This document shows positions 1 to 64,000 of a stretch of 64,000 nucleotides of DNA, one piece after another; positions within the stretch are counted from its first letter, which is position 1; each line of letters starts with the position of its first letter. Source of the DNA: Rhizophagus irregularis (taxonomy: Eukaryota > Glomeromycota > Glomeromycetes > Glomerales > Glomeraceae); assembly GCF_026210795.1 (NCBI RefSeq), contig NC_089441.1, forward strand, positions 248,001 through 312,000. The letters run 5' to 3'. A program made the position numbers and the translations under genes. The notes under the pieces were generated by a model that saw only the letters and a program-made list of their open reading frames with translations, ran no database searches and was not told the DNA's origin.

Positions 1-60
1 AATATTATTTGCTAAATATTGTAACTCATCATAAATTTATATATAATTGATAGAATTTGA

Positions 61-3000
61 TTAATTATCCAATATTCTTGAACGATTATTAATTAATTCA
101 TTATAAGCTTTGTTCAAATCTATAATAAAGAATAAAAAAAGATCAATAAATGATTTAAGATATTAATTCATAAATTACTTACCATCTAAAGAAAATTCGT
201 AGGTTTGTGTACTATATCTTGAATCTAACAATACTTAGATAGATGTCAATATACTTAAAATATTTATTAAAAAATCAATTACATTAAATATGTACCTTCT
301 ACGTTGTCTTCTTTGGAGGTACCTTCAAAAGGAACTAGTTGTATTGGAGATTTTGCTTCTATAATACAAATTATTAATTATTTAAAGTTATTTCAAAGAA
401 AAAATTAATTATTAAATTCGTACCAATTTTCTGTATTTTATCTATTATTGACAAATTATTTGTTAATAAAATAATTAATGTAATATTATTAATAATAAAT
501 AAACTTACTGTAATTATCTTCGATTTCCTCTTTAAATTTAATATAAAAAATATCCCATTAATAATTTGTTGTTATCTTCAGTTAAGGAAAAAGACGTCAT
601 TTGAACTTACCAATTTCTAATAAGTAAAGTTATTTAATTATTAAACAATAAAAATAAGGTTAATATTTTGCTATTAGTCAATAATTTGTTATTAACTTAC
701 TATCATGATAACCTAATTAGTAATTAATAAAGTTATTAAATAAAAGATTTAATTATTATAATTATTATGCAATTAAGTAATGATAGAAATAAACTTACGT
801 CCAACTTTAAAATTTGAATATTGTTTTGTTATTCAATAAGCGAAAGTTATTAAATATCGTTAGCGGATGATATAATTAATTTATAATGTGATAATGTAAA
901 TTAACTTACTATCTTCACTTTCTTTAAATTATAGATATAAAAAATGAAAAGTTTTGATATAGTTATCAACAGTAATTTGTCATTAATATCCTAAAAAAAA
1001 TGATATAAACTAAAACTTACGATAATCTAATTAATTAAGCAAAATTATTTGATTATTGTTAGTAAATAATTTAGTTATATATAATTACCACTCACGGACC
1101 TTTTCCCGACAGGACATTTTCGACAGCCTAACGCTGGCCGTTTGATCACGTGTTCGTGCCAATGTCCTGTCGGGAAATCATCCGTCGGGAAGTCGTGCTG
1201 TAACCGTCATTACTGGATTATAATAAAATAGACTTACTTGCTTTAAATATAAATATAAGAAATATGATATCCAAATGTTAAAGATTAATACTTTGTTATT
1301 ATTTGATAATTTGCTATTATCATTAAGAAAATAATTTTAATAACTTACTTTCGTCTGATAACGTAAATTGATAAAGTTATTTAATAACAGTTAGCAAATG
1401 ATTCAATTATTATATAAGTTATTAATATAAATAAATATAAACTTACTTATCACTTTAAAATACAAATATAAATATATATTCAAATATTAAATATTTTGTT
1501 ATTATTTAATAATTTTCCAAAAAAATAATGTTATTAAATCCAATTTACTTACATTCGCCTAATAATGTAAATTAATAATGTTATTTAATAATTGTTTTGC
1601 AAACGATTTAATTATTATGTTAATATACTTACATTTAACTTTAAAATATAAATAAAAATATATATATTCGAATATTAAATATTTTGTTATTATTTAATAA
1701 TTTTCCAAAAAAAATAATGTTAATAAATCTGACTTACTTTCACCTAATAATGTAAATTAATAAAGTTATTTAATAACGGTTAATAAATGATTTAATTATT
1801 ATACAAATATCCCTATAAAAATTTTTATCCAATTATTTCCATTATTTCTTCGTGGCTTTCGTAAAAATTCCGTGAAAATGATACATTCACGGGAAAAACA
1901 TGGAAATATAAAACACGGATTAACATTTTTTACAGGGAAATATATAAATGAACTTACCAACTTTAAAGTGTAAATATAAAATTATATTCCAAAAGTTGTT
2001 AGCAAATAATACAATTATTACATAACTAAATTATAATATATATATATAGTCTTACCTTCTCCAAAGTCTTTGTAATATAAAATATTTATGATGTAAATAT
2101 TAATATTCAGTTTTATTTTAAAAATTTGTTGCTATTTTAAGAAAGATATAACTTACCGACTTCTAGTAATTATAAAGTTGTCAATAATAATTAGCAGATA
2201 TGGTCTAATTGTTGTATAATTTAATATGTAAGCAAATTTACCATCTTTAAATTTAAAAATATATTAGTTTGACATGTTGTTATTTAATAATTTTTTATTA
2301 AGAATAATAAGCAGCAAATGACTTAATCATTATATAACTAAGTTATAACATAAATAAACTTACTCATTACTTTATAAATAGATATAATAGATATTAAGTG
2401 GTTAAATGATTTAATATTAGTTTTGTTATCATTTAATAATTTTGTTATTTTAAGGAAAAAAATGTTATTGTTAAATTTGACTTTACCAATAGGAACTAGT
2501 AAGCAAAGTGATTTATTTAATAACTGTTAGTATAAGATTTAATTATTAAATAATTAATATAGATAAACTTACTAGCATTATCTACAATTGAAATATTGAC
2601 ATGATATACAAAAAATATATTCCAATGATTATTTAGTAATTTATTTAATGGAAAAGTTAATAATCTAACTTACCGGAACCTAATAAATTAGCAAAGTTAT
2701 TAAGAATCATTAATGGATGATTTATCATAAATAGTTAAGTTAAAATGCAAAAAACTCACGCTTAAACTTTTTGGCTATAAAAGCTATAAAAAAAACAATG
2801 TTTCAAGTTAATAAAATTTTTATATAGATTTATATGTTAAAATTGGTATTAAGTTATATTGATAACTTTCTAGATAATTGCTTATATTAAAGGAAAGAGG
2901 ATGTTGAAAATTAATTTAATAGTTTGACTTACATTTAAATATTCGTTTTAGAAAATATAATGGATGCTTGCGTTTTTCTTCTATTTTGATTTTAAAATAA

Positions 3001-6000
3001 ATTATATTATGATTATAATTATTTGATGATATGTTTATATATTAACTGGCTTACCATCATCTATAATTTAATAATTTAATAGATAGTAAAATAATATGTA
3101 TTCCAAAAGTTTCATATTTGATTATAATTAAATATATAAATATATACAATCAGACCTCTATGTACCGATATCCTATATACCTGTATGCCTGTACCGATAA
3201 ATTTTCTATGTCCCGTTTCACAATTAATAAGAAACCGATATTATATATAGTTTCACGATGTAACAATTGTAACATGTACCGTTGTACCGATACTTTTCTT
3301 TGCCCCTTTATAATTAATACATAGTAAGATGTACTGATACTTTAGGTTACACTAGTATTAATTCGGGCCAACACTATAAATTAAATTTGGCCGAAGTTAA
3401 CATAAAGGTTCCATCCAAATCACATGACATTTTAATATATTGAGTTTGCATAATGCTGGCAAGAATTGGATTTTGGCCTGCATTATGATTCACTGATGAC
3501 GGTATAATCGGTATATGTAACGGATTGTAACGATAATTTGATATACCGATATATTTTCCCCAAACCAACAGTATCGGTACATAGAGGTCCGACTGTATTC
3601 TGTAAATAAATAAAATAAAATAAAAATGTTTTACATGAACAAACATACCTATAAATAAATAAATAAAAAAGTATTGTTAATGATAAATTTGTCAACTAGA
3701 TGGTTTGAAATATAGTTTCGGGCGAAACTATTTTCAAATCCGAAACAAGCTTCGCCGAAACTTCCGAAACAAAATTTGGAAATGTTTTGTAGATCAGTTA
3801 GGTGAAACTAGTTTCGCCCGAAATACTAGTTTGAAAGAAATGATATTAAGTTTAACTTACGTTTTTGTCCTAATAATCAATTAAAATTATAAAGTTATTG
3901 GTTAATTTAATGTCATCCGGATGAATGAACTTATTAAGGATATTGATATAACTTACGTTTTCCTGATAGTTAGATGAAATATAAAAATGCAAAATTAATT
4001 TAATGAATAGATGTTTAGAAAGAAAAGGACAATTAATGTCTAACTTACCAAATATTTTTTTAAGATAGTAGAACGGTCGTTTATGATTAATAGATGCTTT
4101 ATTACCTAAAATAATGAAATAATAATTATGCTTAATTAAGATATCTGACAGAATTCAATATTTTTAAAAAAGAATATCTTCATAAAAATTCAAATTTTGG
4201 AATTTTGGTATCTATAATTGAGTATTGCTAAATATCACCGCTGGTGATTGTCACCTTACCAGAATTAGGGTAGAATTTTGGGCAGAATTAAAAATGGCAT
4301 GAAATTCTGCCCGTTAATATTTGCTAATGCTGGTGCGGTGAGAATCACCAGCGGTGAGATTTAGTAATACCCTCTACAATTTTGGAGCTTTCAATCTTAA
4401 CTTCTAATTAACGAAGTGCTTTGTTTCATTCATTTCATACTCTAATAAAAATATTTATATACCATTAAAATTGGTTGAAAATCCAGAAATATTCTCATGC
4501 TTTTTGGTTTCATACTCTAAAAAAGGGACAAAATTCAATATATACTGTATAATATTTATTAATTCATAGTACGTTTTAAATTACTACAATAGTATACCTG
4601 CTTGAATACTAATTTCATTCAAGTTTGCTACAGGAGGTAGAGGAGATATTTCTATGTCCGCATCATTTGTTTTACATGTTAAACTAAGAGAATATGCTCT
4701 GGTTTTATATCCTAAAAAAAAAATCAGGATTATAACATAAATTTTTGCTTAAATGTAATACACATAAATATTTGTGCTTCATATACGGCACCTGATTCAA
4801 TATTATCATTATTTACGGAATTAGATCGAGATGATAATGAACAAGAAGTAGAATTTGATGAAACATTATCATCAGTCATTTTGAATTGTTCTATCATTTT
4901 TTCGAATATTTCAGGTAAACAAGAAGCGTCAGGCCTTTTTAATGGATCAGAATCCCAACATTGTTTCATAATATTAGCATAAAAATATGGTGTTCCTTTA
5001 ACATCTTCAGGTCTCTGTCCATCAAGAACCGCAAATGCAAGTTCTATATTATGAGGGTAATTTGAAAATGGAGGTTTTTTTGATGTTAATTCCCACATTA
5101 TCATACTTATACTATACACTTCTGATCGCTTTGTATATGGTTCATGTCTTAAAACTTCAGGAGCGATATAAGGTAAAACTCCTTGAATGTTATTTGTATC
5201 TTTTAAGGTAAATAGAAAGGTTATTAGTAATATTTAAAATATCGTAAAAAAAAAATCGTTATTTTTTTAATCATTTACCTATTTCCGAGCCAATTAGTTG
5301 ACAAAGTCCAAAATCACTTACAAAAATTCTATCACCTTCATCTACTAAAATATTTTTACAATGGAAATCTCTATGGAGTAAGTTCATTTGATGAAGAGAA
5401 TTTAATGCTTTTGAAAGTTCAAGAAGAATCTTTGCTCTGTCGATCCAAGTTAATTTTGGAAAAAATTTATAAATATAATTTCGTAAATCTCCATACTCTG
5501 CATGTCTTATTATCATGGCGTATTTATTTCCGTCGAGTGAATGAGGTGATTTCGTTATTCCATAAAATGGGATAACTCTTGGACCACGGCATTCATGGTG
5601 AAATTTAAGCTAATAAATCACAAAAATAAATCACAAAGATTAATTTTTCAAAGAAACGATTATTATTATTTTTTTTTTTTACCTCGTTTAAAATAAGATC
5701 ACTGATATTATCAGATCCATTAATGGATTTTAAAACAACTTTACAAGTTACTTGTTTTGGAATCACAGGAGCCAAAGACATATTTGAAGACAAATTCCAA
5801 ATTCCAAAATAGACTTTTGAACTTCCTCCATTCGCTAAATGTTTTATATTTTCTAAATTTGAACTTGGTATCCATTCAATAAAATCATCACAATATTTTG
5901 AATTTAGTTGAGTCTCTTTAATAAATTCATCCAGTTTTAAATTTCCACTTAACAATTTAAAAAAATTATTTGTTCCACTATTTTGTATTTCATATGTACT

Positions 6001-6147
6001 AGTAATTCGCGGAGGAAGAAATTGCTTTCTACAAAGTTTATTTGGATAGTTCATTATTTTCTGATTACATTTTGTACAAATGTTATCATATTCTGGATCT
6101 TCTGTCACATTCATGTTTTGATTAAAGTATTTTCTAATAAAATTCAA
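61..6147 (-). CDS. Kinase-like protein with CxxC N-terminus and a 32-exon micro-exon tail
   Basis: Predicted protein kinase of about 614 residues in 35 exons. The core is exons 6147-5683, 5609-5279 and 5199-4792. The N-terminus has a Cys pair motif (CTKC) and a further Cys, suggesting metal binding. The kinase domain shows a Gly-rich loop (LANGGSSKVYFG), a VAIK-type Lys (TCKVVLK), HRDFHCKNIL catalytic loop, SDFG, and YIAPEV activation-segment end, so all key catalytic residues are present. It resembles the TKL/Sel1-type kinase families expanded in Glomeromycotina; the substrate is unknown. The tail exons run from 4711-4598 to a terminal exon 119-61 ending in TAA. Every internal tail exon is a multiple of 3 nt and phase 1 on both sides, and the joined frame stays open. 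The donor after exon 3 (gtgccg, just below 4792) is unusual and the least certain junction. The start at 6147 is the first Met upstream of the Cys motif. Confidence 0.8.
1091..1206. mobile_element. GC-rich palindromic insertion (MITE-like) in an intron
   Basis: A GC-rich island in otherwise AT-rich intron sequence. It carries inverted arms CCCGACAGGACATT near 1104 and AATGTCCTGTCGGG near 1160. It lies between the predicted micro-exons at 1021-1026 and 1238-1240. There is no coding potential. I could not define a target-site duplication. Confidence 0.5.
1811..1937. mobile_element. MITE, CCCTATAAAA family, with 6-bp TSD
   Basis: A 127-bp element beginning CCCTATAAAAA and ending TTTTTTACAGGG, flanked on both sides by AAATAT (1805-1810 and 1938-1943). 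Internal sequence around ATTCCGTGAAAATGATACATT is shared, in inverted orientation, with the copy at 34108-34287. It sits inside an intron of the kinase tail. Confidence 0.7.
3147..3595. mobile_element. Non-autonomous Tc1/mariner-like TIR element
   Basis: Terminal inverted repeats of about 24 bp: CAATCAGACCTCTATGTACC at the left, and the inverted form of CAGTCGGACCTCTATGTACC at the right. Both ends are flanked by TA, as expected for Tc1/mariner/pogo-type insertion. The interior has GTACCGATA/TATCGGTA repeats and no transposase. The open frames here are by-products of the repeat. It is inserted in an intron of the kinase tail. Confidence 0.65.
3712..3832. mobile_element. Short hairpin element with GTTTCGGGCGAAAC ends
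   Basis: Inverted arms around GTTTCGGGCGAAACTA (left) and CTAGTTTCGCCCGAAAT (right) enclose about 90 bp rich in GAAAC/GTTTC. It looks like a small MITE in the same large intron as the preceding TIR element. Boundaries are approximate. Confidence 0.45.
4222..4377. mobile_element. MITE with 34-bp inverted ends
   Basis: The left end GTATTGCTAAATATCACCGC and the right end, read in reverse complement as GTATTACTAAATCTCACCGC, form imperfect TIRs of about 34 bp. It lies in the 356-bp intron between exons 4516-4463 and 4105-4049 of the kinase gene. No clear target-site duplication was found. Confidence 0.55.
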
Positions 6148-7545
6148 TACCTCGTTGCCTTACTTATATAGTTATTATGTTTATTTAGGGAAGGCCAGAA
6201 ATGACGTAATTTCCTAAGGGGGAAGGGGTCAGCCCAAATCTGACGTTACACATTTCCTTTCTCGGGGATTAGTGAAAGGCTTAATGCCGACCAGAATTAT
6301 AATTTTTATATTTCCTAAAATGGAGTATGATCTGGGGGGTTCAAAAATTGATGACGTCATTTCTTACCATCTCCCTACTTTTAAGCTATTGATATATAAA
6401 TGTAAGTGGTTTCGAAATAAAAACAATGACGTTATACTGCGTTACACAATTATTAATTTTTTTGTCTGAAAGGAATTTTACGCACTTAATTATTTTTGTG
6501 TAAATAATAAATTAAAATATTATAATAACAGAATTTCTTTTTTCCGACTTGAAAGGAACTGAATATTAACGTTGAGTAATATAGAAAATCGATGTAGGTT
6601 GTTCTAATGATCTAAAGTTCTAAACCATTTTTGTGATATTATGAATCAATTGCATAACATATGAAACACCCCGTCATGCCAAATTAAATAAATATTTGAC
6701 AGTATTTTAGTCACCAAATTTCAAAAATAATTTTTTGTACCCCAAATCTTGCGTCTAACCAATTTCCCATTATCTAACCAATTTTTCCAGTGTTAAAGGC
6801 GCGTCACTATTTGACATTTTTTAGGAAAAAAGCTTAATGTTTCTGTAAGTCAATTTTAACTCCCGAGGGTGCAGCAGGGTTTTTGCCAAATTTCATAAAC
6901 TTGTATTTAGCAAAAACAAGTCCCGTGGTTGAAGAAGGGCAATCGAAATTTATCAATACGCTCCTTCTCCTTCCCCCTACGATCGTAAATTTAAAATGTG
7001 AACGTAAATATCAGGCGACACGATGTTAAAAAATTGGTTCTCGTTTCATGGATTTAAAATTTTGAGGTCGGCGGCCAGTATTTTTATTTAAACATTTTAT
7101 ATATACAGTATATTTGTAAGGTAAAAATGGTAGTCCCAAATTTTAATTTTTTTTTTCTTTAATTATACAAATTATAATCTTAGTAAAATCCAACCAATTA
7201 ACATTCAAATGTCGCGCATTTAACAATTTTAGATATCGCAAAAATTTTTTTCTTGTGAAATATTATGTATAATATATCAACTTAACAAGTTTAATTAATT
7301 GAGACTTTGTAGAAAATAAGTGATCAATGAAAATAATGTTTTTACCCTATAAAAAATATTTTTATTAAAAAATGGATTGATTTACATCGACCAAAATCCT
7401 GATAATTAAACACAAAATCCCGATAAACCTAAATTCCAGTTGAATTAAAATCTCGAAGTTTTTTTTAAAATAAAAAAAAAAAGAATAAATAAATAAAAAT
7501 TTCCTATTAACTTTTAAGCGTATAATTTTTAAAATTCCTGTGGCA
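6148..7545. other. Intergenic, no gene seen
   Basis: This is the region upstream of the minus-strand kinase. It is AT-rich with a few GC islands near 6180-6350 and 6840-7080. Open frames are short, with no recognisable protein and no consistent splice structure. The kinase promoter should lie just above 6147, but I see no distinctive element. Confidence 0.4.
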
Positions 7546-8003
7546 CAGTAACGTGTACGGTACGGTTGATCAAATTTCCAAAAAATTCTAAAAATTCCGT
7601 ACCGTACCGTACTATTTATATAATATTAGAGCCAGTACAGTACAGTACGGTATGTCCAAATAACTACGGACATTAATGCCCAAATACTGTAACCATCATA
7701 GTTAAATGGACATTGGACATTGGTGTCCAAATAATCAATATGCTAAATGTACCATCAATATCCTAATGGTACACCAATGTCCATTTAACCATGGTAGTTA
7801 TTTGGATACCAATGTCCATTTATTATGGTGATTAATTGGACAACAATGTCCATTTAATTATGGTGGTTATTTGGACATTAATGTCCGTAGTTATTTAAAA
7901 AAAATTAACTGTACTGTACTTGTTCTAATATAGTACGGTACGGTACGGAATTTTTGGAATTTTTGAACAGTACCGTACAGGTTTTCAAAATCGTACCGTA
8001 CTG
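7546..8003. mobile_element. Long inverted-repeat element with CGGTACGGTAC ends
   Basis: Begins CAGTA and ends TACTG. Both arms are rich in GTACGGTACGG/CCGTACCGTAC, and the centre has many copies of the palindromic words TGGACATTAATGTCC and TGGACATTGG. The whole 458 bp could fold into a long hairpin. There is no coding capacity, so it is a MITE or foldback element. Confidence 0.55.
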
Positions 8004-8041
8004 AATATCTATATGATCGGCTTTAACGTAAAGCCACATAT

Positions 8042-8545
8042 TTTAAGGTACGTAATGTAAAGTGAAATTTTCGCTATTACACAAGTCACGTGACTCATAC
8101 AGAATCTTTGTAGCGCGATCACAAAATTCTTTCCCCACAAACTCTTCTTTTTTTTAAAAAAAATATTCTTAAAGAACTTAAGTATGGAACATCATTATTA
8201 GCAGGACTAGCAGACTTGGGTGACTAATAAAAGCCATTTAACAAGTATGGAATACAAATAATTTTATTAAGAAAAAAAAAAGATATTTTTTTTTGAATTG
8301 TCATAATACATTTATTTTTTAATTTTACAGTGCGATTTCAACGCTTTTGCTAAATGAAACGAGTTTAGGAAGTTTGTTCAGTAGGCATGGAACCACTCAA
8401 GTAGAAAAGTTTTTTTTTAATATTTGTTGTTATACAGATCACGTGATACATAAAAGGAGTAATAAAAAAATTTCATCTTACCCGTGCCTTATTAAGGAGA
8501 GTAACATCATGCGAATTTTCACGCACCTTACGTTACGCACTTAGC
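8042..8545. mobile_element. TIR element with CGTAACGTAAGGTGCG-like ends
   Basis: The left end, AAGGTACGTAATGTAAAGTG, is an imperfect inverted copy of the right end, CACGCACCTTACGTTACGCA. Subterminal GAAAATTCGC/GAAATTTTCGC words also pair. The interior of about 500 bp includes two CACGTGA-containing words and no convincing gene. Confidence 0.5.
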
Positions 8546-9043
8546 CAATCTACCGAGTTTTCTATAAATATAATTTCTTTAAACATTAAACTATCATTTA
8601 CTTCAGGAGACGTTCTTGATTTAGGGATATTTATTAACAGTACTAAAGTGTAAAATGCCAATCATTTTCGATTTTATCACATATCGTTAAGTCGGACATT
8701 AAGAGACATTATATTGAAAATTCTACATACTAATATATCCCCAAATTTCGCAAACACATTAATTTTATTTTAAACTTTGATCATACCTATTTTTATGGAA
8801 ATCTATTTATTATTGATTAACTTTCATGTGTAGTAACGCAATCTACATAATTTTTTTAATATAAATGTCTTGGTAAATTAAAATCATACATAACAAATAT
8901 ATCTCAAACTTTACATTATAATTAATATTAATTTGTAATATTTGTATCTAAAATTTAATTAAAACCAGAAAGACTTTAATATGTACCATTCATTTAAATT
9001 TAAGAATCAAATATAATTCTTTTAGTAAAATTGTAAATAATTT

Positions 9044-9655
9044 AATTGCCGATTCGCCACTCAGCGATACAAAATGATCGGCAATCTATAATTAATCTCG
9101 TCGGACATTTTTATATTAAATACTATTGCTTCTGAATGGTGTTTGCACAAGTTTGAAAACGTTTTGTTGTAATATAAATGCCCTAAAAATACATTAAAAA
9201 AAGGTGTTACATTACTAAGGTATAATTTTATAAAACTGGTAAAACTAAAACATTGCCAAAAAAAAAAAAGATTTTTTTATTTTATTTTTTTTAAAAACAT
9301 TATTTTGTTAATCTAAGCAAGAATTTACCATATATTATATAATAGTACAAAAAAACCTTGTAAAATTTGCAAAATTCGCGAATAATTGGTGTAAAGTTAC
9401 CTAAAATATGAGCTGGAATGGTGACTTCCTCCAAAGTAAACTCTTTAAATTTTATAGCAAACGAAAAAAAATTTTTTTTTGTGACATATTCACGTTTTGC
9501 ATTATTGATTGGTAAAGTATGGTTACATTAAGCATGACTTATGTAAGACAAAATCAGAGTTGAAATGTGCCGATCGACGTCATTCATATAAGAACTTGCG
9601 ACGGATCTACTAATCAATTTTGTATCGTTGAGTGGCGGATTGGCAATTAATATAC
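9044..9655. mobile_element. TIR element, about 0.6 kb
   Basis: Left terminus TTAATTGCCGATTCGCCACT and right terminus, in reverse complement, TTAATTGCCAATCCGCCACT. The inverted match continues through CGATACAAAATGAT for about 36 bp. The interior is AT-rich and non-coding, so it is a non-autonomous DNA transposon. Confidence 0.6.
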
Positions 9656-10085
9656 ATGTATGCTAGAGACATGATTCCACATTCATTTGAAGGGGGAAAA
9701 TGAGACCTATTTAATGATTAAAAATTACATGATTAAATCACTAGTTGATGAATAATTTCGTCCAATTTATTAATCTCCAATTTTTGAGTTTAATCATTAA
9801 TATATCACATGTAGTGATTCAATATGTTTCGGTCTTTTATTCTAAAAATAGGATAGATTTTCTTCTTTTAAATGAATGTAAAATAATTTATTTAGCATAT
9901 GTGTATGAGTGATTTACTTCAATCAACAAAATTTAAATTATACAGTATTTCTTACATAATAAAAAATTATAGAATTCTTTTCTTTAAGAATGACTCCTAC
10001 AAAATAATCCTAAAAGAAATAGGAAAATATATATATAGTTAGTTTATAATAAAAAGAAAAAAAAATCTTCAAAATGCTTATTATA

Positions 10086-10475
10086 ATAATCATCATGTAT
10101 TTTTCCTAAAAAAATTTCCTAATTTTAGGAATTTTACATAATCCTAAATTTACCCCTGAAAATAACCCTTTCTGGAATGAAAACTATGGCCTTTTATTTT
10201 CAAATTAAACATGTTTTAATAAGTGGAGTGGCAGCATGTTGGCAGTACTTTTTTTTTAAAAAAAAAACCATGAAAACTATAAATAATAATAACCATTGAT
10301 ATGATTGAATTATTGATAATTTAAAGCATATAAAATTAAAAAAATTGTATTTTTATTTACTGAATTTTTACGTACAACCCACAGTTTTGATCCCAAAAGG
10401 GTGATTCTCAGGGGTAATTTAGGATTATGTAAAACTCCCGAGAATTAGGAAATTTTTTTAGGAAAAAATACATGA
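10086..10475. mobile_element. MITE with about 65-bp inverted ends
   Basis: The left arm starts near ATCATGTATTTTTCCTAAAA and continues through TAATCCTAAATTTACCCCTG. The right arm is its inverted copy, CAGGGGTAATTTAGGATTA through to TACATGAT. The centre is AT-rich and non-coding. The flanks on both sides contain CTTATTATAA, a possible target-site duplication. Confidence 0.6.
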
Positions 10476-10666
10476 TTATCTTATTATAAAAAGAAGAAAA
10501 CCCCCAAAATCCTGTATTGAAAAACTAATTCTTTTATTCTGTAAAAATATAAAATATTTGGTCAAAACATTTAACTTGTTACTTTATCAATAGGCTGTTA
10601 CGGAAGTAAACCTCTAAAAAATAATAAAAAGTAGCTGCATTAAATAAGAACAATGAAACGGAAACC

Positions 10667-11060
10667 GTTAAAGTCCGTCGCGCTTATTTACCCGGCATCT
10701 TTTTTTATTAAAAAAAAAATTGTTTGCATAAAAAATACGTAACCAAATAAAATAAGAAAATCATAAGTAGAAGGCAAAAGCAGGGGTAATTAGTGAGGTG
10801 ACGTCAGCGGATGGACAGAAGGAAAATTTCATGGGTTAATCCAAAATTGTTAGCCTTCGTTACGCTCCGGACAATAAATAAAAATAAAAATAATCATAAA
10901 GTATAATATTACTAGGAAACGGGAACCGTTGTAAGTCCGGAGCGAAAAACTAAAATTTGCGATTTTATTGGGTGACGATCACGTGGCGGACAGAGAAATT
11001 ACGTGATCGATTTTTTTTCATAGTGCGTAGACATATATTGTCCTTCGATTCGCTCCGGAC
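10667..11060. mobile_element. Two adjacent related elements ending in CGCTCCGGAC
   Basis: Segments 10667-10873 and about 10919-11060 share the plan AACCGTT..AAGTCCG at the left and a right end TTCG(T/A)T(A/T)CGCTCCGGACAA. In the second, GTCCGGAGCGA and TCGCTCCGGAC form inverted termini. They look like two copies, one degraded, of a short non-autonomous element, with no open frames. Confidence 0.4.
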
Positions 11061-12018
11061 AACTATTTTATGAGAAACTTTAACAAAAATTATTTTGTAA
11101 AGCGTCTAAAAAGAGTTTGATTTTTGCTTTGTGGCGCTATCAAATTAAAATAGTAAAGATACCACGAATTTAATAAAGATGCGGCACACTTGAGTTAGAT
11201 AAATACATAATACAAAATTACACGTCTAATTTAGATTTTGCAATTTATTTTTTACATATCACTTCGTTAAATTATTATTTTTTTTTTTAATGAAAAAAAA
11301 GTGATCGGCAAAGTGATCTACACTGTGATAATACGAAAGCCCGCTACGAAATAAAAAAATTCGTTTTTTTTTTATTAATAAAATTCCAGTTTTTTAATAA
11401 AAATCATTTTTTTAAAATTTAATTAATGAACCAAATTTTTTTTTGCTTAATAAAAAAATCATTTTTATAAAAAATCAATATTATTTGAAAAAAAGGATGT
11501 TTGTCATAGTACGAGACTGAAATTATCTTCTAAATTAGAAACAATAGCATTGAAAATTAACAGAATTTCAGTCAAGGTTTTGATTGTCAAGATTTTAGAC
11601 CATCAGGATTCCGTGACCATCAGGAATTTCAGGTGTACCATTTTCGCTGACCAGTAAATAATATTTTCCTTCTGTATCACCTAAATTATATTTAAAATTT
11701 AATAATTATTAAAAAAAGGTTCATGTGAATAGGTTTTTGATTTGATCGTGTTTATCGGTCTTATGGCTGTCGGGATTTACTTAAAATATACCGAAAATAA
11801 AAAATTATATTCAAATTATAAATAATGTAAACTTAAATTATAACTAAATTATACTTAATTTTTGCCATTTCTTAATACAATTTAAGTATAAAATAAAATT
11901 TAAGTATAAATTCTTTTAATAAGGTTCAAAAAGAAACAGCAGATACAAGTAAAAAAATAATTGTAAATAAACATAGATAAATAAATAAATAAATATATAT
12001 ACATCTATATATCAGTAT
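11061..12018. other. Intergenic downstream of the P450, no gene seen
   Basis: Very AT-rich sequence with poly-A and poly-T runs. It contains the 3' flank of the minus-strand P450. Several AATAAA-like words just below 12019 could serve in 3'-end formation. Confidence 0.4.
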
Positions 12019-13750
12019 TTAGAATGACCTTGGTTTAATCTTAACCTTTAATTCACGACAAGAGTTAATAAAACCAGATTCATATTTAATTGGTGCGTCA
12101 TAATCCACCAAATCAACATCATAACTTCTGTAAATACATGCTATTAAACATTTTAATTCTATAATTGCCAATTTTCTTCCAGGACACATTCTAATTCCAC
12201 CTCCAAACATAGAATAAGTATTTTTAAGTTTTTTCTTTTCAAGTAAATATTTATCTTTATCACTTTCTTCAACTTTATAAAATCTTTCAGGATCGAATTT
12301 TTCAGGATCTGTCCAATAATTTTTATTTTTCATTATTGAGCCAAAATACATATGAAATACAGATCCTTTTGGCCATTCACATCCTCCAACGTTATCACTT
12401 TCAGAACTTACGCGACCGATCATAAAAGCTACAGGACTATGCCGATTTACTTCTTTGATAACTGCATCGCAATAATGTAATTCTTCAATTTCTTTAAATG
12501 TTATAGGTTTTGTTGAGTCATTTCCAAAAACTTCATCTAATTCTTGACGTAATCGTTTTTTTACTTCAGGATGATGTTCGAGAAAATATACGACAAAGCA
12601 AAACACACTCGCCGACTATAATTTAAAAAGAAATGAGTTTATATAGGATATTATTTTTTTTTTAAAAAAAAAAAAAGATTAAAATTTTTAATTTACTTAC
12701 AGTATCAGTTCCTGCGATAATCGACTCGAATATATTACCAAAAATCTCTTTATCTACCATTGGTCTCGACATATCTACATCGTCACTATGTTTAATAATA
12801 TTTATATCACGTGGAGTATTTGCGGTTATATGTGACGTTAATATATCATGACGAAGAGGTTGATCTAATGGTGTATTCTCAATTTCATATCTTCTTTCTT
12901 TAATAATTTTTCTTATTCTATTAAAAAGAGTTTCCTTATTTTTTAATAACATCTTTATTTTTTCTCGGAAAAATGGAACATTATTACGTATAAACTTATT
13001 AAGAACAAAAAAATAACCAACACCACTCATATAAGTTTCGATTGATTGAACAAATTCTTCAGAATATTCCATTTTTGCTTGTTCAGTTTTATCTAAAGTC
13101 TTAATACTTTCAGGATCAACAACTGTATAATAAAAAGCAGCAACGGAATTATTTTTTACTCCAGTTGCAATATTAAAAATAATTTCATTTGTAAATCTAT
13201 GCATCCATTTTCCAAGATCCAATTCTTGATTTTCACCAATTTTATTCCAATAAATTTCCATTTCTTTCCATAATTCATATGTCCATTCTATAGCTTGATG
13301 ATTAAAACTTGGTGTTAACATAGCCTGAGTAAAAAATTGACGATTAAATTTCCAAGATTTGGGTACATTATTATGGCCAACTCCTACTGCACTAACTCCA
13401 TATTCAACAAGTCCTTCTGTATTATTAAATCTAATAGGATATTTAGTTTTTGTTGAAGTTGTATTCATATTTTCAAGTAGATCTGGTCTACATAATACGA
13501 CTATTCGTTGTCCTGCATAATTTACTTCAAACATGTCGCCATATTGTTTATGCAATAATTTATACCATTCACCTAAACTATAACCAATTTTTTGATGAAT
13601 GTTACCAACAATTGGAAGTGGGATAGGACCTGGTATAGGATTTATACGAGTGAAATAACGATAATAAAAATGAGATACATAACCGATTATAAAAAGTATT
13701 AAGAGAGAGGGTATGTCAGAAAATCCGAACGGTAATATATTAATTGCCAT
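12019..13750 (-). CDS. Cytochrome P450 monooxygenase
   Basis: Two exons, 13750-12701 and 12615-12019, joined by an 85-bp phase-0 GT-AG intron, give about 548 residues, a normal length for a microsomal P450. Visible landmarks in order: an N-terminal hydrophobic anchor (residues about 13-30), a Pro-rich hinge (NPIPGPIPLPIVGN), the I-helix AGTDTS spanning the intron, the K-helix ExxR as EVNRH, the PERF region as DPERFYK, and the heme-binding loop FGGGIRMCPGRKLA with its Cys ligand. It should be an ER-anchored heme-thiolate oxygenase needing a reductase partner. The substrate cannot be told; the motifs look unlike canonical CYP51. Nothing appears broken. The start is the first Met, directly before the anchor. 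Confidence 0.9.
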
Positions 13751-14399
13751 TGTTATTTTTTGATTTTATTTTTATTTTATTTTATTTTTTTTTCTTTGAA
13801 GATACGCTCTTTATATAGCTTAAAAATTCGACATCACCCCATATTTTTTTTTTTCGTGAAGCTGTTGTGCAAAGATTATTATTAATTCTAAAAAAAATTT
13901 CATTTAATTCATTTCGAGTTCTAATTGAAAAAGTTATAAAAAATTTGTCGATTGTCGATCATATACCAAAATTTCCGTTATAATATGGAATATGGGAGAG
14001 GAGCAAGGAGCTATTATCACAGAGAATAATGGGTGATGAGTGATCGGCTATAAAATTTGCCATTTACACACTTACCTAATTTATTACATAAGAATTTAAA
14101 TGAAACGCGAGTGATTAATTTCCGGTCAGGCTAAGATCGGCATTCTCGTCATAATTAATCCGGTCGCACCCGATTGGCAATAAATAAGCAATTACGAAAT
14201 TCTTTTTTAATTTGCAAAATTAAATCTTAAATGTAAACAAAACTTAAGAAGAATAAGTTAAAAAATTATGCACTTAATATTGTAAAAAAGGAGTTCACAT
14301 TATACACATCAAAAATTCTATCATGTTTCATGTTTGATAACCACTAAAATTATGAAAATTTGTTAATATGCTGTAGAAAAATAGAAAAAGTTATGAAAT
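13751..14399. other. Upstream region of the P450, no gene seen
   Basis: AT-rich sequence. A TATATAG-like word with pyrimidine tracts sits just above the P450 start, but I cannot call a promoter. No coding frames are supported. Confidence 0.35.
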
Positions 14400-14716
14400 T
14401 ATAGTCATTTAGATCACATATTAATTTTTATAGGTAAAATATCTATTGTTTACTATACCCTTTATATGGAACATGATTTTGGACTTCTGCATAATAACAC
14501 AATTATTGGGTATGGTGGTTAAAATATCATCCAAACTGCTTAGCAATTTCAATTTCCTATCCCATAACTATTATTTATTGAACTGGAATGATATTTTAAC
14601 CACCATACTCCAATTATGCAGACGTCCAAGATCATGTTTCATATAAAAAATAATAAATGAATTCTATAAGCTTATTCATGTATTTTATCTATAAAAATCT
14701 AAATGACATAATACGT
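14400..14716. mobile_element. Near-perfect hairpin MITE
   Basis: The arms include GGTATGGTGGTTAAAATATC (left) and GATATTTTAACCACCATACT (right). Further out, GTCATTTAGAT pairs with ATCTAAATGAC. About 130 bp of each half pairs with the other. The small frame inside reads one arm and is not a gene. Confidence 0.65.
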
Positions 14717-15454
14717 CAAAATATCAAAATAATAATTTATCTAAAAAATATCAGTGCGTTAAAGACGAAATGTTAGCCAATAGGAAAAAGTTTAAATCTG
14801 GTGACCGAGGCCCAAATTACTACTGTAATTTAAGCAGCTCCAATTTTAAATATTAAATAATAAAGACTTTAATATGCAATCAAGAATCATTTATTAAAAG
14901 CAAATGAATAATATAATTTCTTAATCTTCATAAATATTTTGCAATAGTGTACCTACTACGTCTGAAATTTGATGGTGTGTGCGCCGCGTCACAGTGATAT
15001 ATACAAATCAGAAAATCGCGATCATCGTGTCGTGCTAGTCGATCGTTGTTACCCGCGGAAAAGAATTGGGGCGGTATTGTCATAAAAAGTGTACCATTTC
15101 ATTTTATCTGATAATGCAGTATTATGCACATTATTCTTTATTACTAGAATTAAATTAAACTTCATATTCTTTTTTTAAAGATTCCGGAGATTTTTCCATT
15201 TTTAATTTGTATTGCTTTTACCTTTACCTTTTCTTCATTCAAATCAACATGAACTTGAAACATTATACCATTTATTATAAAATTATTTTTCACTATATAA
15301 AAGTTTATTGGCTGCAACTATATTTAGCTTCATCTGCAAATACTTATCTTTGAATTAACAAATAGGAAGTAGTTTAGTATGGAAAAATGATTTAGTGGTA
15401 TGCAACATAATCTTATTATTAAATCCCATTATTGTTATAAGATATATATATATA
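14717..15454. other. Intergenic, no gene seen
   Basis: AT-rich sequence with one more GC-rich patch near 14970-15070 (CGCCGCGTCAC, ACCCGCGG) of unknown nature. No supported frame. Confidence 0.3.
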
Positions 15455-16172
15455 CGATAGAGTTTGTATCCGTACATCCGGATATCCAATTTTTGTGTTA
15501 TCCGTTTATTTAGAATCAGTTGGGAATTGGGATAATCCGGATATTGTACCGTCATAAAGACGTTTACCACCACAAGCTACAAAAATAAATTTTATTAAAT
15601 TCGATAAAAATTATAACAATTATAACAATTACCGAGTTTCATAATAAAATTAAAGATAATAATAAACTGAAATATTCAAATTCTGAATCTAATTCCAAGA
15701 AAATTCTAAACGTCTAATTTAAGCGTTAAAGAACCAATTAAAATAATAATTTCCTAAAATGGAATCTTTAAATAAAAATCAATCGAAATAATAGTTTCTA
15801 AAATAAAATATCGAACCAAATATAGAATAGTAAAATGATCAACTACTGTCCATCGCCATTAATGATCCTCATACAACTCCTGAAAATATAAAATAACATA
15901 ACCAATAAATCACTAGTTTAACATCACACGGACCACCTTAATCCCTTAACCCCATTTGATGAGATAGTTTAAGGCCATTGGACCGCAGTAAAAAAAAATA
16001 CTTAAAATTTTTTACACTTAAACTAAATATAATGCTGCGCCCCACAATTAATAATTTCACCAGGTAAGTTCAGACGCTAAAATATTCAGAATTCTGTATC
16101 CGTTCAATCCGGATATCCGAATATCCGCGGATATCCATTTTTTAACGGATAAAAGTTATAAACTCTGATTCA
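15455..16172. mobile_element. TIR element with ATCCGGATATCC-rich ends
   Basis: Left end AGAGTTTGTATCCGTACATCCGGAT and right end ATCCGGATATCC..AACTCT are inverted relative to each other, each with several ATCCGGATAT words. The interior is AT-rich and non-coding. Boundaries are set by the AGAGTTT/AAACTCT pair and are approximate. Confidence 0.4.
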
Positions 16173-16406
16173 CGAACAACATGTATGTTCTATTATTTAA
16201 TAGAATAATATAGTTTGTTTTGGTTGAATCATACATTTAACTTCCCATATAAAAGTTATTAACATTATATAATCAAAGTATCTAATTCCATTTATTGTGA
16301 TTCACTGTAATTTTCAGCTTTTTGCTACAAAAAATTAATTAACAAGTATTACATCTAAGTAAATATATTATGTTATACTGTATTTACATGTTTAATATTG
16401 TACAAC

Positions 16407-16676
16407 TCATCAGGCGGTCATAATTGTAATCTTATAAAAGAACTTTCGACAATTGGAAAAGTTCCTGTAAGCACTTACAAACTCTTCAAGATTTTTTTAA
16501 TTTTAGTTTAATTTCAAACTTTTTTTTTTAGACGATGATTGTTGGAGCGGATATTTCTCATCCTGGTGTAGGACAAAAAGTTGCTGACAATAATATAAAG
16601 TTACTTGATTCATTTATGTATGTTATAATGATAGTATTTCTGATATTAAATAAGTTTTATTATTTGACTAATGTTT
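16407..16676 (+). pseudogene. Argonaute PIWI-domain fragment
   Basis: Two short exon-like pieces, about 16407-16466 and 16532 onward, are joined in phase 0 by a 65-bp GT-AG intron. The first reads GGHNCNLIKELSTIGKVP; the second opens TMIVGADISHPGVGQK. In Argonautes the PIWI domain has a Gly-Gly-containing strand followed by a GAD-V/I-S/T-HP motif, whose Asp is the first catalytic residue of the slicer tetrad. Here homology stops after GVGQK, and the frame runs into non-Argonaute sequence and a stop at about 16676. The rest of the protein, including the other catalytic residues, is absent. It is a truncated relic, probably from an expanded Argonaute family. Confidence 0.6.
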
Positions 16677-18712
16677 GAATATTTTTTTCTTATATGTAGA
16701 AAATTTTATTACATTTAATATTATTAAATATGTAAAATATGTGTAAAAGTGTAGATTTTCTTCAATAAAGCGTGAATAAAGTTGTTTTTAAATACAAAAA
16801 CACTATCTTTACTATAATTTATTAAGTTCTTCGTTTTTATTAAAAAAAATTGGAAACAAAAAATATCGTGAAAAATCTAATTTAAATGTTATAAAAAGCC
16901 AATCAAAACTCGGACGTCACATCACAGTCACGTGCCCGAGCTTTTACGGTTCTACTGGTAGTTAATGTTGATCATCACGTGAAATTAAAACCCACTCCGG
17001 CCCACGAATAGAAATATGACAGAAACAATTCCGGACCTATACATTATGCATCATTCCACACCTGACAGTATTTACGTGTGGTGTCCACGGACGAAAGAAC
17101 ATACGTGAGATTGAATATGTTAGAACTTCCTTTTTATTATAGCTTCTGTTCGCTCTTCTTTCTTTGTTTATTTTTTACTTTCCGTAGCCATTTTTACTCT
17201 AGTGCGTGGTGGGCGGGATGTGCTTAGCACTTCCCTCCACGGGATTATTTTCGACACCAGGGTGGCGCTGTCAAATTTGGCAGTTTGGTTCACGGTTTAA
17301 TTTAGAATTACTTTAGGCTTACGTATAGTTCGTCCCTGTAATTTGTATCGTGACTTTGTTCACATGGAAATTAAAAATAAAAATAAAAATAAAATAAATC
17401 ACGTGAAATTAAACCAGTGAACGGGATTTTACTAACTGAGACCTATAAGAAAAAAAAAGGAACATTAGTAAAGTCTTACTTAATGTTCCTTAAATACTTT
17501 TATTCACCATCCCTTCCATAGTTTATTTCAAATTTCCAAAGTCCAATAATTCAAGACAACCAAGGATTCTAATAGAAATATTAGCAAGTTCTTATAACAT
17601 TTCCTTAAAGTCTCTACCATAATTCTTCACACTCAATCCTCATCTTATTTCTAAACAAAATAAATCATAATGGTACCTAAAATAATTTTTTTTTTAATAA
17701 AAATATTCCAAATTATAAAAAAAAAAGAATAAATAAAAAGAATTTGCTATTTTTTTTTTACTGAAGCTTTTTATATAAAAGTGATTTTAAAAAATTATGA
17801 AAGTTTAAAACCATGAAAACAAAAGCTCAAAAAACATGAAATATATTAAACTAAACAACATGAATAAAGTTAAGACTTTTTAGTTATCAGTGGTTGACAT
17901 TGCAGATCATAATTTTTTTATTCACAAAGTTTCTTAAAAGATTCATATTTTTCAAATAAAATTAAAAAGAAACTTTGAATAAGAATGATTACTAATGATT
18001 ACCAAAGATAACTGTGATTTAATACTTATAACAATTAGATTAATAGCATTATAATGATTTGTATAGGATATTAAGTTAGTAAAGTTATATAATTATGACT
18101 TATAAAACTAGTTTATGTTATTGATAATATTTCACATCAATAACAGAAATAATGTGTATTACTAATAATGATTACCAAGGATGACTATAATTAAAAAAGA
18201 TTACTCACAATTACAAAGCAGAGGCAATGAGTTATTATAATTAAAATATATTTTAAACATCAAATATGGCTTACATTAAATATGATTAATAATAAATGAT
18301 AAACTTTGAATCATATGACTCATAATTCATTAAAATTACATATATGATGCATAAGTAATTCATAATATGTGCTAACTGTATCCATGTATGAATACAACAA
18401 TATATCATACTTATAACAATTAGATTAATAGCATTATAATAATTTGTATAATAGGATATTAATTTAGTAAACTTATATCATTATAAATAATGTGTCAGAT
18501 TGACAAATGATAATTTGCATTGATGTATCAATCTGAATCATTATTACATTCAAGAACATTATTTATTTATTTAAAAACCCTCTAAAGTTAATTAAATTCT
18601 ATAAATTTTCTGAAAATTATCATTGAACACTAAAATTAAATACTAAATTTATTTTACTTTTGAACCATTTGTTATCAATTTCACTTTTTTAGATATATTA
18701 AATATAATCAAT
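16677..18712. other. Intergenic with an 80-bp direct repeat
   Basis: A relatively GC-rich stretch at 16900-17330 (CACGTGCCCGAGC, GTGGTGGGCGGG) has no supported gene. Further on, about 80 bp beginning ATACTTATAACAATTAGATT at about 18027 recurs at about 18409 with small indels. The rest is AT-rich and featureless. Confidence 0.4.
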
Positions 18713-20565
18713 ATGAGTGTATATCCTGGTCAAGATAGTAAGTTTATTAAACAATATTTCAACTTATGGTAAATTTTAGCTTTTTACTAACTAATTCTTT
18801 GGCTTTTAGCTCTCATCTCTTATTTAAAAAAACAAAGCAATAAATCATATCGTGGATTCTTGAAATTACACCATGATATTATTATGAATTCATTAACTTC
18901 AGATCTCAAATGGTATAATCTGGATAATGCTTGGGCTAGTAATTATATAAGAGAAGCAGAAAAGATTTTTGTAGATCAACAAGTTATTGAAACATTAAAA
19001 AAAAGGGTGTGTATTTTTTTTTATTTTGCAGAGATAGGGTAACTCTTAAGACGAGCCACATGCAAGATGACTAGTTGATTGAGTTTGAACATATGCCATA
19101 ATGGAAAGCCACATGTAATGATGATTTCAGTTTACTAACTGAGTTTGAGTATGTGTCTTGGATGTGCTATATGTAAAGATGACAAGATTACTGAGTTTAT
19201 CAACCATGTGCTTCGACTTCTGAGAATTACTGTTTGGAGACACTTGGTAACCACTCCAAGCTCAATATTCAGGCACCCTAACTTTGTTGTTGGTAAAAGT
19301 CTGTTAATTCTGGAGGAGGAATTGACTATGTACCTTCTTTTACTACTAAATAATAAATTTTACACACTGCTAACAATATTTTCTTTTTATTAATAGATTA
19401 ATATAGAACGTTTAGAATATAAAAAGGAATTACAAGCATATTGGCAAAGGGTAATCAAAGAATATGAAAAAGAGAATTTAGTTCCTAAAAAGAAATCACA
19501 TTCAAAAGATACAATTAAAGTACTTACCAAAGATCTTTCTGAAACTTCTCAAGTAAATTGTAATAAAAGAAATAATAATGATACAGAATATTTATTAGAA
19601 CTTAAAAAGAAACAAAATCAAAATGAAAATTATATGACAAAGCAAGATGAATATCCTGAAACTTCTAAAGTAAATCAAGAAGAAATTAATAAAAGCACTA
19701 AAAGAAATAATGATAGTGATATAGATAATTTATTTATTGGTAAGTTTACCTACTATCATTATTAAATTGCAATTATTTTTTTATTTTTATACAATTTACT
19801 AACTTATGCATTCAAATATTAATAGAACTTAAAAAGAAACAAAAACAAAATGATGATCATATAAAAATAGCTGAAGATATTCTTCATATTGCTTTGGCAT
19901 ATGAAGATCTTATTTCAGATAATATCACCAGGTTTACTGAACTTCTGAAAGAAACATTATTAACAAGGTCACGAATGTCATTAACTTCAGCAAATGAATC
20001 AGTTCTCCAAGTAACTGTAGAACTTCTTTTGCCATCAAAATATCATGTTCCTGAACTTTGCTTAATAATGAATGCTGCAATGAGTAAAGGAAATGGTAGA
20101 TTTGGTTTCCTTGATGTTTTTGTTCTAGGAGAAAGCTATATCAGTATAGAATTAAAATATATTCCACTAACTGGGTTAGTGAGCAATATTAATGGAAAAC
20201 AAACAAAAGATTTTAATGCAAATGAATTAAAAGAATTAGATGAAATACTTGAAAAAGAAGAGGAGGAGATTTTATTAAAAAGACAATATAAATATTATGA
20301 TAAAAAAGCTAATAAATATAAACAAACAACTATAAATGAGATATTATACAAAGGAATGAAGCAGCTAAGAAGATACATAGAAGTAATTGCAAAAGGACAA
20401 GCAAACAAAGATTCCATGGGAGTATGTGATAAACGAATTAAGATAATTAATTCAAATCCTAACAAGTTAATAGGATTTGTTATTGTGGTAGTAGGATTTC
20501 GTCAAATTATATGGAGATCTGTTGGTGAAAAATTAACTAATTATAAATATATTAAGATTAAATAG
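18713..20565 (+). CDS. PD-(D/E)XK nuclease-like protein
   Basis: Four exons, 18713-18737, 18810-19006, 19397-19739 and 19826-20565, keep one frame and give about 434 residues. The N-terminal half is charged and Lys/Gln/Asn-rich, probably partly disordered or coiled. The C-terminal half has a Gly-Phe-Leu-Asp strand (RFGFLDVFVL) followed by SIELKYI. This D...ExK spacing is typical of the PD-(D/E)XK fold used by many nucleases. A strongly acidic helix (LDEILEKEEEEILLKRQ) and a closing hydrophobic strand (LIGFVIVVVGFRQIIWRS) follow. Similar C-terminal modules are common in Rhizophagus-type genomes, in my recollection; the biological role is unknown. The last exon alone is open from 19826. The start codon lies on a 25-nt first exon and is the weakest part of the model. 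Confidence 0.7.
19007..19396 (+). repeat. Intron with internal degenerate triplicate repeat
   Basis: This 390-bp intron is longer than its neighbours. It has three degenerate copies of a 70-80 bp module containing GCCACATG..GATGA..ACTGAGTTTGA (near 19054, 19110 and 19160). It may be an old insertion. The short frames inside are not coding. Confidence 0.4.
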
Positions 20566-21590
20566 AATATATATATATAAATTAATTAATATCATACTAT
20601 TAGTTAGAATAATTATTTACTTATTTTTAACTTTTTTTTTCTAATCTTATATTATATACCTATAAAACAATTCTCACCACTTATTAATTTTAGTGATTTA
20701 ATTTTTTTTTAGATCATGTTACATTTGATTATCTTACTTTAAAATTTTTTTACTTCTTATTATTAATTTTTTAAAATATTTTTAATACTTATTTCCTTAC
20801 TCATTATTTTCAGCATTTAATTATATCTTAAATTATTATTTTTCTTAAATATTTTTAAAGCTTAATAAACTGCAATACAAAAAATCTCTGGCAGTGGCAT
20901 ATAACATTTAATTATATCTTACTTTGAAATTATTATTTTTTTTATAGATTTTTAATTCATTTATTTTCAGTGATTTATTTTTTTAAATTATTACTATGCT
21001 TGATTAATAATAAAATAATAATAAATCAATAAAATTGATATCTTTTTTAAAATTTTTATATTTTTTTCAATATTTAGCTATATACTCCATAGTAAATTGT
21101 AAGTTCATAGTACTAAAATGTATTAAAGCAATAGTAATAAATAACTTATTTTAGAAAAAATAAAATAAGTAATTTGATCAGATAGTCAAAATTTTATAAT
21201 GTGTCCATTTCAATTTTCTCGTTCATCCTGAGCGTCTCAAAGATCATATAATGTCTAAGATTTTTCATCTTACCCCGTAACTTATATGTTAACCAGGAAA
21301 AAATTTTTAGAAATGAGCTATTGAATTTTTCATAAATTAATCTGCGTATTTTTGCCTATACTATATATTTCATAATAAATTAAAAAAGTGATATCAGCTT
21401 AAGTCATTCTTCATACATACAATACAGTACTATAAAATACTAATATATTGTTAAAATTCCAAAATAGTATTTGATTCTTGTTTTCAATCATTATTCTGTT
21501 TGTTAAAATGGGATTATAAATGTCCTAACTATGAACGTTACTCCACTATGATGGCGATGCATCTGTGTACCCTACCCCTGTATATCAGAA
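20566..21590. repeat. About 1 kb dispersed duplication, copy 1
   Basis: Matches 31010-32090 in the same orientation with indels. Shared words include AATTATTTACTTATTTTTAAC, CAAAAAATCTCTGGCAGT, CATTTCAATTTTCTCGTTC and GATGGCG(A/C)(T/C)GCATCTGTG. It ends at TACCCTACCCCTGTATA, a terminus also found inverted in the element at 56347-56869. It is non-coding, a decayed transposable element. Confidence 0.6.
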
Positions 21591-24500
21591 TTGATTTAAG
21601 ATTAAAGTTCAATTTTTGATTAATTAATCATTTCTAATTGATTGTGCACTATTAAATTTGTAGCAGAGCAATTTCAATGATCACAAATTTAATTAAAATA
21701 AAATGTTTATTGCATGAGTAACAGTGATTGATAGTAAGTTTATAATTCTGACCAGATTTAGATCTATAACAAAAAGTTTGTAAAAGATACTTTAAATTGT
21801 TTATCTGAAACCTCATGATTTAGAATTTCGTAATTTGGGCTAGAACTATACAAATTCAAATTATAAAATTAACCAAAAAATATATTTTTATAAACTCTAC
21901 GTAAATTATTATATAAGTTATATCACATATTAATTGAATTTGGGCATATGAAATATCGTAGCACAGAAAATGTGTTAAAATATATTCAAATTTCATAGTG
22001 TTCAAGTGAAAATGAAATAATACAATTTAATTATTATAACTCATTATAAATAACTTACTTCATTGTAAAAATTGGTAACTTAATTTACCAAATGTAAAAT
22101 AATGAATAATATTCTGTTAATGGAAAATTAGTAATCAGGATTTGTAATTATTCATCTTATTGTAAATATTAATAACTATGACTCATTATTATTTTATTGA
22201 AAGGATGGAAATTAGTATTTGTAATTATTCATATTATTATAAATATTAATAATTATGACTCATAAATTTTTATAAATAGGAGTAGTTTTGAACCTTTATA
22301 AGCATTTTTATAATGTTCAGAATGTAATTATTAGTTATTCTTGTAGAATCCTGTTAATACCACCCACCTTATTCTTAACAATATTAACAGAAATTTACTG
22401 ATATTAGGTGAGTTATTGTGTTCAATCAAGCTTTAATTGCAATGAAGGCTTTTTTACGATTTAGTTCATGGGTCTGCTCACGTATATATATGTCTAAGGT
22501 TTTCCAAATATATTTATTTGTCGGGATTCTTTGTGAGTCTAGATGAAATCTGGTATATATGCCTGAGTAAGCGTGGATGAGCGTTCTGATATCAGCCTAG
22601 TAATTCAATAACTCATTTATCTGAGTGATCATAAGATAACCTTTTTATTTCTATTTATAGATCATTATTGATTATTTAATTATCTCCCAAGTTATTATCA
22701 AGACCAAGTAGAAACCCAAAAAAATTCTTATATATAGGTGAAGTCCCAAAAGATTTTTTATTAATAACAGCTTTAGTTTTTTGTAATTAGTTACTAACTT
22801 TATTATTACACAAAATTTTTTTTTAAAATCAATATAAACATGTAATTTTAAAAAATTAGTTAATATTATATTAATATTTTACAAAATTATTATTTTTTTT
22901 TTTAAAAAAAAAATGTAGGAAAATTGGCAGAAAAATGATTAAGATTTTTTCAATTAAATTGAACACTGGATAAATAGTTTGTCATAAAAATCAAAAAAAA
23001 AATTGATATTTTTTACAATATTTTATATATAATAATTGAAGAAATTGTTGATTTAATTAATAATAGATTATTATAACCAAATCCATATTTAAAATTCTCT
23101 AAATAATCAGATCTTGAATAAAAATTTTAATTACCCGGATTTTTGTAATTCTGGCCAAAATCGCCTTAATTGGTTTAGTTAAATAATAATTTATCGAGTA
23201 AAATGAGTATCAAAAGATGAAATTGAACAGATTCTAATACATTTAATTGTTCAAATACATTTAAGATTGACGTAATATAAAATAATAAGTATTTTCATAA
23301 TATTAAAGTTTTTTCGAAAATGATTTTAAAAAATCAATCAATTACAGTATTATTGCGGTAAAATTTTTAAACCAATTAGTCGATTAATGATCGGCATAAT
23401 TCTGGCCAGAATTATTATTGACCAGAATTCTGCCGATCTGTATGACTCATCGAAAATAAATTGGACGATATAGTGTTCTTTTTTTTAATATGCATATATA
23501 TTAAACAAATAATTTAGTTTTATTTTAAAAGATCATGTCATGCGGAGATATTAATGATCATGCTAAAAAATAGAAAATTTATGTATTAGACGAAATTAAT
23601 CTTCAACCAGTAATTCAACTAATGCAATTTTTAATTACTGGATAGCTTTCATTCTCCGCTTTCAAATGATTGTAGGATCATAATAATTTTCCATTCCAAA
23701 TTAACAAACAACAATTTGATATATCTGTTTCTAAAATTTTATTAAAATTTGAAGTAAAATGAGGGACTTTAATATGTTCCATTATTTAAAATTAAATCAA
23801 ATATAATTCTTAAGTTTGAATAATATTTATTATGTGAAATTTTAATCCGCCAAGACTTTTGCAATGTATAAAATCGTTAAATCAAAAGTTATTACATATA
23901 AAAGTTGATCAATAACAAATAGATTTAATAAAAATAATTATGTTCAAATTACCAACTAGACAGGAATATTTTAATATATAGAATTTTTCAAAAAACAAAA
24001 TCTCACAACGGTACTTATATCGTGTGATAAAATTGAAATGATCGGCAAAATTCATATGATAAAATTGGAAAGCCCGCTATATTTTCCATTATTAAGTTAT
24101 CCTAAAATGAAATGGTCCAAGTGAAAATAAAAATTTAATTAAATGGGAATTTAGAAAAGCTAAATAAAAATTTTTAAGTTTAAAACAGATGGTTTCCAAG
24201 TTTCTACGTATAATACCATATAATACCTTTGAAGATATCGTGATAATGAACAATTTGATAAATTCTAATGGGATCATTTCGTGAGAAATTTTGTTTATTA
24301 TTAATGAAGTTGTTTTCGGTAATTATAATTAACTTTGTTTAACAAAAACGATCGTAATATAAAAATTATTTGCATATTTAAATTTGAATAAGTTGTATGT
24401 GTTTAATTAAGAAACTTTTTTTTTAAATAATAAAAATTACAAAATGTGAAATTCCTGATTTAAATTATATAATAGTCTCAAAGCTATGCGACATTAACGC

Positions 24501-24942
24501 GTAAAAGTAAAAATTATTTTTTCATATAAAAAATATACTTTCGCATAAATCATGACTTCATTATGTATTTATTGCTATTACAAAAAAAGTATATGAAAAA
24601 ATATTACTTTCCTTTTTTTTTAATTACTTTCATATAAAAAGTGACCAATGCAATACCCGATAAGAAATTTTTTTCTCTATAATTATCACAATGTCTCCAA
24701 AGTATAGGTTCCTTTTGCAAGTAAGTTACGAAGCCTATTGGCCATAGACTATTCAGTACTTCAGGCAATAAAACACTGGTGAAGTATACTGCAAGAAGTC
24801 GCTTCCAAAGACTTGCTTCTTCTTCGCTTTCTTGTGTGGCGCAGCAACAGGAACTGTAAGATATATTGCTAATGCGTGCAACTGGTTCATAAAAATTATT
24901 AACAAAGTAATACCATTGTACAACTTGCATAAATTTTTATTC
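21591..24942. other. Intergenic, AT-rich, no supported gene
   Basis: The stretch holds one compact hairpin at about 23389-23438 (GATCGGCATAATTCTGGCC paired with its inverted copy). A minus-strand frame at 24604-24930 (108 codons) has a Cys/Ser patch but no recognisable domain and no splice partners; I do not call it a gene. The remainder shows only short AT-rich repeats. Confidence 0.35.
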
Positions 24943-26660
24943 TTAATAAGGGCTAATTTCCTGCTTATTGAAATAATACACTAAAGAATAAAGATTATCC
25001 AAGTGACGGATGAACGGAACGTAGCACCGCTTCGACGCTGTAAGACTGGGGTCGATGGTCTTACGTGAATATTCCTTTATTAAATATAATAAAATATTAA
25101 TTTTCTCGATTATCTTCCCACTATTGGGGAAATACATAATAGTATCAACCTAAATATAAATTATCTAAAAATAAAATAAAACATGATAAAAATAATAAAA
25201 TAATAAACTAAAAATAATATAAAATCATAAATTCATCAAAGAAAAATTAAATGTTGAAAAACGATAATTCCCCTTCCGTTTTTCAAAAATAAGATTATTC
25301 CCTTAATAAAAATTCACCAAAACCCATTTTCAAACATTATTTCATCAATAAAATATTATAAAATTCATCGAATTCCCAAAATTCCCATCCCAAAATATGA
25401 AAATAAAATGAAATTCACGAATAAAATCAATAAAATAACTTGTTGCCCCGGTGAAACCACAAGAGTAACTTAGGTTAAATTACCAAATAGAATTCATAAA
25501 TTATTAAGAAATGTACTTTTTCATCATAAGAAAATAGTATAAAAGAATCGAATATTAGGGAATGTGCAAAATATAATAATTTAAGGTCCAAAATTTAAGG
25601 TCGAAGATTATGTCCAAAATGGTCAAACTTCATGTTATATACTTATATGTCCTCTTCTCTAACTCATTATCGTCATCTTTCCACGTGATTATTTCATCAA
25701 TTTGTGATCAACATACGTAATTCCTTCCAAAATTATGATCATTAAATTAACAATAACCAATAAGATAAATTATAATCTTCATTAAAAAATTGACAATCGT
25801 CATAAAAGTATCCCGCAGTTGATAAATATTATATCATCATTTCCATTTTGTTAACCAATAAAATCCATTATTCCCTTAATTATTAAAATGATATACAACA
25901 CTAAACTTTGTATATAATCAATTTAACCTCATGACCCAGGAGGTTTTTATACGTATTTCACTTTAAAACATTTCAAAATTCGTAGGTTATGTACCTACAA
26001 TAAATAAATTGCTGTGGTTTATAATTAATATGATCCCGGCATTACTGTAATGCCGTGAGCCCATGAACCTAGTGAATTATTAGTATAAAATTTTTAGTAT
26101 TATAATTGTGTAATGTTACAAGTGTAACATCTGTAACGATTTTTGTGTTCACTTTTATTTTTAGATTTAGAATTGGGGAACTAGAATCGAGATATTTCTA
26201 TAATAAGAAAAGGATTTGAAGATCGAAAATTGAAAATTTTGGAAAATTAATATTTACGAAAAGTGAAAAACGACATTTTTGAAAGGATATTTTGTGAGGA
26301 AAAAGATTTGTAAGTCAAAAAGTGGAAAAATCAAAATTGAAAAGTTTAAAAATGAAATAATTTTATGAACTTAGAAAATATTTTAGTGAAAAATAATGAT
26401 CGACAGAAATTATAAAAAAGGACAAAATTTGGAAAGAGGATCTATTATTAGAATTTATTAGAAATTATGGTTATACTTTAGAAATTATCTTATGAGCATT
26501 GTCATATTAACCTCTTGTAATTTTATTTTATTAATAAAGTATCTTTATGTTAAGACTACGTGATTTATCACGGGCGTAGATCTTACAATACCAATCTCTA
26601 AAACTATCCAAGTGACGGCTGATGAACGGGATCGTAACACCGCTTCGAAGTGTAATGTTT
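24943..26660. repeat. Candidate LTR-retroelement remnant
   Basis: The phrase ATCCAAGTGACGG..TGAACGG..CGTA(G/A)CACCGCTTCGA occurs at about 24998 and again at about 26609. Next to each lies an end resembling TCTTACA/TGTAAGA preceded (on the relevant strand) by TAATAAAG-type words, as at an LTR 3' end. About 26110-26586 runs from TGTAATGTTACAAGTGTAAC to ATCTTACA and could be a solo LTR. I see no gag-pol coding sequence. This is inference from short matches. Confidence 0.3.
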
Positions 26661-27837
26661 GTTATATGACATCAAGAATACAAAATAGTCAACATCATGT
26701 CCATAGATTTTGAATCGATATGACCAAAGGAAAGGACACATAATTAAGTGGTGAGTACCATTCCGGATGGACGTTCCGTCCTAAAATTTTTTGACATGAA
26801 AAATTTTCAACTCCATTTTTATGATTCATAAACTATACATATTCCGTCGATTTCTATTTTACCAAAAATTATTTAATATTTAAGATTTTTCAATTAAATA
26901 CCTTTTTTCAACAAAAAATTAATTTTGTAAATTTTTCTGAATGCATCAATTACTTGATGCAGAAATTTCTCAAAAAATCTCTCACATTAGTTTTCTCAAA
27001 CAAAAATCTATATCTAAAAATTCAAATGGATTTTATTAAACAATTTCCATAGACTTTATAAAAAAATTTCTCGTTAAAAAAAGATTTTTTAAAAAATGAA
27101 TTTTATTAAATAAAAAGATTTTAGATGAATATTAAAAAGTCTTACAATAAATCACTTTTAATTTGACTTACTGGAAAATTATATAGTAAGTCTATTTATT
27201 ACAAAATTAGGTCCTAATATTATATATATATTCTTCAGTCCTATTATAGTAAAATTAAACGCTATGTAAAAAGAATTTTTTTTTTCTTTTATTACTAAAT
27301 TTATTGTAATATGATTTAATTTAATAATAGAAATGAAAATAATACAACATAAAAAACCAAGTACAATTTTTGGAATATAATTTAATATATTTCGTATTTT
27401 TTTTTATCATATCTGTTATTTTATTTTTGTAAATTTTTTTAAACTTCATTTATATAACAAAAAAAATATGTCTGACGTTTAGAATTTAGAATAAGTCTTT
27501 ATATAAATAATTTGGATTGTGTAACATGAAAACCCATGACTTGATTTTTTTAAGTAAGATACTACAAAAAAATAGTCATAATCATTGATTTTTGTTTATC
27601 TTCATTAAGTATGACAATCAATTTGTTAAACGCAATTTATATTCACTGAAAAAAAAAATAAAATTATTGATCATACAAATGGTAGTAATATTTTTCTTTT
27701 TTTGGTTATGAGGCGTAAAATATTACGCCTCAAGGTCACAAAATTTATGTGGGACAACATGAAATTTTGATCAACAAATTTGCATTTTACTAAACTTAAA
27801 ATAATTCATTCATTCTCTCTTTCTTATTGATTACATT
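26661..27837. other. Upstream region of the plus-strand kinase, no gene seen
   Basis: AT-rich with poly-T runs. A pyrimidine-rich stretch (ATTCATTCTCTCTTTCTTATTG) lies just before the ATG at 27838 and is a reasonable start-proximal promoter or 5' UTR signature. Confidence 0.35.
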
Positions 27838-30101
27838 ATGTCCACTCTTCGATATGAATTAATTGGCGCAACAGTTAATAGAGCAACATCATTAACAGAT
27901 ACTAAAATTTACAATGATATACACAAACAATTTGAATTTCAAAAACAAACAGTCCTTGCTGATAAAATTCTTACAAATGATGAAAAAACTTATGCAATAA
28001 GATGGATGACTAAAAGTTATGATCGAAATAAAGTTATGTTTAATGATGGTACAAAAAGAATTTGTGAAAATTGTAAGCAAGAATGTTTAGCCACATTATA
28101 TTGTGAATATTGTGTTCGAAATTATTTAAAAGAAGATTTTTCAAATTGGACATCTGGAAATGATGATATTGATAATTTAATACAGAAATGTCAAATGGAA
28201 TCACTTATGCCGAGTAAAATAGTTGAATGGATCCCATATAGTAATTTAGAAAATATTAAATATTTAACAAAAGGTGGATTTTCTGAAATCTATACAGCAG
28301 ACTGGATTAATGGAGTTTATGAAGAATGGGATTCTGAAAAAAAACAATTAACAAGATTTGGAAATTGCGACGCAATATTAAAAAAATTAGAAAATGTTGA
28401 AAGTGCAAATCAAAGTTGGTTTGAAGAGGTTTGTATTATTGTATTCCATATTTTATAAAATTGTTGTAATTTTTGTATTAGCACTAGTATTTTACAAATT
28501 ATTGTCTTTTAGGCTAGATCGCATTTAACTATAAGTAATAAATGGCCAAATGTTGTTCGATGTTTTGGTTTAACGCAAAATCCATCAAATGGAAATTATA
28601 TGCTTGTAATGATAAAAATGGATATAGATTTAAGAAAATATTTACAACAAAATCATAATCAACTTACATGGAAAGATAGAATGAAAATCATTAATGTAAT
28701 AACTCGTTCACTTTATTATATTCATAAAGAGAAAGCTATACATAGAGATTTACATTCCGGAAATATATTATATTCACAGTTAAATGATCATTGGTATATT
28801 AGTGACCTTGGATTTTGTGGACCTGCTGATAAATGTTCAACAAGTATATATGGAAATCTTCCTTACATAGCACCCGAAGTTATTGTTGGAAGAGAATATA
28901 CTTTTGCATCTGATATTTATAGTATTGCAATTCTTATGTGGGAAATTTCATCTGGACAAACACCATTTATAAATTATGAACATGAAAATGATATTGTAAT
29001 GAATATTATTAACGGTATAAGGCCAAAAATTGTGCCAGGAACTCCATTGGAATATAAAAATTTAATGAAAGAATGTTGGGATGCTGATCCATTAAAAAGA
29101 CCTGATTATAATACATTTTGGAAAAAAATACAAAAAATTAATTTATATTATCAAAATATGTCAGATGAATTATTCAAATCAGAAATGGATAATTTAGAAA
29201 TGAATAAGGTAGAAGAAAATTATACGAGTAGCAGATTATTTACAAGTAAAATTCACAACTTTGGAAATCTACCTGAACCAAGAAATGCAACAGAAGGTAT
29301 AAGTGTATAATATTTTATCAATGAATATATTTATTTTAAAATACATTATTAATGTTATCTTTTTATTATAATAGAAGAACAAGAAGGTATAACCGTATAA
29401 ATAATAATTTCTACCATTTTTTTATTACTATAATAATTTAGTTTTAAATACTTTATTTTACTGCTAATAGTGTTTCATAGTAAATTGTATGATTTTAACA
29501 TTCCTAACGATTGTAAGTATTTAACAACATTATAGCGTTTAATTATCATATAATGATGTTTAATAATTAATTTTTATTTTAGTTAACGACTTTAATAAAT
29601 CAAATGAGCGGAATAGCAGCAAATCATCAAAAGTAATTACTATTTTTAGAGGTAATATATTTTAATTATTGTCAAATCGAGATTGATTTATATATTAAAT
29701 TTATATCTTAATTTTAGATGATAGTGAAAAATTACCCGAAGAATTTAAAAAGTTGCAAATAAATTCAAATAGTAAGTAAATTACTAACAAATGCAAATGA
29801 AGTTACTATATCAATTTAATTTATTAGACGCGACTTTTATTTAAAATTTAGATGACGAAAAAGAAAAAACTCAAAAATATGTCGATGGTAGGTGAAAATT
29901 TCACGTAATAAAAACAATTTTAATACCATTTTAATTCTATATACTTATCTATTACAGATGATGACGAAGTATATAATAATCCAAACTTTCATTCAAAAGA
30001 ACAAGATGAACTGGAAATTCCTGATGGTAAGCTCTTAAAATAAAGTAGAAAAAATAAATTGCAAATAATTAATCAATTTTTTATCTTTAGATGGATTTTA
30101 A
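27838..30101 (+). CDS. Kinase-like protein with symmetric-exon tail
   Basis: Eight exons: 27838-28428, 28513-29296, 29375-29386, 29583-29651, 29718-29771, 29852-29887, 29958-30026 and 30091-30101. The N-terminus has two CxxC pairs (CENC, CEYC) as in a small zinc ribbon. The kinase domain shows a Gly-rich loop (LTKGGFSEIY), Lys in AILKKL, HRDLHSGNIL, SDLGF in place of DFG, and YIAPEV. The DLG variant may still bind metal through Asp. The C-lobe ends near WDADPLKRPDY. The tail is acidic and Asn/Lys-rich, encoded by five internal exons of 12, 69, 54, 36 and 69 nt, all phase 1 on both sides, then GF-stop. Skipping the first tail intron gives an alternative end (GISV, stop at 29310). It is the same family and architecture as the minus-strand kinase at 61-6147. 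Confidence 0.85.
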
Positions 30102-31009
30102 ATTGTTTTTTGATAAATCAAATTAACAATATTTTTTTTTTATATGTTAAAGTATTATCATTTATTATTTATTTATCATTGATTATTTAAACACTAAGAC
30201 TAGAGTACAAAATTCTTAGTTTGTAATTTAAATAATTTTAATAAATTTATTCAAATTATTAAATATATAAATACCATACTATATTGATTTAATAAATTAG
30301 TATACTATTTATTTATTCAAATTTTTTAATGTTGTTCTATTATAATAAGAAAAAAAATTAACATTTCGATGGGTAGTAGCTAAAGTTTAGATTCGAATAT
30401 TCAATAAAATTTATTTTCCAAAAAAAAAAAATCAATAAATATTAATAAACAATGCTATTAAATTACAGAATTATCGAACGTTCTCTAATCTTATTACAAA
30501 TTATTTCAATTTATTCGCGATACAACAGCCTTAAAAAAAATTCTGGAACACTCGTTTCCAATACCTTTGGTAACATTCGCTTCATAAAATTTTTGTTTAA
30601 GATTGGACATAAAATTACGGCGAGAACGGCGAGAGAAAATCTACATATCATTCGGCTTTATCTTTATCCTTGCGTATTATACAAAAACATGAAATTAAAA
30701 GCACGGAATATAGTGATTGCTTTCAATAGGAAAATAAGTACGGGAAAGATCTTTAAGCAGGAAGATAAGGAAGATCTTTCAAATTCAAAGAAATTTGCAT
30801 GTTATTTAGTAACCATTTTTTCTATTTGCGTAATACATGTGATATTTTTTCATGATTGATATTAAGTATTAAAAAAATGCGAGAAAATACTAGTTAAAAA
30901 GTTTGAAAGCAAAATTTTTTATTGTATTTTTTCATAAAATAATATGTGAGAATAAAAAATGTAATAGTGTTTAAAGGTTATTGTTAGAGCATTTGAATAG
31001 ATAAAACGG
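30102..31009. other. Intergenic; one doubtful 135-codon frame
   Basis: A plus-strand frame at 30452-30859 is less AT-rich than its surroundings. It encodes a basic protein with a hydrophobic C-terminus (LVTIFSICVIHVIFF). No domain, splice partner or related frame is recognised. It could be a small membrane protein or chance. Confidence 0.25.
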
Positions 31010-32090
31010 ATAACGTAATAATAATTATTTACTTATTTTTAACTTTTTTTACTTTAACCTTATATTATATACCAATTAATTTTAGTGATATGATTTTTTT
31101 TTAGATCATTATGTTACATTTGATTATCTTATTTTAAAATTATTATTTTTTAAAAAAATCACCCATAATTTTTTATTACAAAATTATTATTATTTTTTTC
31201 AAATATTTTTAATACTTATTTCCTTACTCATTATTTTTTAAAAGTTAATGAATTGTAGTATCATTTCAGGTTTTTGCCATATTTCCTAAATTTCATAAAG
31301 TGTTTGTTTTTTCCTCCACTTCTTCCAGAGTAACACAAGATGTATCTCATGATAAAATAAACTATATAATAAGAATATGTTAAAATTGTTATCATATACA
31401 ATCAAGCATAGTTTTAGTTGGAATATCTTTAAGTCCTAAATCAGTTAATACAAAAAATCTCTGGCAGTTACATTTAATTATATCATTCTTTGAAATTATT
31501 ATTTTTTTTTTAGAAAAAAAAAAATTTATAATATTTAGCTGTATATCAATAAACTCCATAAATTGTAAATTAATGGTAATAAAATGTTTTTAAAGCAATA
31601 GTAATAATTTACTAATAAATAAACTTATTTTGGAAAAATAAAATAAGTAATTTGATCAGATAGTCAAAATTTTTATAATGCGTCCATTTCAATTTTCTCG
31701 TTCGTCATGAGCGTCTCAAAGATCATATAATGTCTAAGATTTTTCATCTTACCGTAACCTATATGTCATAATCTAGCTTAATCAGGAAAAAATATTTAGA
31801 AATGAGTTATTGGATTTTTCGTTGTGATATTGCAAATTAATCTGTGTATTTTTGCCTGTACTGTATACTTCATAATAAAAGCTTAAGTCGTTCTTCATAC
31901 ATACAATACCGTACTATAAACTATTAATATATTGTTAAAAATTCCAAAAATAGTATTTGATTTCTTGTTTACAAATTATTCTGTTTGTTAAAATGGGATT
32001 GCAAATGCCCCAACTATGAACGTTACTCCGTCTAACTCCACTATGATGGCGACGCATCTGTGTACCCTACTCCTGTATAGGTCCTATTTG
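31010..32090. repeat. About 1 kb dispersed duplication, copy 2
   Basis: Second copy of the segment at 20566-21590, same orientation, with extra sequence near 31250-31440 and ending ACCCTACTCCTGTATAGG. The two copies lie about 10 kb apart and flank the second kinase and the intergenic DNA before it. Confidence 0.6.
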
Positions 32091-34107
32091 AACACTAATA
32101 AAAAATCATATACTTTCCAAACATATTAAGTGAATAGATTGAATTTTCATTTTTTTGTGAAAAATTAAAATTTGATCGTATAATTTTGGTGAAGTAACAA
32201 ACCATTGGAAAGAAAAAAATTTTTTTTTTTATAGATCATAAATAACTTTTAACGAAAAATTCGTAAAAATTAATAGCAAATATTAAATAATTTCTGATTA
32301 AAAAAATCTCAATTGTATTAATTTTATCGAGATAAAAGAATCCTATGATACAGTAATTATTCATGTTCTACATTGTTTATCATAATTTTATTCCATAAGA
32401 CTTCAAAACGGTAGTCTAGTTTATCGAACCCCAGTACGAATTCATTGTTTTCATATATATTTATTATTTATGGATTTATAATTTATACTATGTAGAATTT
32501 TCGATATTTTTATATAAATAATGATCAAATAAAATAGCCATCAGTGATCATGTTACTTATTTCCGTAATCTGTTTTTTATTAGCTTATTATACTGGAGAA
32601 TTTTTTAAAAGATTTTCTAAATAATATTTTAAAATAATTTTAATCATTTGAGAAAATTTCAATTGAATGAATAAAATACAAGCTTGAAAGCAATTATAAA
32701 AATTCTGTAAATTTTCTTAATGAAAAATCATGAAGAAAGTAAAGAAAGCTTTGTACGTTTCACAAGTGTTAATAAAACAATGCCACTTACTTGCCTATTG
32801 TTTTTGACATTATTATTCCAAACGCGATAATAAAACTTAATTACTGATCTGATATTCGTACCGGAATAATAACTCCATCATTGAATCGATCACAACGCTC
32901 TTTCTATATAGTGGCTGGTATATATTTTTTATATTCTCCTTGTGACCTAAGTAATATGAAAATCACTGATTATAAATATAAGCGGTTTTATAATTTATTT
33001 ATCCTAATATGTACAGTACATACACGTATTAAAGCGACCTTCTTTGATATGATCCAATACTTTTTGCTTGAATATTGTTTCAGATGCATTTACTGTATAT
33101 CCAATTAACTAGGTTTCGATGGTTCCTAGCTTTTAGTTTCAGCAATGAGTTGACGAGCTTCTATTTTTAAAGTAATTTTTTACGTTAAAAATAATTCAAA
33201 AATATAGCACACTCAAAGACAACTTGGTACCTACCAGTATTACGATATATTATAGAATCAGTAAATGCAACAACTAATCCATCTCTAACCAAAGTAAATA
33301 TAATAATAGAATCCATTATACCTTACTTAATCAAGCAACCCGCCAACCTATTATCTAATTATTTTAATGAAAACAAACTTTATTTAACTTATTAGTACCA
33401 AAATTAAAAGACATGACAGATCAACTACAGCTATTAATAATTTTCCATTGGTCGCTTCTTCTAAAATACATAACCATTTATTAGTTAAATAATAGTTAAT
33501 AATAATCTTTATTATAACAATAAAGATATAATCAAATATTTACAATAAAATTATCAATAATTGAATACTTTACCCATATACATTTTAAACACATTCAGGT
33601 TTTTTAGACAATTCTTTTTGAGTTTGCTTTTACTTTTCCTTGACTGAAGATAGGGAGAGTAGATCGATCGAAATATATTTTTTTTTTTCACGAAAAAAAA
33701 ATGGTGTTACAAATAAATGGGCACGTGATTAAATGATCGGTATTATCACGTGTAAATAGAATTAATTGATGACGTTATTGTTTATTTAAATTGGCCGTAT
33801 TTAATCCTTGGCCATCTTAAAATGGGGAAATGAGAAAGCTTATTTTGAGAATTTTGCAAAACCAATTTCATTTTAATGTACTTTTTGCATAAAGGGAAGC
33901 ATAGATTAGTAGGTCTATATAATTTTTCAAGAAAATATTACAGTAAATTATTTTATTCTAAGCTCAATATTATTGTAAACCGGTTGTAAAAAGTAAGGGG
34001 AAATTAGTTAATATATACAGTATACTTATGGGTTAAACTACAATACATCTGATTAAATACAAGCATAATTTTATCTTACATATTTTTTTAAATTTCTGCG
34101 TCGCTTG
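32091..34107. other. Intergenic, no gene seen
   Basis: AT-rich; the short frames have no recognisable content and no splice context. Small CACGTGA words near 33720-33750 are unexplained. Confidence 0.35.
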
Positions 34108-34287
34108 CCCTGTAAAAATGTTTGATCCGTTTCCATGTTTTTTCCGTGAATGTATCATTTATAGTCTTAAAATCATTGAAATTTTCATCTCTTTAACACG
34201 AATATCCGTGAATGTATCATGTATGTATCATTTTCACGGAATTTTACGAAAGCCACGGAAACTTTCGGATAAAAATTTTTTATAGAG
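34108..34287. mobile_element. MITE, CCCTATAAAA family, second copy
   Basis: Starts CCCTGTAAAAATGTTTGATC and ends GGATAAAAATTTTTTATAGAG, with internal CCGTGAATGTATCAT repeats. It is an inverted relative of the element at 1811-1937. The internal Cs and Gs (CGTGAATG) match well, the termini moderately. The target-site duplication is not clear. Confidence 0.55.
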
Positions 34288-36369
34288 TTGCATTGGATGA
34301 TTCGTAAATTAAAATATTTTTTTTTTCTAATTTTAGTATTAGCATCATATTACCGAATAAAAATAAAATAAAATAAGATAAAAAATTTTTAAATAACGTA
34401 ATTTATTAGAAGAAAATAATTTAATACAATATCAGATTAATTCAAGTTCAGATAAACAAAAATTTTTACATTACGGCCTAGAAAATAAACCTATATATTT
34501 TTACAAGAAGTCAGTTTAAAGAACATTTTCTTAGAAAAAATATTGAAATTCTAAGAAAAATTTAATTAGTCTTGATTTATCATAATTGAGTTTAAAAACG
34601 TATGGGTGTAAACTATAAAGGAAAAATTGTTATTGCTATTACTACGTAATTCATAATTAGTTCTAAAAAGATTTATTTTCGAGTAGAAATTAGAAAATTT
34701 TTTGTATATTAACTAACGTTTGCTTTCAAAATTAACGTTGTCAATAAATTAAAGTCGATCGAAAGATAGTTTTAGAATTTAGGATACTTTCATTATGTAA
34801 AAATTACTTCTATTATCGAGTTTCCATTTATTTTCAGCCTATTAAAATAACTTAAAGCTTTTAAAGTCACATTTATTGTCGAGTTAATTCCATAAGAATA
34901 TTGCAAAGCGATTAGATTGGTACTTGTTTATATATTTAACATCATTCACTCTATAAGAATGTAGATTCCAAATTTTTTTCGTAAAAGTAGTGAATGTAAT
35001 GGAAGTATTTAGATAAAATCTTATAGGCTAAATATAATGAGTTAATGACGATTTAATGATCTATATTTTTCAATATGTATATACATATATATATATTTGG
35101 TTGGTTCTTGAAAAGAATTTTTTAATACTCTTTTTTGCATTTTAAAATCAGAAACTATAATCTGAAAAATAAATTTTTTCGGCCTTTTAAAATGTACAGA
35201 TTCACTTATCACATTACATCCGTTCGATATGGCTTTTTTAAAACCCTAAATTGATCTTCTATTAAATAGAATAACAAATATAACCTATACACATCAATTA
35301 TAATTAAGGTATTTATGCAATGTGCAGCTTAAAAAGATCCAATTAATCTTCTTTTCCATTTACGTCTTGAAAATTGTCACTTATACTTATAAAAATTCTG
35401 AACCTTTACCATTGTTCCATATATTCACATCTTTATATTATTTGAAATATTATGAGCGGCATTTTGAAATTTTTTTTATCCAGAATTGTTTCAGCATAGT
35501 TAAAGAATTGCTTGTAAGTTCCAACTCGCAGGAAATAAGCATACCATAATACCATCCAAATTCATTAACCATAGTCCGTGGTCAAATAAAGATATGTATC
35601 TCGTCGTAACAAATTGATAATAGTGTTGTATCTTGTGTAATATTAACAGTATCCTGCCCATAAAGTTAGTTTTTTCTATTTTTTTCGTTATGTGATCAGT
35701 GATCCCGTGGATGGTATGTTGTGAAACATCACGTACTTGCGGCGACTCATTACTCGGTTATTTTTCATCGTGATTTTTGATTTTTGTAATATTTTTCCCA
35801 CTAGCACTCCCTATTTCGCTATTTCTTTCCTGCATGATCGTCATGATACAATTTAAACCTTAATTTTTGTTAAAAAATGTTATTTTCATAAACACAAATG
35901 ATCCACAGTTATAAACAAACAAATATCAAAATCGGATAACAACTCATTAATGATAACCATATAGAGAGTATCCAGTAACACAATGATCATTCAATCATTT
36001 GTTAGAATAAAGAATTTTCTGTCAAAGTACCCAATAAGATAAGACGGATCGGAAAATATGTATTTCTGATAAATTTATTGTTTAATCTTATCAAATCTTT
36101 GATTATCGATTTCCAAAAAAGAAAAAAAAATAAAAATACTATAGGCTATAGAAAGTCTATAAAAGGGGTAAAAATAATTTTTTTTTTCGTATGACCAAAT
36201 TTATTAAATGCATGTTTTTTTTTTATACGTCCATTAAGCCAAATATTACACAGTTTCTACACGATAAAAAATACGTGTTACTTTAAATTATTTTAAATAA
36301 AATGATAATAGACGTTTTCAAAGCGTTAATTATTAAAGGAAAATATACTTATATATTCCTTATTATCAA
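34288..36369. other. Upstream region of the channel gene, no gene seen
   Basis: AT-rich intergenic DNA with one 75-codon frame (35322-35549) that shows no domain. No regulatory element could be named. Confidence 0.35.
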
Positions 36370-39300
36370 ATGGATGAAATTTTCATAAAAGTCGACGAAA
36401 CCTATCACGATAAAGTCGATAGTGACGTTCATAATAGTGAAATTATTGAAAAACTACATAATGGACATAATGGTAAACCTATTACGAAAATAGAAATATC
36501 ACCAAAAGGAAAATATCTCGTTACTTATAGTGAAGGAGATAAATCACTTATTTGTTGGAATGTCGAAAATGTAGATGGGAGTCAACTTAAATCGGAATTT
36601 TCTGTCAATTCTGATAAAAGATTAAACCAAATATGTATTTCCGATGATAAGAAATTTGCGTATACTTATAGTTGGTATATAGGTAAGCATTTTTATAAAT
36701 TTATGCAGACTAAAAGATTAATTAGCGTGATTTAATATCTATTCGATTATATTTTATTAGATATATACCGATATGACATGATGAATAATCGTCAAAAAAT
36801 TGAACTAGATTGTGACCTCATTTACGATGACAGTAATCCATATGATTATTGTACTTTTAATTTAAAAGATGAACTTATTTTATATTGTCGTGGCACAATT
36901 TTTATCTATTCAACGCAAACTAAAAGTAATCAATGGAATTGCATAAGAATGTATAAAAAATCAGGAAATTTTAAATTCATTAGCATATCAAAATATGATA
37001 AGCTTTATTTATATTCAAATAATTCCATTTATGAATGGAATCTTGTTACTGAAAAAAGTATAAAGATATTTGGTAATGACAAAGAGATGAGATATATGGT
37101 AATAAAATATTAATCATTCAAATATTTCGTTATATGAAGTATTTTGTAATTAATTACTATTTGTCTATTTTATAATAGAAGTCAGAGCTTGTCAAAATTT
37201 CCAGTGATGAGAAATTTATTTGTACAAGAGTTATAGATAAAATAATTATTTATTCGATTGAATTAGAAGTATCAATTGCTTCTTTTGATATAAATAATGG
37301 TATTGTATATCTTTAAATTTATATCTTACAACTACTATTGCATTTAATTAATAATAATATTTTTTTTTTTAGTTATCCAATTACATATGCTTATAAAGCA
37401 TCCTGTTTTATATTCTTTATTACGTCCTTTACTATTTTCTTTATTGAGTAATATTCCAAGAAAAGGATTTTTGAATTCCATGATGGATCATTTACCAAAA
37501 AAACATTTTTATCTTCCTAATACTATTCGAACTACGAGCAAATACGCGTTTGGAATTTTGGATGGAGATGTTTGGAAGATTAACTTGGAAAAAATGGAAT
37601 TAAATATTAGTTTTTTAATCAAAAATTCTAATGAATTAAATAATGTTAATAATTCTGATGAAATTGTTGAAAATTGGTATTTTGAGATTAATGAGGACCT
37701 ATATCAAAACATTGTTCCTGGTAAAGATGATAGGAATAAAAAATATGGTGATGAATTAATGGACCTAATAGATAATACTCTTTCTAAACCACTTAATGAT
37801 AAGGAAACATTTTTAATGTATGGTGTTGGATTATTAAAATTTGCAATTAAAGAAAATAACTTGGAATTAATAGATGATATCTATAAAAAATGTATTAATT
37901 ATTTTAAAGAAGATTTAGGAAACAATAATATGTCTTTAAGTATTATCACTTCTACAATGTCATTATTGAATGAATATTATCCAGAATATATTTTAAGATA
38001 TTCATTAGAAACTACAATGATTATAGATACACCCTTTTATAGTACAGTACATAAAAATAACAATTTACATCTAAGTTCTTTTCAATATCCCCAAATGGTT
38101 AATATAACTCAAACTATTTTGTGGGCAAGATATAATATATTTATGAGAAAATTACATGATAGGAATATATATACATTCATGATATATATAGTACTAAATA
38201 TTATTCAATTTTTAATAATTCTACCCCTTTCACCTATTTATTTTACTACATATTATATATTATTAAAATACCATCTTATTAATAATATTTATGTAAGTGA
38301 TATGCTTTCTTATTTTTATTTAATTCCTAGTTACTTTGTTAATGTTTATTATAAAATATTTCCAAGATCAACAATTACAACACCAACAATTATTTTTATG
38401 AATCCTTATATTAAATTTGTTAACTATCCACAAAAATATAATTGGTTTTTGGAATTGATTAAACCTAAATCTAGTCCATTTGTTAAAACAATAAATAGAG
38501 ATATTTACAAAACATGGAATGGAGAAGCATTAATTAATTTTAAATGGGATACCTATGGAAAGTATTATTATGCAGTGATTTGGATTGGATTTATAGCTTT
38601 ACTTGGATGTTTTACGGCTGCTGCAACAATTCCTCAACAATATATCAATGAAGAAATTCAAAATCAACTTCTAATTGCTTCAATCATACTTGGATTTATT
38701 CATCTTAGTTTTGAAGTACGTCAATTTATTTATAATCCAATTAAATGGGCTCATGATTTTTGGAACTTATTTGGTATATATAATATTTTATTTAATCATT
38801 TTAATAAATAAAAAGTATCATATTATTAATTATTTTATTTTATTTTATTATTATTATAGATGTAATTGCATATGTGCTCCCAATTTATACTTCTATTCGT
38901 TGGCTTCAAACAAATGAAACAAATTTAATTCCATTACTTTCCTTTTCATGCTTATTTTTAGATATAAAATTTTTGTTATTTTTTAGAGCAATAGAATATT
39001 TTGGTATATATTTTGCAATAATTATCAGTGTTGCAAAACAAATTGTTTCTTTTTTAGTTGTTTTGTTAATTATTATAATAAGTTTTGCACATGCATTTTA
39101 TATTTTATTAACACCAAGATCTATATTTTCTTTTGATGAACTTACAAATAATAATGATCCTAATAATCCTTGGAATATAGTCTCTTCTTATTATCAAATA
39201 TTTAAAAATGGAACCATTGATTCTCATCAATTTTTAATACAACAACCTAATGGAAATACTAACATGTTTAATGATTTTAGAACTTCTCTTTTTGCAATGT

Positions 39301-39975
39301 ATCTATCCTTAACAGGTAATGCAAAGGATATGTATGATATTATTTTTTTGGTGATGTTATTATTATCGGTATTTAAATTTCCTAATTTATTGCTAGGTGA
39401 TTCAAGTGCATTATCCAATTGGTCGTATACTGATAATCCATCACTTGCAATATTAATTGTTTTATTCTCATTATTGATTGTTGTATACCTTATGAATTTA
39501 TTTATTGGATTACTTAATAATGCAATTGAAAAAGATAATGATAGAGTCTCATATTTAATGCAAAAAGCAGAGGTGCGGTATATTAATATGATTACAAGTA
39601 ATCTACCTATTATTATTTATAATGATTATTCAATTATTATATAAATTACTAAAATTTTAAAATTTTTCTTTTTAGATTCTGGCTGAAATTGAGTTATTTT
39701 ATTTGTTACCACATCAGAGACGTTGGAATTCATGGTTTCCTGAAGTAATGTATGTAAAAAAAAAAAATTTTTTTTTTTATTATTAAGTTTAATAATTACA
39801 AAATATTTATTAACCAAATAAATTTATTTTTAGATATTATTATGCCAATGTTGATATGACTAGAAAAAAAATTAAAGAATTAATTGATGATAATGAATGG
39901 GATTCTAATGAATTCATAGAACTCAAACAGATTCTAATAAAAAAACTCAATATTAAACATAATTTTAACAAATAG
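36370..39975 (+). CDS. WD40-like plus TRP/ion-transport membrane channel
   Basis: Seven exons (36370-36682, 36761-37098, 37179-37299, 37373-38773, 38860-39572, 39676-39749, 39834-39975) keep frame through all six introns and give about 1033 residues. The first ~330 residues carry WD40-like strands (KPITKIEISPKGKYLVTYS, ICWNV, IYEWNL), suggesting a beta-propeller. A helical linker follows, then several membrane helices. FWNLF..VIAYVLPIYTSIRWLQ resembles the S4 region of TRP-type channels. Helices at AIIISVAKQIVSFLVVLLIII and LIVVYLMNLFIGLLNNAI look like S5 and S6, with a long pore loop between. The S6-like LMNLFIGLLN motif is typical of PF00520-type channels. It probably sits in the plasma or vacuolar membrane as a tetrameric cation channel; gating is unknown. 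The penultimate exon ends in phase 2 at a GTATGT donor. Confidence 0.85.
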
Positions 39976-40711
39976 TGTAGTAAGATACTGTACATAATGG
40001 TTATTTCATGGACATCATTGAATTTTTTATGGTACAACCACAATAATCATTATATGTAATTTAATTATTAATGGTTCCATCATGTAGTCTATTTGGTTAT
40101 TTATTAACATTTTCAAACCATGGTTAAAAAAAAATAATAAAGTTTACATAAACTTAACATCACGGATATTAATATTTTTAAAATGATGAGAAGATTTCCA
40201 AAAAAAAAATTCATCATAAAATTATCAAAAAAAATGATTTTAAAATTATTTTTGAGAAGCTTGAATTCTTGAATTGATAAAAAATCATAAAAGAATGTTA
40301 ATTTTTGATTCGCAATTGTTTATATTGAAGTTGTTGATAATTCTAATTGACAAAGATAGTGATGACTTCTTTAATCACTTAAGTTTATTTAGACGATAAA
40401 TATTATCTACTAAACAAGTTATTACTAAGATAATTATTTCTTAAAGTGAACGAACTTTGGTAATATACTATTATTCAATAAACGCATATTAAAAGAATAG
40501 AAATCGTTACCTTCAATGCACATACAGCTGCAGCTGCAGTAACATTTTTGAAAAATCCGGCGCAACAATCATAAAAAATAATACCCGAAATCTTGGCAGG
40601 TATATTTCATGGTTTTTGGGATTTGTATGATGTTGAGAGTTTTTGGTTTCTCGTTTTACTATTTTTATAATTTAAAACAATACCACAAAGTAATGCATGT
40701 GCTAATATGTA
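39976..40711. other. Intergenic, no gene seen
   Basis: Downstream flank of the channel gene, with AATAATAAAG-type words near 40134 that could be polyadenylation signals. A small CAGCTGCAGCTGCAG run lies at about 40526. Confidence 0.35.
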
Positions 40712-41217
40712 CACAGTGAAATTCGATAAACCGGATATTTGATAAACCGGATTTGGGCCTAAACCGGACTTTTTTGCTGGAACCAAATCACGTATATTAA
40801 AATAGGCTCGATATAACGGAGTTTACTAGTAAAAGCTCGATATTTGCTATAACGGATCAATTTTCTAACCAGCTATAGTAAAAATGATTCGATAAACCGG
40901 ATCACGTGACTGGGAACCAATAAAATTTAAGTAACGTGATTCGGTAAATCTTAAATTTGGCCGGAATTATAAAAATCTTAATTTCGGCTGAAGTTAAGTA
41001 TTACTTATATATTCAATTAAAATATTTTATATTCATTTTCATGACCTCTATAACTTAAAACTAGATGAAAAAATCAAATTATAGTGTATATTAGTTTTAT
41101 TAGCATGAAAATTTTTTAAAAATTCAATATAATAGATTTTCAATATATCGAAATTTTTTCTCTAAACCGGATATTTTTAGTGGAACCGATAGATCCGGTT
41201 TATCGAATTTCACTGTG
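40712..41217. mobile_element. pogo/Tigger-like MITE
   Basis: A 506-bp element with inverted termini CACAGTGAAATTCGATAAAC and GTTTATCGAATTTCACTGTG, flanked by TA on both sides (40710-40711, 41218-41219). CAGTG(A)AA-type ends with TA duplication are characteristic of pogo/Fot1 elements. The motif ATAAACCGGAT recurs inside. No transposase, so it depends on an autonomous relative. Confidence 0.75.
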
Positions 41218-41448
41218 TAGTTCTCAACTGGCTATTTCCGTTGGATATTCTTGACTATAGCTTAAAACTTTTTCCTTTTTCTGTATTGATTTCTCTAAAA
41301 AAAAAGTATGAAAAATAATTTATTTATTTAATTATACAATAATATATAAATTAACAAGTCATTTTCAAGATTTGGTTATGTAATCAAATAAAATTTTAAC
41401 TGAATATTAACTAGCTAAAAAAAGGAATAAGTATAATATTTGATAATT

Positions 41449-44400
41449 TTACGTGTAAGTAAGGATTATTTTGATTTGTTCTTCATTGATCAATTTTTGT
41501 TCCAATTGAACAATCTTTTCTTCCAATTGAACAATTTTTTTTTCCAACTTGGCCTTTAATTTAATAGTAAGCTTTTGATTTTGTGAGAGACCTTTTACCA
41601 TATCGTGCAACTCAATTTTTTCTTGTTCTATTTGTTCATAATTAATTCGAAATTGATTTAATTGATTTTCTAATTGCTCTTTTTGTTCAATTAAAGCTTG
41701 TTTTTCATTTTGCAAACAAGTAATTAGAGACTGTAAAGTATTTTCTTTTTCCGCAAATTCTCTAATTTGTGCAGTTGAGTTAAATCTCAAATCTTGATAA
41801 TTTTGTTCCAATTGAAAATTTTGTAGTTGTAAATTAACTAATTCCGATTTATATGCTAAAATCGTTTCTTTTAATTCATTTTGAGAAAATTGATAATTAG
41901 TTTCAGCAAACTTCTCTAGCTTAATAAAATTTTCTTCCGTTTTCTTATAATTAATTCGGAATTGAATTTGTTGAAATGTTAATGCTTTAATATCAGCTTT
42001 TAATTGATCTTGCAGATTATTTTTTCCTCGATTTAACTGACTGGTTTGTTTTAACCATTCAGATAAATTGCTAGAAAAGCCTTGCTTTTCATTTTGCAAA
42101 CAAGTAATTAGGGTCCTGAAAGTATTTTCTTTTTCCGCAAATTCTCTAATTTGTGCAGTTGAGTTAAATCTCAAATCTTGATAATTTTGTTCCAATTGAT
42201 TTTGACGTGTTAAAATCATTTCTTCTATTTCATTTTGAGAAACTTGAAAATGACTTATATTTTCATCTTCTATTTTCTTCTTATTAATTTGAGATTGTGT
42301 TAATTGGTGACTTTTATATTGACCTTGTTGAAATTTCAATTCTTGAATATCAACTTCTGATTGAGCCAATTGTTCTTGCGGATTATTTTTTTCTTGATTT
42401 AACTGACTGGTTTGTTTTAACCGTTCAGATAAATTTCTAGAAAAGTCTTGCTTTTTATTTTGTGGGTTTTCTATTTCTGCAAATTAACTGCTAAGTTAGA
42501 TTTCAAATTTTGATTAATTAATTATATAATTAAATAAATTACTTACCCTCTAATAATTTTTAAAATAAAGAATTTAGTTATTTTTAATTATACGCAAATA
42601 TTATATAAATATAATAGAATTAAATAAATAACTTACTAGTAACTAAAGAAAATATTTGAAATAAAAAATTCAGTTAGTTTAAATTATATATAAATATCAT
42701 ATAAATATAATAAATTACTTACGATCTAAAATATTTGAATAATTTTTTAAATAAAGAATTTAGTTAGTTTAAATCATATGTAAATATTATATAAATATAA
42801 TAAAATTACTTACGTTCTAAAATATTTGAATAATTTTTTAAATAAAGAATTTAGTTGGTTTAAATTATATGTAAATATTATATAAATATAATAGAATTAA
42901 ATAAGTAACTTACTCGCTATATTATTAAATAAATAATTTTTTGAATAAAGAATTTAATTAGTTCAAATTATATGCAAATATTATATAAATATAACAGAAT
43001 TAAATAAATAACTTACGAACTATATATTATTAAATAAATAATTTTTTACATAAAGTATTTAGTTAGTTTAAATCATATGTAAATATTATATAAATATAAT
43101 AGAATTAAATAAATAACTTACTCCCTATATTATTAAATAAATAATTTTTTTAAATAAAGAATTTAGTTAGTTTAAATTATATGTAAATATTATATAAATA
43201 TAATAGACTTACTTACGTTCTAAAATATTTGAATAATTTTTAAAAAAAGAATTTAGTTAGTTTAAATTATATGTAAATATTATATAAATATAATAGAATT
43301 AAATAAATAACTTACTCCCTTTATTATTAAATAAATAATTTTTTTAAATAAAGAATTTAGTTAGTTTAAATTATATGCAAATATTATATAAATATAATAG
43401 ATTTACTTACATTCTAAAATATTTGAATAATTTTCTAAATAAAGAATTTAGTTAGTTAAATTATACGTAAATTATTATATAAATATAATAAATTACTTAC
43501 GTTCTAAAATATTTGAATAATTTTTTAAATAAAGAATTTAGTTAGTTTAAATCATATGTAAATATTATATAAATAATATAGAATTAAATAAATAATTTAC
43601 CAACTAAAAGAAATTACAAAATAATTTTTAAAGAATTCAGTTAGTTTAAATTATACATAAATTATTATATAAATATAATAAATTACTTACGTTCTAAAAT
43701 ATTTGAATAATTATTAAATAAAGTATTTAGTTAGTTTAAATCATATGTAAATTATTATATAAATATAATAATAAATTACTTACGTTCTAAAATATTTGAA
43801 TAATCATTAAATAAAGTATTTAGTTAGTTTAAATCATATGTAAATATTATATAAATATAATGGAATCGAATAAATAACTTACCCGCTATATTATTGAATG
43901 CTTTTTTAATTTTTTAAATAAAAAATTTAGTTAGCTTACATTATATGTAAATATGATATAAACATAATAGAATTAAATAAATAATTTACCAACTAAAAGG
44001 AATTACAAAATAATTTTATAAATAAAGTATTTAGTTAGTTTAAATCATATGTAAATATTATATAAACATAATAGAATTAAATAAATAACTTACAAGCTAT
44101 ATTATTAAATAAATAATTTTTTAAAATAAAGAATTTAGTTAGTTTAAATTATACATAAATATTATATAAATATAACAGAATTAAATAAATAACTTACAAG
44201 CTATATTATTAAATAAATAATTTTTTAAATAAAGAATTTAGTTAGTTTAAATCATATGTAAATATTATATAAATATAATATAATTACTTACGTTCTAAAA
44301 TATTTGAATAATTTTTTAAATAAAGAATTTAGTTAGTTTAAATTATATGTAAATATTATATAAATATAATAGAATTAAATAAGTAACTTACTCGCTATAT

Positions 44401-47400
44401 TATTAAATAAATAATTTTTTAAATAAAGAATTTAGTTAGTTTAAATTATATATAAATATTATATAAATATAATAGGATTAAATAAATAACTTACAAACTA
44501 TATTATTGAATAAATTATTTTTAAATGAAGAATTTAGTTAGTTTAAATTATATGTAAATATTATATAAATATAATAGGATTAAATAAATAACTTACAAAC
44601 TATATTATTAAATAAATAATTTTTTTAAATAAAGAAATTAGTTAGTTTAAATTATCATACATAAATATTAGTATATAAATATAACAGAATTAAATAAATA
44701 ACTTACAAGCTATATTATTAAATAAATAATTTTTTAAATAAAGAATTTAGTTAGTTTTAATTATACGCAAATATTATATAAATATAATAGAATTACTTAC
44801 GATCTAAAATATTTGAATAATTTTTTAAATAAAGAATATAGTTAGTTTAAATCATATGTAAATATTATATAAATATAATAGAATTAAATAAATAAATTAC
44901 TCCCTATATTATTAAATAAATAATTTTTTTAAATAAAGAAATTAGTTAGTTTAAATTATATGTAAATATTATATAAATATAATAGATTTACTTACGTTCT
45001 AAAATATTTGAATAATTTTTTAAATAAAGAATTTAGTTAGTTTAAATTATATGTAAATATTATATAAATATAATAGAATTAAATAAATAATTTACCAACT
45101 AAAAAAAATTACAAAATAATTTTTAAATAAAGAATTTAGTTAGTTTAAATTATATGTAAATATTATATAAATATAATAGAGTCAAATAAATAACTTACAC
45201 CCTATATTATTAAATAAACAAGTTTTTTAAATAAAGAATTTAGTTAGTTTAAATTATATGTAAATTATATGTAAATATTACATAAACATAATAGAATTAA
45301 ATAAACAACTTACAAGCTATATTATTAAATAAATAATTTTTTTAAATAAAGAATTTAGTTAGTTTAAATTATATGTAAATATTATATAAATATAATAGAT
45401 TTACTTACGTTCTAAAATATTTGAATAATTTTTTAAATAAAGAATTTCATTAGTTTAAATTATATGTAAACATTATATAAATATAATAGAATTAAATAAA
45501 TAACTTACTCCCTTTATTATAAAATAAATAATTTTTTTAAATAAAGAATTTAGTTAGTTTAAATTATATGTAAATATTATATAAATATAATAGATTTACT
45601 TACGTTCTAAAATATTTGAATAATTTTTTAAATAAAGAATTTAGTTAGTTTAAATTATACGTAAATTATTATATAAATATAATAAATTACTTACGTTCTA
45701 AAATATTTGAATGATTTTTTAAATAAAGAATTTAGTCAGTTTAAATCATATGTAAATATTATATAAATAATATAGAATTAAATAAATAATTTACCAACTA
45801 AAAGAAATTACAAAATAATTTTTTAAATAAAAAATTTAGTTAGTTTAAATTATACATAAATCATTATATAAATATAATAAATTACTTACGTTCTAAAATA
45901 TTTGAATAATTATTAAATAAAGTATTTAGTTAGTTTAAATCATATGTAAATATTATATAAATATAATGGAATTGAATAAATAACTTACCCCCTATATTAT
46001 TGAATGATTTTTTAATTTTTAAATAAAGAATTTAGTTAGTTTAAATTATATGTAAATATTATATAAACATAATAGAATTAAATAAATAAATTACTCCCTA
46101 TATTATTAAATAAATAATTTTTTAAATAAAGAATTTAGTTAGTTTAAATTATACGTAAATTATTATATAAATATAATAAATTACTTACGTTCTAAAATAT
46201 TTGAATAATTATTAAATAAAGTATTTAGTTAGTTTAAATTATACGTAAATCATTATATAAATATAATAAATTACTTACGTTCTAAAATATTTGAATAATT
46301 ATTAAATAAAGTATTTAGTTAGTTTAAATCATATGTAAATATAAATAATATAGAATTAAATAAATAATTTACCAACTAAAAGAAATTACAAAATAATTTT
46401 TTAAATAAAGAATTTAGTTAGTTTAAATCATACGTAAATTATTATATAAATATAATAAATTACTTACGTTCTAAAATATTTGAATAATTATTAAATAAAG
46501 TATTTAGTTTTAAATTATATGTAAATATTATATAAATATAATGGAATTGAATAAATAACTTACCCACTATATTATTGAATGATTTTTTAATTTTTTAAAT
46601 AAAAAATTTAGTTTAGTTTAAATTATATGTAAATATTATATAAACATAATAGAATTAAATAAATAACTTACAAGCTATATTATTAAATAAATAATTTTTT
46701 TAAATAAAGAATTTAGTTAGTTTAAATTATACATAAATATTATATAAATATAACAGAATTAAATAAATAACTTACAAGCTATATTATTAAATAAATAATT
46801 TTTTTAAATAAAGAATTTAGTTACTTTAAATTATATGTAAATATTATATAAACATAATAGAATTAAATAAATAATTTACCAACTGAAAGAAATTACAAAA
46901 TAATTTTTTAAATAAAGAATTTAGTTAGTTTAAATTATATGTAATTATTATATAAATATAAATAGAATTAAATAAATAACTTACTCCCTTTATTATTAAA
47001 TAAATAATTTTTTAAATAAAGAATTTAGTTAGTTTAAATTATATGTAAATATTATATAAATATAATAGATTTACTTACGTTCTAAAATATTTGAATAATT
47101 TTTTAAATAAAGAATTTAGTTAGTTTAAATTATACATAAAATATTATATAAATATAATAAATTACTTACGTTCTAAAATATTTGAAAAATTTTTTAAATA
47201 AAGAATTTAGTTAGTTTAAATCATATGTAAATATTATATAAATAATATAGAATTAAATAAATAATTTACCAACTAAAAGAAATTACAAAATAATTTTTTA
47301 AATAAAAAATTAGTTAGTTTAAATGATACATAAATTATTATATAAATATAATAAATTACTTACGTTCTAAAATATTTGAATAATTATTAAATAAAGTATT

Positions 47401-50400
47401 CAGTTAGTTTAAATCATATGTAAATAATATATAAATATAATGGAATTGAATAAATAACTTACCCGCTATATTATTGAATGATTTTTTATTTTTTCAAATA
47501 AAAAATTTAGTTAGTTTACATTATATGTAAATATTATATAAACATAATAGAATTAAATAAATAATTTACCAACTAAAAGAAATTACAAAATAATTTTTTA
47601 AATAAAGAATTTAGTTAGTTTACATTATATGTAAATATTATATAAACATAATAGAATTAAATAAATAATTTACCAACTAAAAGAAATTACAAAATAATTT
47701 TTTAAATAAAGAATTTAATTAGTTTAAATAATATGTAAATATTATATAAATATAATAGATTTACTTACATTCTAAAATATTTGAAATAAAGAATTTAGTT
47801 AGTTTAAATTATATGTAAATATTATATAAATATAATGGAATTGAATAAATAACTTACCCCCTATATTATTGAATGATTTTTTAATTTTTAAATAAAGAAT
47901 TTAGTTAGTTTAAATTATATGTAAATATTATATAAATATAATAAAATTAAATAAATAACTTACTCCCTATATTATTAAATAAATAATTTTTTTAAATAAA
48001 GAATTTAGTTAGTTTAAATTATATGTAAATATTATATAAATATAATAGATTTACTTACGTTCTAAAATATTTGAATAATTTTTTAAATAAAGAATTTAGT
48101 TAGTTTAAATTATATGTAAATGTTATATAAATATAATAGAATTAAATAAATAACTTACTCCCTATATTATTAAATAAATAATTTTTTTAAATAAAGAATT
48201 TAGTTAGTTTAAATTATATGTAAATATTATATAAATATAATAGATTTACTTACGTTCTAAAATATTAGAATAATTTTCTAAATAAAGAATTTGGTTAGTT
48301 TAAATTATATGTAAATATTATATAAAAATAATAGAATTAAATAAATAATTTACCAACTAAAAGAAATTACAAAATAATTTTTTTAAATAAAGAATTTAGT
48401 TAGTTTAAATTATATGTAAATATTATATAAATATAATAGATTTACTTACATTCTAAAATATTTGAATAATTTTTTAAATAAAGAATTTAGTTAGTTTAAA
48501 TCATATGTAAATATTATATAAATATAATAGATTTACTTACGTTCTAAAATATTTGAATAGTTTTTTAAATAAAGAATTTAGTTAGTTTAAATCATATGTA
48601 AATATAAATAATATAGAATTAAATAAATAATTTACCAACTAAAAGAAATTGCAAAATAATTTTTTAAATAAAAAATTTAGTTAGTTTAAATTATACATAA
48701 ATTATTATATAAATATAATAAATTACTTACGTTCTAAAATATTTGAATAATTTTTTAAATAAAGAATTTAGTTAGTTTAAATTATACGTAAATTATTATA
48801 TGAATATAATAAATTACTTACGTTCTAAAATATTTGAATAATTTTTTAAATAAAGAATTTAGTTAGTTTAAATCATATGTAAATATTATATAAATAATAT
48901 AGAATTAAATAAATAATTTACCAACTTAAAGAAATTACAAAATAATTTTTTAAATAAAGAATTTAGTTAGTTTAAATTATACGTAAATTTTTATATGAAT
49001 ATAATAAATTACTTACGTTCTAAAATATTTGAATAATTTTTTAAATAAAGAATTTAGTTAGTTTAAATCATACATAAATTATTATATAAATATAATAAAT
49101 TACTTACGTTCTAAAATATTTGAATAATTATTAAATAAAGTATTTAGTTTTAAATTATATGTAAATATTATATAAATATAATGGAATTGAATAAATAACT
49201 TACCCACTATATTATTGAATGATTTTTTAATTTTTTAAATAAAAAATTTAGTTTAGTTTAAATTATATGTAAATGTTATATAAATAATAGAATTAAATAA
49301 ATAAATTACTCCCTATATTATTAAATAAATAATTTTTTTAAATAAAGAATTTAGTTAGTTTAAATTATATGTAAATATTATATAAATATAATAGATTTAC
49401 TTACATTCTAAAATATTTGAATAATTTTCTAAATAAAGAATTTAGTTAGTTTAAATTATACGTAAATTATTATATAAATATAATAAATTACTTACGTTCT
49501 AAAATATTTGAATAATTTTTTAAATAAAGAATTTAGTTAGTTTAAATCATACATAAATTATTATATAAATATAATAAATTACTTACGTTCTAAAATATTT
49601 GAATAATTTTTTAAATAAAGAATTTAGTTAGTTTAAATTATACGTAAATTATTATATGAATATAATAAATTACTTACGTTCTAAAATATTTGAATAATTT
49701 TTTAAATAAAGAATTTAGTTAGTTTAAATCATATGTAAATATTATATAAATAATATAGAATTAAATAAATAATTTACCAACTTAAAGAAATTACAAAATA
49801 ATTTTTTAAATAAAGAATTTAGTTAGTTTAAATTATACGTAAATTTTTATATAAATATAATAAATTACTTACGTTCTAAAATATTTGAATAATTTTTTAA
49901 ATAAAGAATTTAGTTAGTTTAAATCATATGTAAATATTATATAAATAATATAGAATTAAATAAACAATTTACCAACTAAAAGAAATTACAAAATAATTTT
50001 TTAAATAAAGAATTTAGTTAGTTTAAATTATACGTAAATTATTATATGAATATAATAAATTACTTACGTTCTAAAATATTTGAATAATTTTTTAAATAAA
50101 GAATTTAGTTAGTTTAAATCATATGTAAATATTATATAAATAATATAGAATTAAATAAATAATTTACCAACTTAAAGAAATTACAAAATAATTTTTTAAA
50201 TAAAGAATTTAGTTAGTTTAAATTATACGTAAATTTTTATATGAATATAATAAATTACTTACGTTCTAAAATATTTGAATAATTTTTTAAATAAAGAATT
50301 TAGTTAGTTTAAATCATATGTAAATATTATATAAATAATATAGAATTAAATAAACAATTTACCAACTAAAAGAAATTACAAAATAATTTTTTAAATAAAG

Positions 50401-50907
50401 AATTTAGTTAGTTTAAATTATACGTAAATTATTATATAAATATAATAAATTACTTACTTTCTAAAATATTTGAATAATTATTAAATAAAGTATTTAGTTA
50501 GATTAAATCATATGTAAATATTATATAAACATAATAGAATTAAATAAATAACTTACTCCCTATATTATTAAATAAATAATTTTTTTAAATAAAGAATTTA
50601 GTTAGTTTAAATTATATGTAAATATTATATAAATATAACAGAATTAAATAAATAACTTACAAGCTATATTATTGAATAAATAATTTTTTAAATAAAGAAT
50701 TTAGTTAGTTTAAATTATATGTAAATATTATATAAATATAATAGGATTAAATAAATATCTTACAAGCTATATTATCAAATAAATAATTTTTTAAATCAAG
50801 AATTTAGTTAGTTTAAATTATATGTAAATGTTATATAAATATAATAGGATTAAGTAAATAACTAAGTTCATTCTATATACTTTGCCTTTTTTATAAATTT
50901 GAGCCAT
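41449..50907 (-). CDS. Coiled-coil protein gene with giant micro-exon/intron array (copy A)
   Basis: The coding exon 42476-41449 gives about 341 residues of Gln/Glu/Lys/Leu heptad-rich coiled coil. It includes an internal duplication: the block LEQNYQDLRFNSTAQIREFA..NEKQ appears twice. Upstream, the reading frame is set by a TTTGCAG acceptor at 42477, which requires a phase-1 entry. A candidate first exon (MAQIYKKGK) lies at 50907-50881, separated by about 85 tandem intron units. Exon 1 here is 27 nt, one short of the 28 nt in copy B, so with this start the frame would miss the coiled-coil frame unless another donor or start is used. The C-terminus is cut short: after INEEQIKIILT the sequence joins the 3' flank, by deletion relative to copy B. 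Function unknown; probably oligomerising or scaffold-like. Confidence 0.55.
42540..50870 (-). repeat. Tandem array of ~85 intron-like units separated by 3-nt exons
   Basis: Each ~97-bp unit, read on the minus strand, has a donor (GTAAGT or GTAAAT), AT-rich sequence with TTTATATAA, a CTAACTAAATTC branch-point-like motif, TTTATTTAAA, then an acceptor TTTTAG, ATATAG or TTTTAG-type, and exactly 3 nt before the next donor (one unit, near 42640, has 6). I count about 85. The triplets are mainly AAC (about 38), TTG (about 16), GGA and CTT, with a few AAT, CGG, GGG, TGG, CGA, TTT, ATC and others. The triplet correlates with the intron 3' type: AAC with AAATATTTTAG, TTG with TTTCTTTTAG plus GTAAAT, the rest with AATAATATAG. 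The array contains no frames of its own. Confidence 0.85.
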
Positions 50908-51403
50908 TATTACTGAATAATATTATATTGAAACTCTTCAAAAACAACAGGGTAAATATGTTACCTTTTATTAAACGCCTTTATTAGTATATATATATAG
51001 TTGTGCTCTGTGTAATATGCAAAATGCAGATGATCGTCAAGTTTCAGAGCCAGATTTATCTAGTAAAAATGAAAGAGCAGTTTAAAAACTTCCCTTTAAA
51101 GAATCACGACATTTAAAGATTAAAATGCTTTTTGAAGGGGCTGACTATAAAAATTCTTACTGATTATGAAGTTGTATCTTTTTTTTGTTTATTCTGTAAT
51201 TATTATGATTTTTTTTCTGATGTTAAAATAAGAAATGTTGCGCAGTAATTTTATGTAGATCATTTTGTAGATCATTTCGTAGATTTTCTGAAAAATTTGC
51301 TCCAATCGGCAATCATGCAATTGCTGATCTCTTTTTTTGGTAATGCCAGCAGAGTTTTGTGACGCCTTAAAATCATCTACTGGCATTATGCGCCCGATCA
51401 TTA
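50908..51403. other. Duplicated 5' flank with a tiny plus-strand frame
   Basis: This is the upstream region of copy A. A small divergent frame, ATG 51017 to TAA 51085 (MQNADDRQVSEPDLS start), corresponds to a longer 32-codon frame in copy B (61995-62093); a one-base difference breaks it here. It may be a gene relic or part of a shared bidirectional promoter region. Confidence 0.3.
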
Positions 51404-54400
51404 TTATTTTAATTATTAAGTCATGATCCGTGAAAGATCGACACAAAATTACTATTAAATTTTGGGGTAAAAATTTGTCGATCATTTATTAAATAAAAAT
51501 AACTGCTATCATTCGCAATAAGGCAAGTATTACTAAAACAAATTCACAGCTCAACCAGATCACATGACAAGCTGCGCAATAATGTAAAATATGGTTTGAC
51601 AAAAAAAATTTCATTTAACCGACTTGACGAAAAATTTTTTCTTTGTAGCAGCTGTAGATTTTAGAGGTATACGTATATATAATACATAAATTTCACCTTT
51701 TCAATTTACGAATTTTTAACATTTATTAAACATTATTTATATTTCTCTCTTTATAAGTACTTGCTACAAGTATTTATTATGAATTTTCAGAGTCCATATT
51801 TTCTTCCAAAGTACGCAAAGCCATAGCCTCTTTCCATTTGCGTGAAAAAGTTGAAATCCAGTTTGTTATTGTAGTTACTTTAGGTATGTCATTTTCTTCA
51901 ATTTCTCCAAGTTCTGCACGCTTTAAAAGTTCTTCATGCATCTGTTGTGCATTTAATTTTTGACAAGGATTTGCTGTTCCAGTATGGAACATTGATTCTA
52001 AAAGATACTTTACTTGGGGAGATATTCTTTTTACTGGTCCACGCTGACGAGTTTTTTTATTTTTTTTTAGAGCCCATCCACTGGTAAACGTTTGTTGACT
52101 ACGCAAAAAAAAAAATAAATAAATAATACAATCAACAAATAAAGATGTGATTGTATAATATTTATACCTTTTGGTTTCCAATGATCTATTGTTTTCCAGG
52201 TTAGTCAGATCAGAAAGTATTTGGTTCACATATTCTTGGCGCTTATTATTGGTAATACAAATACATAATAGCAAATAGGATTATAATAAAGAATATAACA
52301 AAAATTCTAGAATTGAATATAACCTACCGATTCACTCTGTGTTGGATCTTGTTTGTCTAACAAGCAAATATGTTACTTTTATTTAGGAATAATATGGAAA
52401 CAGGTAAACTCACTTTCTTTATTTAAAATTGGTATATTCCATTGCTTAATTGATTGTGTATGAGATGTAAAAGTAGGATTTGGTTTTTCAATTTTTCGCT
52501 TTTTAACAATCTTTTCTATTTTTTCAAGTGACCATTCTTTCCACTCTCCAATTCCTGGTAGTGCACGTGCATGAATATATCCTACTTTTTCTTTGTCTGT
52601 GGGCCAAGTCCATTCTTGCAGGTTGGATATTCCCGTAATTGTGCCCAATTTTGCTTTATCTAAATTGAAAATAAATATTAGATTTATTTCAAGTTTTACA
52701 GCATGCTAATTAGAACTACAATTTACCATTATCTCTGTTAGGATTCAAATTAGAAACTTGGATGCCTGCTATACCTTTTACTGCTAATTCGATATCATCT
52801 CCAGAAATAACATCATATCCAAGCTTTACGTATCTTTTCATTGCTTGAGAAACCTTATTATTATCAATGAATTGATCAATCACTCAATCAGTATTATCTT
52901 TGACTCTCAATATAATAATATAGCAGAATGCACCTGTGCATGATGTGAATCAATCAAAGTTTTGGCTTCTCCTGCTTCAAGAAAGATCCATTTGCGAGGA
53001 ATTATATTATACCACTCCTTCCAATGTGCAATAATCAACATTAACTCTGTACAGTGGTAATGCATGCCGTTATCTGACATTATTGTTACCCATTTGGGTT
53101 TTGGATTCAATGTTTCAATTACAGTATGGAGGGAAGATGCAGTAAACCATGCATCTTGGCACGTATCGTTAGACCAGTGATCAAATACTTGAACATCCAG
53201 TTGATTTTGTTCCATATTTTTGGTATATACAAGTACAGAATGAAAACTCCAACCGCGTTTTCCAAAAAACTCTGTTTTGGTCTCATGTGCACTTTGAGGT
53301 AATATCCTCATTTTGTAATCTACAATCATTACAGCACCTTCTTCATCCAATTCTTCTAAATTTGTTCGTACATGAATATTCAAGTATGTTTTACGGGCAT
53401 GATGTGCCATCCATGCTATAAGTTTTTGCTGATATTCATCAAGAATTTCAAAATACTCTTCACTCATTGCTGCTTTTAATTCTTCAAAAAAACTAAAAAT
53501 ACTTTCACATTTTGAACAGGTAACTGGATGATTAAGATTACAGTCTCCAAAGGCATGTCATATACAATGACTAATACAGGAATTATGAACCGTGATACCA
53601 GCTGCTGTAACTTCCAGTTCTTTTGAATATTCTCGACGTATGTATCGACGCAATTCTTGTGATTTTGTTAATAAATGTTTCTAATAAGATAAAATATATT
53701 AGAATTCATACTTGCAAATTTTAATAAAATTTATTTTTACCTTTAGAGGTTCATCCATAACATGGGCAGAAATAATTACTCCAATATCTCCAAATACCAG
53801 ATAATCACAGTCATTACATGTAGAACATAATCCACCTAAATTTTCTCGGTACACATATTGACCACCTTCAAGACATGTCATAAAAGATGTATGACGCATA
53901 CCATTAGGATACTCTTCTGCAAATCTTTCCCATAATGCTTTTTTTGTGTCTTGTAAGTATTTGATTGGTTTTCCTGATTTTGCATCAGTTTTGTATGAAC
54001 TCATATTGACAAATTCTTTATCATTTAAAAATCTGTAAACCTTCTTCAGCAAATTATTGGTTTTACAAGTGAAGGGGATCCATAACCATTGATACGTGCA
54101 TGCTTGCGAGATTCTACAATAGTATGTGAACCAACCTGTATATATTTATTATAAAAACAATATAAAATTTTACATTATTGTATCAGTAATAATTTTTTGC
54201 AAATTTTTCATTGTCTTTTTTATGTCTAGTTTATTTACATAATTTTAAAAATAAAAGAATAAATAATTCAAGAATGTGTACATTAAAATTTTACATATAA
54301 AGCAAAACTATAAAATATTACATTCAAATTTTGTTTTAGTTCTCCATAGGTAAACTCATTGGAAATTATAGAAAGTATACGTCTTTTTCCATCAGGAGTT

Positions 54401-55763
54401 TTTTTGTTGTTAGCAAGTGCACGTTCAAAACACATCCAAAATGTATGTGTTGCGTTTGGCATATTCTTTGGAATACTAGTAAGAAAACCACTTTTATATA
54501 AAGCAGCAAATGCTACCTTGTCTGCTTCTCCATTTGGTGATTTTGTCCATAATTGACACTAATAAAAAAATATTTATTTTAGTGTTTGAAGATAAAAAAA
54601 ATAACAATAAAAATATCACAAATTTACTGACCTTTGATTCTTCAGATAACCAAGGAGTTATATTTGTTACACCAACTGCTTTTAGCATGGTTTGCCATGC
54701 ACTTAATTCACGTTCACTAAATTCATATCCTTTTGGATATATAGCATGCAAAGCAGGTTCTACTTCAATTATTGGATTTTCAGTTTTAACCCAACTTGTA
54801 AAAAAATATTTCCAATTAGCATTTGCCAGAGTTCTTCTTTTTACATGATAATCAAATAACCTTTTTAAAATATATTCATCATTCCAGTCATTAAGAGTGC
54901 ATTGAGTTCGATGCTGCTGAATTAGATTTTTTGTAATTGGATTATCAAGACCATAAAGTTGTGTGCCGGTAAATTTTTTCAGTTGTCCTGTTTTTTCCCA
55001 CACTTCATCTGGCGTTGCGCCTTTAAATTGTTTTATTAAAGCAGATTCTCGGTAAATTTCAACAATGCATTTTTCCCCTCAATCCGTGATACAAAAATTG
55101 ACTGCTTTCTTCCATATATATGAAGAAGGGATGATTGAAAACCTGAACCTGCATAACGCCATTTTTCACGTGAAGAAGTCCCTATACCATAAATAAAAAT
55201 TATACAATTTTTTACATTAACAGTAACGGGAATATGTTGAATATCTTGTTTTAAAGTTTCAAGGATATTTTTGTCATTCCAACCCATTGCTTGATACCCT
55301 GAATAGCGTGTTAAAGTATTGAAATGGTTTTTATAAGCTGTAGAAATAGCCTTTGTAGAACTTGGCTCTGTAACAACATGTAAACCACTTTGACAACAAT
55401 ATATTGGCATTAATTTGTTATTACCAGAATCAGTTTGTATAGTTAAAATGAAATCTACTTCGTTAAGACAAACTTTAGTCTGTTGTCCCAGCCTAATCGG
55501 AAATAAAGTTTCATTTTCATTTGAAATTATCCACCAATAAAAAGAATAAGGTCCATAGTGAAGTTCAAGAACTATAGTTCCTGGTTTTATTAAAGTAACG
55601 TGTAAAGTTGAAGCCATTATGACAGTTTTTAAAAGTTGTCAACGAGAGATTTAAATTTATTACAATTGGTTATAATGTATCTTATCCCCAAATTTACTAT
55701 ACACAACTCATATGATCTGATGCCGATCATTCACAGATCATGACTTAATAATTTTGATAATTC
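51404..55763 (-). mobile_element. 4.35 kb DNA transposon with TIRs and DDE-type transposase gene
   Basis: Inverted termini are AATTATTAAGTCATGATC(C/T)GTGAA at about 51411 and its inverted copy ending at about 55755. The subterminal GATCG(A/G)CA and AAATTTGGGG-like words also pair, so the TIRs extend some 75 bp with interruptions. The element carries one multi-exon minus-strand gene (51777-55617). It lies just beyond the point where segmental copy A stops matching copy B (51392), consistent with insertion after or at the duplication edge. The exact ends and target-site duplication are not resolved. Confidence 0.7.
51777..55617 (-). pseudogene. Broken transposase-like gene with FYRC-like and DDE domains
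   Basis: Nine exons follow from frame and splice sites: 55617-54632, 54558-54322, 54135-53741, 53680-52934, 52853-52727, 52659-52414, 52356-52328, 52241-52168 and 52098-51777. The first exon ends in a segment (YAGSGFQSSLLHIYGRKQSI ... GATPDEVW) that resembles an FYR C-terminal (FYRC) domain. Exon 4 has Cys/His pairs, then an RNase H-like core: Asp in AVMIVDYKM, Asp in TIMSDNGMHYH 82 residues on, and Glu in FLEAGEAK, spaced like a DD(31-34)E transposase. The last exon has a basic patch (KKNKKTRQRGPVKR). Breaks: a frameshift near 55070 in a G/A run, one near 54065, and an in-frame TGA at 53560-53558. The exact superfamily is unknown to me. Confidence 0.65.
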
Positions 55764-55789
55764 TCTAACTTTCCAGATGTACTCTACGT

Positions 55790-55997
55790 CAGTGTTGGCA
55801 CTTGGCCGTTTGGCAGGGGTTGGCCATTTGGCCATTTGGCCAGTTTGACCGGCCAAACTGGCCAAAAAAATCTTTGGCCGTGGCCAAATGCCAATACAGC
55901 CTTAATAAAGTATTAGTATTTTGTTATTTGGCCAAAATTTGGCCGGGTTGGCCATTGGCAGTTTTGCCATTTTGGCCGCGGCCAAATGCCAACACTG
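55790..55997. mobile_element. hAT-type MITE with perfect 8-bp TSD
   Basis: A 208-bp element starting CAGTGTTGGCA and ending TGCCAACACTG, flanked by CTCTACGT at 55782-55789 and 55998-56005. The 8-bp duplication and CAGTG-type termini are diagnostic of hAT transposons. The interior is packed with TGGCC/GGCCA words and is far more GC-rich than the surroundings. No transposase. Confidence 0.9.
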
Positions 55998-56005
55998 CTC
56001 TACGT

Positions 56006-56346
56006 ATTCTTCTATTATCAACCCTAATAAATTTTACTTCAAATATATAGTAAAGATGACATGATATAGCAAGTAAAGTATATTAATTATGTACAGGTAC
56101 GATGGGTACGATTCCAATCGTACCGGAATACCATAGGAATTACAATATTACATGAATAACCTTTGGGTATAATTAATCACATTATAGTTGTACTTCATAC
56201 CTAAAAAATAATAAAGCATAATGCCATAACAAATACGCAAAAACATACCGTAACCAAACAAATAACACCTATTTTTTCATAATATTGATTTGCAAGCCTT
56301 GTTCCTCCCTTTTCAAATTATTATATTTTCATCTTTGTGGTAAAAT
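56006..56346. other. Intergenic, no gene seen
   Basis: AT-rich spacer between two mobile elements, with a small inverted pair GTACGAT/ATCGTAC near 56097-56120 and no supported frame. Confidence 0.3.
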
Positions 56347-56869
56347 CAGGACCCAGAAATATATATACAGGGGTAGGGTACACAGATGCGTCACCATCAT
56401 AGTGAAATTAGAAAGAGTAAAGTTTTGATTTACGTACAATCTAAGAATTTTCCATCCATAGTTAGGTCATCAAAATTTTTATCAAAATTTTTATATGTAA
56501 AAAATTAGTTTGCATATATTTGGCCTAAATTGGCTAATCTTATATATTTACTGTATATTAACCGCATTGTAATATTTAGTATTAATTGAAGGGTTTAAAA
56601 AGTTAAATTTTAGAAAAATATTATTAAAAAAATGGTAAATTGGAATAAATTCTATTTTTTCACATTAGTATTTGGTTTTATAAATAATATAGAAGTCATG
56701 ATAAAATAATTAATAACTTAATGTCTGAAATTTTATTTGCATATTTTTGCAGGATTTTCAATATCAGGTGTCAATTATGCGTATTACTCATAATAAAAGT
56801 CTCTGCGTACAGCTCATAGTAAAAAAAATTTTTGCCACCTGACCCTTATATATATATTTCTGGGTCCTG
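56347..56869. mobile_element. TIR element with CAGGACCCAGAAATATATA ends
   Basis: Inverted termini CAGGACCCAGAAATATATAT and ATATATTTCTGGGTCCTG, flanked by TAAAAT on both sides (56341-56346, 56870-56875). The left subterminal part GGGGTAGGGTACACAGATGC matches, inverted, the ends of the dispersed duplications at about 21560-21590 and 32055-32080, so the three are related. Non-coding. Confidence 0.75.
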
Positions 56870-57236
56870 TAAAATCCATTATTCGCCTTTATACCATCTA
56901 CCTACAATACCATAAAAAATTTATTTTATACTATTTATCTGCTTCTATCTATGTTTACTATTTAGTATTTAAATAATTTCTTAATTTTGATCCTTTTTTA
57001 CCTGTTCATTGTATATCATAAATGCGTTATTTATACATTATTCCCAGAAAATTATTGGTATCTCAGATCTTTTGTTGCCTGATACACTCTAGTTTGTGTT
57101 TCATTCTGAATATTAGCCTCGTGATCTAGTATTAAATCTGTTACGTAATTGGACAGCATTATGGGCACTTTAACAGAATTATAAGAATTTGGCCGGCGCT
57201 AGAAAAATTCAATATGTGACATCTAACATCATCCCT
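56870..57236. other. Intergenic, no gene seen
   Basis: AT-rich spacer with no supported frame or repeat, apart from the TSD at its left edge. Confidence 0.3.
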
Positions 57237-57422
57237 CCCTATAAAAATGAAATGTGTTAAATTTGTGTTCATGTGTAAAAAACGTCCAAAAAAGCACTTT
57301 TTTGTCCGATTTATGTCTTATTACAAAAAAAACAAAAATTAAACAAAATGGTGCTTTTTTAGACATTTATTACACATGAGCACAAATATTAAACAAATTT
57401 ACCTCATTTCGCTTTTATAGGG
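57237..57422. mobile_element. MITE with 70-bp inverted ends (CCCTATAAAA type)
   Basis: The left arm CCCTATAAAAATGAAATG through to AAAAAAGCAC is inverted at the right as GTGCTTTTTTAGACATTTAT through to CTTTTATAGGG. The loop is about 45 bp. The terminal CCCTATAAAA is shared with the elements at 1811, 34108 and 57423. Confidence 0.65.
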
Positions 57423-57672
57423 CCTATAAAAAAGGAATGTTTAGAATATATACGTAAAATATACAATATACATAAAATGTCTATAGAATGTCCATAAAAT
57501 ATATAAAAAATATACAAAATGGGCTTACTGTATATAAAATGTACAAAAAAGTATATGAGTCCCCTTTGCATATATCCTATATATTCTATGGACATTCTAT
57601 AGACATTTTATGTATAATGTACATTTTATGTTTATTTTATGTATGTTTTCTGAACATTCCTTTTTTATAGGG
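57423..57672. mobile_element. Adjacent MITE, CCTATAAAAAAGGAATG ends
   Basis: The left end CCTATAAAAAAGGAATGTTT is inverted at the right as AACATTCCTTTTTTATAGG. Inside, AAAATGTCTATAGAATGTCCAT pairs with its complement, and TATACAAAATG-type words repeat. It abuts the previous MITE directly, so one may have inserted at the end of the other. Confidence 0.6.
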
Positions 57673-57849
57673 CGCATAGGATTTTAAGGCGATACTAGAC
57701 TGGTCCTTTGATCTGATTTTTTCTATACAGTATAATAAATTAACAAGTTATTTTCAAGATTTGGTTATGTAATCAAATAAAATTTCATTTAATTATTAAT
57801 TAGCTTTAAAGGAAATAAGTATAATACTATCTGGTAATTATACATGTAA

Positions 57850-58462
57850 GTAAAGGCTAATACTACTTAAATTAATTTACTCTCTACTTATGAATTGAAA
57901 ATATAATTGATAAATTAAAATACTTAAAGAATATGAATAGGTAAATGCATATTTATATAAAATATTTCTGAATGCATGTAATGTACCATTTGTACTTTCA
58001 AAATCTATCATTTATCTGTATTTTAAGCAATGTTTTAATGGCAGATTATGAATAGAATTGGAAAAATATCATATTAATGAAATTGTAAAATCAATTAATG
58101 AAGTCAGTAAATTTTATGTTATGTATACTAACTGACTATTTATTTTAATTTACAGTAAATACATCATACATGTATATTATATAAATGTTATTTTAATTTA
58201 CCCATAAAAAAGAATTTTTTTCTGTTACATAAAAAAAAGGTTTTTTAGTGATCTTTTTATTAAAACCTCTATAAAAAAAAAATAAATAAAATATAAAATA
58301 TTGTTATAATTTAATAAAATAAAAATATATATATATTTTTCCTATACTTTCTTGCATTAAAGTATGATTCAATTGCTCAAAAAATTCTAGTATGATATCC
58401 ATATGTTTCAAGATGTTTATGATTTAAATAAATCAACAGTCATTTATAAACTGTACTGGATT
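57850..58462. other. 3' flank of the copy B coiled-coil gene
   Basis: AT-rich sequence downstream of the stop at 58463. This stretch together with the C-terminal coding part is what copy A has lost. No other gene seen. Confidence 0.4.
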
Positions 58463-61400
58463 CTAATCTGTTGCTAAATTTTTTAATTCTTTTTTTTCTT
58501 GTTTTATTTCTGATTTCAATTTATTCAAATTCTTTCTTAATGAATCTATATCTTCCGCCATCATGCTAGAATTTAATTGAGTTCTGGTCCCTTCCTGAGA
58601 ATTGGTAGCAAATTTAAAAATTTTGTATTTATCAAGATTAAAAAAATCCAACTTGAGAATATTTTCAATTTCAAGACTAACTTCCAACTCTTTATTTTCT
58701 TGAACAATATTCCTTAAGGAATAAAATTTTTTGTTCAGCTGTAATAATCCATCATTATATTTTGTGAGAATATTTTGAAATTCTTTAGTATATTTATCAG
58801 CAAACTTTATTTTAGAGATTTTATCTTCTACACTAACCATATCTTTAACAAATCCAAAAGCAATTCTTTCTTTATTAGTGAAGATTTCTAGACGATTGCA
58901 ACAATTTTGCAATTTTTTAATAGCTTCTTCTTGTGAAATTAGGAAATCACCCTTGGTTTTCAGAAAATTATTAACTTGATTGAGAACCTGTTTTTTTCTA
59001 TTGGCATTATAAGAAGCTGAAGTGCTCTCTAATTCTTGCTTGAGTTCATTCATCTCTTTTTGCTTAGCTTCTTTTTCTTTGTGAATCTCCTTAGTATTTT
59101 CTCCACAAGTTAATTTATTTATTAATTCTTTTTCAATTTCACTCAATTCTTTTCTTTTATCTATTAGCTTTTAATATGCTCATAATCAAGGTTAATCAAC
59201 CTTTGTTCTAATTCATTTATTTTATTTTCTTTAATCTGTAAAGTTTGGGTTAATTGTATTTTGATTCGTTCTTCATTGACCAATTTTTGTTCAAATTGAG
59301 CAATTTCTTTTTCCAACTTGGCCTTTAATTTAGTAGTAAGCTTTTGATCTTGTGAGAGACCTATTACCACATTGTGTAACCTAATCTTTTCTTGTTTTAT
59401 TTGTTCATAATTAGCTTGGAATTGATTTAATTGATTTTCTAATTGCTCTTTTTGCTCAATTAAATTTTCTTGCTGAGATTTTAATTCTTGAATATTAGCT
59501 CTGTTTAAACTAACATTTCCTGCAAATCAATTTTTTCTTGCTCTAACTGCTGATTAGTTTGAATTTGAATTTGCTGATTGGTTAGCTTATTTTGTTTCAA
59601 ATGTTCAGTTAAATTGCCAGCCAAAGCTTGCTTTTCATTTTGCAAACAAGTAATTAGAGTCTGTAAAGTATTTTCTTTTTCGGCAAATTCTCTAATTTGT
59701 GCAGTTAAGTTAAATCTCAAATCTTGATAATTTTGTTCCAATTGAAAATTTTGTAGTTTTAAATTAACTAATTCCAATTTAATATTTTGATATGCTGAAA
59801 TCATTTCTTTTAATTCATTTTGAGAAACTTGATAATAAGTTTCAGCAATCTTCTCTAGCTTAAGATTTTCATCATCTATTTTCTTATAATTAATTTGGGA
59901 TTGTATTAATTGACTTTTATATTGATCTTGTTGAAATTTTAATTCTTGAATATCAGATGCTGATTGAGCCAATTGATCTTGCAGATTATTTTTTTCTTGA
60001 TTTAACTGACTGATTTGTTTTAACTGTTCAGAAAAATTGCTAGTAAAGTCTTGTTTTTCATTTTGCGGGTAAGAAAGTAAAGAATTTGATTCTTTTGCAA
60101 ATTACATGCTAAGTTAGATTTCAGATTTTGATTGATTTATACAAATTAATTATATAATTAAATAAATAACTTACGCCCTATATTATTAAAAAAAAATTTT
60201 TAAATAAAGAATTTAGTTAGTTTAAATTATATGTAAATATATATAAATATAATGGAATTAAAAAATTATTATTTTTTTATAGTTTAAATGAGTATAAAAT
60301 GAATTATTGCTGTCTTCCACTTAACGTAACTCTTTTGAGAAATATTTATCAATGATTAATGATGATGCTTTTCATAGTTACCTTCAATGCTCATTTTGCT
60401 ATTTGTTGATGCATTTATTGATGTATTTGATGTTGGTGATAAATTTATTGTCAAAGCGGGAGCTTGTCCACTTGATGTTGGAGGATTCCCATTGCTTGTT
60501 TTCACTAATGGTTCCAATGTTTTAATTTTAAATTGAACCCCCCTGAAAGATTGAATTGCCTTGCTTGCTTCACGTGCATTCCTGAAAATTGCCAGAATAA
60601 TTGGCTTTTTATTTGGTGAATTATTTGAAGGATTAATATGCTTAATGGTTACATCCAATAATACAATATCCATAAGATCATCAGATTCAGCAAAATCGTA
60701 AAGTTCAAGTATGTGATTTGGTTTTTGTGGTTCATTGGCTAAAAAATAAGAGCATTATTTTTAATACGGTACTTGCATAGAATTGTCAAATAGAAGTGAA
60801 CCGTTTTTATTATTCTTTTTATTGCTACTATTATTATTGTTACCCGATGTTGATGTGGACGCTCGATTGTCAACTAAAAAAAATATTTGAACAGTTTTTT
60901 AAATAAAGAATTTAGTTAGTTTAATTATATGCAAATATTATATAAATATAATAGAATTAAATAAATAACTTACGAACTATATTATTAAATAAATAATTTT
61001 TAAATAAAGAATAAATAACTTACGCTCTATATTATTGAATAAAAATAATTTTTTAAATAAAGAATTTAGTTAGTATAAATTATATGTAAAATATTATATA
61101 AATATAATAAATTACTTACGTCCTAAAATATTTGAATAATTATTAAATAAAGTATTTAGTTAGTTTAAATCATATGTAAATATTATATAAATGTAATAGA
61201 ATTAAATAAATAACTTACTTGCTATAAAATATTTGAATTTAGTTAGTTTAAATTATATGTAAATATTATATAAATATAATAGAATTACTTACAATCTAGA
61301 ATATTTGAATAATTTTTTAAATAAAGAATTTAGTTAGGTTAAATTATATAAATATAATAGAATTAAATAAATAACTTATAACTTACCAACTAATGAAAAT

Positions 61401-61913
61401 ATTTGAATAATTTTTTAAATAAAGGATTTAGTTATTTTAAATTATATAATTATATGTAAATATTATATAAATATAATTAATTACTTACGATCTAGAATAT
61501 TTGAATAAAGAATTTAGTTAGTTTAAATTATATGCAAATATTATATAAATATAATAGAATTAAATAAATAACTATTATTAAATAAATAATTTTTTAAATA
61601 TAGAATTTACTTAGTTTATGTAAATATTGTATATAATAGAATTAAATAAATAACTTACGTCCTATATTATTAAATAAATAATTTTTTAATTAAGAATTTA
61701 GTTAGTTTAAATTATATGCAAATATTATATAAATATAGTAAATAACTTACTTTCTATATTATCAAATAAATAAGAATTTACATAAATATTATATAATAGA
61801 ATAAAGAATTTAGTTAGTTTAATTATATGTAAATATTAAATAAATATAATAGAATTAAGTAAATATCTAAATTCATTCTATATACTTTTGCCTTCTTCAT
61901 TACTTTGAGCCAT
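58463..61913 (-). CDS. RRM-like plus coiled-coil protein gene (copy B), with frame breaks
   Basis: Exon 1 (61913-61886, MAQSNEEGK) is followed by about ten 3-nt exons, then 60873-60844, an RRM-like exon 60738-60382, a 3-nt exon 60177-60175, and the coiled-coil exon from 60091 down to 58463. All joins before the coiled coil are phase 1 and stop-free. The RRM-like exon has beta strands HILELYDF, VTIKHINP and IILAIFRNA and a helix ASKAIQSFRG, followed by a Ser/Asn/Thr/Pro-rich linker, suggesting RNA binding. The coiled-coil part has two frame breaks, near 59510 and at an A-run near 59170, before a further charged helical region ending KELKNLATD. Either a decaying gene or homopolymer assembly errors. 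Function is unknown; an RNA-binding oligomer is a guess. Confidence 0.6.
60175..61885 (-). repeat. Short intron array with 3-nt exons (copy B)
   Basis: Same unit as the large array. Triplet exons in transcript order: 61753-61751 AAA, 61661-61659 GAC, 61501-61499 ATC, 61389-61387 TTG, 61295-61293 ATT, 61221-61219 CAA, 61122-61120 GAC, 61026-61024 AGC, 60976-60974 TTC, then the 30-nt and RRM exons, and 60177-60175 GGC. One degenerate unit near 61565 lacks a donor. Units are more divergent and of less even length than in copy A. In phase 1 none of the joins makes a stop. The intron directly before the 30-nt exon is itself an array unit, tying the array to genuine coding exons. Confidence 0.7.
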
Positions 61914-62530
61914 TATTACTAACTCTTCCTAAATACAACAAGGTAAATATACTGTACGTTAAACGGCTCTATTATATATAGTTATCTGTGTAATATGCAA
62001 AATGCAGATGATTGTCAGGTTTCAGAACCAGATTTATCTTGTAAAATTAAAAAGCAGTTTCAAAACTTTCCATTAAAGAATCACGCCATTTAAAGATTAA
62101 ATTCTCTTTGAAAGGGCTGACTATAAAAATTCTTACTGATAATGAGGTTGTATCTTTTTTTTGTTTATTGTGTAATTATTGATTTTTTTTTTCCGAAAAA
62201 TTTTGGGCTAACAGCGATCATGTGATCGCTGATCTTTTTTTTTTGATAATGCCAGCAGAGTTTTGTGACACCTTAAAATTATCTATTGGCATTATGCATT
62301 TCCGACCAGAATTAAGATGCGTAGTTAATTTGCACCGATCACTTGTTATGGTCCTGATGACCTTATTTATTCTTTTAAAATTACTACGTAACACCAGTGG
62401 TGTTCAGCACCAGTGTCACGTGTTTCTATTTGTTATTGCGTCACTCATCAGATTTATTAGTTTATTTTTTGTTTTTTTTACGCGATTTTATTTTTTTGTA
62501 GTTGCTTCCTTTGCTTTCAGTAAGTCTTTT
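61914..62530. other. Duplicated 5' flank with a 32-codon divergent frame
   Basis: ATG 61995 to TAA 62093 (plus strand) is open for 32 codons (MQNADDCQVSEPDLS start) and is the intact counterpart of the broken frame in copy A. It has no recognised domain. The longer frame at 62222-62542 is T-rich, crosses the duplication boundary and is not called. Confidence 0.3.
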
Positions 62531-63520
62531 TTCCTTTATTAATATTAACTATTCTCTCTTCTTTTCGTTCCACTTTGTCACTTCTGCTTCCATTTTGTTC
62601 TTCCACCTCCATTTCATTCCACTTCATCACTTCTACCTCCATTTCGTTCCACTTCACCACTTCGTCACTATTTGTAAGTAGTTCTTTCCACATTTTAACG
62701 GCTTTAAAACTTTGGCACCAGTATCCTTATAAATAGTAAGTTCATTTTTGGTCTTTTGGGATTGGGACTTAATTTTCTTTAACTAACTATATATCTTTCT
62801 TTTTTTGGTCGGACTTTCACTTTTTTTTTGGGCTTTATGGTTTTTTTTCTTTCCTATTATGCCTATTGTTTCTTTTTTTACCATTTCGTCTCCTATCATT
62901 CTTTTACCATCTCCATTTCGTTCTTTCATCTCTATTTCATCCTATATCATTTTTTCATTACAATTTTGTTCTGTATCATCATTTCATTCCTTTCATCACC
63001 ATTTCGTCTTTATCATTTTTTTCTATCCCTATTTCGTTCTATATCACGTTTTCATCATCATTTCAACCCATACCATTCCTTTAATCACCTTTTTGTCTCC
63101 TATTTTTCTATCATCATTTCATTTTATATTGCTTTTCATCATCATTTCATCCCATATATACTGTTCTTTTCATTGCTATTTCATCTGAATCATCTCCTAT
63201 TATTCTTTTCCATTACCATTTCGGTTTATATCACTTCATCATTATAATTTCGTCCTCATACCATTCCTTTCATCACCATTTCGTTCTATATCACTTTATA
63301 ATTTTCTTTCATCACCATCATGTCCTATATCATTTTTTCTCTATCATCACTTCATTCTATATTGCTTTTTCTTCATCATTTCATCCTATACTTTTCTTTT
63401 CATTGTTATTTCGTCTCCTATTGTTCTTTTTCCATTATCATTTCATCCTATATTGTTTCTTATTACTATTTTTGTTCTTTCTTATTCCTTATACTCTTTT
63501 TGCCATTATTATTTATTTGA
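62531..63520. repeat. Pyrimidine-rich degenerate tandem repeat
   Basis: Repeats of a 25-45 nt theme such as ATCACCATTTCGTTCTATATC and TTCATCATCATTTCATCC fill nearly 1 kb with strong C+T bias on the plus strand. All three plus-strand frames are open for stretches and give Phe/Ser/His/Ile-rich strings, a composition artefact. It is a minisatellite, possibly of the kind seen at recombination-prone sites. Confidence 0.65.
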
Positions 63521-64000
63521 CTGGGGTGTTCTTAAAAATTAAAGGTGTACGCAATTTTTTATTTTTTAGTCGGTCGTATAAAAAAATTACACAAATAAAA
63601 TAAATAAGCTTCATTAATTAATTATAATCACGTGATACTGCTGCTGACCACCAGGGGTGGTAAATAGCAAACTTCTTATTCTTTTATGCGCCATAAAAGT
63701 TCTTTTTTGGGAAGAAATATGCGAAGACATCAAAATCAGCCAAATTATGAATACTTGTTAAAATAAAACGCCTTAATTTTTCTTTTAATAGATGCAACAG
63801 GATACTTAGTATTTCGATCCGGATGAAAAACTGTCATCATCCGGATAAAAGCGGGATAAATACTTTTTTGCAAAAATCAGGATTAACCCTGATTATTAAG
63901 AAATTTCAGCACTACGATCATATTTGTAGTACTAAGAGCTTTCAAACAAGTTATAAATCATAAAATACTGATCACTAGTTCATGAAATATTTCAAGTTAT
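63521..64000. other. Right edge, no gene seen; one short hairpin
   Basis: Contains an inverted pair AGTATTTCGATCCGGATGA and TCATCCGGAT..AAATACT at about 63809-63872, a likely tiny foldback element, and ACCACCAGGGGTGGT at about 63639. No supported frame. Confidence 0.35.

What the first reader, a model, noticed from the sequence alone, without database searches (positions are those of the whole stretch)
61..4711. Kinase C-terminal tail split into 32 exons, all 3n and phase 1
Reading acceptors and donors on the minus strand gives 31 internal tail exons of 3-114 nt, all multiples of three and all phase 1, plus a terminal exon with a stop. The joined frame is open throughout. Any combination could be skipped without frameshift, giving a very large number of possible tails on one kinase. 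This is the same logic as the array at 42.5 kb but with divergent, individually distinct exons, as if an old array had diversified.
Basis: partly seen in the sequence, partly recalled or inferred. Interest (0 to 1): 0.88.

Follow-up and report, generated by a model that had tools for sequence, protein, structure and literature searches.

The report
Kinase tail built from tiny exons
In a root-symbiotic fungus, the end of a signalling protein appears to be written as a long string of very small coding pieces, most of them one to four codons long, and close relatives of the gene carry arrays of nearly all one-codon pieces at the same place; if they are used, this is a new way to grow and vary a protein without breaking its reading frame.

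Summary
On the minus strand of 61-4711, 31 internal exons (3-114 nt) plus a terminal exon can be read, all multiples of three, all phase 1, with an open joined frame. The genome matches Rhizophagus irregularis DAOM197198. The decisive support is comparative. Two kinase paralogues (C7, C31) carry 35 and 26 array micro-exons, mostly 3 nt, at the homologous place; both join into open frames that end in the same terminal exons, which are under purifying selection and present in R. clarus. Genome-wide, beside a 3-nt exon, the next exon is 3 nt in 3108 cases, 4 nt in 2, 5 nt in 2, 6 nt in 35. 'An old array that diversified' is well supported. 'Any combination can be skipped' is not shown: skipping keeps the frame, but 13 of 528 junctions make stops. 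Against: the three published models found for this gene stop just after exon 5 by read-through, and no RNA evidence was available. I think the micro-exons are real coding exons, mostly included.

The parts
5683..6114 (-). E1, start codon and N-terminal part of the kinase
   Evidence: N-terminus shared with published models P0001-P0003
5279..5609 (-). E2, kinase domain (HRD and DFG motifs)
4792..5199 (-). E3, kinase C-lobe (APE motif); ends in phase 1
4598..4711 (-). E4, 114 nt, YKTRAYSLSL tail peptide
   Evidence: in P0001-P0003
4463..4516 (-). E5, 54 nt, EYETK tail peptide; last exon of the published models, which read through its donor to TAA at 4457-4455
4049..4105 (-). E6, 57 nt, KRPFYYLKKIFG; similar peptide to E10
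3957..3962 (-). E7, 6 nt
3861..3869 (-). E8, 9 nt
3061..3860 (-). 800-nt intron that holds a repeat-like element with inverted ends (about 3592-3150)
   Evidence: sequence, by eye
3055..3060 (-). E9, 6 nt
2933..2980 (-). E10, 48 nt, KHPLYFLKRIFK; likely duplicate of the E6 peptide (7 of 12 base differences at third positions)
2760..2783 (-). E11, 24 nt (or 15 nt from 2774)
2674..2679 (-). E12, 6 nt
2573..2581 (-). E13, 9 nt; its downstream intron aligns to the C7 array unit from the donor on
2487..2495 (-). E14, 9 nt, weaker donor GTAAAG
2364..2369 (-). E15, 6 nt; downstream intron 84% identical to the C7 unit over 51 nt, from the donor on
2242..2244 (-). E16, 3 nt, weaker donor GTAAAT
2157..2162 (-). 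E17, 6 nt
2056..2067 (-). E18, 12 nt
1958..1960 (-). E19, 3 nt
1744..1957 (-). 214-nt intron with a dispersed repeat at about 1807-1947 (40 other listed matches, a lower bound)
1738..1743 (-). E20, 6 nt; first of a tandem pair of two-exon units
1633..1638 (-). E21, 6 nt
1553..1558 (-). E22, 6 nt; second copy of the about 188-bp unit
1447..1452 (-). E23, 6 nt (two stop codons in phase 0, open in phase 1)
1349..1354 (-). E24, 6 nt
1238..1240 (-). E25, 3 nt
1021..1026 (-). E26, 6 nt
910..921 (-). E27, 12 nt; downstream intron aligns to the C7 unit from the donor on
799..804 (-). E28, 6 nt; downstream intron aligns to the C7 unit from the donor on
701..712 (-). E29, 12 nt
611..616 (-). E30, 6 nt
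509..529 (-). E31, 21 nt
424..441 (-). E32, 18 nt, weaker donor GTACGA
296..358 (-). E33, 63 nt (a second donor inside it is possible)
183..224 (-). E34, 42 nt, conserved motif SRYSTQTYEFSLD
61..119 (-). E35, terminal exon, DLNKAYNELINNRSRILDN and stop; conserved in paralogues and R. clarus

Best explanation
This is a protein kinase gene whose C-terminal tail is encoded by an old, diverged array of symmetric (phase 1-1) micro-exons. The array began as tandem duplication of a unit 'intron + one-codon exon' in an ancestor of six kinase paralogues. Because each unit adds whole codons in a fixed phase, its duplication or loss does not break the frame. In C7 and C31 the array is still near-uniform (mostly 3 nt per exon); in the window gene the exons have lengthened by whole codons (E7-E32: 3-24 nt, E10 48 nt) and the introns have diverged and taken up repeats. 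I think the micro-exons are spliced by intron definition (27 of 32 tail introns are 63-119 nt, and most exons are too short for exon definition) and are mostly included. They form a linker between the kinase and a conserved C-terminal motif (Y.TQTY.FSLDDLNKAY..LINNRS), so that linker length and charge change between paralogues as units come and go. Shown: anatomy, homology, open frames, the 3n rule, selection on the terminal exons. Inferred: splicing itself, inclusion level, linker function.
For: 31 of 31 internal exons 3n and phase 1, 0 stops in 196 joined codons against 13 and 31 in the other frames. Paralogues at C7 and C31: a pattern that allowed any exon length of 3-24 nt gave 35 and 26 array exons, all 3n, and joined frames of 571 and 556 aa (stop included) with no internal stop, ending in the same terminal exons, while intron lengths take all residues mod 3. 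Terminal exons E34-E35: pN/pS 0.22-0.35 in 6 of 6 pairwise comparisons of 4 genes, 32 codons, and conserved in R. clarus P0011; so something probably still splices to them, 1.0-4.6 kb past the kinase exon in three paralogues. Genome-wide exon length beside a 3-nt exon: 3 nt 3108 (control 2), 4 nt 2 (0), 5 nt 2 (1), 6 nt 35 (1). True neighbours make 0 stops in the tail, C7, C31 and 42.5-kb arrays; for the last, 0 against 6.64 expected on shuffled order, 0 of 20000 shuffles. Three published models of the L059-type gene (P0009, P0010, P0012) run from the kinase through peptides matching phase-1 exons of about 9-24 nt into the same terminal exons. The kinase tree puts the six array-bearing genes, array status partly by eye, on one side of a split with support 0.98. 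Six stretches of the window tail introns align to a C7 unit, four of them starting at the donor base.
Against: No RNA or peptide data. The three published models found for this gene end by read-through after E5. By eye, none of the 13 published proteins I fetched contains an array exon below 9 nt. A blind splice parser did poorly. The junction-stop test is not significant for the tail alone (0 against 0.94), and two other arrays (L016, L018) showed 1 stop each, against 2.27 and 1.93 expected. Repeat units are not independent. The E35 matches that led to the paralogues were weak by themselves (E 0.097-0.61) and were accepted after reading the sequence. The unit alignments used AT-rich DNA with the low-complexity filter off. 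One paralogue of the group, L060, has a stop inside its kinase match and may be a pseudogene.
Confidence: 0.62

Rival explanations
1. Combinatorial tail: the same exons are real, but many are skipped independently, so that one kinase gives a very large set of tails.
For: All 31 exons are symmetric; 2,078,766,464 of 2^31 exon subsets are free of junction stops (96.8%) and no single skip in the tail makes a stop. Four published models of the L059-type gene (P0009, P0010, P0012, P0013) use four different exon sets, all in frame by eye.
Against: Those four are gene models on four different contigs, not isoforms seen in one strain, and P0013 stops by read-through before the last exon. In the sister arrays, 10% random skipping would put a stop in 43% (42.5-kb array), 17% (C31) and 10% (C7) of transcripts, which does not look like a system built for free skipping.
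Confidence: 0.2
2. The array is dead or intronic: the working kinase ends after E5 by read-through, or E5 is spliced over the whole array to E33-E35; the micro-exons are a satellite-like repeat with chance splice signals.
For: Published models end after E4 or E5 in most cases; 3-nt exons are hard to splice by exon definition (established knowledge); the arrays are AT-rich and partly tandem repeats.
Against: Exon lengths keep to multiples of three genome-wide while intron lengths drift; joined frames stay open in three genes; stops are avoided at true neighbours of the 42.5-kb array; terminal exons are under selection. The last point alone would also fit E5 joined directly to E33-E35.
Confidence: 0.15
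3. Recursive splicing: the micro-exons serve as stepping stones for removing one long intron piece by piece and mostly do not stay in the mRNA.
For: Acceptor and strong donor lie 3-12 nt apart in most units, as at ratchet points (the resemblance is recalled, apart from the abstract start of PMC8605326 in the listing).
Against: Ratchet points would not need coding constraint; here length and junction stops are constrained, and the whole region is only 4.65 kb.
Confidence: 0.03

Closest known systems
Schistosome micro-exon genes (MEGs)
   Same: Many short exons, in most cases multiples of three, missed by automatic annotation; several spliced isoforms (found passages of PMC10526429: exons 3-81 bp in its abstract, 6-81 bp in its text).
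   Different: MEGs code for secreted proteins, mostly with 15-bp exons and introns of 0.1-5 kb; here it is a kinase tail, exons go down to 3 nt, introns are mostly 63-119 nt, and the paralogues show tandem one-codon units.
Tropoelastin and titin PEVK exons (recalled; one search gave no useful paper)
   Same: Long series of symmetric exons that can be skipped in frame to tune a flexible region.
   Different: Those exons are much longer and animal; no homology was tested.
Introners and other intron-gain elements (PMC9860276: abstract start and a term search only)
   Same: Similar introns in unlinked genes: the 42.5-kb unit matches arrays on C1, C21 and C24 and one place inside the C31 kinase array.
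   Different: As I recall, known introners insert singly; here units stand in tandem, each carrying a codon. The terms Rhizophagus, Glomero, tandem and microexon do not occur in that paper's main text.
Single-nucleotide exons of Arabidopsis (PMC4674806) and Fusarium (PMC12940212); titles and abstract starts in the listing
   Same: Show that extremely small exons can be spliced.
   Different: Reported as single cases, not arrays of dozens.

Membership tests
Protein kinase (PF07714/PF00069) | Kinase domain over the curated cut-off | tested here: met
   PF07714 135.1 bits against 23.1, PF00069 116.4 against 31.7
Protein kinase (PF07714/PF00069) | Catalytic motifs HRD, DFG, APE | tested here: met
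   HRD at 223, DFG at 243, APE at 267
Paralogue clade on C13, C7 and C31 of this genome | Shared C-terminal exons E34-E35 | tested here: met
   Present in C7 and two C31 genes, in models P0009, P0010, P0012 and in R. clarus P0011; P0013 has the E34 motif only
Schistosome-type micro-exon gene | Most exons short and multiples of three | tested here: met
   31 of 31 internal tail exons are 3n, 22 of them 12 nt or shorter
Schistosome-type micro-exon gene | Long introns, up to 5 kb | tested here: not met
   27 of 32 tail introns are 63-119 nt, longest 800
Schistosome-type micro-exon gene | Secreted product | not tested
   No signal peptide test run; a kinase domain makes it unlikely
Schistosome-type micro-exon gene | Isoforms seen in transcripts | not testable with these tools
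   No RNA reads available
Introner-derived introns | Near-identical introns at unlinked loci | tested here: inconclusive
   Not seen for the window tail (only 1000-2000 was searched; outside matches lay within 1779-1988, chiefly a dispersed repeat; 40 of 460 candidates scored); similar units at unlinked loci for the 42.5-kb array

The most novel reading that the evidence does not exclude
R. irregularis has a spliceable satellite: a tandem repeat of about 90-105 bp that carries its own acceptor, one codon and its own donor. Each copy adds exactly one residue to a protein, so arrays can grow, shrink and move between unlinked genes without breaking them, and whole protein stretches (acidic kinase linkers, coiled coils) are written one residue per exon. 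In two arrays the exon letters differ far more than the surrounding introns, whose columns are 81-92% alike on average, as if the codon were under diversifying selection or targeted mutation. The window tail is an old array of this kind in which exons have grown to several codons.
Probability: 0.4. Interest if true: 0.95.

Novelty: new variant of a known kind. Interest (0 to 1): 0.8.

Why it matters
If the exons are used, this is a way to build and vary protein linkers by copying a repeat that is neutral to the reading frame, and it would mean that the spliceosome of this fungus handles dozens of consecutive 3-12-nt exons. It would also mean that published kinase models of this plant symbiont can be truncated: the three found for this gene stop before the array. 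Long RNA reads on a few genes would settle both points.

Tried and rejected
Blind splice parsing of the tail: too weak (17, 14, 14 and 9 of 29 exons at four settings; block-shuffled tails gave 10-16 exons where the real tail gave 23); not used as support.

Nucleotide search for the tail array elsewhere in the genome (window 1000-2000 only, 40 of 460 candidates scored): outside matches lay within 1779-1988, chiefly a dispersed repeat inside the 214-nt intron; one further match was the tail itself (internal duplication). No other copy of this array was listed.

6-nt micro-exon pairs genome-wide: 16 matches against 20 in the reversed control; not enriched as a whole, although 3 lie in this tail, 5 in C21 arrays and 4 in C24 arrays.

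Junction-stop permutations: for L046 and L054 the pattern matched the wrong strand and I dropped those two rows; L025 overlaps L036; L016 and L018 had 1 stop each; L021-L024 and the 61-kb array had 0.

Nearest-AG counts include lengths of 0: one in the tail, one in C7, two in C31.

Structure prediction and fold search were not run: a linker of this kind is likely disordered and the answer would not decide splicing. A search for 2-nt second exons did not complete.

Literature: searches of the open PMC library listed no paper that, by title or abstract start, treats micro-exon arrays in arbuscular mycorrhizal fungi. Several lists were cut (for example 20 of 332, 25 of 85, 15 of 54, 8 of 127); subscription papers and preprints are mostly not covered. 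Of PMC10234402 I saw found passages and section 17; of PMC10526429 found passages; of PMC9860276 a term search without passages; all others only as search listings.
Full report
What it is. The window lies on contig C13 of a 146.7-Mb genome in 32 contigs. Database proteins of the same gene are named Rhizophagus irregularis, and the length of C13, 5,085,394, equals the scaffold N50 of the DAOM197198 assembly GCA_026210795.1 with 32 scaffolds. The gene on the minus strand of 61-6114 encodes a protein kinase (PF07714, 3.6e-39) with HRD, DFG and APE motifs.

Anatomy. E1-E3 carry the kinase. E4-E34 are 31 internal tail exons and E35 ends with TAA at 61. All 31 are multiples of three and enter in phase 1; 22 are 12 nt or shorter. 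Their 591 nt in 4651 bases read without a stop in this frame; the other two frames have 13 and 31 stops. 27 of the 32 tail introns are 63-119 nt; five are longer (149-800), one of them holding a dispersed repeat with 40 other listed matches. E6 and E10 encode the similar peptides HKRPFYYLKKIF and RKHPLYFLKRIF; of their 12 base differences, 1, 4 and 7 fall at codon positions 1, 2 and 3, as expected of a duplicated coding exon. E20-E21 and E22-E23 are a tandem pair of about 188 bp (150 of 183 aligned bases identical).

More than chance. Without using the parse, the distance from a GTAAGN donor in the array to the nearest AG is a multiple of three in 22 of 23 cases, at 7 to 19 times the donor density of the controls, where 25 of 61 are multiples of three. 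In the other arrays it is 36 of 36 (C7), 25 of 26 (C31), 65 of 67 (42.5 kb) and 8 of 9 (61 kb). A blind splice parser, in contrast, did not recover the tail well.

Paralogues. The nearest kinases are a cluster on C31 and one gene on C7 (kinase exons 59-78% identical to the window gene). Weak matches to E35 (E 0.097-0.61) lay 1.0, 3.6 and 4.6 kb past three of these kinases, and reading the sequence confirmed them. Between the E5-like exon and the terminal exons, C31:1011k has 26 array micro-exons (23 of 3 nt, 3 of 6 nt) and C7 has 35 (32 of 3 nt, the others 12, 15 and 21 nt), each behind a further 9-nt exon; both joined frames are open to the final stop. The search pattern allowed any length from 3 to 24 nt, so the 3n result was not put in; I chose the flanking exons by homology. 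Other C31 members, read partly by eye and only as far as the fetched DNA goes, range from no array (L057; L056 and L064 as far as read) through a few short exons (L058) and a short array (L060, whose kinase match holds a stop) to arrays (L059, L062). A kinase tree separates {window gene, L060, L062, L061, C7, L059} from {L056, L057, L058, L064, R. clarus P0011} with support 0.98. So the array is most simply ancestral to the first group; the window gene branches first within it. Six stretches of its introns align to a hand-composed C7 unit at E below 1e-4, with the low-complexity filter off; four begin exactly at the donor base.

Use of the downstream exons. E34-E35 evolve under purifying selection among four genes (pN/pS 0.22-0.35, 32 codons, 6 of 6 pairs) and also end the R. 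clarus protein P0011. A kinase that always ended after E5 would not be expected to keep them.

Genome-wide rule. Pairs of micro-exons 'TAG-exon-GTAAGT' 65-95 nt apart, first exon 3 nt: second exon 3 nt in 3108 places (reversed control 2), 4 nt in 2 (0), 5 nt in 2 (1), 6 nt in 35 (1). Exon length changes by whole codons. Of the six arrays visible among the first 100 or so listed places, four lie 0.8-2.6 kb upstream of a same-strand kinase hit among the 150 scored.

Frame at the junctions. In phase 1 a stop arises if an exon ending in T precedes one that starts with AA, AG or GA. True neighbours make 0 stops in the tail (0.94 expected on shuffled order), C7 (0.53), C31 (1.45) and the 42.5-kb array (6.64; 0 of 20000 shuffles); L016 and L018 had 1 each (2.27 and 1.93). 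Only the 42.5-kb result is significant alone, and its units are related. Phase 1 for that array is set independently by its downstream exon. Joined in phase 1 it reads ...ELELELEQQQWMEQLEQLEQFERKRREF... in front of a coiled-coil-like exon.

Skipping. Any exon can be left out of the tail without a frameshift. 13 of 528 ordered pairs would make a stop, none by a single skip, and 96.8% of subsets are stop-free. In the 42.5-kb, C31 and C7 arrays, 10% random skipping would spoil 43%, 17% and 10% of transcripts. I therefore favour mostly constant inclusion, with the variety arising between genes over time rather than within one gene per transcript.

Published models. Thirteen proteins were fetched. 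By eye, five end by read-through after E5 (P0001-P0003 for this gene, P0005, P0006), two after E4 (P0007, P0008), one after a 9-nt exon that follows E5 (P0004), three run on to the terminal exons (P0009, P0010, P0012), one ends by read-through after the E34-like exon (P0013), and the R. clarus protein P0011 has a proline-rich tail without an array and the same end. P0009 groups with L059 in the tree; the tails of P0009, P0010, P0012 and P0013 match phase-1 exons of L059 of about 9-24 nt, in four different sets and with residue differences. None uses 3-nt exons; whether that is biology or the limit of gene finders I cannot tell.

Exon letters. In two arrays the exon columns are less alike than any of the 87-88 flanking intron columns (42.5-kb type B: 0.34, 0.50, 0.30 against a mean of 0.92; C31: 0.37, 0.28, 0.22 against 0.81). 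In the C7 array 15 of 88, and in the other 42.5-kb type 10 of 75, intron columns were as low as the highest exon column. The mechanical choice of units takes in a few false ones. This is the oddest observation and would fit diversifying selection on single residues, but constraint on introns or recent spread of introns would lessen it.

Verdict. A real and unusual coding arrangement, strongly supported by comparison and without RNA proof.

Noticed in passing
window 42480-50880, minus strand: About 84 micro-exons, nearly all 3 nt, upstream of a coiled-coil-like exon (42476-41449); joined in phase 1 they read rich in E, Q, L, K and R. The likely starter exon near 50907 seems to end in another phase than its sister's at 61 kb (by eye), which I could not resolve.
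   Followed up: partly
window 60900-61900, minus strand: A smaller array of the same unit (10 micro-exons by pattern) in a gene with coiled-coil-like ORFs at 60101-58463.
   Followed up: partly
whole genome G000: 3108 pairs of 3-nt micro-exons in arrays; mixed 3/6-nt pairs lie on many contigs. Four of the six arrays visible lie just upstream of a kinase hit.
   Followed up: partly
L061+L086, C31 kinase array (joined coordinates 3664-3723): One unit of the 42.5-kb type (88% over 66 nt) sits inside an array of the other type, which suggests exchange between unlinked arrays.
   Followed up: yes
E4, E5, E34 of the window gene and paralogues: Recurrent peptide pattern Y.T(K/R/Q)..Y..SL at the start of several tail exons, perhaps a short binding motif (by eye).
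   Followed up: no
L056, C31:964800-966300: A paralogue whose tail, as far as read, is one long proline- and glutamine-rich exon with internal repeats instead of an array.
   Followed up: no
window 12019-13765, minus strand: Two ORFs that look like parts of one cytochrome P450 gene (by eye).
   Followed up: no
window 51777-55638, minus strand: Transposon-like ORFs upstream of the 42.5-kb array gene (by eye).
   Followed up: no

Follow-up and report, generated by a model that had tools for sequence, protein, structure and literature searches.

The micro-exon genes (MEGs) of Schistosoma mansoni have 10-20 exons, the majority of them 15 bp long, which are separated by introns of 0.1-5 kb and encode secreted proteins, according to the part of the source available to us (PMC10526429). 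In aphids, the megacycle gene contains more than 100 micro-exons and encodes approximately 2000 residues, and the bicycle genes are putative gall effectors, as stated in the accessible portion of that report (PMC9168663). Extracts of further papers describe constitutive 1-nt exons in Arabidopsis APC11 (PMC4674806) and Fusarium CYP621A (PMC12940212), as well as a single, alternatively spliced 3-bp micro-exon in Drosophila homothorax (PMC7392893). Single exons of 1 or 3 nt are thus already known as rarities.

Here, we describe gene arrays in which part of many protein kinases in Rhizophagus irregularis appears to be spelled one codon per exon, with up to approximately 120 such exons in a row. 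Like the S. mansoni MEGs, as far as the available text describes them, these genes form a family with many very short exons whose lengths are mostly multiples of three. Unlike the MEGs, they carry tandem exons of exactly 3 nt (up to 120), have introns of approximately 90 nt, and encode kinases. The long introns of the MEGs are absent, as 1236 of the 1299 introns in 30 parsed genes measure 70-120 nt, and while MEG products are secreted with a signal peptide, the predicted N-termini (MAQSN...) do not resemble one, judged by eye only. The criterion for a micro-exon gene, many coding exons of 30 nt or less, is met by the family, with coding status inferred from stop avoidance and not from RNA.

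The bicycle genes offer a likeness, not a homology: they too have many small exons in one phase, which is phase 1 for the array exons studied here. Their exons average about 20 codons by the figures quoted above, however, they are not kinases, and no tandem intron-plus-codon repeat is described for them in the accessible portion of the paper (PMC9168663). APC11 and CYP621A share with the present family a constitutive 1-nt exon that is needed for restoring the frame, but each concerns one gene or orthologous set in the extracts available, whereas here a 1-nt exon terminates an array, with a signature present 89 times in one genome. With homothorax, a spliced 3-nt exon is held in common, and the extract describes no array.

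Recursive splicing sites consist of an adjoining acceptor and donor, and introners are repeated, similar introns. The present arrays differ from both in that each acceptor is separated from the following donor by 3 nt that stay in the coding sequence, and in that the units lie in tandem within one gene family. A literature search of titles and the beginnings of abstracts, with most subscription papers and non-PMC bioRxiv preprints outside its scope, returned no description of one-codon-exon arrays. We know of no kind of gene that builds a protein segment one codon per exon.

The micro-exon array of the window

The window is the whole stretch of DNA that was analysed (64,000 nucleotides, C13:248001-312000). 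Its features are as follows; in motifs, a slash marks a splice or codon boundary.

41449..42476, minus strand: coiled-coil-like exon after the array (open frame and paralogous matches; coiled coil judged by eye)
42477..42546, minus strand: last intron of the window gene, GTAAGT donor and TTTGCAG acceptor (read from the sequence)
42547..50766, minus strand: micro-exon array of the window gene, 85 micro-exons with introns of approximately 90 nt (regular expression, parse and stop test)
50881..50907, minus strand: exon 1 of the window gene, ATG at 50907 (aligned start regions of paralogs)
58463..60101, minus strand: coiled-coil-like open frames of the second paralog (open frames)
60170..61913, minus strand: second, shorter paralog, ATG at 61913, exon 1 G/GCAAAAG, about ten units (sequence and repeat table)

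A first-pass annotation had described the minus-strand units as complete introns separated by exactly 3 nt, and these units are real. A regular expression found 85 AG-NNN-GT junctions, about one every 97 bases, one of which is a spurious overlap at 50456, and the parse gave 85 tandem micro-exons, of which 84 measure 3 nt and one 6 nt (TTACTA, 42642-42637). The units are tandem repeats with high similarity. The absence of phase-1 stops, which had also been noticed, was borne out: T is the last base of 15 triplets, and 36 of 84 start with AA, AG, or GA, yet 0 stops were found where shuffling predicts 6.4. The exon downstream of the array begins AA/ATA GAA and needs phase 1, again as annotated. 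The boundary of the last intron was set by eye and frame, as the automatic parse placed it elsewhere.

At the other end of the gene, the annotated donor does not fit. With 50881 as the last exon base (a GT donor), exon 1 ends in phase 0 and not in phase 1; with 50886, the donor position of the family, it ends in phase 1, but the donor is GC here. The aligned start regions of the paralogs read ATGGCTCAA, with the donor G/GTAAAAG in most. The GC donor of the window gene (GCAAAG) is also unlike those within the arrays, which are otherwise GCAAGT and make up 10 of 1299 introns. The window copy, which reaches phase 1 only with a GC donor, may be in decay, and our claim is strongest for the family.

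A search for the kinase exon in both window copies gave no match. Neither the window gene nor its neighbour at 58.4-61.9 kb shows an exon 2, and in both the array runs into a coiled-coil-like exon. The coiled-coil-like frames (41449..42476 and 58466-59170) had no Pfam match; the former is related to the post-kinase coiled coil of other members. The window array is therefore an atypical family member without kinase exons, and not its best example. In the second paralog, which was not run through the splice-model parse, the array is interrupted near 60880-60350 by an insert containing an open frame (60356-60754), which has splice-like sites on its flanks and no Pfam match. Beside this paralog, at 62600-63460, lies a degenerate minisatellite with periods of approximately 30-32 bases. 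Elsewhere in the window, positions 1437-1802 hold two copies of a 188-base repeat containing CTTAC motifs, which may be a further duplicated unit with an intron on the minus strand.

A dispersed family of protein kinases

The array is not confined to a single locus. In the genome (G000; 146.7 Mb, 32 contigs), a 211-base query gave 662 matches in many clusters, and further copies of the array unit, of the coiled-coil exon, and of the sequence preceding exon 1 are present at other sites, frequently in combination. The window array belongs to a dispersed family of protein kinases. A first set of 16 stretches was fetched, holding 15 further genes. These share exon 1 (typically ATGGCTCAAAGTAAC..G/GTAAAAG, phase 1), the array, and then a kinase exon; the start region was not found in L010 and lacks an ATG in L005. 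Exon 2 is usually 24 nt long (TTTCAAAAATTGAGAAAGATAAAG, phase 1). Downstream of the kinase exon come the remaining kinase sequence and, in stretches of sufficient length, coiled-coil-like sequence. The downstream open reading frame of L001 matches kinase profiles (PF00069, 1.5e-29; PF07714, 2.6e-27) from profile position 57-59 on, while its N-lobe exon alone (72 residues) had no Pfam match. Six kinases from further down the list of kinase exons (L030-L035) all have micro-exon junctions upstream.

Genes were parsed by dynamic programming, in which donors, branch-like motifs, and acceptors are scored and no exon length is preferred, apart from a small penalty on each exon base that generally makes short exons more likely. 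Ten dinucleotide-shuffled copies of the window array yielded about 11 introns each with this parser, and 3-nt exons made up 14 of their 98 inner exons. Seven genes with missing or broken ends were not parsed (L017, L018, L020, L021, L027, L028, and the second window paralog), and L025, whose parse extended into inserted DNA, was left out of the stop tests. In the 30-gene set, the short versions of L030, L033, L034, and L035 were replaced by longer ones (K30, K33, K34, and K35). For exons 1 and 2, boundaries were set from motifs, since the automatic parse scored them wrongly in several genes. For 19 of the 29 kinase genes, this parse gives an open frame that carries over from the first micro-exon to the kinase exon; the 10 others, which are not both in frame and open, reflect decay, parse errors, or both.

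Among the 1269 inner exons of the 30 parsed genes, 1207 measure 3 nt, 30 measure 1 nt, and 32 have other lengths. Intron lengths, by contrast, fall into all three residue classes (385/511/403 of 1299): the introns have gained and lost bases, and the exons hardly have. This anatomy and its exact 3-nt spacing are observed directly. Across the whole genome, a strict two-junction pattern matched 764 times with 3-nt spacers (reversed control, 0) and not once with 4-nt spacers (reversed control, 1). Splice signals are strong: 962 of the 1299 introns begin with GTAAGT, 1169 end in TAG, and 1169 have a branch-like motif. The 10 GC-AG introns within arrays mostly keep the 3-nt spacing, with examples in L008 (two TTG/GCAAGT), L010 (AAG/GCAAGT), K34, K35, and others. 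In L013, GC-richer repeat-like inserts near 3270-3400 and 3495-3620 enlarge array introns, with the adjoining micro-exons untouched.

The number of inner exons per parsed gene ranges from 14 (L029) to 122 (L024). The latter, which together with L038 (G000:C22:2757300-2770100) is a single kinase gene, has the longest parsed array, at approximately 12 kb: 120 exons of 3 nt, one of 6 nt, and one of 1 nt, nearly all of them TTG, AAC, or GGA. At the shorter end, L014 has 25 exons of 3 nt and a 1-nt exon. The triplets have a G+C content of 37%, versus approximately 11% in the surrounding DNA, and residue themes are gene-specific, with L024 rich in Leu, Glu, and Gln, and L011 containing an Asp-rich stretch.

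The first triplets of the arrays are conserved. In 23 of the 26 genes with the array start in view, they include ATT/GGT, which encodes W in phase 1, and AAT/GGT takes its place in one more; the exceptions are L015 and the window gene. Eleven of the 26 carry exactly CTC/TTG/AAA/ATT/GGT, or ALENW in phase 1, while K33 and K30, whose kinase exons match the kinase-exon query at 70 and 60%, have CTC/TTG/AAG/ATT/GGT (ALEDW) and CTC/TTG/CCG/ATT/GGT (ALADW), respectively. The conservation of these 5' micro-exons is directly seen, and their predicted translation is a peptide conserved across paralogs.

At the 3' end, the kinase exon starts A/TTT GGT and hence needs phase 2. A 1-nt exon (A in 28 genes, G in one) immediately precedes it in all 29 parsed kinase genes, and in 22 of them this exon directly follows a TTG exon. 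A TTG exon followed by a 1-nt A exon was found at 89 places on 27 contigs (control, 0), at least 78 of which lie just upstream, on the same strand, of a kinase exon among the best 150 of 3142 candidates. As a 1-nt exon turns phase 1 into phase 2, the array could not be joined to the kinase in frame without it; that it is needed for the frame can be read from the sequence, with no cDNA at hand.

The conserved motif NWTSGN occurs contiguously at 1475 places in the genome (control, 2), and the five copies that were inspected all fall within single open exons encoding kinase-like N-termini (for example, FKNWTSGN..VDEFIQ..EWIEY..GGFGT). In array genes, the motif is split, with ENW followed by the array and then by FGTSGS..VDQFI..WIPY..GGFGT, indicating that the array expands a point between W and TSG. 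The family with the contiguous motif, kinase-like at its N-terminus, is very large, and some copies stand in close tandem, approximately 500 bases apart (C2:394390-399829, C2:1559720-1563917).

Frame and stop codons between neighbouring triplets

In phase 1, a codon combines the final base of a triplet with the first two bases of the triplet that follows. The first 16 genes contained 2 phase-1 stops versus 31.4 expected from within-gene shuffles, and 1 versus 31.6 once GC donors were allowed. A second batch of 14 genes contained none in 383 pairs versus 16.2 expected, the lowest of 5000 shuffles giving 6, and both batches together contained 1 in 1028 pairs versus 47.7. The caution in the first-pass annotation that tandem units are not independent is answered by the large number of separate genes and by a count in which each distinct pair is scored once per gene, which leaves 1 stop in 715 pairs versus 42.2 expected. 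Triplets starting with AA, AG, or GA follow a T-ending triplet in 1 of 234 cases and other triplets in 265 of 794 (Fisher, 8e-34), with shares of 0.24, 0.31, and 0.45 after A-, C-, and G-ending triplets, respectively.

With the four longer loci included (30 genes), neighbours in transcription order formed 1 stop in 1159 pairs versus 48.6 expected. Reversing the order of the triplets gave 65 stops versus 48.4 expected, and pairing triplets at lags 2-6 gave 41, 57, 49, 44, and 39 versus 46.3, 44.2, 42.3, 40.3, and 38.9. For four further genes, the stop test was fixed beforehand and gave 1 in 106 pairs versus 4.2 expected (P 0.03); lags 2 and 3 were also low in this set (1 versus 4.0 and 1 versus 3.9), so that it is too small to separate the lags. 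Two in-frame phase-1 stops, in L016 and L048, are apparently genuine; the units that contain them look normal.

The other two phases were considered and rejected. In phase 2, the arrays have 172 stops in 1028 pairs versus 137.9 expected. In phase 0, no stop triplets occur in the 30 genes and two TGA triplets occur in L049, but phase 1 is the only one that suits exon 1, exon 2, and the kinase exon. An intronless, joined copy, sought as proof of splicing, did not turn up. A degenerate pattern for it had no exact match in the genome; it gave 1 match with one mismatch and 39 with two (26+14 in all; control 11+8).

The fit of frame and the selection against stops between joined neighbours are shown by these data. 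Since stops are rare only between in-order neighbours in phase 1, selection must have seen the triplets joined in order and translated. Such a constraint, confined to neighbours in transcription order, is predicted by constitutive in-order inclusion, and not by removal of the array as one intron or by frequent skipping.

Interpretation and rival explanations

We consider it highly probable (roughly 0.9), in the absence of transcript or peptide evidence, that the arrays are constitutive one-codon exons that are spliced in order and have been amplified as intron-plus-codon modules. Weighing against this reading are the 10 kinase genes not in frame and open by the automatic parse, the two stops in L016 and L048, the modest result in the four further genes, the lack of an intronless copy, and the GC donor and missing kinase exons of the window gene. 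The first-pass annotation had left the choice between such micro-exons and a minisatellite of intron-like units lying within one large intron, removed whole or by recursive splicing, so that the triplets never reach the mRNA. The units are indeed highly similar tandem repeats, and no transcript is available to exclude this possibility, yet it gives no reason why phase-1 stops should be avoided between neighbours in transcription order alone, why the ALENW micro-exons should be conserved, or why a 1-nt exon should be present in 29 of 29 kinase genes. It would also join exon 2 (phase 1) straight to the kinase exon (phase 2), which is out of frame. The 30-gene stop tests, the conserved 5' peptide, and the frame-setting 1-nt exon thus favour one-codon micro-exons, and we give the single large intron almost no credence. 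A neutral minisatellite, without coding constraint on its units, was rejected on the count of 1 stop in 1159 neighbouring pairs versus 48.6 expected.

Two further explanations accept that the micro-exons have been coding. They might be included in varying subsets, giving many isoforms per gene, as any 3-nt exon can be skipped without loss of frame and alternatively spliced micro-exons are known from the schistosome MEGs (PMC10526429) and fly hth (PMC7392893), as far as the accessible parts of these sources go. Common skipping should have cleared stops between a triplet and the second or third after it, however, and in the 30 genes these were found at shuffle level (41 versus 46.3 and 57 versus 44.2). 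In the small four-gene set the counts at lags 2 and 3 were low. Largely optional inclusion remains very unlikely in our view. Slightly less remote, but still improbable, is that the micro-exons were once coding and shaped by selection, and that many arrays, including that of the window, are now decaying pseudogenes. The 10 kinase genes that are not in frame and open by the automatic parse would fit such decay, as would the in-frame stops in L016 and L048 and the two window copies, which lack kinase exons and of which the second is interrupted. Against this, 19 of 29 genes keep an open frame all the way from the first micro-exon to the kinase exon, and 1 stop in 1159 pairs in 30 genes is too few for general decay. 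For the window copy alone, decay deserves more weight.

If the arrays are constitutive one-codon exons, each would form the 5' coding part of its gene, with nearly each codon's worth on its own 3-nt exon. The pre-mRNA would be spliced intron by intron, the introns of approximately 90 nt carrying strong GTAAGT, branch-like, and TAG signals; short introns with strong signals suit recognition across the intron. As splice sites 3 nt apart cannot both be occupied, we infer that removal should be sequential. The micro-exons, joined in genomic order in phase 1, would yield a variable segment, 14 to 122 inner exons long in the parsed genes, that is preceded by a short conserved N-terminus (MAQSNDxVSKIEKDK, then ALENW) and followed by the kinase domain, and the final 1-nt exon would shift phase 1 to the phase 2 required by the kinase exon. 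That splicing proceeds today as drawn remains, like this order, an inference.

The duplication mechanism is likewise inferred. Tandem duplication of an intron with its 3-nt exon would add one residue, so that arrays could grow and shrink by the module, and with exons of 3 nt, adding or losing one module would never break the frame. This would explain both the range of 14 to 122 exons and the gene-specific residue themes. We think it likely, with somewhat less assurance than for the exons themselves, that the modules constitute an expandable "codon satellite", by which probably dozens or more kinases lengthen and rewrite a segment residue by residue without risk to the frame. The spliceosome would perform up to approximately 120 consecutive in-order joinings of single codons per transcript, closed by a frame-fixing 1-nt exon, and paralogs would come to differ (Leu/Glu/Gln-rich, Asp-rich, Arg-rich, or Trp-rich) through unequal exchange in seemingly non-coding repeat DNA.

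A segment spelled one codon per exon in tens of genes, with up to approximately 120 exons in a row, would challenge the minimum size of an exon as well as ideas on how touching splice sites are handled. The arrays would offer a natural setting in which to test the order in which introns are removed, and show a route by which coding sequence can grow like a satellite and yet stay in frame. As annotation would probably miss or truncate genes of this type, the gene models of many kinases may be wrong in this important symbiotic fungus.
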